From Candidatus Magasanikbacteria bacterium GW2011_GWA2_56_11 (GTDB lineage Bacteria; Patescibacteriota; Patescibacteriia; Magasanikbacterales; UBA922), in the NCBI GenBank assembly GCA_001004885.1, contig LCRX01000005.1:1-52074 (forward strand): 52,074 nt of DNA. Direction: 5' to 3'. The notes beneath the pieces are model-generated. The model did not search any database. It had not been told where the DNA came from and saw only the letters and a program-made list of their open reading frames with translations. This document shows, piece by piece, positions 1-52,074 of this stretch; position 1 is the stretch's first letter, and the number at the start of each line of letters is the position of its first letter. Both the position numbers and the translations under genes were made by a program.

Positions 1-644
1 GGACACTGGGCCGAGTTGAGGACAGGCAATTCGCACTGCAAACCAAGATCGGCCTGGTCTTTCTCGCAAGCCTGTTTATCGTTGCTGCAGCCGATGAAAT
101 CTGCGGTTTTCTTGCTAAAACAAAGATACTGCTTTGCCTGTGCCTTGCACTCAGAAAAAAACTTTTCCGCGGAAGAACTGCTGATGGCAGCGCAGGTTAA
201 TTGCTCCGGAATCCCGTTTCCCGGTTCAAGAACACTAGGCATTATTGTTTGCAACAGTATCGTTCCCTTACCTTCCGCCAATCCCTGGAAAGAGACCGCC
301 ACAGAGACTCCATCCGAAAAACCCACACTGGCTGTCTGTCCGACTTTTACGACCAATGCCTTGGGGGTACCGTTCGTAAAAAAAGCCACCGATTTTGCGT
401 TAAGTCGCGCCACTTTATAAACGGCATCGGGCAGCGCCGAGTTAGCATGCTGTAGTGTTTGCTGCAAGCAAACGGTCGAATAGCCGTCATTAACCGTTTT
501 CACTTTCAACTCGCCAGCGCATTCGCCCTGGCCCACCAGGGCCGCGCCGGCGGCAGCAAGAGCCGAGGCACCAAGCAAAGCTGTTGCCAGCGCTAGCTTA
601 GTGTTAGTAACCGCCTTAACCGCGGTTGCGCTAATTGTCGACAT
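1..644 (-). CDS. Cys-rich exported protein, 3' end outside window
   Basis: An open minus-strand frame runs from an ATG at 644 to the window edge without a stop, giving about 214 residues. The N-terminus has a short polar and basic part, then a hydrophobic Ala/Leu-rich stretch at about residues 17-37, which looks like a signal peptide or anchor. The rest carries nine cysteines, clustered toward the visible C-terminal part, and alternating beta-like segments. I do not recognise the family. The Cys content suggests an extracytoplasmic, disulfide-bonded protein (inference). No SD is obvious upstream. Antisense frames over this stretch look like shadows. Confidence 0.6.
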   Translation of the reverse strand, partial: MSTISATAVKAVTNTKLALATALLGASALAAAGAALVGQGECAGELKVKTVNDGYSTVCLQQTLQHANSALPDAVYKVARLNAKSVAFFTNGTPKALVVKVGQTASVGFSDGVSVAVSFQGLAEGKGTILLQTIMPSVLEPGNGIPEQLTCAAISSSSAEKFFSECKAQAKQYLCFSKKTADFIGCSNDKQACEKDQADLGLQCELPVLNSAQC

Positions 645-746
645 AGTGCGCTAAAATAAATGTAAAACTAGATTAGACAAACACTCATCGCACCCAATTG
701 TCTGTCTCTTACGACCGAAACTTAAAAAATCAAAACAGCAGCTATT

Positions 747-1940
747 TTAGTGGACCTCGCCCTTGTCCATCCCCGTCCAGTCGGCCACCACCTCTTTGAT
801 ATGATCCACGTCCACGAGCGGCCAGCCCTCGGTCTGCTTTACTCGTTTCTCTTCCTCTTCGATTTCTTTTACCTTCTGAACGATTTTTTTACGCAAGGCT
901 TGAAGCGTTTTTTCCTGGGTCGGTGTTTCTTCCTCCGCTTTCAGACCCGCCAGTTCGCGTTTTAGCTTTTCCACCGATTCCGGCAAAGCTCCCTGGAGCC
1001 CGGCTGACACGCGCTGGGCAGCGCCGTGCAAGAGCGCCACGGCATGATCCGGAGCCGCGCCCTCATGAACATTTACCATGGCGGCGGCCTCGTCTATCAC
1101 GTCAATGGCTTTATCCGGCAAACGGCGGCCCTTGATATACTCCTGCGACAGCCTCACGGCTGCTTCGAGCGCCCGGTCGGTGAACTGCACCTTATGGAAG
1201 GTCTCATAATTTTTCTTCACGCCGGCGAGTATTTTGATCGCCTCATCCACTGTCGGCTCGTCAACGAGCACCGCCTGAAAACGCCGGTCCCAACTCTCGT
1301 CCGGCTGGATAAATACTTCGTACTCTTTCTGCGTCGTAGCGCCGATAAGTTGTAGGTCGCCGCGGGCGAGCGCCGGTTTTAATATGTCGGAAAAATTCAC
1401 CGAACCCTCGGCCCCCTTGGTCTGCATGACAGTATGAATCTCGTCGATAAACAGTATAATGGTCCGATTTGAACGCTTAAGTTCGTCTACGATGTGCTTT
1501 ATCCGCTCCTCGAACTCGCCGCGATACTTGGTGCCGGCCAAAAGCTCGGCCACCTGCAGGGAAAGCACCCTCTTGTTCTGCAAAACCGCCGGCACGTCGC
1601 CGGTAACTATCTTGAGCGCCAGCCCTTCGACAATCGCAGTTTTGCCTACGCCGGGCGGCCCAACCAAAACAACATTATTTTTTGTTCGCCGGGTTAGCAC
1701 TTGCGTAACCCGGGTTATCTCTTCCTCCCGGCCGACTACCGGGTCAATCCGGCCCTCGGTGGCCTGGCGGGTAAGGTCAACGGCGTACATATCCAGAGTA
1801 CGGGTGCCGGCCCCGCCGGAAACGGCAAAAGGCCGCCCTCCGGACCGCCGGGAAAAAAGATAAATCGTAACTCCGCCAAGAATGAGTGCTGCCCCGGCGA
1901 AACGCAGTATCTCGTAAATCGAAGCAGAAGCAAGATCCAT
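747..1940 (-). CDS. Membrane-anchored single-AAA ClpB/ClpC-type ATPase
   Basis: This 397-residue protein matches the first AAA+ module (D1) of ClpB/ClpC. A transmembrane helix at about residues 11-29 replaces the usual Clp N-domain. Walker A GPPGVGKT is at 94-101, the pore-loop signature GTKYRGEFEERI follows near 136-147, Walker B ILFIDEIH is near 162-169, and a sensor-1 GATT and an arginine-finger DRRF follow. A coiled-coil segment near 320-370 resembles the ClpB middle region. The protein ends just after the VADWTGM linker that normally leads into D2, so D2 and any ClpP-docking loop are absent. Family D1 modules form hexamers; the membrane role here is unknown. It has its own promoter at 1970-1999. 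Confidence 0.85.
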   Translation of the reverse strand: MDLASASIYEILRFAGAALILGGVTIYLFSRRSGGRPFAVSGGAGTRTLDMYAVDLTRQATEGRIDPVVGREEEITRVTQVLTRRTKNNVVLVGPPGVGKTAIVEGLALKIVTGDVPAVLQNKRVLSLQVAELLAGTKYRGEFEERIKHIVDELKRSNRTIILFIDEIHTVMQTKGAEGSVNFSDILKPALARGDLQLIGATTQKEYEVFIQPDESWDRRFQAVLVDEPTVDEAIKILAGVKKNYETFHKVQFTDRALEAAVRLSQEYIKGRRLPDKAIDVIDEAAAMVNVHEGAAPDHAVALLHGAAQRVSAGLQGALPESVEKLKRELAGLKAEEETPTQEKTLQALRKKIVQKVKEIEEEEKRVKQTEGWPLVDVDHIKEVVADWTGMDKGEVH

Positions 1941-1969
1941 ACTAGAGCTAATTAGACACTAATGGCGCC

Positions 1970-1999
1970 AGTATAACACAAACACAGCTGAGCTTACAA
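1970..1999 (-). promoter_or_regulatory. Promoter of the Clp-like ATPase gene
   Basis: On the minus strand there is a -10 TATACT (1970-1975) and a -35-like TTGTAA (1994-1999) separated by 18 bp. The -10 is followed directly by the palindrome TGGCGCCA, an arrangement also seen at the rplS promoter. The -35 overlaps the stop codon of the upstream yraN gene. Confidence 0.45.
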
Positions 2000-2359
2000 T
2001 GGAAGCAAATATTTTATACACCGCAAAATCGACCGCCGCCGGTCCAAGTAAAGGCTGACGTGTTCAAATCGAATCGAAGTCGTCGCCGTATCAATGCGGT
2101 GCCGAAAACAGTATGCCCGGGCAGCCCGAGCGAGCCGGGACAATTTTCTCCGGTCGGTGGCGCGCTCCGCGCTTCCATCGCCGGCAGTGCGCAATTTGAC
2201 TTCGATAAAACAAAGAGTGCCGCCCTCCCGGGCGACAATATCTATTTCTCCGCCCCGAACCTGAAAGTTAGTGGCCCTGACCACATACCCCTGGCGCAAT
2301 AAAAAATGTACTGCCATGGTCTCGCCCCAGCGGCCGACAGCGCGGGTGTTTGCAAGCAT
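1994..2359 (-). CDS. yraN: YraN/UPF0102 family nuclease-fold protein
   Basis: The product is about 121 residues from the ATG at 2359; a TTG 36 bases further upstream is also open but less likely. The motifs are those of the UPF0102 family: GRWGE near the start, GGEIDIVAREGGTLCFIEVK in the middle, then a basic RRKLSRLARAARAY helix. The Glu-Asp...Glu-x-Lys pattern is the restriction-endonuclease-like core. The cellular role of this family is poorly defined, possibly DNA processing. It precedes the Clp-like ATPase gene on the same strand. Confidence 0.85.
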   Translation of the reverse strand: MLANTRAVGRWGETMAVHFLLRQGYVVRATNFQVRGGEIDIVAREGGTLCFIEVKLRTAGDGSAERATDRRKLSRLARAARAYCFRHRIDTATTSIRFEHVSLYLDRRRSILRCIKYLLPL

Positions 2360-2442
2360 ATCCCTCGAGGATCGTGAACAGTTCACCGCCGGCAAGCTAC
2401 AGGTTGGCGGACATCAACTGGCCCTGGACAATCGGCAACTGT

Positions 2443-2997
2443 CTATTCGTGTCTAAACAATACCAGACAGCGGCTATAAGGACCGAGCGGTAAATCATCC
2501 TGGACAGCGAAGTTATTGTCCCGCGCCCAGGCCGTGAGCGCGCCAAAATCGAGCAGCTGTCCGGCGGCTGGACCGAGATGGGCCAGGGGTTTCACCCAGT
2601 CAACCACGACTATACGCCCCTTAGGCTTCAAGAGCCGGCCTGCCTCGCTGAGCGGCAAAGTCGGATCGCTCGCGTGGAACAGCACGTTGACCATAAATAC
2701 CGCGTCTAGACTCCGGGGCGGTATGGCCACCTTTCCGGTCTGTTCGATATCTGCCCAGACAGTATGTATGTTGACGTAGCCCTCAAGCTCGGCGCGCTTA
2801 CGGACTGATTCCAAGACATCTTTGAGAATATCAACGGCGTAGACAACTCCATGTTCGCCGATAATAAGTCCGGCGGGAAAAACCAGGTGGCCGGTGCGCC
2901 CGGCCCCGAAGTCCGCGATATGCATGCCCGGCTGCAGCCTGGCCTGGGCAAACAAAGCCGCCGGGTCTACCAGATTGTTGCCGCTGTGGTAGGACAT
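2443..2997 (-). CDS. Class I SAM-dependent methyltransferase
   Basis: The 184-residue product is a compact Rossmann-type methyltransferase of the UbiE/Methyltransf_11 kind. The SAM-binding motif I reads HIADFGAGRTGHL near residue 27, an acidic VYAVDIL follows at the end of the second strand, and VDAVFMVNVLFH is motif IV. There is no sequence clue to substrate. The gene lies 3 bp downstream of the small membrane protein at 3001-3246, so the two are probably co-transcribed. Confidence 0.75.
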   Translation of the reverse strand: MSYHSGNNLVDPAALFAQARLQPGMHIADFGAGRTGHLVFPAGLIIGEHGVVYAVDILKDVLESVRKRAELEGYVNIHTVWADIEQTGKVAIPPRSLDAVFMVNVLFHASDPTLPLSEAGRLLKPKGRIVVVDWVKPLAHLGPAAGQLLDFGALTAWARDNNFAVQDDLPLGPYSRCLVLFRHE

Positions 2998-3000
2998 ATG

Positions 3001-3246
3001 TCAGCGCGGCAGACCAAATAGTCCGCCGAAAATCGAAAGTATGATCTCGCCGAGAGCGCCCGTCACCCCGAGCACGGCGAGGACAATGATGATGAGGCCG
3101 ATACCTTTGTACATAAGCCTGGTTCCACCGCCGCCCAGCTTCTCCTCGGCCCAGGCGCTATGGCCAAAATTTTCTAGAAACCACTGCGTTTTAATAACCA
3201 TAAAGGCCCCGAGGACGACTGCCAGGAGGCCGATGATATATTTCAT
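3001..3246 (-). CDS. Small two-helix membrane protein
   Basis: The 81-residue protein has an N-terminal hydrophobic helix (about residues 3-20), a polar middle with WFLENFG and AWAEEKLGGGG, and a second helix at about 47-75. Its overall shape recalls small orphan membrane proteins common in Patescibacteria (from memory, not searched). The function is unknown. It sits directly upstream of the methyltransferase gene. Confidence 0.65.
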   Translation of the reverse strand: MKYIIGLLAVVLGAFMVIKTQWFLENFGHSAWAEEKLGGGGTRLMYKGIGLIIIVLAVLGVTGALGEIILSIFGGLFGLPR

Positions 3247-3305
3247 ACGGTAATTGACACTTATTTACGGGGTGGGTTGTGTAATCTGGACGCGATGCGC
3301 TTTAC

Positions 3306-4046
3306 TTATGATACACCATTACGCTGAGCCAGGCTATATATTTCCTGTGTGGAACCGCCGTGCTCCGGGTAGTAAAAATGAATGGTAAAACGGGGATGGT
3401 CGAGAAGTTTTTTGGCTGGCATATCTTCCATTACCTTATCGGAGTGCAGCAGATCTTCTAAAGTCGCTTTCTTTTCTTCTCCGGCCAAGAGAAGCAGCAG
3501 CCGTTTGGCTTTCATGATAGTGGGAAAAGTGAGCGTCAGGCGATCTTTGGTATGCGATTGCTCGTTATGGGTATACGCTACCAAATGGTTCGGCTCGTGC
3601 AGCGCCGGGGCGCGCGGAAAGAGCGAGCCGATATGGCCGTCCGGGGACATACCCAGGACAACAAGATCCAACGCATGGTCCGGTACCTCCTTAAGCTGTT
3701 TTTCGTAAGTTACGAGAGCCTTATGCATGAGCAATGTCGTGTCAATGAAGTGCACGCCATGCGACTTGCCTTTAAGTTTTTGCAAAAAGTTTTCCGCTAT
3801 AGCGTGGTAGTTGGATCGTTCATGGTCGAAAGGCACATAGCGTTCATCAACCAAAAAAAACTCCAAACGGGAAAAATCCACGTCTTTGTGCTCGGCATAG
3901 GCGCTGTAGACGGCGAGCGGCGTACGCCCCCCGCTTAGGGCAATGTAGACTATATCCTCCGGGCCCTTGGTCCGGCTTACGGCCGCCAGCACTTTAACGC
4001 TTTCGTCGATAAAATCAGCGGCAGAAGAAAATGTCTTGAGTTCCAT
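3306..4046 (-). CDS. pgl: 6-phosphogluconolactonase
   Basis: The 246-residue protein belongs to the NagB/6-phosphogluconolactonase family and would hydrolyse 6-phosphogluconolactone to 6-phosphogluconate in the oxidative pentose phosphate route. Supporting motifs are ALSGGRTP near residue 38 (phosphate loop), FLVDERYVPFDHERSNY in the middle, and LGMSPDGHIGSLFP, the family signature with the catalytic His. Length is typical. No glucose-6-phosphate dehydrogenase lies in the window, but pgi is nearby. A good promoter is present at 4115-4143. Confidence 0.9.
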   Translation of the reverse strand: MELKTFSSAADFIDESVKVLAAVSRTKGPEDIVYIALSGGRTPLAVYSAYAEHKDVDFSRLEFFLVDERYVPFDHERSNYHAIAENFLQKLKGKSHGVHFIDTTLLMHKALVTYEKQLKEVPDHALDLVVLGMSPDGHIGSLFPRAPALHEPNHLVAYTHNEQSHTKDRLTLTFPTIMKAKRLLLLLAGEEKKATLEDLLHSDKVMEDMPAKKLLDHPRFTIHFYYPEHGGSTQEIYSLAQRNGVS

Positions 4047-4114
4047 AAAACATTCAAAATTAAAACTACCCGCCCGAGCCGATAATCGAACGCTTCCGGC
4101 CAGGGCCTACAGTC

Positions 4115-4143
4115 AGTATAAAAACACTTGGGCTTTATGGCAA
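4115..4143 (-). promoter_or_regulatory. Promoter of pgl
   Basis: The minus strand carries TTGCCA (4138-4143), a 17 bp spacer and TATACT (4115-4120). Transcription would start near 4108 and give a leader of about 60 nt before the pgl ATG. Confidence 0.55.
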
Positions 4144-4186
4144 GGGCTCCCGACCGTCCGGCGGCCCCACGGGCCTGTAGCGAACG

Positions 4187-4558
4187 CTAGTGAACGAGCG
4201 GCACAGTCTCGCGATGGTAGTCGTCGCTTAACCGGACGATGTCGTCCTCGCCAAAGTAAGTGCCAGTCTGGACCTCGATAAAAACAAGGTTCTGGTCCCC
4301 GGAATTATAAATCCGGTGCTTCATGCCTACCGGTATATCCACCGTCTCGCCGGCGCGTACGGGCCGCTCAATATCGTCGAGAGTTACCGTGCCCAAGCCC
4401 TGGACGACAAACCAGTGCTCGGCGCGCTCCCGGTGCAGCTGGTAGCTAACCCGTGATCCTGGTTTTAACACCATTTCTTTCACCTTGTAGGCATCCCGCT
4501 CGATCAGGTTGGTAAAACCGCCCCATGGCCTGGCTTCGGTAAAATGATATTCTGTCAT
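4187..4558 (-). CDS. Cupin, type II mannose-6-phosphate isomerase-like
   Basis: The 123-residue single-domain cupin resembles the C-terminal isomerase domain of bifunctional ManC/AlgA proteins. RPWGGFTNL near the N-terminus matches the RPWG motif, and the metal-binding cupin motifs follow: QLHRERAEHWFVVQG and the later IPVGMKHRIYN. The GMP-transferase half is absent, so this is a stand-alone domain. The likely role is mannose-6-phosphate/fructose-6-phosphate interconversion or sugar-nucleotide metabolism (inference). Confidence 0.8.
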   Translation of the reverse strand: MTEYHFTEARPWGGFTNLIERDAYKVKEMVLKPGSRVSYQLHRERAEHWFVVQGLGTVTLDDIERPVRAGETVDIPVGMKHRIYNSGDQNLVFIEVQTGTYFGEDDIVRLSDDYHRETVPLVH

Positions 4559-4569
4559 ATGATGCTGTT

Positions 4570-4762
4570 AGCTAGAACCCACTCCAAAATTATTTAGAAC
4601 CCCCGCTAAAACCATTCTGCTCCAATTTCGACCCGCTTCTGTCGCGGATTTTCCTCATTTAGCCACCATAGTACTGCCGCGCTTACTCAATGCGACAATT
4701 TCCGCTCGAATTATCTTCAAGCCAGACTCAAAATTATTTTTAGGCTGAATTCTGATAAAAAG
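4570..4762 (-). repeat. Hairpin repeat, copy D (reverse orientation)
   Basis: This fills most of the 323-base gap between pgi and the cupin gene. Read on the minus strand, it contains the core TTGAG...AGTACTATGGTGG...AAA (4658-4692), flanked by the stem-like TGTCGC...GCGACA. It ends at the 4570 side with a sequence like the TTTGGGAGTAGGTTCTAG end of copies A and B. The other end has the variant CTGAATTCTGAT. The remaining 4763-4881 holds a separate imperfect hairpin (AGACCA at 4812-4817 pairing with TGGTCT at 4832-4837) that may act as the pgi 3' end. Confidence 0.6.
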
Positions 4763-4881
4763 TCCAACCCAATCCAATCAGACAACCCGACTGCCAAATT
4801 CGGCCTGGCACAGACCAAAACTCGGCCGAACTGGTCTGCCGGCACGATAGACCGACGAGAAAACTAATCGCGCACCGTCTG

Positions 4882-6201
4882 CTAGGTACGTTTCTTGGCG
4901 CCTTGGCGAGCCAGGAGTATCTCTTTCGTAACCTGCTTGGCCCGCTCCACCCCTGGCTGATTGAAAGCATCTACGCCGGTGAGTTCACCCAAAAATGCTG
5001 TCGCGCCCTGAAATAGAATAAATAATTGCCCCAGGTGGTCCTCATCCAGCCGGTCAACCGTTATTGCCAGGTTCGGCCGGTCGTTTTCGGTATACGATCT
5101 CTGCGTGCCTTGACATTCCACGTCCATAAGTTCATTAAAGGACGTCCGCCGCAAAAATGCAAGGGTGCTCTCCCCGGAAGGCGGGCTGGGTATGTTGACG
5201 CGGGGACCTAAATTTTTTACGTTCAGGAACATAATTAGCTTATCGTTGGGTCCTTCGTTGTACAACTGACTCTGAGAATGCTGGTCTGTAACCCCGAGAG
5301 CGCTAACCGGGGTGAGGCCGGCATGGACCGTTTCCCCGCGCTCATCCACGGCCTTGCCGATGCTCTCGGAGAGCAGCTGGCGGTACCAATCGGCAAAGCG
5401 GATTAACTTCTGGGCATAAGGCATAAGTACATTAATGCTTTTGCCCTTTTGGGCCAATAGATGCTGGACAGCCGCCAACCGGAAAGAATCGTTGATCCGT
5501 GGATCCGGGGACAAAAAGCGGTCGCGCATAACCCTAGCGCCGCGCAATAATTTGTCTATGTTGACGCCCATAAAAGCTCCGGGCAAAAGCCCGACCGCCG
5601 TCAGGACGGAGAATCTTCCGCCGACCCGCGGCGGTACCGGAAACGTGGGAATACCGTCGCGCTCGGCGGCGCGGCGCAAAAATCCCTCTTGCGGATCGGT
5701 TACTACCACGAATTGTTGACCCACGCGACCGCCGGCTTTGGCGACTAGAGCCTGAAAATAAAAGTACTGAGCGAGCGTTTCCGGCGTGCCGCCGGATTTG
5801 GTTACCACGATAAACAAGGTCCGTTTGAGGTTAATAACGTCAAGGATTTCACGCATCATTACAGGGTCGATGTTATCGAGAATATACAAGCCGGGGCCCG
5901 GGCGCCGGGCCTTATGCCCGTATAACGGCGTCAGGCTTTGCTGAAGACACGAAGCGCCCAGTGCCGATCCGCCGATACCGAGCACCACCACATCGCGGTA
6001 GCGTTCCCGGCGTTCGCGGACAAACTGCTTTATCTCGGCTACTGCCGCCGTATCATCAATAACACGGAAAAAATCCTGAGCCCGATTTTTAAACTGTTCC
6101 AAACAGGCTGGCAGTCGGATAAAAACTCTGTCCAATTCTTTTTCGGCCAGTCCGTGATCACCGGAAACCTTAAACAAATTGGAGAAATCTATCTGCAACA
6201 T
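4882..6201 (-). CDS. pgi: Glucose-6-phosphate isomerase
   Basis: The 439-residue enzyme interconverts glucose 6-phosphate and fructose 6-phosphate. It is the shorter (about 440-450 residue) bacterial form. Motifs seen are VLGIGGSALGASCL (phosphate-binding loop), VVTKSGGTPETL (second SIS motif), GGRFSVLTAVGLLP, and NEGPNDKL containing a family-conserved Glu. The C-terminal helix has the expected late Lys (GVERAKQVTKEIL). The start ATG at 6201 is AT-rich upstream without a clear SD. Both flanks carry hairpin repeats (copies D and A). Confidence 0.93.
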   Translation of the reverse strand: MLQIDFSNLFKVSGDHGLAEKELDRVFIRLPACLEQFKNRAQDFFRVIDDTAAVAEIKQFVRERRERYRDVVVLGIGGSALGASCLQQSLTPLYGHKARRPGPGLYILDNIDPVMMREILDVINLKRTLFIVVTKSGGTPETLAQYFYFQALVAKAGGRVGQQFVVVTDPQEGFLRRAAERDGIPTFPVPPRVGGRFSVLTAVGLLPGAFMGVNIDKLLRGARVMRDRFLSPDPRINDSFRLAAVQHLLAQKGKSINVLMPYAQKLIRFADWYRQLLSESIGKAVDERGETVHAGLTPVSALGVTDQHSQSQLYNEGPNDKLIMFLNVKNLGPRVNIPSPPSGESTLAFLRRTSFNELMDVECQGTQRSYTENDRPNLAITVDRLDEDHLGQLFILFQGATAFLGELTGVDAFNQPGVERAKQVTKEILLARQGAKKRT

Positions 6202-6216
6202 AAATTTTTATATTTA

Positions 6217-6380
6217 AATCTACTCCCAAAAATAACTTCCGGCTCATTTTTGGCTATTTAGGCGCCAGCAACCTCCGGATTGAGCGGGATACTGGTGGTA
6301 TGGCGATGAAATCCGGGCATTGCTGGCGCCTAACTGATTCAAAATTGATCCTGGGAATTATTTTTGGGAGTAGGTTCTAA
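6217..6380 (+). repeat. Hairpin repeat, copy A
   Basis: This is a nearly full-length imperfect inverted repeat. The ends are CTACTCCCAAAAATAA on the left and TTATTTTTGGGAGTAG on the right. Nested inside are GGCGCCAGCAA and TTGCTGGCGCC, then CCGGATT and AATCCGG. The apex is GAGCGGGATACTGGTGGTAT followed by GGCGATGAAA. The right end supplies the TAG stop codon of the sugar dehydrogenase gene. Confidence 0.75.
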
Positions 6381-7972
6381 ATACGCTTGCCGGCGACACA
6401 TTCCTGTAATTCTTTGGCCGATGTCCAGCCGCACTGCCCGTTTGCCTGCCGCTCGCAGACAGCGTTCTTGTAGCAAGAATACTCTTCTTTATACAGACAG
6501 TCGGTAGCTGTTTCCTGTTGCGCGCACACCTGGCCGCTGCAGCCGGTAACCACGCAACCGCCCGCCGCCGGGCCAGGAGTCTCTGGTTTTTGTTCCCGGT
6601 TACTTGCGCCGACATACGCCACGCGATAAACCACGTTAGCCTTGTCATCCGAGATATAGGTCACGCCGTCTCGCCCCATAAAAATATCCACCGGCCGGCC
6701 GAGCGCGCGATAATCGCTGGCCAGCCAGCCGCTGATAAAGTCCTCCTCGCCCTCATAGACGCCGTCCGGATCCAATTTGTAACGGACAATTTTGTAGCCG
6801 GTCGGCTGGCTTCGGTTCCACGAACCGTGATAAGCCACCAGGAGATCGCCGGCATAACCAGCCGGCCAGCCTGTCTCGGGAACGAACGCCAGCCCCAAAG
6901 GTGCCGAGTGCGCCGGAATATCGATATGGCTCTGAGTGTCCCCGGGTTCCTGGCAAGGATGGCGGATATAAATATTCTTGTCGAAGTCCGTGTCAAGGAC
7001 ATTTTTGCCGTAGCAGATCGGCCAGCCATAAAACTTGCCGGCCTCGACTATGTTTATCTCATCCGGCGGAACAGCGTCCCCCAAATTATCCCTCCCCATC
7101 TCTGTAACCCATAATTTGTTGGTGCGAGGATGGAAAGCCATAAAAACCGCGTTCCTGAGGCCGGAGGCAAAAATCCGCTGTTCCCCGACTACCATATTGG
7201 CCTCTTTGGGCCCGCGCGTAAAATCCAGATCTACGGCCAAAATCGCGCCCCGGCGTTTGTCCTCTTCCCAACAGACATCGCAGGCAGAGCCGACAGAAAC
7301 AAACAAGGTGCCCGTCGTGCCCGGCACTTCTTCGAAAGGCAACTTCTCCCCCCGGAACGCAATCGTCCGGGTGGTGTGCCGGCCGCCGGCGGGCAAATCG
7401 ATGAGTGTTTCAAAGGCAGTGCCATCGATGTAGGTCTCATCACCCGCGCTGCCAACCAAATCCTGGAAATCTTCCCTCTCGATGGTCGTCATGCTTATCC
7501 GGTGCTCCTCGGCCACTAACAACCGGCAAAGCTCCTTGTCCTCGGACAGGTCATTATCCAGCCGGTGGCAGTAGACGGCAAATCCATGCGGACGGTTAAG
7601 GCCCGAAGCCACAATTACCGTCTTTTCTGACGTTCCATCGCGGTCTTCATCCACAAGCGCCTTTATTTTCCCCTCCGCAGGCACGCTAACAAGCAGCGTA
7701 CCCCTAGGGTCAGCCCCCATAGCCCGTGCTGGCCCTACGTCCCGAGCAAAAATTGAAATAACAAAACCCTGAGGCAATGTTAAGGGCGAACCAAGCGCCG
7801 TCTCTACAGGCGGGTATTCAGTTTTCGATCCGGTTCCCAGCCTTTCGGCTATGTCTCCGGCCGGAGGGGTAAGCGCCGGAACAGCCCCGCGCCACTCCCG
7901 CCAGGCGAACAACCCGACGATACCGGCCAAAAAGGCCAACCCTACGCCGGCGCTAACAAATGTTCTGCGCAT
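6377..7972 (-). CDS. Exported PQQ-type sugar (sorbosone) dehydrogenase with eight-cysteine tail
   Basis: The 531-residue protein starts with a membrane helix (about residues 5-24), followed by a linker and a six-bladed beta-propeller of the glucose/sorbosone dehydrogenase family. Propeller motifs include RPHGFAVY, GLRNAVFMAFHP, ELWVTEMGRD-like LWVTEMGRDNLGD, PPDEINIV, FYGWPICYG, HSAPLGLAF, AYHGSWNRS, GRPVDI and GVTYISDD. These enzymes oxidise sugars outside the membrane using PQQ. The last 60 residues hold eight cysteines in the order GC-GC-VC-DC-SC-VC-QC-EC, separated from the propeller by a Pro-rich spacer; this matches what is called an eight-cysteine-cluster domain. A perfect 18 bp palindrome lies 39 bases upstream of the start. 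Confidence 0.85.
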   Translation of the reverse strand: MRRTFVSAGVGLAFLAGIVGLFAWREWRGAVPALTPPAGDIAERLGTGSKTEYPPVETALGSPLTLPQGFVISIFARDVGPARAMGADPRGTLLVSVPAEGKIKALVDEDRDGTSEKTVIVASGLNRPHGFAVYCHRLDNDLSEDKELCRLLVAEEHRISMTTIEREDFQDLVGSAGDETYIDGTAFETLIDLPAGGRHTTRTIAFRGEKLPFEEVPGTTGTLFVSVGSACDVCWEEDKRRGAILAVDLDFTRGPKEANMVVGEQRIFASGLRNAVFMAFHPRTNKLWVTEMGRDNLGDAVPPDEINIVEAGKFYGWPICYGKNVLDTDFDKNIYIRHPCQEPGDTQSHIDIPAHSAPLGLAFVPETGWPAGYAGDLLVAYHGSWNRSQPTGYKIVRYKLDPDGVYEGEEDFISGWLASDYRALGRPVDIFMGRDGVTYISDDKANVVYRVAYVGASNREQKPETPGPAAGGCVVTGCSGQVCAQQETATDCLYKEEYSCYKNAVCERQANGQCGWTSAKELQECVAGKRI

Positions 7973-8010
7973 AAAGTAATGATAAAGACAAAACCGTGCC
8001 GCTTGGTTTA

Positions 8011-8028
8011 GTAATTGTATACAATTAC
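8011..8028. promoter_or_regulatory. Perfect 18 bp palindrome upstream of the sugar dehydrogenase gene
   Basis: GTAATTGTATACAATTAC is perfectly self-complementary and sits between the dehydrogenase start (7972) and a terminator. It includes TATACA, which could serve as a -10 element on the minus strand, so a dimeric regulator bound here would block transcription. No other copy was noticed. Confidence 0.5.
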
Positions 8029-8031
8029 ATC

Positions 8032-8071
8032 CTAACTGAAAAGCCTGGCCGAGGCCAGGCTTTTCAGTTAG
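8032..8071. terminator. Perfect 19 bp hairpin terminator
   Basis: The arms 8032-8050 and 8053-8071 are perfectly complementary with a GC-rich centre (GCCTGGCC/GGCCAGGC) and A/T-rich outer ends. It lies 10 bp beyond the stop codon of the GH113-like gene and, being flanked by A and T runs, could work in both directions. Confidence 0.85.
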
Positions 8072-8080
8072 ATAAAAACG

Positions 8081-9691
8081 CTAACCTGATACCAAGACCG
8101 TAACCGTTCTCTCGGCAATTGTCGCTCCGCTTGAATTTTTGGCAATGAATTTAACCGCGTAGGGCCCGGCGCCGCGCCAAGTCCAACCGCTGACGTCAAT
8201 CCAGGATTCCTTGTGAGGACCGCCGTCCAGACTGTCGTACATACCGTTCAGAGCGCCGCCGTCAACCTGCCAGTGGAGCGAATAACCGGACAGGGGGGCC
8301 CCGTCGATCAGGGCCTTAAAGGGTTGCAGTCCGGACACAGGAGCCCCGTCCGCTGGCCACCAAACGCTAATTGAGCCGGCTCCAGGCGCCGAAGTAGCGG
8401 CCGAGCGCGCCGTTATTTGGGCCGCATTGTCCGCCCAAGCGTAGTTAGCGCTCCAGTCGCTGTTAAAAACTCCGGCTTTAACCGTATAAGCGCCGGCCGC
8501 GGCCGGGGTCCACTGGATAACGTAAGACTTGGTTTCTCCGCCAGCGAACGATTGTCCGGAACGAAAATCTTGATGCACCTTATTGCCGGCGGCATCATAA
8601 ATTTCCATATCCACGACTACGCCGTTTTGAGCCGATCCGTCTTTGCGCACCGATACTGTTACGCCGGTACTTTGTCCGACTGCCGGTTCAGCCGGATTAC
8701 TCGAAGCGTTAATCGCAAAGGAACCGCTCGGGGCCGGGACGCCGGAGGCGGGAGAAGTCGAGGCGAACCATTTGGTCATCACCGCCTCGGCTGCTTTGTG
8801 CTGGGGAGTAAAAGTAGTTGATCCCGGCCAACCGGCATTGGGGTCGCTAGACCAGTCCCACAGCTGTACGCCCTGCATGTAGGGCTGGTCGTTCCAGTAG
8901 GCAAAAAGCGCTTCATAAAGGCGGGCCTGGTTGCCGTCGTCAGGGTTGCCGCCGTCCCAGAAATTGAACGGCTGCCACTGCGCCCAATCCATACTGCGAT
9001 AGCCGATTTCGGTAAATATTACCGGCCGGCCGAACCGGTTGCTGAGCGGCCGGATGTCGTTGACATCTATTTTTTGCCATTCCCGCTTGTAGCTCTCGAC
9101 CGAGGTATCGCCAGTCGGGAGGGGGAAATATGCCGAGATGCCAATTGAATCCAGACTCGACCAAAATGAAATCCGATTTTTTTCATCAGTCCAGCCCGGC
9201 GCGCCCCAGTTGGCGCTGTAAGTTAATTTTCCGGAATAAATCCCCCGGACTTGGCCAATGAGCTTGTTCCAGTTATCCGTATTTTGGAAGTGGGCATCGT
9301 GAGCAGACATGTTAATAAGCTCGGAGCCGACAGTAATTTGTTCCACTCCCAATTCCTGCCCCATCTGGGCATAATGTTTAATCATATTACCGTAAGCGGC
9401 AAACCACCCGGTCCGATCGGCGGGCGGCGTCTCCCACCCACGGTGGATGTCGGTAGAATGGGTATTGGACTGAAACCAGGGAATTGTGAGGGTAACATAA
9501 TTAGCATTGGTCTTTTTCAGATTTCTCATCGATTCCTTGAACGATTCGCTGCTGTAATCAGTATTCCAGCGCGACATTATGCTCGCGCCTCTTTGCCAGT
9601 CCTTAACTGCCGCTTCGGCCCCCGGTACGCTGCCAAAGCAACCTAAAAACAGGATGGCAATCGGCAAAAAATAAGACACAACTTTTCTCAT
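8081..9691 (-). CDS. Secreted GH113-like glycoside hydrolase with two beta-sandwich domains
   Basis: The 536-residue protein has a signal peptide (residues 1-28, cut near GAEAA). A (beta/alpha)8 barrel of GH113 type follows: GASIMSRWNT, NYVTLTIPWFQ, HYAQMGQELGVEQITVGSEL with the presumed acid/base Glu124, LTYSANW, LDSIGISAYFPL, and VIFTEIGYRS with the presumed nucleophile Glu228. GH113 members are mainly beta-mannanases. Residues from about 335 to the end form two beta-rich modules (CARDB-like and Ig-like) that may bind polysaccharide. Between residues about 81 and 86 the barrel jumps from HSTDIH to RGWE; the helix and strand normally carrying a TP-x-D...GLKVMLKPHVD-like segment seem to be missing. 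Confidence 0.75.
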   Translation of the reverse strand: MRKVVSYFLPIAILFLGCFGSVPGAEAAVKDWQRGASIMSRWNTDYSSESFKESMRNLKKTNANYVTLTIPWFQSNTHSTDIHRGWETPPADRTGWFAAYGNMIKHYAQMGQELGVEQITVGSELINMSAHDAHFQNTDNWNKLIGQVRGIYSGKLTYSANWGAPGWTDEKNRISFWSSLDSIGISAYFPLPTGDTSVESYKREWQKIDVNDIRPLSNRFGRPVIFTEIGYRSMDWAQWQPFNFWDGGNPDDGNQARLYEALFAYWNDQPYMQGVQLWDWSSDPNAGWPGSTTFTPQHKAAEAVMTKWFASTSPASGVPAPSGSFAINASSNPAEPAVGQSTGVTVSVRKDGSAQNGVVVDMEIYDAAGNKVHQDFRSGQSFAGGETKSYVIQWTPAAAGAYTVKAGVFNSDWSANYAWADNAAQITARSAATSAPGAGSISVWWPADGAPVSGLQPFKALIDGAPLSGYSLHWQVDGGALNGMYDSLDGGPHKESWIDVSGWTWRGAGPYAVKFIAKNSSGATIAERTVTVLVSG

Positions 9692-9715
9692 AGGGTCTCA
9701 TAACAGAAAATAAAG

Positions 9716-9757
9716 CTACCTACAGGTAGTATAGGGGGAGCCCGGGACAGAGGGCAA
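9716..9757 (-). promoter_or_regulatory. Promoter and operator-like palindrome of the GH113-like gene
   Basis: The minus strand reads TTGCCC (9752-9757), 18 bp, TATACT (9728-9733). Directly downstream of the -10 is CTACCT-GT-AGGTAG, a perfect inverted repeat (9716-9729) that would cover the transcription start. This is a plausible repressor site. Confidence 0.5.
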
Positions 9758-9800
9758 GCAGGACATTGAGCCATTCAATCCAGCGGGCCTCAAGTATGGT

Positions 9801-10061
9801 CTAGGGTTTACGCTGCATAATCCTGGCCAGGTAGACCGAAACTACGACCACCGCAAAGGAAATGAACAGCGCGTAAACGAATTTAGCCAAAAGACCGCCG
9901 CCCGACACGGGAAAAAAGTATTCAATAAGCGCTTTAATCGCCTCATTCCAGGCCAGGCCGGCCACTAGGCCGAGAGCTGCCAGAATGTAGCCGGTAACCT
10001 TTTCTCGGACTTCTCCGGTAACTCGTTTTCCCTCTTCTTTGATCTTGTCGAATGGCGGCAT
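9801..10061 (-). CDS. DUF5654-type small membrane protein
   Basis: The 86-residue product has a charged amphipathic N-terminus (about residues 1-25), a first helix containing ILAALGLVAGLAWNEAI, and a second helix at about 58-80 followed by a basic end. This pattern matches the DUF5654 family as I remember it, common in Patescibacteria and archaea. The function is unknown. Hairpin repeat copy B lies directly upstream. Confidence 0.7.
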   Translation of the reverse strand: MPPFDKIKEEGKRVTGEVREKVTGYILAALGLVAGLAWNEAIKALIEYFFPVSGGGLLAKFVYALFISFAVVVVSVYLARIMQRKP

Positions 10062-10074
10062 ACTTGTATGTTTA

Positions 10075-10228
10075 TCAAAAAAAAATTCCGAGACAATTTT
10101 GTGCCTGTTTCGAGCGAAAATTGTCCGGGTTGAGCAGGCTAGTGGTACTATGGCGACGAAAGCCGGACAATTTGCAGCCGAAGCAGGCCAAAATTGAGCC
10201 GGAAGTTATTTTTGGGAGTAGGTTCTAG
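10075..10228 (+). repeat. Hairpin repeat, copy B
   Basis: The right end GTTATTTTTGGGAGTAGG plus TTCTAG matches copy A; the left end is degraded to an A-run. The inner stem is ATTGTCCGG with CCGGACAAT. The apex reads GAGCAGGC, then TAGTGGTACTA, then TGGCGACGAAA. The right end provides the TAG stop of the YibE/F gene, just as copy A does for its neighbour. Confidence 0.75.
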
Positions 10229-11364
10229 TCGCCGCTATCGTGGCGAAACACATAAGCCGCGAGCGCGGTGGTGAGCGGCACGGCGCACACCAGCGCCAGA
10301 CTGCCGACTAACGTGCGGACCATTTCTTCTACGACTAACTCAGTATTTAGAGTTACCCAGAACGGAGTGCTGTAAGCCGTAAAAAGAAGCAGCAAGGGAA
10401 ACGACGCCCCGGTGTAGGCCAATACCAGTGTGTTAACGAGAGAGGCAATATGCTCGCGGCCGATGGCGAGTCCGCGCTGGTAAAGCTCGCGGCCGCCAAA
10501 CGCGCGGTTTGCTCGCTTAAGCTCATAAACCGCCGCCGCCTGGGCCGTCGTCACGTCGTCGAGTACGCCGAGCGCGCCGATAATTATTCCGCCCAAAAGC
10601 AACCCCGAAACACTGATAGCCCCGGTGGGCGCGAACTGCAGATAAAAGGCCTCCTCGGTACCCAGCCCTGACAGACGGGCCAGGCGCACAAATAGGACGG
10701 CCATGCTCAAAGCAAAACCGATGGTCGAGAGCAGGCTTAGAAATGCCACCAATGTCCGGCGGTTAGCCCCATGCGCCACGAACAACGAGGACGAGGCGAT
10801 GAGAATCGTACCGACAAAACTCACCAGCAATGGGCTTACTCCCTGGCTGATCTGGGGAATGATATACAAACTGATGACCAGAATGGTAAGCGCCAAACCA
10901 ACGAAGGCCATGAAACCGCGCTGGCCGCCAAAAACTATGACCGTGAGAGCAAACAGGCCGATCAGGCTGTAAATAACCGGCAACCGATAGATCTCCGTTA
11001 CATAGTAAAAAACGCCGTCCGGGGCCTCGCTTTTCACGACCACCACCCGATCCCCGGCCCGGAGAGCGCGCTCCCGGCTGCCGGCGCCCCGCACTTCATA
11101 GTCCACGGTCAAATCCCGGCCAGTCTCCGGGCCGCTTGTGAGGATGATCCTGAGTTCCTGTTTAGTTCCTTCCTCATCCAGTTCAAAATTGGTTTCCTGG
11201 CGTATGACTTCGCTTACCCGTCCGCGTCCGTAAGTCTCCTTCAAATCCAGCTCCGGAGCGGCCGGTCCGACCGGCGCGGCCTGCGCCGGTAACGTCCAAA
11301 ACGAAGTTAATATTACGCCGTAGGCCGCCAGGCGCAAAAAACCGCGGATGGATAACATTTTCAT
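10225..11364 (-). CDS. YibE/F family membrane protein
   Basis: The 379-residue protein has a signal-like N-terminus, an extracytoplasmic beta-rich domain (about residues 30-125, including GDRVVVVKSEA), and then seven or eight transmembrane helices. Family hallmarks are YSLIGLFALTVIVFGGQRG, the LGGIIIGALGVLDDVTTAQAA motif with its paired Asp residues, and REHIASLVNTLVLAYTGASFPLLLLF. YibE/F proteins are of unsettled function, probably transport. The stop codon is formed by the end of repeat copy B. Confidence 0.85.
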   Translation of the reverse strand: MKMLSIRGFLRLAAYGVILTSFWTLPAQAAPVGPAAPELDLKETYGRGRVSEVIRQETNFELDEEGTKQELRIILTSGPETGRDLTVDYEVRGAGSRERALRAGDRVVVVKSEAPDGVFYYVTEIYRLPVIYSLIGLFALTVIVFGGQRGFMAFVGLALTILVISLYIIPQISQGVSPLLVSFVGTILIASSSLFVAHGANRRTLVAFLSLLSTIGFALSMAVLFVRLARLSGLGTEEAFYLQFAPTGAISVSGLLLGGIIIGALGVLDDVTTAQAAAVYELKRANRAFGGRELYQRGLAIGREHIASLVNTLVLAYTGASFPLLLLFTAYSTPFWVTLNTELVVEEMVRTLVGSLALVCAVPLTTALAAYVFRHDSGD

Positions 11365-11492
11365 AGATTATTAAAGAGGGATAAGGGCCCAGTCTCCGTA
11401 TTCTTGGGTCCACAGACATCATCGAATCTATATTCTTCCAAATCTATCTTTCGACCCAGTCTTTGGCGCCCATTAGGCGAGACGCAGCCACT

Positions 11493-12476
11493 CTAGCGTA
11501 AACCGGCCAGACGCCGGACTTCAGCCATTGTTTCCGCGGCCTTATGCCGCGCCCGGTTAGCCCCCTGTTCCAGTATTTGCTCGACTCTGCCGGGGTCGGC
11601 CATGAGTTCTAGCCGCCGCTCGCGGAAACCGGCAAAAAAGCCGGAAACGGCTGCGGCCACTGCCTGTTTCAGCTCGCCGTAGCGAATACTGCCGTCCTGT
11701 TCCGCGGCGGCAAACCCGGCGTAGGCTCCGGTATCGCCAAAGTGCTCAAGCAAAAGCAATAAATTTTGCGCTCCAGGCGATCCGGATCCCCCGGCAGTTG
11801 CCGTCGGCGCTTTCTTGAGTTTATTCTCTATAATCTCAGGCTCATCCGCCAGTTCGATGACGCTCTCAGGCCCGTGGCTTTTGCTCATTTTTTTCTCGGG
11901 GTACAAAAGGCTCATAACTTTGGGCACTGCCGAAAGCAGATGTTCCGGCTCAGGAAAATATTGGCCGAACCGGCGGTTGAACCATCGGGCGATGTCGCGG
12001 GTCAACTCGACATGCTGGACCTGGTCCTGGCCTACCGGAATGACAGTGGCCCGGTAAAGGAGTATATCCGCCGCCTGAAGTATGGGGTAGGTCAAAAGAC
12101 CGGTATTTATGTTTTTCTCCTGGCGCTCGGCCTTATCCTTGAACTGCGTCATGCGGTAAAGCTCGGCTACGGGCGTGATACAATTAAATATCCACGCTAA
12201 CTCCGCGTGCTCCGGCACGTGCGACTGGACAAAAATAGTAACTTTATCCGGGTCAAGGCCGAGGGCCAGAAGTTCGGCCGCCGCGGTTACCATGAGGCGA
12301 CGCCTCTCGTCCGAGGCCAGCTCGCCGGTCAAAGAATGCAAATCCGGTATCAATATATACATTTCGTACTGCCCGGAATCCTGTAGCCGGAGCCAGTTTC
12401 TCACCGCCCCCAAATAATTGCCCACATGAAAATTACCGGTCGGTTGAATGCCTGAAAGAATAATCGGTTTGGCCAT
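11493..12476 (-). CDS. trpS: Tryptophan--tRNA ligase
   Basis: The 327-residue class I aminoacyl-tRNA synthetase charges tRNA-Trp. The HIGH-type motif appears as GNFHVGNYLGA near residue 16, and the KMSKS loop as KKMSKSHGPES near residue 200. The tryptophan pocket region includes GQDQVQHVELTRDIARWFN. I chose the ATG at 12476 (protein starting MAKPIILSG); an in-frame ATG six codons upstream is also possible. Length is typical for bacterial TrpRS. Confidence 0.95.
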   Translation of the reverse strand: MAKPIILSGIQPTGNFHVGNYLGAVRNWLRLQDSGQYEMYILIPDLHSLTGELASDERRRLMVTAAAELLALGLDPDKVTIFVQSHVPEHAELAWIFNCITPVAELYRMTQFKDKAERQEKNINTGLLTYPILQAADILLYRATVIPVGQDQVQHVELTRDIARWFNRRFGQYFPEPEHLLSAVPKVMSLLYPEKKMSKSHGPESVIELADEPEIIENKLKKAPTATAGGSGSPGAQNLLLLLEHFGDTGAYAGFAAAEQDGSIRYGELKQAVAAAVSGFFAGFRERRLELMADPGRVEQILEQGANRARHKAAETMAEVRRLAGLR

Positions 12477-12552
12477 AACCCAAAATTCATCCATGAATAA
12501 GGATGGCCTTAGCGTACCCTATTTCTCCGGGGTTGACAAGCCGTTGGCGCTC

Positions 12553-12762
12553 TCAAAGATGCGCCGTGCTTTCCGGCTGTTCCGGAATAAAAATCGCCGC
12601 GAGAACGTAGGCTATGAAAAAAGGAAAGACGCCGGTAGCCATGAGCAACAGTACGAAGATTATGCGGACTATCACTGGGTCAAGATCAAAGTGCTCGGCA
12701 ATGCCGCCGCACACGCCGGCTATAAACCGGTTCTCACGGGAGCGGTAAAATTTTTTTCTCAT
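12553..12762 (-). CDS. PspC-domain small membrane protein
   Basis: The 69-residue protein is a single PspC domain: basic N-terminus (MRKKFYRSRENR), the signature FIAGVCGGIAEHFDLDP, then a hydrophobic helix at about 30-60. PspC domains are linked to envelope-stress responses and to membrane anchoring. No other psp gene is visible nearby. Confidence 0.85.
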   Translation of the reverse strand: MRKKFYRSRENRFIAGVCGGIAEHFDLDPVIVRIIFVLLLMATGVFPFFIAYVLAAIFIPEQPESTAHL

Positions 12763-12879
12763 ATTCGCAACCGCTAACCGCTGCTCGGCGGCGCGGATGC
12801 CGGCCGGCAGCTTATGGTTGGTAGCATACCACCGCCAGCGGACCGAGGCTAGGTCTAATAAAAACGGCAGAGACGACCC

Positions 12880-14745
12880 CTAGACCTCAATCACGACCGG
12901 CAGCACCATCGGCCGTTTTTGCGTTTTAGTGAAGATGAACTGGCCGATCTTGTCCCGCACGTCGTTCTTGATCTTGTTGGTATCGGTCCACGTTAGAGGG
13001 TCGGACTCCAGGACCATCTTCTTTACGCGGTGGCGAATATCCTCAATCAACTGCTTATTGTCTTTGATAAAGACAAAACCGCGGGTGATAATATCCGGAT
13101 TCTGTACCAGCGTGCCCCGCTTCGAGTCTACGGTGGCAATGACTACTACCATGCCGTCTTCGGCCAGGACCTGCCTGTCGCGCAAAACGATATGCTGGGT
13201 GTCGCTAATGCCCAGGCCATCCACGAAAACATAGTCTGTCGGCACTTTTTTGGGCAAGACTTTCAATCCCTGCCGGGTAAGCTCGATAACCGTACCGTTG
13301 TCCGGCACGACGACATTGCCCTCCCTAAAACCGTTCTGGATGGCGAGCGTGCGGGATTCCTTGAGAAAATAGTGGTTAGCGTAAACCGGTATAAAGTAAT
13401 CCGGCTTTACCTGATCCAGCATATCCACGATATCGCGGCGCGTGCCGTGCCCGCTCACGTGCACATCCATAATGTCGCCGTGGATAACGCGGTCTGATTG
13501 ACGGTAAATATTATCCTTGAGCCGCTGCACGGTCCGTTCATTGCCGGGAATAATCGAGGAGGAGAAAATCACGGTGTCTTTCTTGCGCAGTTTTATCACC
13601 CGGTGCTCGCCGCTAGAAATGCGCGACAGTACGGCCCGCTCTTCGCCCTGGGCTCCGGTGCAGACGATGACTACTTTGTTTTCCGGATAACGATCGGCCT
13701 CCTCCGTATCAATAAGCACGCCTTTCTGAATTTTGACGTAACCCAACTTTTTAGTCATCTCGATGTTCATTTTCATGCTGTAGCCGTCGAGCGCCACTTT
13801 TTTACCCAGTTTGGTGGCGGCCTCGATTATCCACTTCACCCTCTCCACTTGCGACGAAAACGTGGCGATAATCACCCGTCCCGGCGCTTCGTCCAGTACC
13901 CGATGAAGATTTTCGTACATTTCCTCATACGTGCCGTGGCGCTTTTCATTCGTGGCTCCCAGGCTTTCGAGCATAAGCGCCATGGGGCGGGGCAAATTCG
14001 CCAGCTGTTCATAGCGAACATGGGCCAAACCGTTGCGATCGCGCTCCATAGTCCAGTCGCCCGGGTGGACAACGGTACCGGCGGCAGTCTGAAGAATCGT
14101 TCCCATGGAATCCATTATCGAATGTTCCACCTGAAAAAACCGCAGGCCGAACGAACCGAGCTGGATGCGATCCTGCACGCTTTTGACCGTGACGGTCTTC
14201 AAGCGCTTGGCGCTTCCTTTTTGGTAATCTTCCTGTTTATGCTTAATCAAGGCCAGAGTGAGCGGCATCGCGATGACTGGCGGATAGCCAAGTTTTTCCA
14301 AAAGAATCGGCGCCGCCCCGATATGGTCCAAGTGCCCGTGGCTGAAAACGACGCCGCGGATGCGTTTCTCCTTGCCCTGAAGATATTTGATGTTGGGAAT
14401 AATGTAATCGATGCCCGGCATGTCCTCTTCGGGAAACTGCAGGCCCATGTCGAGAATGACAATGTCGGAACCATGCTCGTACACTGTCATATTGCGGCCC
14501 ACCTCCTCGCAGCCGCCCAGGGGTATAATGCGCAAAGCCTGGGGGTTCGCCTCGGACGGCGTATCTGTCGCGGCCGGCGCGCCGGATGGCAGGCGGGTTT
14601 GCCGACCTACTTTGGGGACGCCAAACCGGCGCGCGCCCGGAGACGCAAACTGCCTCGCTGCCGGCGTTTTTTTGTCGGCGGCGGTTGGTGCGCCGGGCGA
14701 AACGCGGCGCTTGGATCCGTTATAAACATTCATCATAAATACCAT
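12880..14745 (-). CDS. rnj: Ribonuclease J
   Basis: This metallo-beta-lactamase/beta-CASP ribonuclease (about 621 residues) takes part in mRNA decay and rRNA maturation. Catalytic motifs are SHGHLDHIGAAP (metal-binding HxHxDH), the EHSIMDS region, HPGDWTMERD-like metal residues, VSGHGTRRD, and PVYANHYF. The first 85 or so residues are a Pro/Ala/Lys/Arg-rich, probably disordered extension before LRIIPLGGCEEVGRN. Candidate ATG starts are 14745, 14736 and 14733; none has a clear SD, and an in-frame TTG exists at 14778. It is transcribed toward PspC and away from tRNA-Leu. Confidence 0.92.
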   Translation of the reverse strand: MVFMMNVYNGSKRRVSPGAPTAADKKTPAARQFASPGARRFGVPKVGRQTRLPSGAPAATDTPSEANPQALRIIPLGGCEEVGRNMTVYEHGSDIVILDMGLQFPEEDMPGIDYIIPNIKYLQGKEKRIRGVVFSHGHLDHIGAAPILLEKLGYPPVIAMPLTLALIKHKQEDYQKGSAKRLKTVTVKSVQDRIQLGSFGLRFFQVEHSIMDSMGTILQTAAGTVVHPGDWTMERDRNGLAHVRYEQLANLPRPMALMLESLGATNEKRHGTYEEMYENLHRVLDEAPGRVIIATFSSQVERVKWIIEAATKLGKKVALDGYSMKMNIEMTKKLGYVKIQKGVLIDTEEADRYPENKVVIVCTGAQGEERAVLSRISSGEHRVIKLRKKDTVIFSSSIIPGNERTVQRLKDNIYRQSDRVIHGDIMDVHVSGHGTRRDIVDMLDQVKPDYFIPVYANHYFLKESRTLAIQNGFREGNVVVPDNGTVIELTRQGLKVLPKKVPTDYVFVDGLGISDTQHIVLRDRQVLAEDGMVVVIATVDSKRGTLVQNPDIITRGFVFIKDNKQLIEDIRHRVKKMVLESDPLTWTDTNKIKNDVRDKIGQFIFTKTQKRPMVLPVVIEV

Positions 14746-14890
14746 AAATATTAGCTTTGTTAAGCGTGTTGATAACAATGAAGAAAACCAACACTGGGGT
14801 TAACGAAGTTGCCAGCTCGCAACGCGGGGAAACAGTCTCCGTTGCCAAAAAAACCGCTCACCGCCGGTTGCCGGCCGTTGACTTCAATTG

Positions 14891-14972
14891 TGCCGATGGT
14901 GGGACTCGAACCCACAGGCCTTGCGGCACACGCCTCTGAAACGTGCGTGTTTACCAATTTCACCACATCGGC
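14891..14972 (-). tRNA. tRNA-Leu(CAG)
   Basis: The 82 nt gene has acceptor stem GCCGATG/CATCGGC with discriminator A, D-arm containing AATTGGTAAA, anticodon stem CACGT/GCGTG with loop TTCAGAG (anticodon CAG), a long variable arm typical of Leu, and T-loop GGGTTCGAGTCCC. The 3' CCA is not encoded (CAA follows). Confidence 0.95.
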
Positions 14973-14987
14973 ATAGTGGACAGCGGA

Positions 14988-16979
14988 CTATTTCCACCGC
15001 CCGTCGGTTGTATTATACCACTCAATGACATTTGCGAACCTATCGGCCGGATGAGCCACGCGGCTGACATTGAAACCCCTGACCGATTCGTCGAGAACAT
15101 AAGTGTAGGTCGGCGTGTAAAGAAAAACCGCCGGCACGTCGTGCAAAATCTGCGTCTGCAAATCCGCCGAGAACTTGGCCGCCTCGGCAGCATCGTCGGT
15201 TTGGCGCAGTTTAAGGAGCAGCTCGTCTACTTTGGGATTGTTATAGCGGGAAAGATTGAGGCCCGGATGATCAGCCTGGCTGGAATGCCAGAAAGCATAC
15301 TGGTCCGGATCGCCGCCGACGATCACGCGGTACAAAAGCGCATCATAGGCGCGATCTTTGAGCACTGCCCTCGGCATGTCTTTGGGACTAACATACTTGA
15401 TTTTTGTTTTGATGCCTATATCCTGCCAATACCCGGCGATCAATTCAGCCGCCTGTTTGTATTCCGGCGTGTCCGCTGTTACCAGATCAACCGTAAGCAA
15501 GGTGCCGGACTGGCTGCGCCGGTAAAACAGCTGAGCGGCCGAAAGCTCGGCATCGAGTTCCTTGTCTATGTCGGCGGCTGCCTGTAGAGCGGCGGTGCTG
15601 GTGGCCACGCCGGTCTCGGAGGCCTCCGGCGTACTGGTACCCATGGACGACCCTGTCTCGGACTGCCGTTGTTTCCAGAGTTCTTTTTGACGCTCCTCGC
15701 GATAGACGGCGGCTTCAACTCGCCGCCACTTTTTGTCCAAAAGAGCGTTGGCCTCGTCAACTGAGTAAGCCGGGCCGGACAATGTACTGTCGTAACCAGG
15801 AAAACCGGAAAGGATCGGGCCGTTTATCAGCTCCCCTTCGTTGGCCAGAGTGGCTTTGAGTATCTCCCCGCGATCCAAAGCGATGGCCAAACTGCGGCGC
15901 ACGTCATTATCGGACAGCACCTCCCGCCGGCCCTGGTTAAGAAACAGCGCGGTATACTGGGGCAGCTGCATGGTGTAGAGCTTAACCGGCTGCAAATTTT
16001 TCACCCGTTCCCGGAACTCAAACGGCAGAAAATTAAGACCGTTTATTTTCTGCTCCCTGAGTGCCGCGATCGCCCCTTGGTCTCCGTCGTAATCCGAGTA
16101 ATATTGAAAAATAAACTCCTTCAAAAACGGCGGCTGACGGTAATAGCCGGCAAACCGGGCCAACTCGTAGCGGGAAATGAACCCGGTGTCGTCTTTGATG
16201 AGCCGCTTAAAGGCAAAGGGGCCGGTACCTATCGGCTTTAGATTAACCTCGGCCAAACGAAACTGAGGCCGCGGTATTCCCGACCAGGTATGTTCCGGAA
16301 TTATACCGACCGTGAGGACGGACAAAAAACCTGGAAACGGCTCGGCTAAAGTAAATTTAACTGTCCGGTCGTCCAACGCCTCGGCCTTTACTCCTTGAAA
16401 ACTGACAGCCAAAGGACTGCCGACCTCGCTATCCTGCAGGGCTTCGATTGTAAAGACCACATCCTGGGCCGTAAACGGCTCCCCGTCGTGCCAAACGACC
16501 GCTTCTTTTAGCTTAAAGGTATACTGCTTTTTGTCCGGTCCGATTTCGTAGCCTACCGCCAGGTCCGGGACGAGCCGTTGCTCGCGGTCGTAGCGCAACA
16601 GACCGGAATAGACCAACCGGGACAAATCGGCGTCAGCTTCATTTAGCGCGGCGAAAAGCGGATTAATCAGGCGCGGAGCGCCGACCATCCCTTCAACATA
16701 AGTGCCGCCGACTGCCGGAACCTGAAACCGACGGGCAGAGGCGAGGCCAAGAGACAACCAGAGAAAACTCGCCAAAGCGACTAAAAGCGAAACCTGGAAT
16801 AGCCGTTTCTCTCCGGGAGTTAAAATTCTCGGCAAAAACCGGAACTGCCGCCAGCGCGGAAATGCCCGGCCGCGCAGCAAACGCATAAGAGCCACGTCAT
16901 GGTGCGAACTCACGATGTTTCGACGGCGGCGCCCATGGCCGAACCAACGTCGGCTTTTGTTCCACAAAGAGGAAAACAC
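14988..16979 (-). CDS. Membrane-anchored peptide-type solute-binding protein (SBP family 5)
   Basis: The 663-residue protein belongs to the oligopeptide/dipeptide-binding family (DppA/OppA-like). Motifs are GGTYVEGMVGAPRLINPLF, SRLVYSGLLRYD, KQYTFKLKEAVVWHDGEPFTA-type VWHDGEPFTAQDVVF, and NDVRRSLAIALDRGEI. It starts with about 58 basic, cytoplasm-like residues and one transmembrane helix (about 60-80) instead of a lipobox. A Ser/Thr/Gln-rich coiled insertion lies near residues 420-490. No ABC permease or ATPase gene is adjacent, so its partner must lie elsewhere or it acts alone. Confidence 0.85.
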   Translation of the reverse strand: MFSSLWNKSRRWFGHGRRRRNIVSSHHDVALMRLLRGRAFPRWRQFRFLPRILTPGEKRLFQVSLLVALASFLWLSLGLASARRFQVPAVGGTYVEGMVGAPRLINPLFAALNEADADLSRLVYSGLLRYDREQRLVPDLAVGYEIGPDKKQYTFKLKEAVVWHDGEPFTAQDVVFTIEALQDSEVGSPLAVSFQGVKAEALDDRTVKFTLAEPFPGFLSVLTVGIIPEHTWSGIPRPQFRLAEVNLKPIGTGPFAFKRLIKDDTGFISRYELARFAGYYRQPPFLKEFIFQYYSDYDGDQGAIAALREQKINGLNFLPFEFRERVKNLQPVKLYTMQLPQYTALFLNQGRREVLSDNDVRRSLAIALDRGEILKATLANEGELINGPILSGFPGYDSTLSGPAYSVDEANALLDKKWRRVEAAVYREERQKELWKQRQSETGSSMGTSTPEASETGVATSTAALQAAADIDKELDAELSAAQLFYRRSQSGTLLTVDLVTADTPEYKQAAELIAGYWQDIGIKTKIKYVSPKDMPRAVLKDRAYDALLYRVIVGGDPDQYAFWHSSQADHPGLNLSRYNNPKVDELLLKLRQTDDAAEAAKFSADLQTQILHDVPAVFLYTPTYTYVLDESVRGFNVSRVAHPADRFANVIEWYNTTDGRWK

Positions 16980-17110
16980 AATGATTCTTTAGGCGTGAGC
17001 GTGTCCCCTCTCGGCTCTTCCGGAGGCAGCGCCCCAATTAAGAAAGCCGACACAAGACCAGCCAACACCGACACGTTTGAGTCCGGAAGGCACTGTACCC
17101 GCGGCTTGAT

Positions 17111-17329
17111 CTAGATCATTACTATGGCGAGAGAAACCGCAAAGAAGAGAACGGCCACGACAATGGTGAACTGGAATAAAATCCGGTCGATGCCGCGGCG
17201 CGTAGTATAAACCGCTGCCGAGCCCCCGAAAGCGGCGCCCAATCCAGACCCCTTCTGCTGAAGCAGAATAACCGCAATTAGAAGAACGGCACAAATGAGT
17301 TGTATAACGGACAGAATGGTGCCGAACAT
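17111..17329 (-). CDS. secG: Preprotein translocase subunit SecG
   Basis: The 72-residue product has two transmembrane helices (about 4-22 and 49-70) around the SecG signature LLQQKGSGLGAAFGGSAAVY. It forms the SecYEG channel with SecY and SecE and assists protein export. I chose the ATG at 17329; the longer open frame begins at a TTG and adds nine residues. A strong promoter lies upstream (17394-17422). Confidence 0.9.
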   Translation of the reverse strand: MFGTILSVIQLICAVLLIAVILLQQKGSGLGAAFGGSAAVYTTRRGIDRILFQFTIVVAVLFFAVSLAIVMI

Positions 17330-17386
17330 AATACTGGGTAATAATAGATAAGGCAACCGCCGTTGACTACTTCAGACATCATTAGG

Positions 17387-17422
17387 CTGAAGTAGTGTAG
17401 CATACCGACCGTAGTCTGTCAA
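17387..17422 (-). promoter_or_regulatory. secG promoter with adjacent inverted repeat
   Basis: On the minus strand TTGACA (17417-17422), 17 bp, TACACT (17394-17399) is close to consensus. The 9 bp inverted repeat CTACTTCAG/CTGAAGTAG (17367-17375 and 17387-17395) starts at the end of the -10 and could be an operator or a 5' leader hairpin. Confidence 0.65.
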
Positions 17423-17530
17423 CGGTCTTTTGGAGCGCGGTCTGCTAAGAGCTTTTGCCCCGGCCACGAGCCTGCCTGGGCCTATATCGGCAGGCGCTTG
17501 GTAACCGGATTTATTAGCTATACCTATATG

Positions 17531-17559
17531 TTGACGTTAGGGCCAATATGATATACTAT
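17531..17559 (+). promoter_or_regulatory. Promoter of the DsbA-like/TrbC-like gene pair
   Basis: TTGACG (17531-17536), 17 bp spacer, TACTAT (17554-17559). The start would be near 17566, about 38 nt before the ATG at 17604. Between this promoter and secG lie about 110 bases (17423-17530) in which I see no gene. Confidence 0.6.
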
Positions 17560-17603
17560 AGCTACTTTGGTAATTTGCCAAACAGACTTCCCTTGCACGC
17601 AAT

Positions 17604-18350
17604 ATGTCCGACAACGACCAGGCACGCTTGCCACGCCGGCATATCGCCAAGATATTTATAGCACTCGCCGGCACGGTTTTTGGCTTGTTAGTCATCACCT
17701 TTACGAGCTATTTTGTCTCCTATCTGTGGCAATCCAAATACGGCTCCGCCGAAGACATCGCCCGGCTCAACCGGGAACTGGGGGGCGAACGTTTTACCCT
17801 GGCGGCCGATTATCCCGGACCGCGCCCCCCGGCCGACCTGAAGCCGTACGTCCGGCCGGGCAATCCGATCACCGGCAATCCGGACGGTCAGGTAACCATT
17901 CTAGCGTTCGTGGATTTTGAATGCCCATTCTCCCAAGAGGGATATCCGCTGTTCAAAGCCATACTAGATACGTATGGCCCGACGGCGCGGGTGGTGCTGA
18001 AACATTTGCCATTATCTACCATACATCCCGATGCTGCCCCGGCCGCTGAGGCCGCTGCCTGCGCCGGCGAACAGGATAAATTTTGGGATTATGCCGACCG
18101 TCTCTTTACCTCAAAAAAATTAGCGCGTGAAGATTTGACCGCGGCGGCCGCGGAGCTTGAATTAGACCTCAACCGGTTTAACCGCTGCCTGGTTTCGGGA
18201 AAATACCGCGGAGATATCGAACAGGATATGCGCGACGCCGCGGAGCTTGGCGTGCGCGGCACCCCTACTTATTTTATTAACCAGCGAGTGATCGAAGGCG
18301 TCGTCGACCGCTCTACCTGGGATAAGGCCATCCTTTCCGGCCTGCAATAA
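17604..18350 (+). CDS. Membrane-anchored DsbA-family thioredoxin-fold protein with CPFS site
   Basis: The 248-residue protein has an N-terminal anchor helix (about residues 16-40) and a DsbA-like domain from about residue 90. The active-site motif is CPFS at 107-110, within AFVDFECPFS, so the second cysteine of the usual CxxC is replaced by Ser. The cis-Pro loop GTPTYF is present near 220. Typical family members (TlpA/DsbG/BdbD-like) form or isomerise disulfides outside the membrane; a CxxS version would favour isomerase or mixed-disulfide chemistry (inference). It ends 2 bp before the Cys-rich TrbC-like gene. Confidence 0.85.
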   Translation: MSDNDQARLPRRHIAKIFIALAGTVFGLLVITFTSYFVSYLWQSKYGSAEDIARLNRELGGERFTLAADYPGPRPPADLKPYVRPGNPITGNPDGQVTILAFVDFECPFSQEGYPLFKAILDTYGPTARVVLKHLPLSTIHPDAAPAAEAAACAGEQDKFWDYADRLFTSKKLAREDLTAAAAELELDLNRFNRCLVSGKYRGDIEQDMRDAAELGVRGTPTYFINQRVIEGVVDRSTWDKAILSGLQ

Positions 18351-18352
18351 AT

Positions 18353-19711
18353 ATGCGCCGACTTCTTTTTATTTTAGGTTTTCTATCGATCATAGCGGCG
18401 CCGGGAGCTGCCCGGGCGCAAATAGACCAGCGCTGCTGGATAAAAACAGACTGTTTAGAGTACCGCCAGCAACAGTACGAACTGTCTCCCGAGCAGGCGG
18501 CGGCCGGGTTCGTCAAGAACAGCGAGACATCCAAGGCCTGCCAGAGCGCTCCGGACGCCAAGGGCAAAGTCGACGAACTTGGGTTCTGCCTGCCCGCCGG
18601 CAGCGCCGAGACCAAAGTCTCGTTTGGCGGCCAGACCAAATTTACCCACATTGGCGAGTTTATTCAGTTTATCTACCAATACGGCATCTGGGTCGCCGGC
18701 GCGTTCGCGGTTGTCTTTATTATTGTCTCCGGTTTTCAGTGGGCCCTATCTGGCGGCAGCTCCGAGATGATCGGCAGCGCCCAAAAACGCATCGGCGGAG
18801 CCATTACCGGACTTATCCTGCTGGCGCTATCGTACACTATATTGCACACGATTAACCCTTACCTGGTGAATTTACGGCTGCCGCAAATTTGGCTGCTTAA
18901 CCCGGTTTATTTGCCGGTTGAATTCTGCAACCAACGCCCCAGCGACCTGTTTAGCTACATCGGCAACCAAACAGTTAATACTGAGCTGAAAAAAGGCACC
19001 CAGCCGACCTACGACATAAAATTCTCGACCAACGAAAGCCTGCTCAAATCCAAATTTGCCTGCGGCGACCAACTCTACTACAAAACCGGCGGCGGCGCGG
19101 TTTGCCGGGGACATTTCTGCCCGCCGAGCGGCAAGCTCCCCCAGATGTGCTTCCGCGACCTTTTCAGCAAAAAATACGAATGCAAGCCCGGACAGATCGC
19201 CGGCAAAATCACCAACAGCCAATGGGACATACCGGGCTGGAAAAATTGGGAAAGCGGATCGGACGTAGTAGACGATTTTGAGGTCTATATCGTCTGCGCC
19301 AGCGGCAAAACCATCGAGATTAAGGATCACCAAGAAAAAATTCAAGTTTCACCCGGCAACGAAACCGGACAATACTTAGTTGGCCTCGACAACCAAAAAA
19401 CCTTTGACGCCGGCGCCGGCTGCGGCGGCAAAGGACCGGACGGAGGACCCTCGGTTATCGGGCTGGTCTTGTTCCCGGATTTTGACGAAAACCTCGACCC
19501 GTTTGACGAGGCGCACTATATCGGGATCAATCCGACAAATCCCAACCAAGCGCTTGACCTCGGCGACAAGAACACCCCGTTTTTTAACCTAATATTGAAA
19601 AACGAAAATTTCAAAGGCCACCCGGCGCAAAAATTCCTGATTCCGTTCTCTGCCATGGACAAGGGGTACACTGTAAATATCGACGTCGGGGATATTAAAG
19701 ACATTGACTAA
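18353..19711 (+). CDS. Exported TrbC/VirB2-like protein with large Cys-rich domain
   Basis: The 452-residue protein has a signal peptide (about 1-22, AARAQ), a short segment with four cysteines, and then two closely spaced transmembrane helices (about 108-130 and 148-167) around a GGSSEMIGSAQKRIGGA loop. This two-helix pattern recalls TrbC/VirB2 pilin-like proteins that recur in Patescibacteria. After about residue 185 comes a soluble domain of about 265 residues with roughly nine further cysteines and no family I recognise. The gene is tightly coupled to the DsbA-like gene upstream, which may supply its disulfide bonds. Confidence 0.6.
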   Translation: MRRLLFILGFLSIIAAPGAARAQIDQRCWIKTDCLEYRQQQYELSPEQAAAGFVKNSETSKACQSAPDAKGKVDELGFCLPAGSAETKVSFGGQTKFTHIGEFIQFIYQYGIWVAGAFAVVFIIVSGFQWALSGGSSEMIGSAQKRIGGAITGLILLALSYTILHTINPYLVNLRLPQIWLLNPVYLPVEFCNQRPSDLFSYIGNQTVNTELKKGTQPTYDIKFSTNESLLKSKFACGDQLYYKTGGGAVCRGHFCPPSGKLPQMCFRDLFSKKYECKPGQIAGKITNSQWDIPGWKNWESGSDVVDDFEVYIVCASGKTIEIKDHQEKIQVSPGNETGQYLVGLDNQKTFDAGAGCGGKGPDGGPSVIGLVLFPDFDENLDPFDEAHYIGINPTNPNQALDLGDKNTPFFNLILKNENFKGHPAQKFLIPFSAMDKGYTVNIDVGDIKDID

Positions 19712-19874
19712 AACCTACTCCCAAAAATAACTTTGAGGCCTTTCCGAGAAAATTATGGGCCAAAAAAATGAAGATTAAGAAGGAATACTGACAGTATTCT
19801 CACGATATCTGAACTTTTTGTAGCCAAAAGAGACCGGGAATGGTGAGAGATTATTTTGGGGATGAATTCTAGAA
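19707..19874 (+). repeat. Hairpin repeat, copy C (diverged)
   Basis: The left end is AACCTACTCCCAAAAATAAC, identical to copies A and B read inward, beginning at the TAA stop of the TrbC-like gene. The right end is ATTATTTTGGGGATGAATTC followed by TAG. The centre has a perfect hairpin GAATACTG-A-CAGTATTC with GGAATACT and ACGATATC resembling the core of copy A. It fills the gap before uvrA. Confidence 0.6.
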
Positions 19875-19891
19875 CAGATAAATATTGACCT

Positions 19892-22717
19892 ATGCCAGAC
19901 ACGATTAAAATTAGCGGGGCGCGCGTGCACAATCTCAAAAATGTCTCGCTGTCGCTGCCCAAAAACAAATTAGTGGTCATTACCGGTCTGTCCGGATCAG
20001 GCAAGTCCTCGCTGGCGTTTGACACGATTTACGCCGAGGGGCAACGCCGCTACGCCGAGAGTCTCAATGCCTATGCCCGGCAGTTCATGGACATGCAGGA
20101 CAAGCCGGACGTGGACGAAATCCAGGGGCTCTCGCCGACCATCGCCATCCAACAGCGCAACTTTACCGGCAACCCCCGCTCAACAGTCGGCACGGCCACC
20201 GAGATTTATGATTATCTGCGCCTCTTGTACGCCCGCTTGGGCACGCAATACTGCCCGACCTGCAAAGAACCCGTCAAACCGCACACCAAAGGCGAAATCG
20301 CCGAGCTCATCCGCGGCGCCTTGCGCAAGGATGCCGAGCTGACTCTTTTGGCTCCGCTTATCCGCGCCGGCTCGGCGAGCCATAAACAGCTCAAATCGCA
20401 ACTGGAAAAATCCGGCATCGACCGCCTGCGCGTCAATGGCGTGCCGATAACGCTCAAAAACCTCGGCAAATTTCATTTTAACCCCGAACTGGCTTACGAT
20501 ATTGATTTGACGGTCGCGACAGCAGACGTCAAACTCAAACCCAAAATCGTGTCCCTGGTGGAAAAAACGCTTGACCTGGGGAACGGTTTCATCCGCGTCT
20601 CGGCGGCCGACGGCGCCGAGACGCTTTACTCGCTCTTGCCGGTCTGCGGCGGCTGCGGCCGCGAATTCGCGCCTATCGAACCGCGTTCCTTCAGCTTCAA
20701 CAGCCCTTACGGCGCCTGCTCGCGCTGCACCGGGCTCGGCCGCACGCTAGAAGTGGATCCGGAGCTAGTGATCCCCAATCCCCGCCTAACATTGGCCGAG
20801 GGCGCTATTCAGCCCTGGACCCGGCTGGTAGGCAACCAAAACGTCTACCAGGAACTGCTCGAACAAGTGGCGGAGCGCTACGGCTTCTCCATCGACACGC
20901 CGGCCGACGATTTGCCCAAAGCGGCCATGGACGTTATCTTCTACGGTACCGACGGCGAGGAATACCTGGTGGACGGCGTAAAAATGATCTTTGAGGGCGT
21001 TATTCCCAATCTAACCAAGCGGTACCTGGAAACCAAGTCCGATTATGTCAAAAAAGAGATCGAACAGTACATGCGCGAAAAGATCTGCTCCGTCTGCCAG
21101 GGCAAACGCCTCAAGGAAGAGAACCTGTTCATCAAAATCCACGGCTTAAGCATCGCCGAAATGGTCGAAATGAGCATTGAAGACTGCCACGCTTTTTTTG
21201 AAGAGCTGCACCGGCCGAAAACGAAACTGCGCTCCGAATGGTCCGAAACGGAGTTGGCGGTCGCGGTCCCGGTAACCAAAGAAATTCTGCGCCGCCTGGG
21301 CTACCTGATGCAAGTCGGCCTGCCTTACCTCAACTTGGACCGGTCGCTCAACACCGTCTCCGGAGGCGAATCGCAACGCATCCGCCTGTCCACTCAGCTG
21401 TCCGCCGGTTTGTCCGGGCTAATTTATATCCTCGACGAACCTTCAATCGGGCTGCACCCCAAAGACAATGACAAGCTGATTACCACTCTCAAGACGCTGC
21501 GCGACGCCGGCAATACGGTGGTCGTGGTGGAGCATGACAAGGCCATTATGGAGGCGGCCGACTATATCGTCGACGTCGGGCCAGGAGCGGGAGAATACGG
21601 CGGCGAGATCATCGCCGAAGGCACGCCGAACGCGATTAGAAAAAACAAAAATTCGCTCACCGGACGGTACCTGGGCGGCACCGACGAAATCCGGCCGCCA
21701 AGCAAACCGCGCCAGGGCAGCGGCAAGTCTATCGTCATCGAAGGCGCCAAGGCCAATAACCTAAAAAATATCGACGTCTCCATCCCGCTTGGCACCCTTG
21801 TCTGTTTTACCGGAGTATCCGGTTCGGGAAAATCAACCCTGGTAATCGACATCCTCAGCAAAGCGCTCGACGCCTACTTTTACCGCGCCCACGCCGTGCC
21901 CGGGGAACACGCCTCCATAAAAGGCCTCGACTACATCGACAAAGTCATCACGATAGATCAAGCGCCCATTGGGCGCACTCCCCGCAGCAACCCGGCTACC
22001 TACACCGGCCTGTTCACTCTCATCCGCGACCTCTTTGCCGAACTCCCGGAAGCCAAGATGCGCGGCATGAACGCGGGCATGTTCAGCTTCAACGTCAAAG
22101 ATGGTGGCCGCTGCGAAGCCTGCGGCGGCGAGGGCTACATTACCATTCCCATGCATTTTTTAAACGACGTTTTTATCGAATGCACCGAGTGCCGCGGCAC
22201 CCGCTACACCAAAGAGGTGCTGGAAATACACTACCAAGGGCGGCACATTGCCGACGTGCTCGATATGACCGTCGAGGAAGCGTACAAATTCTTTCAGCAT
22301 TCGCCAAACATCCGCGAAAAACTGCAAATCCTCAGAAACGTCGGCCTCGGATACGTCCACCTGCGCCAGCCCGCCACCACTCTTTCCGGCGGCGAGGCCC
22401 AGCGCATCAAGCTCGCCACTGAACTGGCGCGCCGCTCCACAGGCAAGACCCTGTATATTCTCGACGAACCGAGCACCGGTCTGCATTTCGAGGATATTAA
22501 AAAACTCCTCCACGTGCTTAATCAGCTCGTAGACAAGGGCAACACCGTCCTTATCATCGAACATAACCTGGACATCATCAAGGCCTGCGATTGGATTATC
22601 GACCTGGGCCCCGGCGGCGGCAAAAAAGGCGGCGAAGTGGTAGCCATAGGCTCCCCTAAAGACGTAACCAAAAATTCCCACAGCTGGACAGGCAAATATT
22701 TACGGGGAACGAGGTAA
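19892..22717 (+). CDS. uvrA: Excinuclease ABC subunit A
   Basis: The 941-residue protein is the DNA-damage sensor of nucleotide excision repair. It has two ABC ATPase modules: Walker [10 protein letters not shown] near residue 32 and GVSGSGKST near 640, ABC signatures VSGGESQRI and LSGGEAQRI, and Walker B regions [11 protein letters not shown] and [11 protein letters not shown]. Zinc-binding Cys pairs are seen at CPTC, CGGC/CSRC, CSVC, and [12 protein letters not shown]. Length is standard. The start is close to repeat copy C, and there is no strong SD. A terminator follows at 22782-22808. Confidence 0.97.
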
Positions 22718-22781
22718 GAAAAACAGCCGCGGCCGGAATTCGGAAGGATTATAGCCGGCCGAAGTAGACAAAGGCCAAAAC

Positions 22782-22808
22782 CAAAGCACCCCTTTTGGGG
22801 GTGCTTTG
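22782..22808. terminator. Terminator between uvrA and rplS
   Basis: CAAAGCACCCC and GGGGTGCTTTG form an 11 bp stem with a T-rich loop. It lies between the convergent ends of uvrA and rplS and could serve both. Confidence 0.75.
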
Positions 22809-22820
22809 ACGTAAACCGGG

Positions 22821-23141
22821 TTATTTGACTTCTTTCAAGCGCTTCTTGTGGCTGCGGATGTAATAAGGCCGCGACTGGCGCACGCGCATCTGGCGGACAA
22901 GTTCTATGCGCTCCACCACCGGGGAGTGGACGGGAAAGATTTTCTCCACGCCCACGCCTTCCGATACCTTGCGCACCGTTACCGTGGCGCCCGGCTCGTT
23001 GCCGTGCTTAACGGCCAAAATAATACCCTCAAAAATCTGCACACGTTCTTTTTCCTCGCCCTTGGCGTTAAGCTCCTTGATCTTCTGGTGCACGCGCACG
23101 ATCATGCCGGGCTTGAGGCCAGTACGGATGTCATCTGACAT
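22821..23141 (-). CDS. rplS: 50S ribosomal protein L19
   Basis: The 106-residue protein carries the L19 signatures LKPGMIVRVHQKIKE, RVQIFEGIILAVKHG, VTVRKVSEGVGVEKIFPVHSP and the basic C-terminus. L19 sits at the 30S-50S interface. I chose the ATG at 23141; the frame is open further upstream but that stretch has no L19 similarity and crosses the promoter. The C-terminal end KKRLKEVK is family-typical. It has its own promoter at the end of gmk. Confidence 0.95.
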   Translation of the reverse strand: MSDDIRTGLKPGMIVRVHQKIKELNAKGEEKERVQIFEGIILAVKHGNEPGATVTVRKVSEGVGVEKIFPVHSPVVERIELVRQMRVRQSRPYYIRSHKKRLKEVK

Positions 23142-23178
23142 AAAACATAGCTTAGCGAGAGGTTGACGGGGCAAAAGC

Positions 23179-23251
23179 CACTGGCGCCAACATCGTAAAG
23201 TAGAATAATAAGAGGTGGCGCCAGTGTACCTAAACCGGCGAACTTTGTCAA
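23179..23251 (-). promoter_or_regulatory. rplS promoter and flanking TGGCGCCA inverted repeats
   Basis: The minus strand reads TTGACA (23246-23251), 17 bp, TACACT (23223-23228); the -35 overlaps the gmk stop. An inverted pair, CACTGGCGCCA (23179-23189) and TGGCGCCAGTG (23216-23226), spans the start region, with one arm reaching into the -10. It may be an operator pair or a leader hairpin for autoregulation of L19 synthesis. Confidence 0.65.
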
Positions 23252-23823
23252 GACATAGCCAGTTCCTCCACGGCTTTTTGCACCGCGGACAGGGTTTCCT
23301 CCAGGCAGCCCTCCCGATTGAAGATTTGCCGGTCAAATTCCCGGGCCAGGGCTATTTCCCTTTCAGCGATCGCCAGCCGTTCATTTATCTCTTCCGGCAC
23401 GGCGTTGGGCCGTCTTTCCAGACGCTCCCGAAGAACCGCTAAGCTCTCGGGAAGCAAAAATATCGACAAATGAGGTACTCCAGCGGCCGCTATATTAGCC
23501 CGGCCGCGCACGTCAATCGGAGCCAAAACATACCGGTGGCCGGCCAAAAGCGCCTCCAGCCGAGAGCGCTCAATGCCGTAATAATGGCCGGCGTATTCCA
23601 CATGCTCGACCATTTCGCCAGCCTCGATTTTCTCGGCAAATTCCCGCCGGGACAAAAAATGGTAATCCACATCCGGGGATTCATTGGGCCGCGGCGTTCG
23701 GCTGGTCGTAGTCACCAGGCGAACCGCGTCCGGCAACCGGCCAACCAGCCGGTCGACGACCGTAGTCTTGCCCCCGCCTGAGGGCGCGGAGATTACCACC
23801 AATAAGCCAGAATCTAGAGGCAT
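23248..23823 (-). CDS. gmk: Guanylate kinase
   Basis: The 191-residue enzyme phosphorylates GMP to GDP. The P-loop VVISAPSGGGKTTVV is at about residues 9-23, and the GMP-binding region shows TTTSRTPRPNESPDVDYHFLSR and HVEYAGHYYGI. The ATG at 23823 gives the canonical start; the open frame upstream runs into a palindromic repeat and is unlikely to be coding. The stop overlaps the rplS promoter. Confidence 0.95.
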   Translation of the reverse strand: MPLDSGLLVVISAPSGGGKTTVVDRLVGRLPDAVRLVTTTSRTPRPNESPDVDYHFLSRREFAEKIEAGEMVEHVEYAGHYYGIERSRLEALLAGHRYVLAPIDVRGRANIAAAGVPHLSIFLLPESLAVLRERLERRPNAVPEEINERLAIAEREIALAREFDRQIFNREGCLEETLSAVQKAVEELAMS

Positions 23824-23882
23824 ATTAGACAATGTGAGACATAGATACCAAGACTGCCACCAAAAAGCAAACTTACGCTGCC

Positions 23883-23995
23883 CATCCCTGGGTTCCCGGC
23901 CGGGTGTCATATTAAGGCATGACACGACGAGACGCAGTGAGTCCAAGGAATGCCTTTATATGACACCCGGCCGGGAACCAAATTACGAAGGGATG
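23883..23995. repeat. Long perfect-arm hairpin element upstream of gmk
   Basis: Two 30-base arms (23891-23920 and 23950-23979) are complementary with one mismatch, around a 29-base loop. The arms contain CCCGGCCGGGTGTCATAT. Outside them a further CATCCCT/AGGGATG pair (23883-23889 and 23989-23995) extends the symmetry. The loop motif GACGCAGTGAGTCCAAGGA recalls the widely spread GTCATCCT...AAGGA type of intergenic palindrome. One copy only is seen here. Confidence 0.75.
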
Positions 23996-24060
23996 ACAAT
24001 AGAAAATAACTAGAAAAGATAAGAAAATCCAGGTAACAATCCCGATAAGTCCGCCAAGGG

Positions 24061-25059
24061 CTAAGCAGGAAGACCCGTCAAAAAATCCTGCAATTCCGCC
24101 GGCAACCGGCTTTCATAGGCCGCTCGCTCCCCGGACAGATCGGCGAATGCTAGACTATGCGCATGCAAAAAAATCCGTCCCAGTTCCTTATCTTTGTCGC
24201 GCCGCAATTTTTTATTAAAATACAGCGGGTCTCCGACCAACGGATGATTGTAAGCGAAAAAATGCACCCGAATCTGGTGCGTCCGCCCAGAGTGGATACG
24301 CACCTCCAAAAAAGTAAAGTTCACGAAGCGTTTAAGAACGGTAAACTCCGTCAAGGCCGCCTTGCCTGGTTGCAAAGACGCCACGTTTTTGAGCGTCACG
24401 CTCTCAATCCGCGGCCGCGCCACCATCCGGCCGTCCGGTCCGCGGTCAAGCGGAAAATCAATTGTGCCGGTATCAGCCTCGATGGCCCCGTGGGCCAGCG
24501 CATAATAATGCTTTTCCACCGTGCGTTCTTTGAATTGGCGTTTAAGAGCCGAGAACATGCCCTGACGTCTGGCAATTACCATCAGACCAGAGGCGTCTTT
24601 GTCCAGACGGTGCGGCATTCCCGGACGGTTAGCGTACTCCCCGACTCCCCAGGTTTCCGGGTAGCGAGACAGAACCCAGCCAGAAAGGGTTGCCGACGTC
24701 TCAATCGCCAGGCGGTCGGCAACATTCTCGGGCGGGTGGGCAGCCAAGCCCGACGGTTTGTCCACCACGACATAATCTGCCGTTTCAAAAACTACCCGGA
24801 CTAAATCGCGCCGATCCGCCTCTGGCGGTTTGTCCGCTGTGGCGGCGCCTGGTGATCGGACGGCGGAATAGTCAACGGCCACAGTATCGCGCGGCACTAC
24901 CTGGTCGCCGGCTTTGCGCGGCAGTTTGCCGTTGAGTGTTACGGCTCCGTTATCTATCAACCGCTCGGCTTGCGAGCGGCTGATACCCAGTGCCCCGGCC
25001 AGCCAGCGGTCAAGCCGCTCGGCGGCGACTGAGTCAGGGACGGTAAATGTTTCCGGCAT
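24061..25059 (-). CDS. RluA/RluD-family pseudouridine synthase with S4 domain
   Basis: The 332-residue enzyme has an S4 RNA-binding domain (about residues 5-60: AAERLDRWLAGALGISRSQAERLIDNGAV). A RluA catalytic domain follows, with HRLDKDASGLMVIAR (catalytic Asp), YYALAHG, and HSGRTHQIRVHFFAYNHPLVGDPLY. It isomerises specific uridines in rRNA, probably of the RluD type. The ATG at 25059 gives a conventional N-terminus; an ATG at 25092 is possible. Confidence 0.9.
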   Translation of the reverse strand: MPETFTVPDSVAAERLDRWLAGALGISRSQAERLIDNGAVTLNGKLPRKAGDQVVPRDTVAVDYSAVRSPGAATADKPPEADRRDLVRVVFETADYVVVDKPSGLAAHPPENVADRLAIETSATLSGWVLSRYPETWGVGEYANRPGMPHRLDKDASGLMVIARRQGMFSALKRQFKERTVEKHYYALAHGAIEADTGTIDFPLDRGPDGRMVARPRIESVTLKNVASLQPGKAALTEFTVLKRFVNFTFLEVRIHSGRTHQIRVHFFAYNHPLVGDPLYFNKKLRRDKDKELGRIFLHAHSLAFADLSGERAAYESRLPAELQDFLTGLPA

Positions 25060-25258
25060 AGTGAAGAGCCAAAAGTCGGCGGCGCCGAACATAGCAGGGA
25101 GAGTATAGAGTCTTCGCCTTGAAAAATCAAGCCGGGCATGGTAGACTTCTGTGCACGCCGAGGCTGTACTCTCCCCTGTCCAGTCCAGGGTATGCCGAAG
25201 ACGGTCGGAAGAACCATACCGGGTATTGGCAAGAGTTTACGGACAAGCCGGCAGAGAG

Positions 25259-25332
25259 GGGCATATAGCTCAGCTGGTTAGAGCACGTCGCTTATAACGA
25301 CGGGGTCGATGGTTCAAATCCATCTATGCCCA
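25259..25332 (+). tRNA. tRNA-Ile(UAU)
   Basis: The 74 nt gene has acceptor GGGCATA/TATGCCC with discriminator A, D-arm GCTC...GAGC, anticodon stem CGTCG/CGACG with loop CTTATAA (anticodon TAT, reading AUA), and T-arm GATGG-TTCAAAT-CCATC. CCA is not encoded. A UAU anticodon is uncommon in bacteria, which usually use a lysidine-modified CAU tRNA for AUA. Confidence 0.93.
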
Positions 25333-25405
25333 CAACCAACTAGACTACTACTAAGGACCCATGGTACAGTCGTAGGTAAGACACCGGATAAACGTCATAT
25401 ATTGT

Positions 25406-26143
25406 ATGACTGACCAAGAAAAAACCGACCGACTGATAGAAACCGCCCGAGAGCGCATGCGGTCTTCTCGAGATCCGGTCCATGATATCAGACACGCTGA
25501 GCGAGTGGCTGATTTTGCGGAAAAAATCGGCCGCGAACTTAACCTCGACCGCAAACGCCTGCAGGCACTGATCCTGGCGGCCTGGTGGCACGACGTGGGG
25601 CGGACTGTTACGCGCAAGCCTTCGCTCATCTTTATGGTTTTCCTTGACGACCTCATATCCGCCCTTATGCTCTGGCGCGAAACTATCCGCATTGGCCTGT
25701 TCGGCAGCGTCACCGGCATGGCCACCCGGCTTATCTTTTGCCACAGCGTCGGTACGGGAACATTTTTAACCCGGCTGCTCCTGAGGCCGAAGACCAGGCT
25801 CCTCCTGGATGCCCTGATGGACGCCGACAAACTGGACATGCTCTCGACCGAGAGGCTAGATAAACTGCTCGGCCTCGCGAGCCGATCCACTATTTACCAT
25901 TTTGGGTACCGCATACTCTCCTGGTACAACTTTAGCACCGTCTATTTTGACGTCAAAACCGCCGCCGCTCGCCGGCATCTCGAAAAAATATTGGTAGAAT
26001 TCGTAACCTGGCTCTATAGTCCGGAAATAAAAGCCTGGCATATTGAACAGTTTGGCATTGTCTGGTCGCGTCGAATGCACGGACGGGTGCTTAGCGTAAT
26101 ACAGCGATTCCATATTAGAATGACGTTCGACCCTACTATCTAA
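25406..26143 (+). CDS. HD-domain phosphohydrolase
   Basis: The 245-residue protein carries the HD-superfamily metal ligands HDIRHAERV near residue 28, AAWWHDVGR near 55, and a later DADKLDML near 140. Such enzymes hydrolyse phosphate esters, often of nucleotides. The region 70-120 is hydrophobic but more like buried helices than membrane spans. It lies between two tRNA genes, all on the plus strand, with no clear SD before the ATG. Confidence 0.8.
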   Translation: MTDQEKTDRLIETARERMRSSRDPVHDIRHAERVADFAEKIGRELNLDRKRLQALILAAWWHDVGRTVTRKPSLIFMVFLDDLISALMLWRETIRIGLFGSVTGMATRLIFCHSVGTGTFLTRLLLRPKTRLLLDALMDADKLDMLSTERLDKLLGLASRSTIYHFGYRILSWYNFSTVYFDVKTAAARRHLEKILVEFVTWLYSPEIKAWHIEQFGIVWSRRMHGRVLSVIQRFHIRMTFDPTI

Positions 26144-26162
26144 AAACAGCCAAGACCCCAAA

Positions 26163-26234
26163 GCCCTTGTCGTTTAATGGATAAGACGCTAGCCTCCGAA
26201 GCTGGAAACCCAGGTTCGACTCCTGGCGAGGGCA
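26163..26234 (+). tRNA. tRNA-Arg(CCG)
   Basis: The 72 nt gene has acceptor GCCCTTG/CGAGGGC with discriminator A, anticodon stem CTAGC/GCTGG and loop CTCCGAA (anticodon CCG), and T-loop AGGTTCGACTCCT. CCA is not encoded. A strong terminator follows immediately. Confidence 0.94.
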
Positions 26235-26236
26235 CT

Positions 26237-26267
26237 ACCCCGCACCGCATGGTGCGGGGTTTTATTT
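26237..26267 (+). terminator. Rho-independent terminator after tRNA-Arg
   Basis: ACCCCGCACC-GCAT-GGTGCGGGGT forms a 10 bp GC-rich stem followed by TTTTATTT. Confidence 0.9.
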
Positions 26268-26290
26268 AAAATGTACAAATCAGCCCACCC

Positions 26291-26530
26291 TTGACTTTAT
26301 ACGCTCTCTCGAGTATAGTCATAAACTGATTCAGCTAATATTTGGCTAAATCATTGTCCTTTACATTCCTGGCCGGTGGCCGCTAACCGCTGGATCCAGA
26401 ACTTATCTCCTCGCCCTTAGGGAATAAATCGAGGGAGTCAAAACCGTTTTCTGCCGTTATATTCGTCACCCAAGGCGGTGAATATAACGGCCGAAGACGG
26501 CCGCAAACCAACAAGGAAAGGAACGAGCGT
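26291..26530 (+). promoter_or_regulatory. Promoter and structured leader of the lipoprotein gene
   Basis: TTGACT (26291-26296), 17 bp, TATAGT (26314-26319) is a good promoter. The roughly 200 nt leader then contains several hairpins: GATTCAGC with GGCTAAATC; CCTCG...CGAGG around CCC-TTA-GGG; and GCCGTTATATT with AATATAACGGC (26443-26480), the last with a 3 nt bulge. An AAGGA box precedes the GTG start at 26531. Confidence 0.5.
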
Positions 26531-27358
26531 GTGAAGCGAAGCATCATTGTTCTTTTGTTTCTTGCCGGCTGCGGTGCCGGCGTCTACACGGCAAAGAGCG
26601 CGGCGGAAGTGATCAGGGAGCTCCCGGACATCAGCCCGGTCTTCCGCCCCCAGACGGTCGCGGATGCGTTCACCCGGTTGATCGACTTCGTCGGGCTCGA
26701 CCTGCCGGAGTCGCACTGGACTGCGGAGGTCCGCTTCCACGAGCTGAACTACGTCGCCCGAGATGAAGCCTTCGCGCTCCTCCTCGGAGTGGAACTCGGA
26801 GGAACAGAGATCATCTACTGCGAACGCATGGGCGACGAGGGGTGCACCGCCAAAGACGTGGACCTTCACTGGCGGCGCCAAGGCGTCCTCGAAGCCTTGC
26901 GCACCTACCTGAAGGACCCGGCGGTCCTCAAGGCCGCCTACGAGATGTTTCGCCAGCCGGCACTCGATCTGATCGGTGCGACCAAGCTCGTGCCAAGGCT
27001 CAAGAAGCACTTGGCAGCGGAGGTGGCCCCCTGCTTCCGGCCAATACCAGCCGAGATGGCCGCAGCCGAACGGCTCCGCCTCGAGCACGAGACGGCCTAC
27101 TGGGAATCCAATAAGCTCTTCCGGCAGTGTACCGTACGGTTCGGCTACGATGCGCCGGAGTGCGCCGCGGCCAGCCAAACCCGCACCAAAAAAGGAGAGG
27201 CTCTGGATGTGGCCGAGAACGCCACCCGGGTCATGGTCGACCAGGCCGGCCTTGACCTGTACGCCTTCCAGTGGCGAGGCCGACGGCACGCCGAGGGCGG
27301 CGACGCCCTGGTCCGGGCCTGGGGCGAGATCATCGCGGACTTCGCCGACCGGCTCTGA
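26531..27358 (+). CDS. Putative lipoprotein of unknown family
   Basis: The 275-residue product begins MKRSIIVLLFLAGCGAG, a lipoprotein signal with the lipobox LAGC, so the mature protein would be attached to the membrane. The rest is mixed alpha/beta with six further cysteines and no motif I recognise. Codons end strongly in G or C (AAG, GAG, CTC, GTC), unlike most neighbours, which suggests different ancestry. The start is GTG with an AAGGA box upstream. A long antisense frame over it (26438-27526) is a compositional shadow. Confidence 0.65.
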   Translation: MKRSIIVLLFLAGCGAGVYTAKSAAEVIRELPDISPVFRPQTVADAFTRLIDFVGLDLPESHWTAEVRFHELNYVARDEAFALLLGVELGGTEIIYCERMGDEGCTAKDVDLHWRRQGVLEALRTYLKDPAVLKAAYEMFRQPALDLIGATKLVPRLKKHLAAEVAPCFRPIPAEMAAAERLRLEHETAYWESNKLFRQCTVRFGYDAPECAAASQTRTKKGEALDVAENATRVMVDQAGLDLYAFQWRGRRHAEGGDALVRAWGEIIADFADRL

Positions 27359-27660
27359 CCCGTCGTAAGGATCCCGTCGTCGCCCGCGGACGACTCCGTG
27401 CTCTCCCGACACGTAATCATCGGGAACATCACAAAGCAGCTTTCGCGCCAGGCTGTTTTTTGTTTTATCGCACCAGTACGCCGCAAGTAAACACCCGGTA
27501 TAGCAATGTACGCCGGCACGAGACAATTATTTTTGTGGCCCAATAAAAATTTTTGGCCAGCGGCATTGGATGCGTTTAACAATGCCGGATTAAAAATAAA
27601 AAAATATTTGTCGCGCAGTGACACAACTAAAAGTTATTCACACCCTCGATTGACAAACCA
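27359..27660. other. Non-coding stretch downstream of the lipoprotein gene
   Basis: The first part is GC-rich and contains a small stem GTCGTC-GCCCGCG-GACGAC. It then shifts abruptly to A/T-rich sequence after about 27450. I see no convincing gene or T-tailed terminator here. Confidence 0.4.
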
Positions 27661-27689
27661 TTCACAAAAAAAAGAAAACACTCTATACT
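27661..27689 (+). promoter_or_regulatory. Promoter of the histone-like gene
   Basis: TTCACA (27661-27666), 17 bp A-rich spacer, TATACT (27684-27689). The start would be near 27696, leaving a leader of about 170 nt. Confidence 0.6.
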
Positions 27690-27705
27690 AATAACAAAGG
27701 TCGAT

Positions 27706-27773
27706 ACAAAAGTTTTTTTAAAACTTTTGTTCCAGAAATTTTTTACATCAATGCTTGTCATGTAAAAATTTTC
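27706..27773 (+). promoter_or_regulatory. Two A/U-rich leader hairpins before the histone-like gene
   Basis: ACAAAAGTTTT-TTT-AAAACTTTTGT (27706-27730) is a perfect 11 bp stem. GAAATTTTTTACAT and ATGTAAAAATTTTC (27735-27748, 27760-27773) form a 14 bp stem with one mismatch. Both lie between the promoter and the SD and are weak A/U stems, compatible with temperature- or protein-dependent control (inference). Confidence 0.55.
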
Positions 27774-27864
27774 TTCACGGAGTACATTGCCATTTGGTGT
27801 GTACCATGGTCATATCAAAAAATGTACGACCGACTAATCTGAATTTTGAGAGGGGGTGCCCATT

Positions 27865-28005
27865 ATGCCAGCCAAAAAACGCAAAGTCGCCAAGAAAGCT
27901 GCTCCTAAGCGCAAGGTTGCTAAGAAAGCCGCTTCAAAGCGCAAAGTCGCCAAGAAAGCTGCTCCTAAGCGCAAGGTTGCTAAGAAAGCCGCCAAAAAGA
28001 AATAA
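27865..28005 (+). CDS. Tiny Lys-rich histone H1-like protein
   Basis: The 46-residue protein consists of four repeats of the unit KRKVAKKAA(P/S), starting MPAKKRKVAKK and ending AAKKK. It has 20 Lys and 4 Arg and no acidic residue. Such sequences resemble the C-terminal tails of H1, AlgP and HctB-type proteins and probably bind DNA or RNA nonspecifically. A strong SD (GAGAGGGGGTG) lies 7-8 bases before the ATG. The gene contains an internal 60 bp direct repeat, nearly exact. A clear terminator follows, so it is a single-gene unit. Confidence 0.85.
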   Translation: MPAKKRKVAKKAAPKRKVAKKAASKRKVAKKAAPKRKVAKKAAKKK

Positions 28006-28018
28006 GCTCGCTTTCTAT

Positions 28019-28052
28019 AAAAACTCTCCCGGTAATTCGGGAGAGTTTTTTT
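28019..28052 (+). terminator. Rho-independent terminator of the histone-like gene
   Basis: AAACTCTCCCG with CGGGAGAGTTT forms an 11 bp stem around GTAATT, ending in a run of seven T. Confidence 0.9.
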
Positions 28053-28116
28053 GCTTATTGCAGAGATAATTTACTCTCTGAATACCAGGCGAACGCTCGC
28101 GCCCAACGACGGCAGC

Positions 28117-29391
28117 TTATTCAAAATCAAGCGCCCCCTGCACCGGTTTTACCGGGCGGTCGTGATCGCCAAACACCTTCACCACTCCAAACACGCCGTC
28201 ATATCCCGGCCGGATATAAATTTCGCCGCGGCGCACGCGGTCAATGGCCTGGGATATTTGATCCGAACTCGCAGCGGCGATTTCCGGCAGCGGCGCCCAA
28301 AGAAGAATATGAAACTCGCTGCCGACCGATACCGTCAACGATTCGTACGCGGATCTGACCGCTTTCGCGCCGACGCCGAGCCCCAAGGTGTCGGCGATGA
28401 TCTCGGTCAATGGAACCAGACTCTTATACCCGATGCGATCCTGCCCCTTGGCTTCTTCGGGAGAACGCGCCGCCAAATCGTGCACGCGGTGCATCACGCC
28501 CACCACGAGCGGCTTTTTGCATACCGGGCAGAGACCGCGATATTTTTTGGTTTCCTCCGGCGGACAGGAAAAATTACAGTCGCGGTGTCCGTCGTAGTGG
28601 TACTTACCCTCGGCCGGATAAAATTCGATCGTGTGCAAAAACTTTTTTCGGTCTCCCTCTCGGATTACCCGCATAATCTCGTCGTACGTTACCTCGGCGT
28701 CGCTCCCAAACCGCATTACGTTCGCCTCGCGGCCGAGTTTGGCCGGGCTGTGGGCGTCGGAATTGGATATTACAGTAATCTTATCCAAAAACGGCACGCG
28801 CCAGTTCATCAACGGGTCGCTCGAAAGACCGGTTTCAATGGCGCGCACCCTTGGCGTGAGATCGTCAAAAGCCTCCTCCAAACTGTCGTACCCGCCTTTG
28901 GAACCAAAAACCCCGAACCAAGGTGTCCAGGCGTGGGCCGGGATAAGCACCATTCGTTCGTCCGCCTCGAGCATCAACTCCAGGAGCTCCTTGGCGGCCA
29001 AACCCAGGATCGGCCGGCCGTCCGAACGCAAGTTAAACCCGCGCGTTTCGAGCACCGCGTTGAACTTGGCTGCCGTCTCCAAATTCGGAGCAAATACCAA
29101 CAGGTGCAGCCGCCGCACCTTGTCCTTGTGTTTTTTAATCACGGCCACCTCGGTACCCACGATAAACCGAGTGGGCGACGCCTGGCTTTTCAGCTTGTAA
29201 ACTCCTTCGCGGTCTTCTACTAGCTCCTCGCCCAACGACTCGAACCACCGCGGATGCGTAAAATCGCCGGTTGAAACGATCGTAATCCCACGGATTTCGC
29301 AAGCACGGGCAATGGTGGGCAGCACCAAGTCTTTTGAACAGGCGCGGGAGTACCGAGAGTGGATATGGAGGTCAAGAATGTGCTCAATCAT
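28117..29391 (-). CDS. Endonuclease Q-like PHP-domain nuclease
   Basis: The 424-residue protein starts with a PHP metallohydrolase motif LDLHIHSRYSRACSKDL, with later metal-ligand regions STGDFTHPRW, TEVAVIKKHKDKVRRLHLLVF, ILIPAHAWTPWFG-like VLIPAHAWTPWFG, and SNSDAHSP. A four-Cys zinc motif CNFSC...CPVC lies near residues 274-295, followed by VMHRVHDLA. This order matches EndoQ, which cleaves 5' of deaminated bases and abasic sites and is best known from Thermococcales and some bacteria. The opposite strand carries a 390-codon open frame that I take as a shadow. Confidence 0.8.
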   Translation of the reverse strand: MIEHILDLHIHSRYSRACSKDLVLPTIARACEIRGITIVSTGDFTHPRWFESLGEELVEDREGVYKLKSQASPTRFIVGTEVAVIKKHKDKVRRLHLLVFAPNLETAAKFNAVLETRGFNLRSDGRPILGLAAKELLELMLEADERMVLIPAHAWTPWFGVFGSKGGYDSLEEAFDDLTPRVRAIETGLSSDPLMNWRVPFLDKITVISNSDAHSPAKLGREANVMRFGSDAEVTYDEIMRVIREGDRKKFLHTIEFYPAEGKYHYDGHRDCNFSCPPEETKKYRGLCPVCKKPLVVGVMHRVHDLAARSPEEAKGQDRIGYKSLVPLTEIIADTLGLGVGAKAVRSAYESLTVSVGSEFHILLWAPLPEIAAASSDQISQAIDRVRRGEIYIRPGYDGVFGVVKVFGDHDRPVKPVQGALDFE

Positions 29392-29480
29392 ACGTTTTAT
29401 TGAGTGCGAACAATTATCAGGCGGCGGAGCGGATCCCCGCTCCCGGCAGCTTTGTTTAGAAACGAGGCGGCGTCAATAGG

Positions 29481-30221
29481 CTACAAAGCCCTCGGCTCTG
29501 GGCCAGAGTATTCTATCTCTTCTTCCGGCACCCGGCGCAACCCCTCGCCGCCAGCCATCTCCTCGTATATATGCGCCACGAGTCCGGGGACGCGGGCGAT
29601 GATGAAAAAACCCTTTGTGAGCCGCCAATCAAAGCCCATATCCAATAGGATGGCGGCCATGGCGCCGTCAATATTGAGCGGGATAGGTTTCGAGGAAATT
29701 TGGTTTAACACTGCTCCAATTTTCTCGGCCAACGCGCAATGCGGCCCGTAGAAGCCAGTCTCTTTCGCTACCCCGAGCAAAACGTCGCTGCGTCCATCAT
29801 GGGTCAAAACTGCATGGCCGTAACCCGGCAGGCGGATCTTTTGTTCCTTAAGCGACTGGACCAGGCCGGCGATATGGCCTGTTTCTTTATTCTCCTGAAA
29901 AAAACGCGCCGCACCCTCAATCGCGCCGCCATGCCTCTCACCCATAGCCAAAATTCCGGCCGCGAGCGCGGTATGGGGGCTGTTTTGCGCCGAGGCGACA
30001 ATCCGGGCCACTTGGCCCGAGGCGGTCCCGGGGCCGTGATCAATAGCGGCGGTTAAAAGAGCGTTTAGCAGCCTGGTTTCCGCCGCGGTCGGGAGTTCGC
30101 CCCTAAGGACAAGATAGACCGTTTCCACAAACGACTTTTTTGTTGTTAATTCTTCCAGGCTGTAGCCGCGGACGAACTCACGCTCATCCTCTATTTTCGT
30201 AATGGCGGTCTGATATTTCAT
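29481..30221 (-). CDS. Citryl-CoA lyase / citrate-synthase-like domain
   Basis: The 246-residue protein corresponds to the citrate-synthase-fold part of ATP-citrate lyase. Catalytic-type motifs are HGPGTASGQVARIVASAQNS near residue 88, GERHGGAIEGAARFF, and LPGYGHAVLTHDGRSDVLL near 150, with YGPHCALAEKI and LNIDGAMAAILLDMGF after it. In the stand-alone form it would split citryl-CoA into acetyl-CoA and oxaloacetate. Its ATG overlaps the stop of the upstream membrane-protein gene (ATGA-type), and the ligase-like subunits lie further upstream on the same strand. Confidence 0.85.
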   Translation of the reverse strand: MKYQTAITKIEDEREFVRGYSLEELTTKKSFVETVYLVLRGELPTAAETRLLNALLTAAIDHGPGTASGQVARIVASAQNSPHTALAAGILAMGERHGGAIEGAARFFQENKETGHIAGLVQSLKEQKIRLPGYGHAVLTHDGRSDVLLGVAKETGFYGPHCALAEKIGAVLNQISSKPIPLNIDGAMAAILLDMGFDWRLTKGFFIIARVPGLVAHIYEEMAGGEGLRRVPEEEIEYSGPEPRAL

Positions 30222-30949
30222 ATTTTTTTAAATAAAAAACCGGGAAAAAACAGAGTCCGGATATTGACTATAAACAACGCCGGCGCAAAGAAAGTGCCCG
30301 CTACCCGTTGGATTAGGGAGTGCATGCCCGGAGTTTGCCACACCGCTGATACAAAAGGGGTAGCGACAAATGACAGCCAGATACAGAAAAAAAACGCTGC
30401 CGCTAATAGCGGCATGCGTGCCCGTAGACGCTCGGCCCGCTCGCCGCCATGATGGAGCACATAAAGCACGACCATGACCAAAGCATTCATAACCAGTACC
30501 ATCGTCATGAGCCCGTAGTACAGTCTCTCAACCGCGCCGACAACCGCGGAAGGCGAAAAAATTGGCCAGACAATCGGCCCGGTGAGGAAATCTATAATAC
30601 GCGTCGTCAAGTAAAAAGAAAGCGAAACGGCCGCCAAAAATATGATGAGCCGTTCAAAACTGCCCCCGACTTTTTTTGACCCTTTTGTATCCAACAAAGT
30701 CGAAAAGACGGTCGGAAAAGGCGTTTCCATGCCCGCGAACCTCAACCGCAGCCAGTAAATCCCTATGGACAAAACCCAGATAATTAAAACCCAGATGAAA
30801 CGGTTCGCATAGTCAGGATAACGAAACGCTAGACCGGAATATACAAAGGCAAAGAGGGCAAAAAAGGCGTTCAAAATAGTAAATGAAAGCTGAAGAGAGC
30901 AGTCTAAAAGCCGAAGAATGGTTGTCGTATAGCTGGTAAACTTACCCAT
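30218..30949 (-). CDS. Orphan multi-helix membrane protein inside the citrate-cleavage cassette
   Basis: The 243-residue protein has about six hydrophobic helices (roughly 20-42, 50-70, 100-122, 135-165, 180-202 and 218-238), with charged loops between them such as RFAGMETPFPT and HHGGERAERLRARM. I recognise no family. It overlaps the SucD-like gene by 8 bases and the lyase gene by 4 bases, so translation of the three is probably coupled. Conserved loop residues might mark a transporter or anchor for the enzymes, but nothing in the sequence proves this. Confidence 0.65.
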   Translation of the reverse strand: MGKFTSYTTTILRLLDCSLQLSFTILNAFFALFAFVYSGLAFRYPDYANRFIWVLIIWVLSIGIYWLRLRFAGMETPFPTVFSTLLDTKGSKKVGGSFERLIIFLAAVSLSFYLTTRIIDFLTGPIVWPIFSPSAVVGAVERLYYGLMTMVLVMNALVMVVLYVLHHGGERAERLRARMPLLAAAFFFCIWLSFVATPFVSAVWQTPGMHSLIQRVAGTFFAPALFIVNIRTLFFPGFLFKKI

Positions 30950-31832
30950 AGGCCATAATTAAAGAAACCAAATCTTCGTACCTCTCCGCCACCATCACAC
31001 CGACCGTGGCGAGCGCCGCCTCTTTTTCGGCTGCTCCCTTGCCCCTCTCTACGATCGCGCCGGCGTGGCCAATATTCATGCCTTCGGGCAGAACGTTCGC
31101 GAATTTGCCGCCGATGTAGATAGCGAGCGGTTTGGTGTATTCTTTGTTCTTGATCGCGTCTACTATCTCAAACTCGTAGCTCCCGCCATGTTCGCCGAAG
31201 ATGACTACCGCCTTGGTCTGTTCATCTTTTTCAAATAACCGCAGGAGATCGGCGTAAGTCATACCCATAAGAAGGTCGCCGCCGACATGAACCGCGGTGC
31301 TTTGTCCCAAGCCGGCCTGGCGGATCTGCCAGGAGACCTCGTTGGTCATGCCGCCCGAACGGGAGATGACGCCGATACTCCCCGGCGCGAATATCTCGCC
31401 GACCAGCGGCCCCCCGACCACGCCAATCCGGCCGACTCCCGGGCTAATGTAGCCAAGCGAACTCGGCCCGACGATTCGCGCCCCGCGCTCTTTGGCCGCG
31501 GCGAGGCAGTAAGCCGTGTCTTGGATCGGGATACGCTCGACGATAACATTGATAGTTTTTATCCCGCTCTCCACCGCCTCGAGGATAGCCGCTTTGGCGG
31601 CAAACGGGGGAACATAGATGGCCGTAGTGTTTATACCAGGAAAATTCTGCTGCGCTTCGGCGATGGAATTGAAAACCGGTCGGCCTTCGACTTCCTGGCC
31701 GCCTTTGTTAGGCGTCACGCCGCAGATAACGTCCGTCCCGTAGTCTAGCATCGCCCGGGTCGCTTTTTGCCCCTCTTTGCCGGTCATGCCCTGGACCAAA
31801 ACTTTGGTGGCGGCGGTAATCAAAATACTCAT
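30942..31832 (-). CDS. SucD-like / citryl-CoA synthetase small subunit
   Basis: The 296-residue protein has the succinyl-CoA ligase alpha fold. It shows a CoA-binding Rossmann start (VLVQGMTGKEGQKATRAMLDYG), GVTPNKGGQ, IYVPPFAAKAAI, IVGPSSLGYI, GVISRSGGMTNE, and the phosphohistidine site GMNIGHAGAI with His256. In ATP-citrate lyase and citryl-CoA synthetase this part is phosphorylated and binds CoA. It lies downstream of the ACL-type beta subunit and upstream of the membrane protein and lyase genes. Confidence 0.88.
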   Translation of the reverse strand: MSILITAATKVLVQGMTGKEGQKATRAMLDYGTDVICGVTPNKGGQEVEGRPVFNSIAEAQQNFPGINTTAIYVPPFAAKAAILEAVESGIKTINVIVERIPIQDTAYCLAAAKERGARIVGPSSLGYISPGVGRIGVVGGPLVGEIFAPGSIGVISRSGGMTNEVSWQIRQAGLGQSTAVHVGGDLLMGMTYADLLRLFEKDEQTKAVVIFGEHGGSYEFEIVDAIKNKEYTKPLAIYIGGKFANVLPEGMNIGHAGAIVERGKGAAEKEAALATVGVMVAERYEDLVSLIMAYG

Positions 31833-31911
31833 AATAAAATCTTAGGTCTTGGAGTTAGCCCGTCTGGCCCGGGCGGCCGCAGCCGCCACGAACGCTTCCA
31901 TTCGTGATAAT

Positions 31912-33072
31912 TTAAGGAGCGGACGCATAGGCCTTCTCTTTCACCAACGTGGCGAGGGTAACGGCGGTCTCGCCCATCGATGTATCTTTGCCGAACAATT
32001 TCATGGTTAGGCCGTTGCGCTCGGCGCAGTCGCGCATGAGGCGCATGCCTTCTCCTTCATTTGGACCCGCCCGGCGCACCACGATCGGATATGTAGGTTT
32101 GACCTCGTCAAGAGCGTCGGCTATCCCCTGGAAAGTCTCCGCGACATTGGTAAAGTTCGCCACCCCGCCGGCGATCCACAGTCCGTGCAATCCCGGCTTC
32201 GACAAAACGATTTTTGCCAGCTGGTAAACCTTTTCCCGCGGCGGATTACCGGAGTACTCCGTATAGTTCGCCGGTTCAAGACCGGCTTTAAGCAGTGCGT
32301 CCATGTTGGCGATGCTGGCGCCGCCGCCCGAAAATAAAATCGCCATATCCCCATCCATCTCGATGTATTTGCCGGCGGTGCCGCGGTAGTAACCCTCGCC
32401 CTCGTCGATTTTTTTCACCGCCACCTCGCGCTCGGTCGGGAGCCGGCCAAGCAACGTGCGCGGTTCAAGGGTTTCCCACTCTTTATGGCGGTAAAAGGCG
32501 TCGTCGTCGAGCGCCACCTTGGCGTCGGCCGCGACCCACCGGCCGTCAGTTGTTTTGACTAGGGGATTAATCTCGGCAAGCCGAGTGTCTTCCGCCAAAA
32601 AACATTGCCAAAGTGATTCACCAATTGACGGCGGCAGTTCTGCCCCGCGGATATCCAACCAGGTTTTGTCAATTTTTTCCTCCGGCACAGCTTCAATATC
32701 CATGCCGCCGTCCTGGCTATAGATCATTACCGGCTGTTTCTTGTTGGTATCGTAAGTGATCGAAATATAATGTTCCTCGCTAATCGCAAGTTTCTCCTCA
32801 ATCAAAACCGCGGCCACAAGCTGCCCCCGGATCTGCATGGCAAAAAGATCTTCACAAGCCGCACGAACTTCCTCTGCCGAAGAGCAGAATCTAATGCCGT
32901 TATTTTTACCGCGTTTGCCGGACAAAACCTGCGCTTTGGCCACTACCTCGGGAAGTCCGAGCTCTCGGTATTTAGCGGCGTAGTCATCGCCGCGACGGGC
33001 CACGACACCTTTCGGCGTCAGGATGCCGTGTTTCGCAAACAGCTGTTTGCCTTCAAATTCGTAGAGATTCAT
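31912..33072 (-). CDS. ATP-citrate lyase/citryl-CoA synthetase beta-type subunit
   Basis: The 386-residue protein has an ATP-grasp domain (LYEFEGKQLFAKHGI, VVAKAQVLSGKRGKNNGI, VLIEEKLAISEEHYISITYD, LAEINPLVKTTDGRWVAADAKVALDD). A second domain follows, with LFSGGGASIANMD, NYTEYSGNPP and VVRRAGPNEGEGMRLM. The latter three match the citrate-binding half of ATP-citrate lyase rather than ordinary SucC, which supports citrate as substrate. With the SucD-like subunit it would make citryl-CoA from citrate, CoA and ATP. It is the first gene of the cassette. Confidence 0.85.
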   Translation of the reverse strand: MNLYEFEGKQLFAKHGILTPKGVVARRGDDYAAKYRELGLPEVVAKAQVLSGKRGKNNGIRFCSSAEEVRAACEDLFAMQIRGQLVAAVLIEEKLAISEEHYISITYDTNKKQPVMIYSQDGGMDIEAVPEEKIDKTWLDIRGAELPPSIGESLWQCFLAEDTRLAEINPLVKTTDGRWVAADAKVALDDDAFYRHKEWETLEPRTLLGRLPTEREVAVKKIDEGEGYYRGTAGKYIEMDGDMAILFSGGGASIANMDALLKAGLEPANYTEYSGNPPREKVYQLAKIVLSKPGLHGLWIAGGVANFTNVAETFQGIADALDEVKPTYPIVVRRAGPNEGEGMRLMRDCAERNGLTMKLFGKDTSMGETAVTLATLVKEKAYASAP

Positions 33073-33075
33073 AAA

Positions 33076-33600
33076 TCAGTTGCTTGATAAATATTTCATA
33101 AACCCGGACAATAGCCAACCGTTGTCAATTTCATTGTTTTTTATTTTATCCTTAATCTCTTCTGGACTAAGTTCAAGCACCTGGTGCACTTCTCCCGCTT
33201 CTCTGTGCATTACCCCCTTGGTCAGACCAGTAGCCAAAAATACCGGCGTCATCTGCGCATTCGCTCCCGGATCAATTTTAACTGTGCCGAGAGATTGCCA
33301 GGTGGCGGCAACATACCCGGTTTCTTCTTCTAATTCACGCTTAGCCGCCGTTAAACTGTCTTCACCTTTTTCTACTCCGCCAAACGGAAAACAATAGGTC
33401 CAATCTTTGATTGGATACCGCCATTCGCGCAGAACAACTAATTTTCCTACGCCAGTGACGGCAATAATCATAGGACCGGCGTCACAGCGTTCTGTAAAGG
33501 CATAAATACCACTGTGCCCATCGGGAAATTCGACTTCGTCTTCACGCAACCTCACCCATTGATTTTCGTAGACGATTTTGCTGGATTTTCGGCGTAACAT
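33076..33600 (-). CDS. Nudix hydrolase, ADP-ribose pyrophosphatase-like
   Basis: The 174-residue protein has the Nudix box GGVEKGEDSLTAAKRELEEETGY near residue 90 and a preceding beta region KIVYENQWVRLREDEVEF typical of NudF-like enzymes that hydrolyse nucleoside-diphosphate sugars. The ATG at 33600 follows the stop of the upstream EEP gene by one base. It ends 3 bp before the citrate-cleavage cassette begins, so read-through is likely. Confidence 0.85.
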   Translation of the reverse strand: MLRRKSSKIVYENQWVRLREDEVEFPDGHSGIYAFTERCDAGPMIIAVTGVGKLVVLREWRYPIKDWTYCFPFGGVEKGEDSLTAAKRELEEETGYVAATWQSLGTVKIDPGANAQMTPVFLATGLTKGVMHREAGEVHQVLELSPEEIKDKIKNNEIDNGWLLSGFMKYLSSN

Positions 33601-33601
33601 A

Positions 33602-34375
33602 CTACAATTCAAACTCGGAATAAAGCGGGTAATGATCCGATAGGGCGCGCCGGTCGATTTCCGTACTCACGTGGTATAGACCGCGGTAAAGGATGTGGTC
33701 AAAACGTCCGCCACGGCAAAAGGTCGGCTCAACGAGCGCAACCTCAGACACTGTTTCAACAAACTGCGGGATAAGCGCGCCGAGCGACGGACAATCGAGA
33801 TTGAAATCGCCCTGGATAAGAGCACGCATTTCTTTAGGTTTGATCTTGCCTGCCATATCTTCGATAAAAGAAAGTTGTTCCGGTGCAAAGAGATCGAAAT
33901 TGAAGCGGTGGAAGGGCATAAGATGGACGCTCATAACTTCGAGCGCCTGGCCGTCTACATCCAGCACGGCCCTGACCACTCCTTTATCGTGCGCTACCGC
34001 GATCTCGCCGCTGTCGAGGACACGCTGAGGCCGGGGGTTAAAAAATACCTCGAAGCTCGTGGCGGAGAGTGGCCATCTCGACAGGATCGCGTTGCCCAAT
34101 TTCTTCCCGGCCTCAATATGCGATGGACTGAACGGCACATTAATAAAGTACGGCAGGCCAAGCTGATCGGCAAAGTAAGATATCTGCCCGGAAACTTCTT
34201 CTGTCTCGTCTGTATGGGTTTCCTGCAGGGCGACAATATCGGGAACATAGGCTTTCAGCCGGGCCGCATAGTAGCCTTGGTCATCTATTACATAGGAGCT
34301 GTCGAGTGTCGGATCGGCCTCTACGCTTCTGATCTTACCGCCGTTAATATTCCATTGTACGGTTTTAAGTTTCAT
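33602..34375 (-). CDS. Endonuclease/exonuclease/phosphatase-family protein
   Basis: The 257-residue protein shows the EEP-fold motifs in order: VQWNINGGKI at the start, ALQETHTDE (metal-binding Glu), VMSVHLMPFH, QGDFNLD and LSDHYPLY at the end (catalytic Asp-His). Members include Mg-dependent nucleases, sphingomyelinases and phosphodiesterases; the substrate cannot be told here. The ATG at 34375 overlaps the RluA stop in an ATGA arrangement. Confidence 0.85.
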   Translation of the reverse strand: MKLKTVQWNINGGKIRSVEADPTLDSSYVIDDQGYYAARLKAYVPDIVALQETHTDETEEVSGQISYFADQLGLPYFINVPFSPSHIEAGKKLGNAILSRWPLSATSFEVFFNPRPQRVLDSGEIAVAHDKGVVRAVLDVDGQALEVMSVHLMPFHRFNFDLFAPEQLSFIEDMAGKIKPKEMRALIQGDFNLDCPSLGALIPQFVETVSEVALVEPTFCRGGRFDHILYRGLYHVSTEIDRRALSDHYPLYSEFEL

Positions 34376-35085
34376 AAATAGGCGCTCCACTCCTCCGGCA
34401 CCGGTATCTCCACCGTCTGCCGTTCTGCTTTGGTAGCCAGCTCGAATGAAAGCGAGGTGGCGGCCAGAGCTACCGAACGGTCCGGCAGGGGCTCCGGCGC
34501 GCCGTATTTTACATCGCCCACTACCGGGCAGCCGATAGCAGATAGCTGGGCGCGAATCTGGTGCGGCCGGCCAGTCTTTAATTGTATTTTAAGCAAAGAA
34601 AAACGCTCCCCGGCCTTTATGAGTTCGTAATCAAGCTCGGCCCGGAGCGCTTCTGGTTGTTCGGCCGTAAAAGCTTGCACCATATTTCTCTTCGGATCTT
34701 TCTTAAGAAAGTGCACCAGCGTACCGTGCGGCTCCGGCGGCCGGCCGATTACCAAGGCATGATAAATTTTTTTGATCGTATGGCACCGCATCTGCTCGGA
34801 AATCCGCGCCGCGCCCTTGCTGGTTTTGGCGAATAAAATAATACCGGCCACCGGCCGGTCCAGACGGTGGATCAAACCAAGCCACACCCGGCCCGGTTTA
34901 TGATGCTCCTGTTTAAGATAGTATTTCACCTCGTCAATGAGGGTGGGGTCTTTCGTGCTGTCCGCCTGCACGAGCGTGCCGGAGGGCTTATAGACGGCGA
35001 CCAGATGATTGTCCTCGTAAAGTACGCGCACACGGCTGGCGTTAAACCCCCTTACCGACTGCCTCACTGATCGACCGGTAGCCAT
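34372..35085 (-). CDS. RluA-family pseudouridine synthase without S4 domain
   Basis: The 237-residue protein has the RluA catalytic domain only: LYEDNHLVAVYKPSGTLVQ, LGLIHRLDRPVAGIILFAK (catalytic Asp), KIYHALVIG, and KTGRPHQIRAQLSAIGCPVVGD. The target is an rRNA or tRNA uridine. The ATG at 35085 overlaps pyrD by 44 bases; a GTG at about 35031, just after the pyrD stop, is an alternative that removes the poorly conserved N-terminus. Confidence 0.88.
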   Translation of the reverse strand: MATGRSVRQSVRGFNASRVRVLYEDNHLVAVYKPSGTLVQADSTKDPTLIDEVKYYLKQEHHKPGRVWLGLIHRLDRPVAGIILFAKTSKGAARISEQMRCHTIKKIYHALVIGRPPEPHGTLVHFLKKDPKRNMVQAFTAEQPEALRAELDYELIKAGERFSLLKIQLKTGRPHQIRAQLSAIGCPVVGDVKYGAPEPLPDRSVALAATSLSFELATKAERQTVEIPVPEEWSAYL

Positions 35086-36187
35086 CGGCCCTAAGCCGGC
35101 GGACCAGTCCGTAATTGATCGAGCTTATCACCTGCGGCCCCTGAAACACCATGCCGGTAATCAGCTGGATAAGCGAGGCGCCAAGTTTAATTTTCCGATA
35201 GGCGTCGTCGGCCGTAAACACTCCGCCCACGCCGACGATCACGAACTCGCCTTTGGTCCTGGAGTAGACGTGGCGGATAAGGTCATTGGACACGTCTTCG
35301 TCGGCCTTGCCGCTTAAGCCCCCCCGCGCCGGAACGAGCCGCTCTTTGACCGCCTCGCTAAATCTATTTTTGGTCAGATTGGAACAGACAAAACCGGCGA
35401 TAACGTGCCGTCTGGCGACGTTGATAATCGCGTCCACTTCCCCGGGGGACAAATCCGGAGAAATTTTGATAAACACCGGTTTATTCGCCGGAGTCTCACC
35501 GAGCACGGAAAGCAGCCGGTCAAGTTTACCGGCTTCGTGAAAAGGCGCGCCGCCAAAAGAATTCGGACAACTCACGTTTACCGTAATGTAGTCGCCGATA
35601 TCCAAAAATTCTCGGTACGCCTTGAGATAATCCTGAATGCCCGCTTCGGTGTCTACCGTCTCCGGGCTGTTGGTTTTGGCGATACTGATTCCTATAGGAA
35701 TGCCAAACGTGCGTCCGCGCAAGCGCCGGGAAATCTCCACAGCGCCATCATTTTTGAGGCCGTAATAAACGACTAGCGACTGCGACTCGGGCAAGCGCCA
35801 CAGCCGCGGTTTAGGGTTCCCCTCGCAAGGTTCGCCGGTAATGGAGCCCACTTCGGCAAAGCCGAAACCTAAAAAAGGGAGTATGCTTGTCAGTTCGGCG
35901 TTTTTATCAAATCCGGCCGAGAGACCGATGGGGTTTTTAAATTTTATCCCGGCAATAGTCTGTTCCAGGCTAGGGTGCTCGTAAGAAAACAGCCGGGCCA
36001 TAATTCGCCGCCCCGCCGGCGAGTCCCCCAGGCGCCGGCCCATCCGGATCATGGAGTCATGGACGTTTTCCGGATCGCGCCTAAAGAAAAAAGGCTTAAG
36101 TAAGCGGGTATAGCCGCCTCTTAAAAGAGCGTTCCGGTAACGTATGAAAAATTCCATAGGAGGATGGGTACCTGAAACCCTATCCAT
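35042..36187 (-). CDS. pyrD: Dihydroorotate dehydrogenase, membrane-type
   Basis: The 381-residue enzyme oxidises dihydroorotate to orotate in pyrimidine synthesis. The N-terminal two-helix region (LLKPFFFRRDPENVHDSMIRM) is that of class 2, quinone-linked enzymes. FMN/substrate motifs are GLSAGFDKNAEL, EVGSITGEPCEGNPKPRLWRLP-type GSITGEP...NPKPRLWRLP, YYGLKNDGA, NVSCPNSFGG, FIKISPDLS, GLSGKADED and VGVGGVFTADDAYRKI. In class 2 the base position is usually Ser; here the motif reads SCPN, as in class 1. The start is the ATG at 36187 (or 36157). Confidence 0.93.
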   Translation of the reverse strand: MDRVSGTHPPMEFFIRYRNALLRGGYTRLLKPFFFRRDPENVHDSMIRMGRRLGDSPAGRRIMARLFSYEHPSLEQTIAGIKFKNPIGLSAGFDKNAELTSILPFLGFGFAEVGSITGEPCEGNPKPRLWRLPESQSLVVYYGLKNDGAVEISRRLRGRTFGIPIGISIAKTNSPETVDTEAGIQDYLKAYREFLDIGDYITVNVSCPNSFGGAPFHEAGKLDRLLSVLGETPANKPVFIKISPDLSPGEVDAIINVARRHVIAGFVCSNLTKNRFSEAVKERLVPARGGLSGKADEDVSNDLIRHVYSRTKGEFVIVGVGGVFTADDAYRKIKLGASLIQLITGMVFQGPQVISSINYGLVRRLRADGYRSISEAVGKGV

Positions 36188-36207
36188 TGTACCCTACCCG
36201 ACAAATA

Positions 36208-37086
36208 TTACAAGCCGGAGTGCCAGCGGGCAAAGATGCCGCCGGGCAAGAGGCGCCCGGAGCCAGATTCTTCAATCGTGAGTTCGCCCCGGGCAAAGAT
36301 GCCGCCGTTGGAGTCAAGCAGCGGGCGCAGATTGTTTTCGTAAGCTATTGCCGAGTACCCCGAAGCATAACCGTTAATCAAAAAAAACAATGGGGTCTCG
36401 GACATAATTTCACGGCACATCCGCATGAGGGGCGGCAAATGATCCTCTATCTTCCAAAGCTCCTTGCTTGGTCCGTGGCCAAAGGCGGGGGGGTCGAGAA
36501 TAATACCATCGTACCGGCGGCCGCGCTTAAGCTCGCGCCGGACAAAAGAACGCGCGTCGTCGAGTATCCACCGGATCGGTCTGTCCGCCAGGCCGGAAAG
36601 GGCGGCGTTGTCGCGCGCCCAGCCGATAGCGACTTTCGAACCGTCGACGTGGCAAACCTCGGCCCCGGCCGCGGCGGCGGCGAGCGTCGCGCCGCCGGTG
36701 TAGCCGAATAGGTTCAAAACCGTTATCGGACGGCCGGATTTTTTGATTATCTCCTGCGTCCAGTGCCAATTCGGAAGCTGTTCGGGAAACAAACCAGTGT
36801 GCTTAAAAGCTGTCGGACGAATCCAAAAGCGGAGAAAGCCTAATTCTATGGGCCAACGTTCGGGGACTCCGGGCTTAAACTCCCAGTCCGAGCGCCGCCC
36901 TTCCCGGCTAAACACCGCCTGGGCCTCGCCCCAAGTTTTTTCCGGCAAGCGCTTGGGCCACAGGGCTTGAGGATCGGGACGACGGAAAATGACCTCCCCG
37001 TAGCGCTCCAATTTCTCACCGGCGCCGCTGTCGATTAGCTCATATCCCGGCGACGGCAGCGTTTTTAATATTTGCAGTTCTGGCAT
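36208..37086 (-). CDS. RlmI-like class I rRNA methyltransferase
   Basis: The 292-residue protein has a short N-terminal beta region and a SAM-binding domain: VLNLFGYTGGATLAAAAAGAEVCHVDGSK (motif I), ILDDARSFVRRE and DGIILDPPAFGHG (DPP catalytic loop). This matches the RlmI/YccW family of 23S rRNA methyltransferases, but without an N-terminal PUA domain. It is on the same strand as pyrD, 20 bp away. Confidence 0.85.
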   Translation of the reverse strand: MPELQILKTLPSPGYELIDSGAGEKLERYGEVIFRRPDPQALWPKRLPEKTWGEAQAVFSREGRRSDWEFKPGVPERWPIELGFLRFWIRPTAFKHTGLFPEQLPNWHWTQEIIKKSGRPITVLNLFGYTGGATLAAAAAGAEVCHVDGSKVAIGWARDNAALSGLADRPIRWILDDARSFVRRELKRGRRYDGIILDPPAFGHGPSKELWKIEDHLPPLMRMCREIMSETPLFFLINGYASGYSAIAYENNLRPLLDSNGGIFARGELTIEESGSGRLLPGGIFARWHSGL

Positions 37087-37090
37087 ATAG

Positions 37091-37450
37091 CTAATCCCGC
37101 TGTTTCGGTTCAGAGTCGATAAAATTCATTCTAAACTCCACGCCATGGTTGGCGAAACCAAACCGCTCGTATAGAGTATGTACCTCTGGCTTGCCGTGGC
37201 GGCTGGTGGCCAGAAGTTTGTAGCAGCCACGTTCCTTAGCCTCGCTTATGACGAGCTCCACCAATTTGGTGCCGATGCCCTTGCCCCGGTGTTCCCTCTC
37301 CACGTACACGTTTTCCATCAAGCCGTACGGTTCGGCATGGCGTTCGTTGGCGATCACGACCAAAAGCGCCCAGCCAAGCACCGTGGCTCCTTCCGCCGCC
37401 GTTATTTTAACACTATAACACCCTTCTTGCCGGGCTTTTTTAAATTCCAT
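37091..37450 (-). CDS. GNAT-family N-acetyltransferase
   Basis: The 119-residue protein has the GNAT core: LLVVIANERHAEPYGLMENVYVEREHRGKGIGTKLVELVI, with the acetyl-CoA loop R-x-x-G-x-G, then ERGCYKLLATSRHGKPEVHTLYERFGF. The substrate is unknown. Its first 49 bases overlap the end of the YvcK-like gene; no internal start looks better. Confidence 0.82.
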   Translation of the reverse strand: MEFKKARQEGCYSVKITAAEGATVLGWALLVVIANERHAEPYGLMENVYVEREHRGKGIGTKLVELVISEAKERGCYKLLATSRHGKPEVHTLYERFGFANHGVEFRMNFIDSEPKQRD

Positions 37451-38433
37451 ATTGTCTGGTAAAAAATAATCTGGTACAAAATATTTCCGAGCTTCATGTC
37501 CGACAATCCCGGACGACCGCGGTCCGGACGCTCGTAATCGCCCTCGACAATGTTATAGTCAGCCAGATTCTCGACGTCCGGCGCAAACAGCGCCCAGCGC
37601 TTGGCCCGGTACTCGGCCTCTTTCTCGACCGAAAGCGGGTGGTTATTATAGAGCACCAGGTCAATTTTCCGCGGCAGATAAGCCTGGAGTTCATAAACAA
37701 AATCGCTTAGGCGCTCCGGTCCGGTTTCACCCTCAAGTTCAAAGGCGTTGCCCGCCACGAATATTATCTTCGCCGCCGACCGTCCGACCGCCTGGCGCAC
37801 GCCGGCGGGCAGAAGGGCCGCGATGATGCTGCAATACAGACTGCCCGGTCCGATGACGATATAGTCGGCGCTTTCGATCGCCTGGCGAGCCGGCTCGTAA
37901 ATCTGGCCTTCCGGTTCGAGCCAGGCGCGGGAGATTCGGCAAGACCGGTCGTAAGCCGGACGGTCAATTTCGCCCTCGGTTCTGATGATGGCGCCGTCCG
38001 ACAACTCAACCGCCAGATGGATTTTGTCGAGCGACACTGGGTATACCTGTCCCACCGCCTCGACTGCCTGGGATAGCGCCCGGATAGAGGCCGTGATATC
38101 GGCGCCATAATGGCTCGAGAGGACTAAAAACAGGTTGCCGAGATTATGCCTATCGAGCTTCCCGGCGTCACGAAACCGCTGACCGTAGAATATCGGCTTG
38201 AGAATATCGTAATCATAGCGGGACATGGCCAGGACAGCGCGCAAAATGTCGCCGGTCGGCAAAGTATCGAACTCCCGGCGGAGCTGCCCGCTCGAGCCGC
38301 CGGAATCGGATACCGAAATGACGGCCGTGAGTTCCAGCCGGTCGGCGAACCGCTTAAGGGCGCGGATGCTTTTGGCGCTGCCATTGCCCCCACCGATGAT
38401 TACCACCTTTTTTTTAGACGCTAAAAAGGTCAT
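37402..38433 (-). CDS. YvcK/CofD-like gluconeogenesis factor
   Basis: The 343-residue protein has the CofD-fold signature VVIIGGGNGSAKSIRALKRF, VISVSDSGGSSGQLRREFDTLPTGDILRAVLA, HNLGNLFL, VIGPGSLYCSIIAALLPAGVRQA, and LYNNHPLSVEKEAEYR. YvcK binds UDP-GlcNAc and supports wall precursor supply on gluconeogenic carbon. That fits its position downstream of glmS and the GlmU-like gene, in a genome with GlpX and class I aldolase. Confidence 0.88.
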   Translation of the reverse strand: MTFLASKKKVVIIGGGNGSAKSIRALKRFADRLELTAVISVSDSGGSSGQLRREFDTLPTGDILRAVLAMSRYDYDILKPIFYGQRFRDAGKLDRHNLGNLFLVLSSHYGADITASIRALSQAVEAVGQVYPVSLDKIHLAVELSDGAIIRTEGEIDRPAYDRSCRISRAWLEPEGQIYEPARQAIESADYIVIGPGSLYCSIIAALLPAGVRQAVGRSAAKIIFVAGNAFELEGETGPERLSDFVYELQAYLPRKIDLVLYNNHPLSVEKEAEYRAKRWALFAPDVENLADYNIVEGDYERPDRGRPGLSDMKLGNILYQIIFYQTIWNLKKPGKKGVIVLK

Positions 38434-38797
38434 ACAGAATAATTGCGAGCGGCAGGAGAATAAAAAGGCCGATCGCCAAAAAAAACCAGCTTACAAGACC
38501 CCACAACACGTATCTAGACCGCGGCCGGTTGAACTCGGTTAACAGCCGCTCCTGCTGCCGTAAGTACCAGGCGTCAAGAAAACCCAGGCCGGAAGCGACG
38601 TAGAGCGCGCCTTTTATCCAGCCTCGGTATTCATCGTGAAAAGTCGCGGCGGCGGCAAAAAAGTCGTACCCCGCCAACCCCAATGCAAACAGGACAACCG
38701 GCGCCATAAACCCCAAGAACCAATAACCGATTTTAAGGCCGCTGGCCAGATGATTGTCGGCCGCAGTCGCCTCTTCTGTCCGAGATAAACCGTGCAT
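38414..38797 (-). CDS. Small three-helix membrane protein
   Basis: The 127-residue protein has an N-terminal polar part, hydrophobic helices at about 22-46, 60-78 and 98-122, and a basic stretch (LRQQERLLTEFNRPRSRY) between the second and third. No family is recognised. It overlaps the YvcK-like gene by 20 bases and follows glmS by 12, so it belongs to the same unit. Confidence 0.65.
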   Translation of the reverse strand: MHGLSRTEEATAADNHLASGLKIGYWFLGFMAPVVLFALGLAGYDFFAAAATFHDEYRGWIKGALYVASGLGFLDAWYLRQQERLLTEFNRPRSRYVLWGLVSWFFLAIGLFILLPLAIILYDLFSV

Positions 38798-38809
38798 ATT
38801 CTTTGCGCG

Positions 38810-40630
38810 TTACTCGACGGTTACGCTCTTGGCCAGATTCCGCGGCCGATCGACGTCTTTGCCGAGCGCCACCGCGGCATGATAGGCAAAAAGCTGCAGC
38901 GGGATCGTGTTCAGCAACGGCTCGAGAAGCTCCATGGTTTCCGGCACGTACACTATCCGGTCGGAGATCTCACGGGCCCGGTCGTCGCCCACGGTGGCGA
39001 TGAGTATCACCCTGGCCCCCCTGGCCCGCACTTCTTCTATGTTGCTGCGCATCTTATCATACAACTGGTTCCTCGTCATGATCGCCATAACCGGAAAATC
39101 CGGCGACAAGAGAGCGATCGGGCCGTGTTTCATCTCGCCTCCCGGATACGCTTCGGCATGAATGTATGATATCTCCTTAAGTTTCAGGGAACCTTCGAGC
39201 GCGACCGGATAGTTTATGCCCCGGCCCAAAAACAGCATATCACGGTGCCGGATATATTCTTCGGCCATGCTCCTGATCTCGTCGCTCTGCGCCAAGATTG
39301 CCTTCATCTTTTCCGGAATCTCGCGCAGGGCCGACAATAATCGCTGGCCGGTGGCGATAGATACGCGGCGCAAACGCCCGAACTGCAGCGCGTAGAGAAG
39401 CATGATCGCGACCATATTGGTGTAGGCCTTGGTCGAGGCAACCGCCAGCTCCGGACCGGCGTGGATGTAGGTGCCGCCGTCGGTCTCGCGGGCGATGGTC
39501 GAGCCGACCACGTTTACGATGCCGCGCACGAACGCGCCCTTGCGCTTCGCTTCGCGCACCGCGGCCAGCGTGTCCGCGGTCTCGCCGGATTGGGAAATGG
39601 CGAAAACCAGGGTGCGATCGTCAACCACCGGATCCCGGTAGCGGAACTCGCTCGCCACGTCCACTTCCGCCGGGATGCCGACGAGCCGCTCGAAAGCGTA
39701 CTTGCCGATCATGGCCGCGTACGACGCCGTGCCGCAAGCAATGAATACCACCCGGTTTATCCGGCGCATCTCTTCCTCGGTCAGATTAATGCCGCCCAGG
39801 CGCCCGGTGCCCTCGGTGAGGTCGTACCGTCCGCGCACGGCGTCTTGGAACACGGTCGGCTGGTCAAAAATCTCCTTGAGCATGAAATGCGGGTAGCCCT
39901 GCTTCTCGGCCTGCGTCTGGTCCCAATCGATTTCTTCCACGTGTTTGGCAACGGTTTCATCTTTCAAGTTGAAAGTCTCAAGCGCCGCGCGCGAAACATC
40001 GGCCACCTCTCCATCCTCGAGAAAAACAACTTTTTTTGTGTAAGGCAAAATCGGCGTAGCGTCGCTCGCGAGATAATGTTCGCCCTCCCCGATCCCGATC
40101 ACCAAAGGACTCCCCAGACGCGCGGCAACCAGCTGATCAGGATGGTCGGCATGCATAACCACCAGCCCATAGGTGCCGCGCACGTGCGCGAGGGCCTGCT
40201 GTACGGCCGATCGCAAATCGCCGTGATAATGGCGGCCGATAAGATGCGCCAAAACCTCGGTATCGGTCTGGGAGACGAAATTCACCCCCGCAAGCTGCTC
40301 TTTTAGCTCGCGATAATTTTCTATTATGCCATTATGCACAACCGCCAGTTTGCCGTCCAAAGCCACATGAGGGTGGGCATTTTCTTCGGTTACGCCGCCG
40401 TGCGTGGCCCAGCGGGTATGCGCTATGCCCAGAGTTCCGGCCGGCGGCCGCGTCTTCACTTTGTCTGTCAAAAAATCAATTTTACCTACAGATCGGACCC
40501 GTTCTATACTGTCTCCGTTCAAAAGCGCTACGCCGGCGCTATCATAACCACGGTATTCGAGCCGACGCAAACCCTGGATCAGAACCGGCAGGGCCGGCTT
40601 GTCTCCGATATAGGCAACAATTCCGCACAT
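38810..40630 (-). CDS. glmS: Glutamine--fructose-6-phosphate aminotransferase
   Basis: The 606-residue enzyme makes glucosamine 6-phosphate from fructose 6-phosphate and glutamine, the first step to UDP-GlcNAc. MCGIVAYIGDKPA has the nucleophilic Cys2; TRWATHGGVTEENAHPH and HNGIIENYRELKEQL complete the glutaminase domain. Two SIS domains follow, with FAISQSGETADTLAAVREAK, ELAVASTKAYTNMVA, RGINYPVALEGSLKLKEISYIHAEAYPGGEMKHGPIAL and the C-terminal LAKSVTVE. Length is normal. Confidence 0.97.
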   Translation of the reverse strand: MCGIVAYIGDKPALPVLIQGLRRLEYRGYDSAGVALLNGDSIERVRSVGKIDFLTDKVKTRPPAGTLGIAHTRWATHGGVTEENAHPHVALDGKLAVVHNGIIENYRELKEQLAGVNFVSQTDTEVLAHLIGRHYHGDLRSAVQQALAHVRGTYGLVVMHADHPDQLVAARLGSPLVIGIGEGEHYLASDATPILPYTKKVVFLEDGEVADVSRAALETFNLKDETVAKHVEEIDWDQTQAEKQGYPHFMLKEIFDQPTVFQDAVRGRYDLTEGTGRLGGINLTEEEMRRINRVVFIACGTASYAAMIGKYAFERLVGIPAEVDVASEFRYRDPVVDDRTLVFAISQSGETADTLAAVREAKRKGAFVRGIVNVVGSTIARETDGGTYIHAGPELAVASTKAYTNMVAIMLLYALQFGRLRRVSIATGQRLLSALREIPEKMKAILAQSDEIRSMAEEYIRHRDMLFLGRGINYPVALEGSLKLKEISYIHAEAYPGGEMKHGPIALLSPDFPVMAIMTRNQLYDKMRSNIEEVRARGARVILIATVGDDRAREISDRIVYVPETMELLEPLLNTIPLQLFAYHAAVALGKDVDRPRNLAKSVTVE

Positions 40631-40647
40631 ACAGGAAAATAAACGAA

Positions 40648-41406
40648 TTAATTACCGGCTAACCGGCGCGCCGCCACGAGCTGTTCTTGCGTGTTAATTC
40701 CGATCGCTTCTTCCGGCGGGATGGCGATAGACGACAGTTTGCCGCCCTGTTCGATGACACGGTGAATCAAAGCGGTCAGATAATACTCGTGCTGGGCGTT
40801 GTCGTTGCGCAATGTCTTGAGATTTTCCCATAGCCATTCGCTCTGAAAACAATAGTACCCGGGATTAACTTCCCTGACAGACAACTCCGCCGGCGTGGCG
40901 TCTTTCTTCTCCACTATGCGGTTGATATGCCCGTCAACTCCGCGCACAATCCGACCGTACTCATACAAACCGGACCGCCAATCCAAATAATCCGGCACGG
41001 TAGCGGTCATGAGCGTAATCGTATTGCCGCGCTCAAGGTGTTTTTTGATGAGTTGCTTGATTGAATTTGCCGTTACAAACGGCATATCGCCGTACAGGGC
41101 CACTATGTGGTCAAACTGGCCGCGCAACAGCGGCTCGGCCATCAAAACCGCGTGGCCGGTCCCTAAGCGCTCTGCCTGCACCGCGTACCGGGCGCGACTT
41201 CCCAGATATTCCTGTACGGACAAGTCATCATTGCACACCACAGCCACCGGCGTAGAATCAAGTCGGGCAGACTCGACGCTGCTTACCACATATTCAATCA
41301 GCGGCTGCCCCAGTAACTCGTGCATCACCTTGAGCTTGTGGCTGTTCATTCGCTTGCCCAGCCCGGCGGCCAATATGACCGCGGCTACCCGTGAGATTGG
41401 CTGCAT
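40648..41406 (-). CDS. GlmU N-terminal-type uridylyltransferase, no acetyltransferase domain
   Basis: The 252-residue protein is the nucleotidyltransferase half of GlmU: AAVILAAGLGKRMNSHKLKVMHELLGQPLIEYVV, GTGHAVLMAEPLL, LYGDMPFVTANSIKQLI, IVEKKDATPAE, and EVNPGYYCF. It would form UDP-GlcNAc from GlcNAc-1-P and UTP. The left-handed beta-helix acetyltransferase domain of full GlmU is missing, so acetylation must be done by another protein. It lies directly upstream of glmS. Confidence 0.88.
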   Translation of the reverse strand: MQPISRVAAVILAAGLGKRMNSHKLKVMHELLGQPLIEYVVSSVESARLDSTPVAVVCNDDLSVQEYLGSRARYAVQAERLGTGHAVLMAEPLLRGQFDHIVALYGDMPFVTANSIKQLIKKHLERGNTITLMTATVPDYLDWRSGLYEYGRIVRGVDGHINRIVEKKDATPAELSVREVNPGYYCFQSEWLWENLKTLRNDNAQHEYYLTALIHRVIEQGGKLSSIAIPPEEAIGINTQEQLVAARRLAGN

Positions 41407-41459
41407 AGCGCGTAATGTATATGTAAGAAATCAGAAGGGAGTGAGGACGCGGAGGAGCG

Positions 41460-42209
41460 CTAGGGACGCTCCTCCGCTGTCCGGAGTTGGAGATAGCGGA
41501 CCGCGGCCTCCGCCACCGCCCGCGCCTGGCGCGGGAAGCGTTCCTGAAGGCGGGCCCTGCTGAAAGCGGGGTCGTACTTGACCGCCTGTTTGCGGCCGGG
41601 CAGGTCGGCGTAGATAGCCGGGATGGGCAGCTCCAAAATGGGGCACCCATTGACCGTCCGGCTGCGCAGCCAGACGATCAGCTCGATCTCCCACTCGACC
41701 GTCCAAGACAGGCTCGAGAGCACGAGCTCTATCATTGGACGGCGCAGACCCACGAAACCGCACTGCGGGTCATGGACGACCCACCCGGTGTGCTCACGCA
41801 CGAGATCCCGGATGCGCCGGCACAACTCCTGCCGGTCGTCCGGGGTTCCGATCTGCGGAGACGCCGGATGGAACCGGGCTCCCTTCACTATGTCCGAGCT
41901 CCGCAAGAGCCCGATCATGTCCGGGAGCGCCTCCGGCGGATGCTGCCCGTCGCCGTCGAAGACGACGGCCGCGTCGCAGTCCTGTGCCAAGGCATACTCG
42001 AACCCGCAGCGTACCGCTGCCGGTTTACCGAGCGGCCTCTGGCCGATCACCGCGACGCCATGGCGTCTGGCCACCTCGGCGCTTCCGTCCGAGGAGCCAT
42101 CGTCTACCACAACTACCGTTGCCCCGCCAGCCTGGGCGCCTACGCGCGGGAGCAACCGCTCCAGCGCATCAGCCTCGTCCCTCACCGGCACCACGACCAC
42201 CGTTTTCAT
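41460..42209 (-). CDS. Family 2 glycosyltransferase
   Basis: The 249-residue protein has a GT-A fold of the dolichyl-phosphate mannosyltransferase-like GT2 group: VVVPVRDEADALERLLPRV, VVVDDGSSDGSAEVARRHG, GKPAAVRCGFEYAL, AAVVFDGDGQHPPEALPDMI (DxD-like) and FVGLRRPMIEL. There are no transmembrane helices. A strong SD (GGAGGTGTACC) precedes the ATG at 42209. Codons end in G/C far more often than in neighbours. It may transfer sugar to a lipid or nucleotide acceptor. Confidence 0.85.
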   Translation of the reverse strand: MKTVVVVPVRDEADALERLLPRVGAQAGGATVVVVDDGSSDGSAEVARRHGVAVIGQRPLGKPAAVRCGFEYALAQDCDAAVVFDGDGQHPPEALPDMIGLLRSSDIVKGARFHPASPQIGTPDDRQELCRRIRDLVREHTGWVVHDPQCGFVGLRRPMIELVLSSLSWTVEWEIELIVWLRSRTVNGCPILELPIPAIYADLPGRKQAVKYDPAFSRARLQERFPRQARAVAEAAVRYLQLRTAEERP

Positions 42210-42262
42210 GGTACACCTCCCCAGCCGTTTCTTGTTTTCCCAACCAGAAACAAAAGGGATAT

Positions 42263-42700
42263 CTACCGGTTCAAACGCCGTCCAGCCAAAGCCAAAATTT
42301 GACATTCATCCTCGTAACCTAAAATATTATAAGCGCCGCGGTCTCTAAAAAGAGACAATGCCTCTTCCAGTGATAAAAAAAGTACCCGATCATGCTCAGA
42401 GTCATGCTCGATAACAGTTCCGGACTCATAGCAGGCCAGATAATAATGGGTCAACTTGTTAACGCGCTCCGGGCCGCGTTCAAACGAGGACGACAAATTG
42501 CCCAGATACTGTTCCAAGCGCACCTGGCAGCCGGTTTCTTCCGCTATCTCCCGGCGGGCGGTGTCGGCCAGACTCTCTCCCGGCTCCTGGGTACCCTTTG
42601 GCAGATGATAGGTATCAGTTTTCTTCCGGTAAAGCACCACGATCTCTACTCCCTCGCTGGTGTGCCGATAAACCACCGCACCCGCTGAAATATGTAGCAT
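42263..42700 (-). CDS. Nudix hydrolase
   Basis: The 145-residue protein carries the Nudix box GTQEPGESLADTARREIAEETGC near residues 35-57, after ISAGAVVYRHTSEGVEIVVLYRK. This resembles MutT or diadenosine polyphosphate hydrolases of AP4A type (LPKGTQEPGES). It follows the HAD gene by one base and probably shares its transcript. Confidence 0.88.
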   Translation of the reverse strand: MLHISAGAVVYRHTSEGVEIVVLYRKKTDTYHLPKGTQEPGESLADTARREIAEETGCQVRLEQYLGNLSSSFERGPERVNKLTHYYLACYESGTVIEHDSEHDRVLFLSLEEALSLFRDRGAYNILGYEDECQILALAGRRLNR

Positions 42701-42701
42701 A

Positions 42702-43346
42702 TTATGCAGACTGTAATTGCCCGTAACGGGCCATAAAATCTTGAATTTCGGCTAGGCGGAAAAAATGAGGCCGGCCGCTTTTTTCATAAGCCTCCCGGGG
42801 ATACTTCGGAGAAACCTTCAGCACGGCGCGTATTTGCGGCCACCGGTCGCTAATCGCAGCCGTCTCTTCTATTTTGTCGTTGATAAACCACACCGGCCCC
42901 GGCGAACGGCGCGACCATAGACGCTCCATCGCCTGGGTTTTAGTTTCATCCACCGTGTACACCTCATCAAAATAATTGTAAATGCCGGAGTACCTTACCT
43001 TTTCCTCCTGGAAATCCGCCGCGCCGAGACTCAAAAGCAACAAGGGGCGGTGTTCATCCTTGATGTAACTCAAGAAATCTAAAGTATCCGGAAAAAGATA
43101 CTCCCGGCAGGTTTTGGTCAGACGCGACAAGACTTGTGCGACTTCACCGGAATCATAGCCTCGCTCTGCCAGGCAGGCTGCATGGCGCTTATCGCTGTAA
43201 CAGGCAGCGCCGGCGCAAAAGCGGGCAGCGATGTATGTTTCCCGAACCAGAGAAACAGGCACTCCCAATTGCCCCAAAGCATCTTCCCGCGCCGCGATAA
43301 AGCGCTGAGTATCCATTAAAGTATCGTCGAAATCTATTATTACCAT
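42702..43346 (-). CDS. HAD-family hydrolase
   Basis: The 214-residue protein has HAD motif I MVIIDFDDTLMDT at the start (nucleophile and acid Asp), a helical cap (about 15-95), motif II LLLLSLGAADFQ, Lys-containing ETKTQAMERL, and the motif IV region VWFINDKIEE. Typical function is phosphatase on a small metabolite. It is sandwiched between the TrmB-like regulator and a Nudix gene. Confidence 0.85.
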   Translation of the reverse strand: MVIIDFDDTLMDTQRFIAAREDALGQLGVPVSLVRETYIAARFCAGAACYSDKRHAACLAERGYDSGEVAQVLSRLTKTCREYLFPDTLDFLSYIKDEHRPLLLLSLGAADFQEEKVRYSGIYNYFDEVYTVDETKTQAMERLWSRRSPGPVWFINDKIEETAAISDRWPQIRAVLKVSPKYPREAYEKSGRPHFFRLAEIQDFMARYGQLQSA

Positions 43347-43355
43347 AGTGGGCCG

Positions 43356-44090
43356 CTAAAGACGATTCCAGAGTTCATCAAAAATCCGAGTCTGAGTCGC
43401 GCATACGCCTTCGTTCTCAATTACCACCCCGACCGGATCATTTTGGGCATTAAGGGAAATATAGGCAGTTTTGCCGGGGTAAATAATTATATATGTATCC
43501 AGGTTATCGCTGTGTGGCAGCCACTTGCGTTCATCGAGTCCGCGCAGTTCCCCACCCTCCCCGAGAGCAATAACCTTGACGCCAACGCCTTTGGCCAGAC
43601 GGACGTCGCTGAATGTCGAAAAATCGCGATAAAGATGGTCGCGTAAACGTTCCGCGGAATAAATCCGGTACCCTGTCTCCCCGTTTGCCTCGCAAGTAGA
43701 AAGAACGTCTTCCAGTATCTCTGGTAATTCGGCGGCGGAAAAATAACGAGCAACCGGACGGTTGCCGCCCCGGTTATATAGGGCTTCCAGCTCCGGCACG
43801 GCTCGATGTAGTTCGCGACCGGCCTGGCTGAGATCTGCCTCTCTCTCCCTCAATAAGGCGAGTAGCTTGCTTGGCGGCTCGGCCACAAAATGTTGACGCG
43901 ACTCTTTTTGATAAAAACTAACCAACTTCTGCTCCTCGAGCCACTTCAAACTATCATAGGTAGTACCCCGGTTGAGCGAGCAGGACTCAGCCAAAACCCG
44001 CACCGAACTCGGCCCTAACTTAAGAAGAGACAAATACACTGTGACGGCTTTGTCAGAAAAGCCTATTTTCTTTAATGTATTTAAATCCAT
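43356..44090 (-). CDS. TrmB-family transcriptional regulator
   Basis: The 244-residue protein starts with a winged helix (LKKIGFSDKAVTVYLSLLKLGPSSVRVLAE, NRGTTYDSLKWLEEQKLVSFYQK), then a coiled coil (about 75-100) and a C-terminal sensor region containing DLYRDF-like LYRDFSTFSDVRLAKGVGVKVIALG and TAYISLNAQNDPVGVVIEN. TrmB proteins of archaea and bacteria regulate sugar genes. An inverted repeat overlaps its own -10 (44102-44119), so it probably autoregulates. Confidence 0.85.
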   Translation of the reverse strand: MDLNTLKKIGFSDKAVTVYLSLLKLGPSSVRVLAESCSLNRGTTYDSLKWLEEQKLVSFYQKESRQHFVAEPPSKLLALLREREADLSQAGRELHRAVPELEALYNRGGNRPVARYFSAAELPEILEDVLSTCEANGETGYRIYSAERLRDHLYRDFSTFSDVRLAKGVGVKVIALGEGGELRGLDERKWLPHSDNLDTYIIIYPGKTAYISLNAQNDPVGVVIENEGVCATQTRIFDELWNRL

Positions 44091-44101
44091 ATTTTTAGCT
44101 T

Positions 44102-44135
44102 ATTTATGATAATATAAATAGTAAAAAACTGTCAA
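44102..44135 (-). promoter_or_regulatory. Promoter and operator-like repeat of the TrmB-like gene
   Basis: On the minus strand TTGACA (44130-44135), 17 bp, TTATCA (44107-44112). ATTTAT-GATAAT-ATAAAT (44102-44119) is a perfect inverted repeat over the -10. A second perfect pair, ACTGTC/GACAGT, flanks the -35. Confidence 0.55.
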
Positions 44136-44181
44136 GTTTAAACCGACAGTATTGTGGATAAGTTATATTTTCCCTTCTCAA

Positions 44182-44252
44182 ACCTCTCTTGACGGGCCAA
44201 AACCAAAGCCGGTCAAGAGAGGTGGGGTCGTAAGCTTAAAAGCTGAAGACCC
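44182..44252. repeat. Two consecutive hairpins between the TrmB and PfkB genes
   Basis: ACCTCTCTTGAC (44182-44193) and GTCAAGAGAGGT (44212-44223) form a perfect 12 bp stem with an 18 nt loop. Immediately after it, GGGTC-GTA-AGCTT-AA-AAGCT-GAA-GACCC (44225-44252) forms an interrupted stem. No clear T-run follows either, so they may be 3' end or processing structures of the PfkB transcript. The remaining 44253-44307 shows nothing specific. Confidence 0.5.
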
Positions 44253-44307
44253 AAAAGAGCAACCGACGGCTGAAAGGCACGATCAGCAGTGCCCACGGAA
44301 GGACGGC

Positions 44308-45351
44308 CTAGGACAAAAAATGCCTAAGCTGCGCCTCCCGTTCCTCCTGGCCAGGAATGCCGTTGACCGGTCCAACATGCTCGACGGTTCGGCCCGCGAT
44401 CCAGACCGCCATCTTCAGGCAGACTGAAAGGGGCAACAAAACCGGATGCAGGAGGTGATAGTAAACGAAAGCCGCCAGGTGGGCGTCGCCGGCGCCGCAG
44501 TCGTCTACCTGCCTGACCGGAAACGACGGCTGGAAGATCGGCTCCTGTCCCCGTTCCACAAGAACGGTGCCGTCCTTATCCAGGGTAACGATGACGATCT
44601 TGGGGCCAAGTCGGTTCAGCCCTCGAATGCGGTCGCGGTTAAGCGGACCGCCCACCAGGCGCTCCGCCTCTACGTGGTTCATCTGGAAGACAGTGGCCCG
44701 GGTGAGAAGATTGCCCAGCATCGGCCAGTACGCCGCAGACAGGAGCTCTTCGTTCGCGACGATGACCACTTCGTCGGCGTTTCCAGCGCCAACTATCATC
44801 TGCGCCAACTCCAGGTCGTGCGGACGCAGGCTGCCAAGAAGAAGGATCTTGGCTCTCGCCGAGAGGAGCTCGGCCCTGACCGTAACCGGCACCCGGTATG
44901 GTTCCCGCACGCAGAAAAGCGTGCTCCCTCTGCCCGCCGGATCGCGAACGTTCAGGGTGGTGGCCATGGCGCCGCCGCAAAAAAGATGCGGCGTAAAGCT
45001 TCGACGCCTGGCCTCGTCGATGAACATCCGCTTGTCGCTCACGCTGGCCACTGGTCCGCTCACCCCAATGCTGGTGGCACCCAGGCTCGAAAGGGCGCGC
45101 GCCCAGTTCCAGGCGCTGCCAGCGACAAAAGTGTCCGCTGCCGCCCGGTCGGCGGTCAGCACCAGGTCTTCGCCGGCGACCGGCGAAATCGTAAAGACTG
45201 TCTCCTTCCCGCCGGCGGCCGGCCGGCTAACGATGTGACGCACGTCGTTTTTTCTGCCCAACCGGCACCAGCCGGGGACAGGCGCGAGATCCGCGCTGAG
45301 CGTAGTTTCGGTGCCCACCGATGGCAGGGCAAAAACGGTAAGTTGAGACAA
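44308..45351 (-). CDS. PfkB-family carbohydrate kinase
   Basis: The 347-residue protein has a PfkB/ribokinase fold: LTVFALPSVGTETTLSAD at the start, GSAWNWARALSSLGATSIGVSG as a variant of the GGxxxN motif, VIVTLDKDGTVLVERG, and the C-terminal signature VDDCGAGDAHLAAFVYY with the catalytic Asp in GAGD. The substrate is unknown. TTG is the likely start, preceded by a strong SD (GGAGGGGG). Codon use is G/C-ending, unlike neighbours. Confidence 0.8.
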   Translation of the reverse strand: MSQLTVFALPSVGTETTLSADLAPVPGWCRLGRKNDVRHIVSRPAAGGKETVFTISPVAGEDLVLTADRAAADTFVAGSAWNWARALSSLGATSIGVSGPVASVSDKRMFIDEARRRSFTPHLFCGGAMATTLNVRDPAGRGSTLFCVREPYRVPVTVRAELLSARAKILLLGSLRPHDLELAQMIVGAGNADEVVIVANEELLSAAYWPMLGNLLTRATVFQMNHVEAERLVGGPLNRDRIRGLNRLGPKIVIVTLDKDGTVLVERGQEPIFQPSFPVRQVDDCGAGDAHLAAFVYYHLLHPVLLPLSVCLKMAVWIAGRTVEHVGPVNGIPGQEEREAQLRHFLS

Positions 45352-45389
45352 CTCGTCCCCCTCCGTCTAACCCACCTCGCCGCTCTGAT

Positions 45390-45475
45390 TTACCCTAACA
45401 ATGCCGCGCCCCTAGGTCAACGGTCGGCTGTCCACACGGCTTGCATCCGTGTTTGGTTACCAGTAACTTACCAAG
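45390..45475. promoter_or_regulatory. Divergent promoter region of the PfkB and SuhB-like genes
   Basis: Minus strand: TTGACC (45413-45418), 17 bp, TAGGGT (45390-45395), driving the PfkB gene. Plus strand: TTGCAT (45441-45446), 17 bp, TAACTT (45464-45469), for the SuhB-like gene. The palindrome GTTACCAGTAAC sits at 45456-45467, inside a longer imperfect repeat TTGG...CCAA, and overlaps the plus-strand -10. Confidence 0.45.
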
Positions 45476-45506
45476 TACGGTTCTGTAAACGACTTAAACA
45501 CTGCTT

Positions 45507-46274
45507 ATGTTAGAAACTGGCATTCAAGCGGCCCTGCAGGCCAGCAAAGTGGTGGAAGGCTACTTCGGCCATTTACCCACCGTGGGCTACAAGGACCCGC
45601 TGCACCGCGATCTGGTAACGATGGCAGACAAAAAATCCGAAGAGGTTATCAAGGAGATTATCCTATCCCATTATCCCCACCACGGCTTTTGGGGCGAAGA
45701 GAGCGGGCAGCACGGCCTATCGAACGAGTACGTCTGGATTGTCGATCCGCTGGACGGCACCACGAACTTTACTCTTGACCTGCCCCTGTATTCAGTCTCC
45801 CTGGCCCTCATGCACAAAAATGAAATCGTCCTGGGAATAGTGTACATTCCAAAAACCGAAGAGCTCTTTTACGCCGAACGCGGCCGCGGAGCCTTTGGCA
45901 ACGACAAAAAATTGGCAGTCTCAAACACCGGCAGTCTGGCGCAGGCCGCCTGCTCGGTCGAGTACTGGTCAAAAGACTACGAACATATCGAGCAGGGTCT
46001 GGCGGATTTTACCTTTTTTGCCCGGCGGACAAAAAAAATCCGCAGTCTGAGTTCCTCGATCCTCGAATTGTGTTTCGTGGCCAAAGGCAGTCTCGACTTT
46101 TGCGTGCTCGATACCTATTTTTTGGATTTGGCCGCCGCCAAACTTATTGTCGAGGAAGCCGGCGGACGGTGCACGCTCTCCGACGGACAGCCGGTAAAGC
46201 CCGGCTTCGACCGCCGGCTCATGCGCATAATCGCCTCCAACGCCGCTCTGCATCCGCAGATTGTTACTCGCTAA
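45507..46274 (+). CDS. suhB: Inositol-monophosphatase family protein (SuhB-like)
   Basis: The 255-residue protein has the family metal-binding motifs: WGEESGQH (Glu ligand), WIVDPLDGTTNFTLDLPLYSVSLAL (DPLDGT), and the C-terminal FLDLAAAKLIVEEAGGR (WD-like second Asp site). It is a Mg-dependent phosphatase of inositol phosphate, FBP, PAP or similar. It is on the plus strand, unlike its neighbours, and is closed by a shared terminator. Confidence 0.88.
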   Translation: MLETGIQAALQASKVVEGYFGHLPTVGYKDPLHRDLVTMADKKSEEVIKEIILSHYPHHGFWGEESGQHGLSNEYVWIVDPLDGTTNFTLDLPLYSVSLALMHKNEIVLGIVYIPKTEELFYAERGRGAFGNDKKLAVSNTGSLAQAACSVEYWSKDYEHIEQGLADFTFFARRTKKIRSLSSSILELCFVAKGSLDFCVLDTYFLDLAAAKLIVEEAGGRCTLSDGQPVKPGFDRRLMRIIASNAALHPQIVTR

Positions 46275-46280
46275 CCCGGC

Positions 46281-46337
46281 AAAAACAAAAACCGGGACAA
46301 CCTCCGCGTTAAAAGCGGCTGTCCCGGTTTTTGTTTT
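46281..46337. terminator. Bidirectional terminator between SuhB-like and RfaE-like genes
   Basis: ACAAAAACCGGGACA pairs with TGTCCCGGTTTTTGT, with an inner CCGC/GCGG stem. T-runs lie on both strands. The end of the kinase gene (stop at 46309-46311) lies inside the loop. Confidence 0.85.
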
Positions 46338-47382
46338 GTACTTTACATTTTGTCGCGCCACAAAGATTAATGTGGTGGGACGCGCGGCTCACGTCGCTGC
46401 GCTGGGCGACCCCGGTCCCAGGTTTGCCAACCGTGATGGCGGCAGCCTTGGTACCGGCCAGGATGGCCTCCTGGAGGGAAGCACCCATGGAGAGCCAGAC
46501 AGCGGCCGTGGCCACGAGACTGTCCCCGGCGCCGACCACGCAGACTGGATCCTGGTTCAGGGCTGGAAAGTGTTCCGGATCGCGGTCGCTGGAGTAGAGC
46601 CAGGCTCCGCCCCGGTCAGCCGTGATGAGAACATTCGTCGCGAGCTCCTGCTCGAGTATCACGCCGGCGGCGTGCATGTCCTCGTCCGAGGGAAATCCCC
46701 CGCTCTCCAGGCCCAGTGCGTAGGCTGCCTCGGCGCTGTTCAGCTTCAGCAGGGTGGAGTACACGCAGTACTCCTTGAGCCACTCCAGCGGCTGCGGATG
46801 GAAGTCCGCAATCAGGAGTGCTCCACGCCGCTCGGCCTCGCGGCCGACGGCCCGGACCAGAGACGGCGGCATGCCGCCCCGTCCGAAGTCCGCGACCACG
46901 AACACGTTCGCGCGCGGCGACTCCTGGATGCCAGCGAGCAGACGCGCCTCGACCTCCGGCCGAATAGCGCTCTCAGATCCTCGCTCGACGCTCCAGAGCT
47001 CCTGTTGGGTGTCCCCCTGAAGGAGAAGCGTCCGCCGCTTGCGCGCCATGGGACGCGACTCTGTCACCGGGTGTACACTGACACCCATGGCGTCCAGGCC
47101 GGCCAGGAACCTGGCCGCCTGCCCAGGAGCCTCTTCGGACCCGAGCGCGAAGTGGCACTCGACCGGAAAGCCTAGTCCGGACACGCACCGCGCCAGGGTG
47201 GCCACGCCACCCGGCAGCTCTATCCTCCTACCTTCCACCTCGCGCCAACGTCCGGCGCCAGGGCCATGAGGCAGCTCGCGGGAGACACGATGTCCGTCCC
47301 GCACCACTACCTCGTAGACGTCATACATAACGTCGCCAACACACAAGATGCCAATCCCCGCGGCGACAGGTGGTCTAAACAA
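46309..47382 (-). CDS. PfkB-family kinase, RfaE1/HldE-kinase-like
   Basis: The 357-residue protein resembles the kinase half of HldE: GILCVGDVMYDVYEVV at the start, ELPGGVATLARCVSGLG, VVADFGRGGMPPSLV, LKLNSAEAAYALGLE, VLITADRGGAWLY, and VVGAGDSLVATAAVWLSMG with the catalytic Asp. HldE phosphorylates heptose 7-phosphate, but the substrate here is not proven. The start is TTG behind the SD GGGAGGT. Codon use is G/C-ending. Its last codons run into the terminator hairpin. Confidence 0.78.
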   Translation of the reverse strand: MFRPPVAAGIGILCVGDVMYDVYEVVVRDGHRVSRELPHGPGAGRWREVEGRRIELPGGVATLARCVSGLGFPVECHFALGSEEAPGQAARFLAGLDAMGVSVHPVTESRPMARKRRTLLLQGDTQQELWSVERGSESAIRPEVEARLLAGIQESPRANVFVVADFGRGGMPPSLVRAVGREAERRGALLIADFHPQPLEWLKEYCVYSTLLKLNSAEAAYALGLESGGFPSDEDMHAAGVILEQELATNVLITADRGGAWLYSSDRDPEHFPALNQDPVCVVGAGDSLVATAAVWLSMGASLQEAILAGTKAAAITVGKPGTGVAQRSDVSRASHHINLCGATKCKVQNKNRDSRF

Positions 47383-47585
47383 CCGAACCTCCCTTTCGCC
47401 CGCCCTTCCCTATGCTCCCTATGCTACCACGGCCAAAGCATATTCTCAACGGTTCGTCAATACCTTTTTTGGCCTTATTTTTTGGCTTTATTTAGGAATC
47501 AGAACTGGTCTGGCCCATCGCCAGCTTTTATGCCCAGAGCAAGTGCATATTCACTGAGAAATCACGGACAAGTGCTTACCAGAAG

Positions 47586-47616
47586 CACAAAAAGCCCGCT
47601 CTCTAGAGAGCGGGCC
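47586..47616 (-). terminator. Terminator of the phosphoribosyltransferase operon
   Basis: GCCCGCTCTCT-AGAGAGCGGGC (47594-47615) is a perfect 22 bp palindrome. A-run ACAAAAA on the plus strand gives a T-tail on the minus strand. The rest of the gap 47383-47585 shows only a weak promoter-like TTGAGA-17-TAGCAT for the kinase. Confidence 0.85.
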
Positions 47617-47643
47617 AACGGATAAGCCGCTAAAAACTTACCC

Positions 47644-48165
47644 CTAACCTACTACCGCGCTTGCTTTGAGTTTTTTCCAAGGGTAAACCGGCCATTGCCG
47701 GATTTCTTGGCCGTAATAATTGGGGACAAATTCCGCCCACGGCTGCTTGTACAACACGGCGTACTTTACCTCTGCCGGGTCTTTGATCGCCAGATAGGCG
47801 CTGACCAGCTTTAGCGTCTGGCCGGAAACCACCATTTCGTCCACCACCAGCACCCTAAGCCCCTGAACGTCTTTGGACAACTCCTGCGATATCACCGGCC
47901 GCTCGCGCAAGTCCTGGTCCTGGCCGTCGCGTTGAGTCTTGGAAAAATCTACCTTGATAACGTAAAGCTGTTTGTTGCCCAGGGCGTACGATATGAGCGA
48001 GGCCGGGATGAGTCCCGAACGGGCAATGGAGATGATAACGTCCGGCTCGAACCGCTCGGCTTTCATTTGCGTGATAATATTCATGGCCGCGTCTTCCACG
48101 TCGGGCCAGGTTAGGTGCATCTCTCCTTCGCTTTGGTCATAATAACTTTGCGCGATGACGTTCAT
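47644..48165 (-). CDS. Phosphoribosyltransferase
   Basis: The 173-residue protein has the PRTase fold with PRPP loop RVLVVDEMVVSGQTLKLVSAYL, an upstream VIISIARSGLIPASLISYALG, and a C-terminal hood WAEFVPNYYGQEIRQWPVYPW. The overall pattern is like hypoxanthine/xanthine phosphoribosyltransferases (gpt/xpt type). I chose the ATG at 48165, because the longer frame starts at a TTG. It is the last gene of the glpX-aldolase-PRTase unit. Confidence 0.85.
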   Translation of the reverse strand: MNVIAQSYYDQSEGEMHLTWPDVEDAAMNIITQMKAERFEPDVIISIARSGLIPASLISYALGNKQLYVIKVDFSKTQRDGQDQDLRERPVISQELSKDVQGLRVLVVDEMVVSGQTLKLVSAYLAIKDPAEVKYAVLYKQPWAEFVPNYYGQEIRQWPVYPWKKLKASAVVG

Positions 48166-48241
48166 AGCTAATCGAAGCAATTACATTAACCCCTCCGGAA
48201 TTATTTATCCAGCGGCGATTCATTCTGAGCCAGCCTGCTGG

Positions 48242-49318
48242 CTAGGCCACTGTTACTTCCGGGCAAAGATAGACATCCTGCACGGCCTGCAGGAGCTGCA
48301 CGCCCTCGGAGAGCGGCTTCTGAAAGGCTTTGCGGCCCACTATGAGCCCCATGCCGCCGGCACGCTTGTTGATCACTGCCGTGCGTACCGCCTCCGCGAG
48401 ATCGTTTTCGCCGCTCTCGCCGCCGGAGTTGATCAGGCCGACCCGGCCCATATAGCCGTTGGCCACCTGGTAGCGGCACAGGTCAATGGGGTGCTCGCTG
48501 GCAAGCTCAGAGTACATGCGCTCGTCGTATTTGCCGAATTTCTTGTCGCCGCTGTTGAGCGCCTGGTACGCGCCGTTTTTTAGGGGCAGTTTCTGCTTCA
48601 CTATATCCGCGCCAAGAGTGGCGCCCAAGTGGTTGGCCTGGCCGGTCAGATCGGCCGCGTCGTGATAATCGCGCCCGTCCACTTTGAATCCGCTGTTGCG
48701 CAGGTAGCACCACAGCACCGTAAATAGGCCCAGGCGGTGCGCTTCGGCAAAAGCCGCGCCGACCTCTTGGATTTGGCGGCTCGACTCGGCGGAACCGAAA
48801 TAAATAGTGGCGCCGACCCCGCGGGCGCCCATATCCAAAGCTTGCTGCACGCTCGCAAACATTATCTGGTCATAGGTATTGGGGTAGCGCAAAAAGTCGT
48901 TGTGGTTCAATTTCACGATAAACGGAATTTGGTCCGCGTATTTTCTGCTCACCATGGCGAGTACGCCGAGTGTCGAGGCTACGGCATTGCAGCCGGCCTC
49001 GACGGCCAGCTTGACGATATTTTCCGGATCGAAATAATCCGGATTTTTGGCAAAACTCGCCCCGGCCGAGTGCTCTATCCCCTGGTCAACCGGCAAAATA
49101 GACACGTAGCCGGTGCCGGCCAGGCGGCCGTGATCGCGCAAAGCCTTGAGACCTTCGAGAGTCTTCGCCGAGCGGTCGGACGAATATAAAATTTCGTCGA
49201 TAAATTCCGGTCCGGGAACGTGAAGGCGCCCGCGGGAAATTTTAGGCGAGTGGAAAGCCAAAAGATTCTCGGCCTCGCCGCCCAAAATCTCTGTGATAGT
49301 GCTGTAAGTGTGGGACAT
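48242..49318 (-). CDS. fbaB: Class I fructose-bisphosphate aldolase (DhnA type)
   Basis: The 358-residue enzyme is the archaeal/DhnA-type class I aldolase. Motifs: [71 protein letters not shown] (Schiff-base Lys region), and [22 protein letters not shown]. It cleaves or forms fructose 1,6-bisphosphate. It lies 5 bp after glpX, so the two form a gluconeogenic pair. Confidence 0.92.
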
Positions 49319-49323
49319 AAAAT

Positions 49324-50265
49324 TTATTTAATCCGATGCATAGTTTTTAAAAATCTGACGGTGCCGGTTTTGACGCGCATCACGACCGAATGCGTGAGAC
49401 AGTAACCGGGAACAAAGCGCACTCCGGGCAAAAGCGGCCCGTCAATTACGCCGGTAGCGGTGAAGGTTAAATCGTCGCCCCTGGCCAAATCATCCAGCGT
49501 CAAAATTTTTTCGCTGTCGGCTACCCCCATCTGCCGCAGCGTTTCTTTTTGAGCCTCATTTTTGGGCGCGAAAACGGCCTGTAAGTCGCCGCCCAGACAC
49601 TTTATGGCCACGCTGGCCAAAACGGCTTCGGCGCTGGCACCGATGCCCAGGAGAAGATCAATGCCGGAGTCCGCCAGCGACGGAGCGATCGCCCCGGCCA
49701 CGTCCCCGTCGGAAATGAGCCGCACCCGGGCGCCGGCGCGGCGAATTTCTTTAATCAGTTCCTCATGACGCGGACGATCGAGAACGACCACGACCATATC
49801 GGAGACATTTTTGCCCAGCCGGTCGGCCACGCGCCGGATATTATCAGCGGCTGGCGCCTGAATCTCTATAGCGCCGCGAGCGGCCGGGCCGCAGGCGATT
49901 TTGTTCATATACATGTCCGGCGCGTGCAAAAGCGAAGACTTCGCTCCGGTGGCAATCACGGAGATCGCGTTGGGGACGCCGTTAGCCACGCTATCGGTGC
50001 ACTCCAACGGGTCAACGGCGATGTCGAGCTCTACCCCCTGGCCGGTGCCGAGATTTTCGCCGACGTACAATTCCGGCGCCTCGTCCTTTTCTCCCTCGCC
50101 GATAACCACCTGCCCCTTGAAATCAATATAATTAAAACGCTCGCGCATCTCGTCCACGGCCGCTTGGTCAGCGGACTTCTTATCACCGCGTCCGATCCAC
50201 TGCGCGGCCGCGATGGCGGCGGCCTCGGTTACCCGGACAAATTCCAAAGCCAAGTTACGGTCCAT
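49324..50265 (-). CDS. glpX: Class II fructose-1,6-bisphosphatase
   Basis: The 313-residue enzyme removes the 1-phosphate of fructose 1,6-bisphosphate in gluconeogenesis. The N-terminus [41 protein letters not shown] is family-typical, then [34 protein letters not shown], and [19 protein letters not shown]. The usual VDPLEGT reads VDPLECT here. AGGAGG lies 13 bases before the ATG, and a CTG two codons earlier would be better spaced. Promoter and upstream terminator overlap. Confidence 0.93.
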
Positions 50266-50315
50266 AGTCAGTTTATGCCTCCTGATTAAAGTCCCTTAAA
50301 CCCAGGGTGCTACTT

Positions 50316-50344
50316 ATAGTACAATAAAACCGCCCCAGCAGCAA
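50316..50344 (-). promoter_or_regulatory. Promoter of the glpX-aldolase-PRTase operon
   Basis: On the minus strand TTGCTG (50339-50344), 17 bp, TACTAT (50316-50321). The -35 lies inside the terminator of the upstream acidic-protein gene, so the two signals share bases. Confidence 0.55.
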
Positions 50345-50353
50345 GCGGGGCGG
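50325..50353 (-). terminator. Terminator of the acidic-protein gene
   Basis: CCGCCCC pairs with GGGGCGG (50330-50336, 50347-50353), followed on the minus strand by TTTTATTGT. Next to it CTGTG/CACAG forms a small extra stem. Confidence 0.75.
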
Positions 50354-50398
50354 CCGGGGCTGTGCGTAAAAAAACACAGCTCAACTGAGCCAAAATTA

Positions 50399-50659
50399 TT
50401 ATTTAGTTTCCAAGTTTATGGCCATGTCCCAAATCTCGTCGGCCTCGTATCCCAGGTCTATCTCATCGGCGTGGTCGCTGTGCCACTGTTCAAAAGCCAC
50501 CCGCAACTCGTCGACGTCCGACGCGTTCTCGAGAGCGTCTTCCAAGAGAGCGTACTTCTCCTCGTGAGAACGAGCCACTTCTTCTTCCAATTCTTCAAAT
50601 AAATTGCGCATGTGGCCAAGCAGCGATTCTTTGACAGATTCGTAGCGCTCTTCGTTCAT
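50399..50659 (-). CDS. Small acidic helical protein
   Basis: The 86-residue product is rich in Glu and Asp and predicted helical throughout, with FEELEEEVARSHEEKYALLEDALENA and later GYEADEIWDMAINLETK. No family is recognised. A TTGCAG-16-TATAGT promoter (50697-50724) lies upstream and a terminator downstream, so it is a single-gene unit. The interval 50725-50820 shows no further gene. Confidence 0.7.
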   Translation of the reverse strand: MNEERYESVKESLLGHMRNLFEELEEEVARSHEEKYALLEDALENASDVDELRVAFEQWHSDHADEIDLGYEADEIWDMAINLETK

Positions 50660-50820
50660 AGGCGACGATTAGAAGTTAAGACATTAATCGAGCACACTAT
50701 AACACAAGAGTCCGCGCCTGCAAAGAATAACCTTGTGGACAACGACCAGCCCGCCACGTAATTATGCCGCTCCTGATTTCCCCGTCGGCGAGGACTTCAG
50801 GAACGGCAGCGAGGGGTGAT

Positions 50821-51411
50821 CTACCGGCCGATGGCGTACTGCGCCCACCAAGCCGCGCTGTACAACAGTGCGGCGGCCAAGCCGGCGGCGGTATCATCCA
50901 ACATGACACCCAGGGGCGTGTCTTTCAGCCGCCGCTCGATCCAGGCGATAGGCTCCGGCTTACGGATGTCAAGCAGACGAAAAACCACGAACAGACAAAC
51001 AAGGGCCGGTATGCCCTTGACCATCCGAAAGTGCTCGGAGGCGGCAAACCAATCCACGAACCAAACTGGCAGCCCGGCCAGCATCTGGCCGTGGAACTCG
51101 TCTATGTTCACCGCCCCCGTGTCGCTGCTTGTTGTTTGCCCCGTGTGCCGGAAGCCAGCCTCCGGCCACCGTCGCAGCATGTAGGCCTGGCCGCGTTTGA
51201 CCGTAACCCAGCCGACGACGAAGCTCGCCAGCGCCAACACGGCGACCACGGCCACTCCGCTGCCGTTCAGGTAGAGAAAAATCTGAACGGCCAGCGCCAG
51301 AAGCGCGCCCACCGTGCCGCCGCCGGCTCCCCGGCGGCTGAACCAGCGACCGCTGCCAAACGTGGTCGCTGCCCAGTAAGACAAAAGACCGACTTTATCG
51401 TCCCCTCGCAT
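50821..51411 (-). CDS. pgpA: PgpA-family phosphatidylglycerophosphatase
   Basis: The 196-residue protein shows the PgpA pattern: ATTFGSGRWFSRRGAGGGTVGALLAL near the N-terminus, a central NIDEFHGQMLAGLPV (Asp-Glu motif), and FVVFRLLDIRKPEPIAWIE...LGVMLDDTAAGLAAALL at the end. It has about four hydrophobic helices. PgpA dephosphorylates phosphatidylglycerophosphate. SD GGAGGGTGCG precedes the ATG, and TTGACC-17-TAGTGT (51440-51468) is a clear own promoter. Codon use is G/C-ending. Confidence 0.85.
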   Translation of the reverse strand: MRGDDKVGLLSYWAATTFGSGRWFSRRGAGGGTVGALLALAVQIFLYLNGSGVAVVAVLALASFVVGWVTVKRGQAYMLRRWPEAGFRHTGQTTSSDTGAVNIDEFHGQMLAGLPVWFVDWFAASEHFRMVKGIPALVCLFVVFRLLDIRKPEPIAWIERRLKDTPLGVMLDDTAAGLAAALLYSAAWWAQYAIGR

Positions 51412-51439
51412 CGCACCCTCCGCCGTTTACGATGGGATG

Positions 51440-51468
51440 ACACTACCACATACAGAAGAACCGGTCAA
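51440..51468 (-). promoter_or_regulatory. Promoter of pgpA
   Basis: On the minus strand TTGACC (51463-51468), 17 bp, TAGTGT (51440-51445), closely matching the layout of the PfkB promoter at 45390-45418. Confidence 0.55.
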
Positions 51469-51496
51469 TAAAATTTGACGAAATAAAAAAGACCCA

Positions 51497-51608
51497 AATC
51501 TTGGCGGCGGCCTACTCTTGCCTTGCGACTACCATCGGCGCTGACGGGCTTAACTGCCGTGTTCGGGATGGGAACGGGTGTACCCCCGCCGCTCAAACCA
51601 CCAAGATT
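51497..51608 (-). rRNA. rrf: 5S ribosomal RNA
   Basis: On the minus strand the sequence contains the 5S hallmark CCCGTTCCCATCCCGAACACG, then GTTAAGCCC and GGTAGT. Helix I is CTTGG...CCAAG. Outside it a GACCCAAAT/ATTTGGGTC extension continues the stem (51491-51614) and a T-run follows, so it doubles as the rRNA operon terminator. Exact ends are uncertain by a few bases. Confidence 0.92.
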
Positions 51609-51614
51609 TGGGTC

Positions 51615-51736
51615 TCTTTTTTTCGCCCGTCTTGGCCCTTTGGGCCAAGACGAACCTATTTACCTTTACCAATAACCAGGTAATTTCTTGCGTCCGCTTG
51701 GCCCCTTGGGCCAAGGCGGGCGAAGCACAACTGAGT
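51615..51736 (-). other. 23S-5S spacer with nested inverted repeats
   Basis: Two local hairpins share arms: CTTGGCC-CTTTG-GGCCAAG near 51631-51650 and CTTGGCC-CCTT-GGGCCAAG near 51699-51718. The outer CGCCCG (51625) and CGGGCG (51717) pairs also allow one long stem. Extra stems are TTACCT/AGGTAA and GAAGCAC/GTGCTTC. Such pairings usually mark RNase III or maturation sites. Confidence 0.6.

Positions 51737-52074
<338 letters not shown>

Follow-up and report, generated by a model that had tools for sequence, protein, structure and literature searches.

The hairpin repeats of the window, which here means the whole 52,074-nucleotide stretch of DNA analysed (contig LCRX01000005.1 of Candidatus Magasanikbacteria bacterium GW2011_GWA2_56_11), probably represent a palindromic, MITE-like mobile element that is non-autonomous, is selected or recognised as a folded single strand and is moved by an enzyme acting in trans. 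The repeats belonged to one family with dispersed copies, their stems covaried, their internal loops were constant, the same strand was always the one marked for folding, and the element was inserted as a unit.

Four Copies in the Window

Matches are given for two covariance models, namely R1, the first, built on the core from copies in the host genome, and R2, a later model. An earlier sequence-only reading of the window had described four hairpin copies, and all four were present close to where that reading had placed them (Table 1). Copy A was upstream of ORF 4187-4558, 14 nt from its start, and copy D 20 nt upstream of ORF 19892-22717 (+). Copy B folded into a single rod of -82.7 kcal/mol, and its subfamily was also found at G000:C1:41332-41498 in the same genome. 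The R2 match of copy C scored 140 bits. The same reading had copies A, B and probably C supplying or abutting the stop codon of a neighbouring gene. B and C did supply one, a TAG, and A did not; copy D supplied one too, in the form of TAA.

Two other repeats of the window were noted. A separate 30-nt inverted repeat at 23891-23979, 97% complementary with a 29-nt spacer, is not of this hairpin family. At 27876-27995 there were 30-bp coding-like tandem repeats of the AAGCGCAAGGTTGCTAAGAAAGCC type, probably the tail of a lysine/alanine-rich repeat protein.

Table 1. Hairpin copies in the window, their apical cores and the stop codons that they supply.
Feature	Position	Strand	Description
Copy A	4573..4765 (about)	core on -	diverged; terminal stretch of ~28 nt duplicated; R1 match 4630-4717 (-)
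Copy B	6214..6379	+	full-length, divergent subfamily; R2 match 6228-6364
Apical core of copy B	6280..6312	+	TTGAGCGGGATACTGGTGGTATGGCGATGAAA
Terminal CTA of copy B	6377..6379	-	TAG stop of ORF 6377-7972 (-)
Copy C	10076..10227	+	main subfamily; right end intact, left terminal repeat eroded; R2 match 10077-10213
Apical core of copy C	10130..10161	+	TTGAGCAGGCTAGTGGTACTATGGCGACGAAA
Terminal CTA of copy C	10225..10227	-	TAG stop of ORF 10225-11364 (-)
Copy D	19709..19871	+	most diverged in the window, both ends recognisable; R2 match 19722-19859
Terminal TAA of copy D	19709..19711	+	stop of ORF 18353-19711 (+)

The Family in the Host Genome

The host genome (1.25 Mb) contained about 26 core-bearing copies, together with 4 internally deleted minis of 51-62 bp and 4 solo ends. 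R1 found 26 distinct core loci, and a BLASTN search with copy B as the query returned 45 pieces. The terminal sequence that the copies had been said to share, TTATTTTTGGGAGTAGGTTCTA, was matched 35 times genome-wide with up to 3 mismatches, compared to 0 matches for the reversed control, so chance was excluded. About 19 copies were full or nearly full (152-193 bp), 5 had one end missing and 1 was degenerate. The closest pair of copies was 98% identical and the median pair 74%, indicating that the family holds both recent and old copies.

The intact element was ~165 bp long, free of genes and bounded by an outer inverted repeat, TA-GAACCTACTCCCAAAAATAA. The terminal inverted repeats at both ends of intact copies read TAGAACCTACTCCCAAAAATAA, and the long inverted ends had the form TA-GAACC...GGTTC-TA within YTAR/CTAG. 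Written in the orientation of the core, an intact copy was TA-GAACCTACTCCCAAAAATAATTCC ... GAGCGAAAATTGTCCGG-GTTGAGGAGG-CATAGTGGTACTATG-GCGACGAGAG-CCGGACAATTTGCAGCC ... GGAAGTTATTTTTGGGAGTAGGTTC-TA, and the best copies folded end to end into a rod of about -98 to -102 kcal/mol. By a hand tally, the left TA was mostly preceded by C or T and the right TA mostly followed by G or A, which corresponds to YTAR, with CTAG the commonest.

Three host copies, C1:93820-93967 (L064), C6:116439-116588 (L072) and C6:133164-133307 (L120), had kept the left terminal repeat and lost the right one. In all three the break came after GCCGGAAG, at almost the same place inside the element, and the sequence beyond it was unrelated. 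Such a shared loss is odd for a terminal-repeat transposon and is possibly a clue to the mechanism. The 51-bp minis were considered as an independent mobile form and rejected, since recurrent slippage deletion explains them on our reading of the sequences: the junction, at the repeat CCAAAA, is the same in C9:35125 and C13:60201, and C13:18259 resembles them.

Some variants were also observed. In another genome, G141, a hairpin copy at about 1000-1240 of L172 carried an extra palindrome, CCTGCCTGCCGGCAGGCAGG, inserted in the right arm. In L146, L156, L160 and L170 the left ends were AGACCTCTTGC directly against CAT, possibly the initiation codon of a gene that points away from the element; read outward, the end of these copies is AAGAGGTC, which could act as a ribosome-binding site.

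Pairing Is Retained While the Stem Sequence Changes

The inner stems had been described as different in sequence with their pairing kept, and compensated changes proved abundant, both among the host copies and phylum-wide. In a MAFFT alignment of 19 host copies, 24 of 68 pairs showed two-sided changes. These amounted to 58 two-sided cells compared to 15.6 in shuffled alignments, and none of 500 shuffles reached as many. When the partner was slid by one base, pairing dropped from 91% to 48-49%. The MAFFT alignment of 35 copies from 11 genomes gave 339 two-sided cells against 130 shuffled, and 69 copies from across the phylum gave 868 against 296, with 85% of positions paired compared to near 45% in the sliding controls; this last alignment was fitted to the covariance model and thus leans towards it. 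The view that structure is conserved more than sequence was therefore borne out.

The most constant letters lay outside the pairs. Over the 69 copies the unpaired columns held 1.17 bits of information and the paired columns 0.79 bits. The AGCGA loop was present in 56 of the 69, with GCAGCC on the opposite side in 44 and GTAGCC in 9, and the three tandem G·A steps were intact in 44, 47 and 47 copies. The retention of pairing and of odd, purine-rich loops, together with the freedom of the stem letters, hints at a role for the folded strand as such.

A G·A step on one strand is a C·T step on the other, so that one strand is marked as the folding strand. Among 48 copies from other genomes, the strand with the core folded more stably than its complement in all 48 when RNA parameters were used (a mean difference of 14 kcal/mol) and in 47 when DNA parameters were used. 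The inner stems also contained more G·U than A·C oppositions (48:16 by hand count and 104:34 in the model-fitted alignment), and the excess was weaker, 47:26, on the alignment of copies from other genomes that was made without structure fitting.

Distribution Beyond the Host

The search of the host and its relatives with covariance models, which the sequence-only reading had proposed, yielded abundant further copies. R1 recovered this core elsewhere in the order, in further genera and families, with stems and terminal sequences that differed yet still paired. In the class sample of 381 genomes R2 matched 69, and in the phylum sample of 380 it matched 50, of which 48 belonged to other classes; E-values outside the host went down to 1e-28. 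The sampled genomes were 0.5-1.4 Mb throughout, sizes that suggest a phylum of reduced genomes. Since no more than 8 candidates were scored per genome, the copy numbers are minima. R2 gave no match at E<=10 in 108 kb from unrelated organisms outside the phylum.

The terminal repeats varied even among copies of one genome (G055 a-d). The host terminal sequence had only 3 scattered matches in 143 relatives, each with 3 mismatches, and exact terminal patterns gave matches at chance level only in the GTDB species genomes and contigs and in IMG/VR. A plain sequence search thus misses the family, and covariance models are needed to find it. We found no description of the element in the open-access literature.

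Empty Sites and Insertion as a Unit

Orthologous empty sites were found for two copies in other species, which carry relatives of the element. In G054 a copy stood at the 3' end of a gene resembling a sigma factor, and the congener G059, with flanks 90% identical, lacked it. The G055 copy, located between two genes, was absent in G060, G050, G057 and G062. These results indicated that the element inserts as one unit. Together with the dispersed copies of up to 98% identity and the YTAR-flanked inverted ends, they agree with the earlier suggestion of a non-autonomous, CTAG-preferring mobile element.

That suggestion had come with a proposal to compare loci with and without the element for a target duplication. 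The comparison delivered the empty sites, but their junctions in the relatives were too drifted for a duplication to be read. In the host genome, TA stood on both sides of the copies in a YTAR context, and a TA target duplication would fit these flanks; the TA at both ends could also belong to the element itself.

Placement and Orientation Relative to Genes

Nearly all copies were intergenic, many of them no more than 10-20 nt from a start codon or immediately at a stop codon. None of 31 copies checked lay in the middle of a called gene, compared to 67 of 121 CTAG sites (55%) that were coding in the sampled DNA. One further copy, C6:133201 (L120), lay where an ORF of 234 aa, 1649-2353 (-), has its 3' end; the ORF read through the copy, which supplied the C-terminus. 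Eight of the 31 copies ended exactly in the stop codon of a neighbour. Since 30% of non-coding CTAG sites were located at stop codons, this was no excess, and the targeting of stop codons was rejected as a special trait; the donation of stop codons follows from the CTAG target and the avoidance of genes.

Where the flanking genes were co-directional, the core was in sense and antisense orientation in a ratio of 7:10 in the host (hand count) and 11:20 in other genomes. This lack of a sense bias is evidence against a leader or terminator acting in cis. Cis-acting regulatory hairpins, such as terminators or mRNA stabilisers selected at gene ends, would account for the position of nearly all copies between genes and close to start or stop codons. 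However, divergent and convergent positions occurred as well, no T run stood outside the stem, and stop-codon placement was no higher than the CTAG target predicts. Moreover, the element was absent at the orthologous junctions of close relatives at both sites tested, and identities of up to 98% between unrelated places need copying. We consider regulatory hairpins highly improbable.

A mobile non-coding RNA gene was also weighed. Its product would be a putative rod-like transcript bound via the tandem G·A steps, which might serve as a processing site, as an sRNA or as an RNA for the mobility of the element. In its favour, the same strand is always the better folder and prefers G·U over A·C, and the transcripts of bacterial MITEs form long stem-loops, with cleavage by RNase III proposed for NEMIS of Neisseria (PMC2229807). 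The folding bias, however, fits single-stranded DNA equally well, the ratios given above show no bias to the sense strand of flanking genes, and there was no match in Rfam: the window had none beyond rRNA and tRNA, and the loci of the host and the class gave nothing near threshold. An RNA gene is thus an unlikely explanation. Of the structured RNA family named in the sequence-only reading, the conservation of structure over sequence and the folding of always the same strand were upheld, whereas the copies showed no bias to the sense strand of neighbouring genes. Because the copies had no sense bias and nothing else pointed to a transcript, single-stranded DNA is slightly favoured over RNA as the working form, as far as can be inferred.

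Search for a Mobilising Enzyme

The Pfam domains DDE_3 (IS630 type), DDE_Tnp_1 (IS4/IS5 type) and Y1_Tnp (IS200/RAYT) had no match in the host genome, and no gene bracketed by a pair of element ends was seen in it. Among the sampled relatives, Y1 was present in 16 of 23 high-copy and 20 of 43 zero-copy genomes, and DDE_3 in 1 of 23 and 3 of 43. A Y1/RAYT partner was rejected as it was without association with high copy number in relatives, an IS630-type partner was absent in the host and likewise showed no association, and an IS4/IS5-type partner was dismissed for want of a DDE_Tnp_1 match in the host genome. No transposase stood among the 25 commonest Pfam families of 95 neighbouring genes, and a phage-integrase domain occurred in 2 of the 95. 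In a separate observation, G022 contained 27 Y1 transposase fragments, many at contig ends, which corresponds to a high-copy IS200-like element breaking the assembly.

The element is short, gene-free, dispersed in multiple copies and bounded by terminal inverted repeats, and it shows insertion polymorphism in relatives, all of which characterise MITEs. An autonomous partner with the same ends was not found in the host, either as ends around a gene or as DDE_3, DDE_Tnp_1 or Y1, and we therefore file the element as MITE-like and not as a proven MITE. Many accepted MITEs are likewise without a known partner.

An ordinary MITE of a DDE transposon, of the IS630/Tc1-mariner or the IS5/IS427 type, would require only the terminal repeats to matter, with the palindrome and the compensations produced by, for example, template-switch repair that perfects quasi-palindromes. 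The long terminal inverted repeats, the small size and the lack of genes fit such an element, as do the TA/YTAR flanks: IS630 targets TA with a preference for CTAG (Tenzen and Ohtsubo 1991, cited in PMC2170065), and MITEPsy1 duplicates CTAG/YTAA (PMC3189936). However, mismatched loops at fixed places were kept in 44-56 of 69 copies while the stem letters turned over. A mending process would erase these loops, so they count against a palindrome made by repair. Furthermore, the mismatches were always G·A on one strand and not a random mix, the terminal repeats differed within one genome (G055 a-d), and the DDE domains were lacking in the host, with DDE_3 also unassociated in relatives. We regard an ordinary DDE MITE as quite unlikely.

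Comparison With Known Systems

The TA-ended MITEs, namely Correia/NEMIS of Neisseria and RUP of Streptococcus pneumoniae, are alike in being 100-200 bp long, gene-free and intergenic, with TA terminal inverted repeats and a stem-loop of the whole element (PMC2229807). RUP is tied by its ends to IS630-Spn1, whereas no such partner was found for the present element. Moreover, in contrast to NEMIS and RUP, its terminal repeats differ from copy to copy and from genome to genome, and its interior structure is conserved phylum-wide. The insertion at YTAR and the preference for CTAG are shared with the IS630/Tc1-mariner and IS5 groups (PMC2170065, PMC3189936), but the host genome was without the DDE_3 and DDE_Tnp_1 domains of these groups and DDE_3 showed no association in relatives.

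The REP, BIME and REPIN sequences moved by RAYT/Y1 are also dispersed extragenic palindromes with mismatched stems, and they too are structure-dependent. REPs are 20-40 bp long (PMC3733652), compared to ~165 bp with long inverted ends here, and again no Y1 transposase was found in the host and no association in relatives. TIGR arrays (TIGR-Tas) are structured as well, and the paper on them mentions the Candidate Phyla Radiation (PMC12045711). TIGR units form tandem arrays beside tas genes with 9-nt spacers (PMC12045711), whereas the copies in the host genome are single, dispersed and self-complementary; this difference in layout counts against a TIGR identity.

A Proposed Mechanism and Its Meaning

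For the MITE-like element moved in trans, we propose that a recombinase or transposase supplied in trans would move the element by recognising its folded single strand. This strand would most simply be single-stranded DNA exposed during replication and less simply a transcript. Recognition might proceed via the internal loops (the three tandem G·A steps and AGCGA/GCAGC) together with the GANCC/GGNTC of the outer ends. Insertions inside genes would be lost, which would leave the element in very short intergenic spacers, and where a CTAG overlapping a stop codon was the target, the terminal TAG would restore the stop.

Palindromes of this small, dispersed kind have usually been described from a single genus and handled as sequence repeats. 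The present results describe one structural family, invisible to sequence search, in about one-sixth to one-eighth of the sampled genomes of a phylum with reduced genomes. It is possible, and we put it forward tentatively, that this is a new phylum-wide class of mobile element, which propagates via a folded single strand and in which the tandem G·A rod and the AGCGA/GCAGC loops are the recognition code of a recombinase, while the stems and even the terminal repeats drift. The element offers a concrete way to study how mobile DNA persists where a genome has hardly any room to spare, and its conserved loops show what an enzyme or binding protein has to read.
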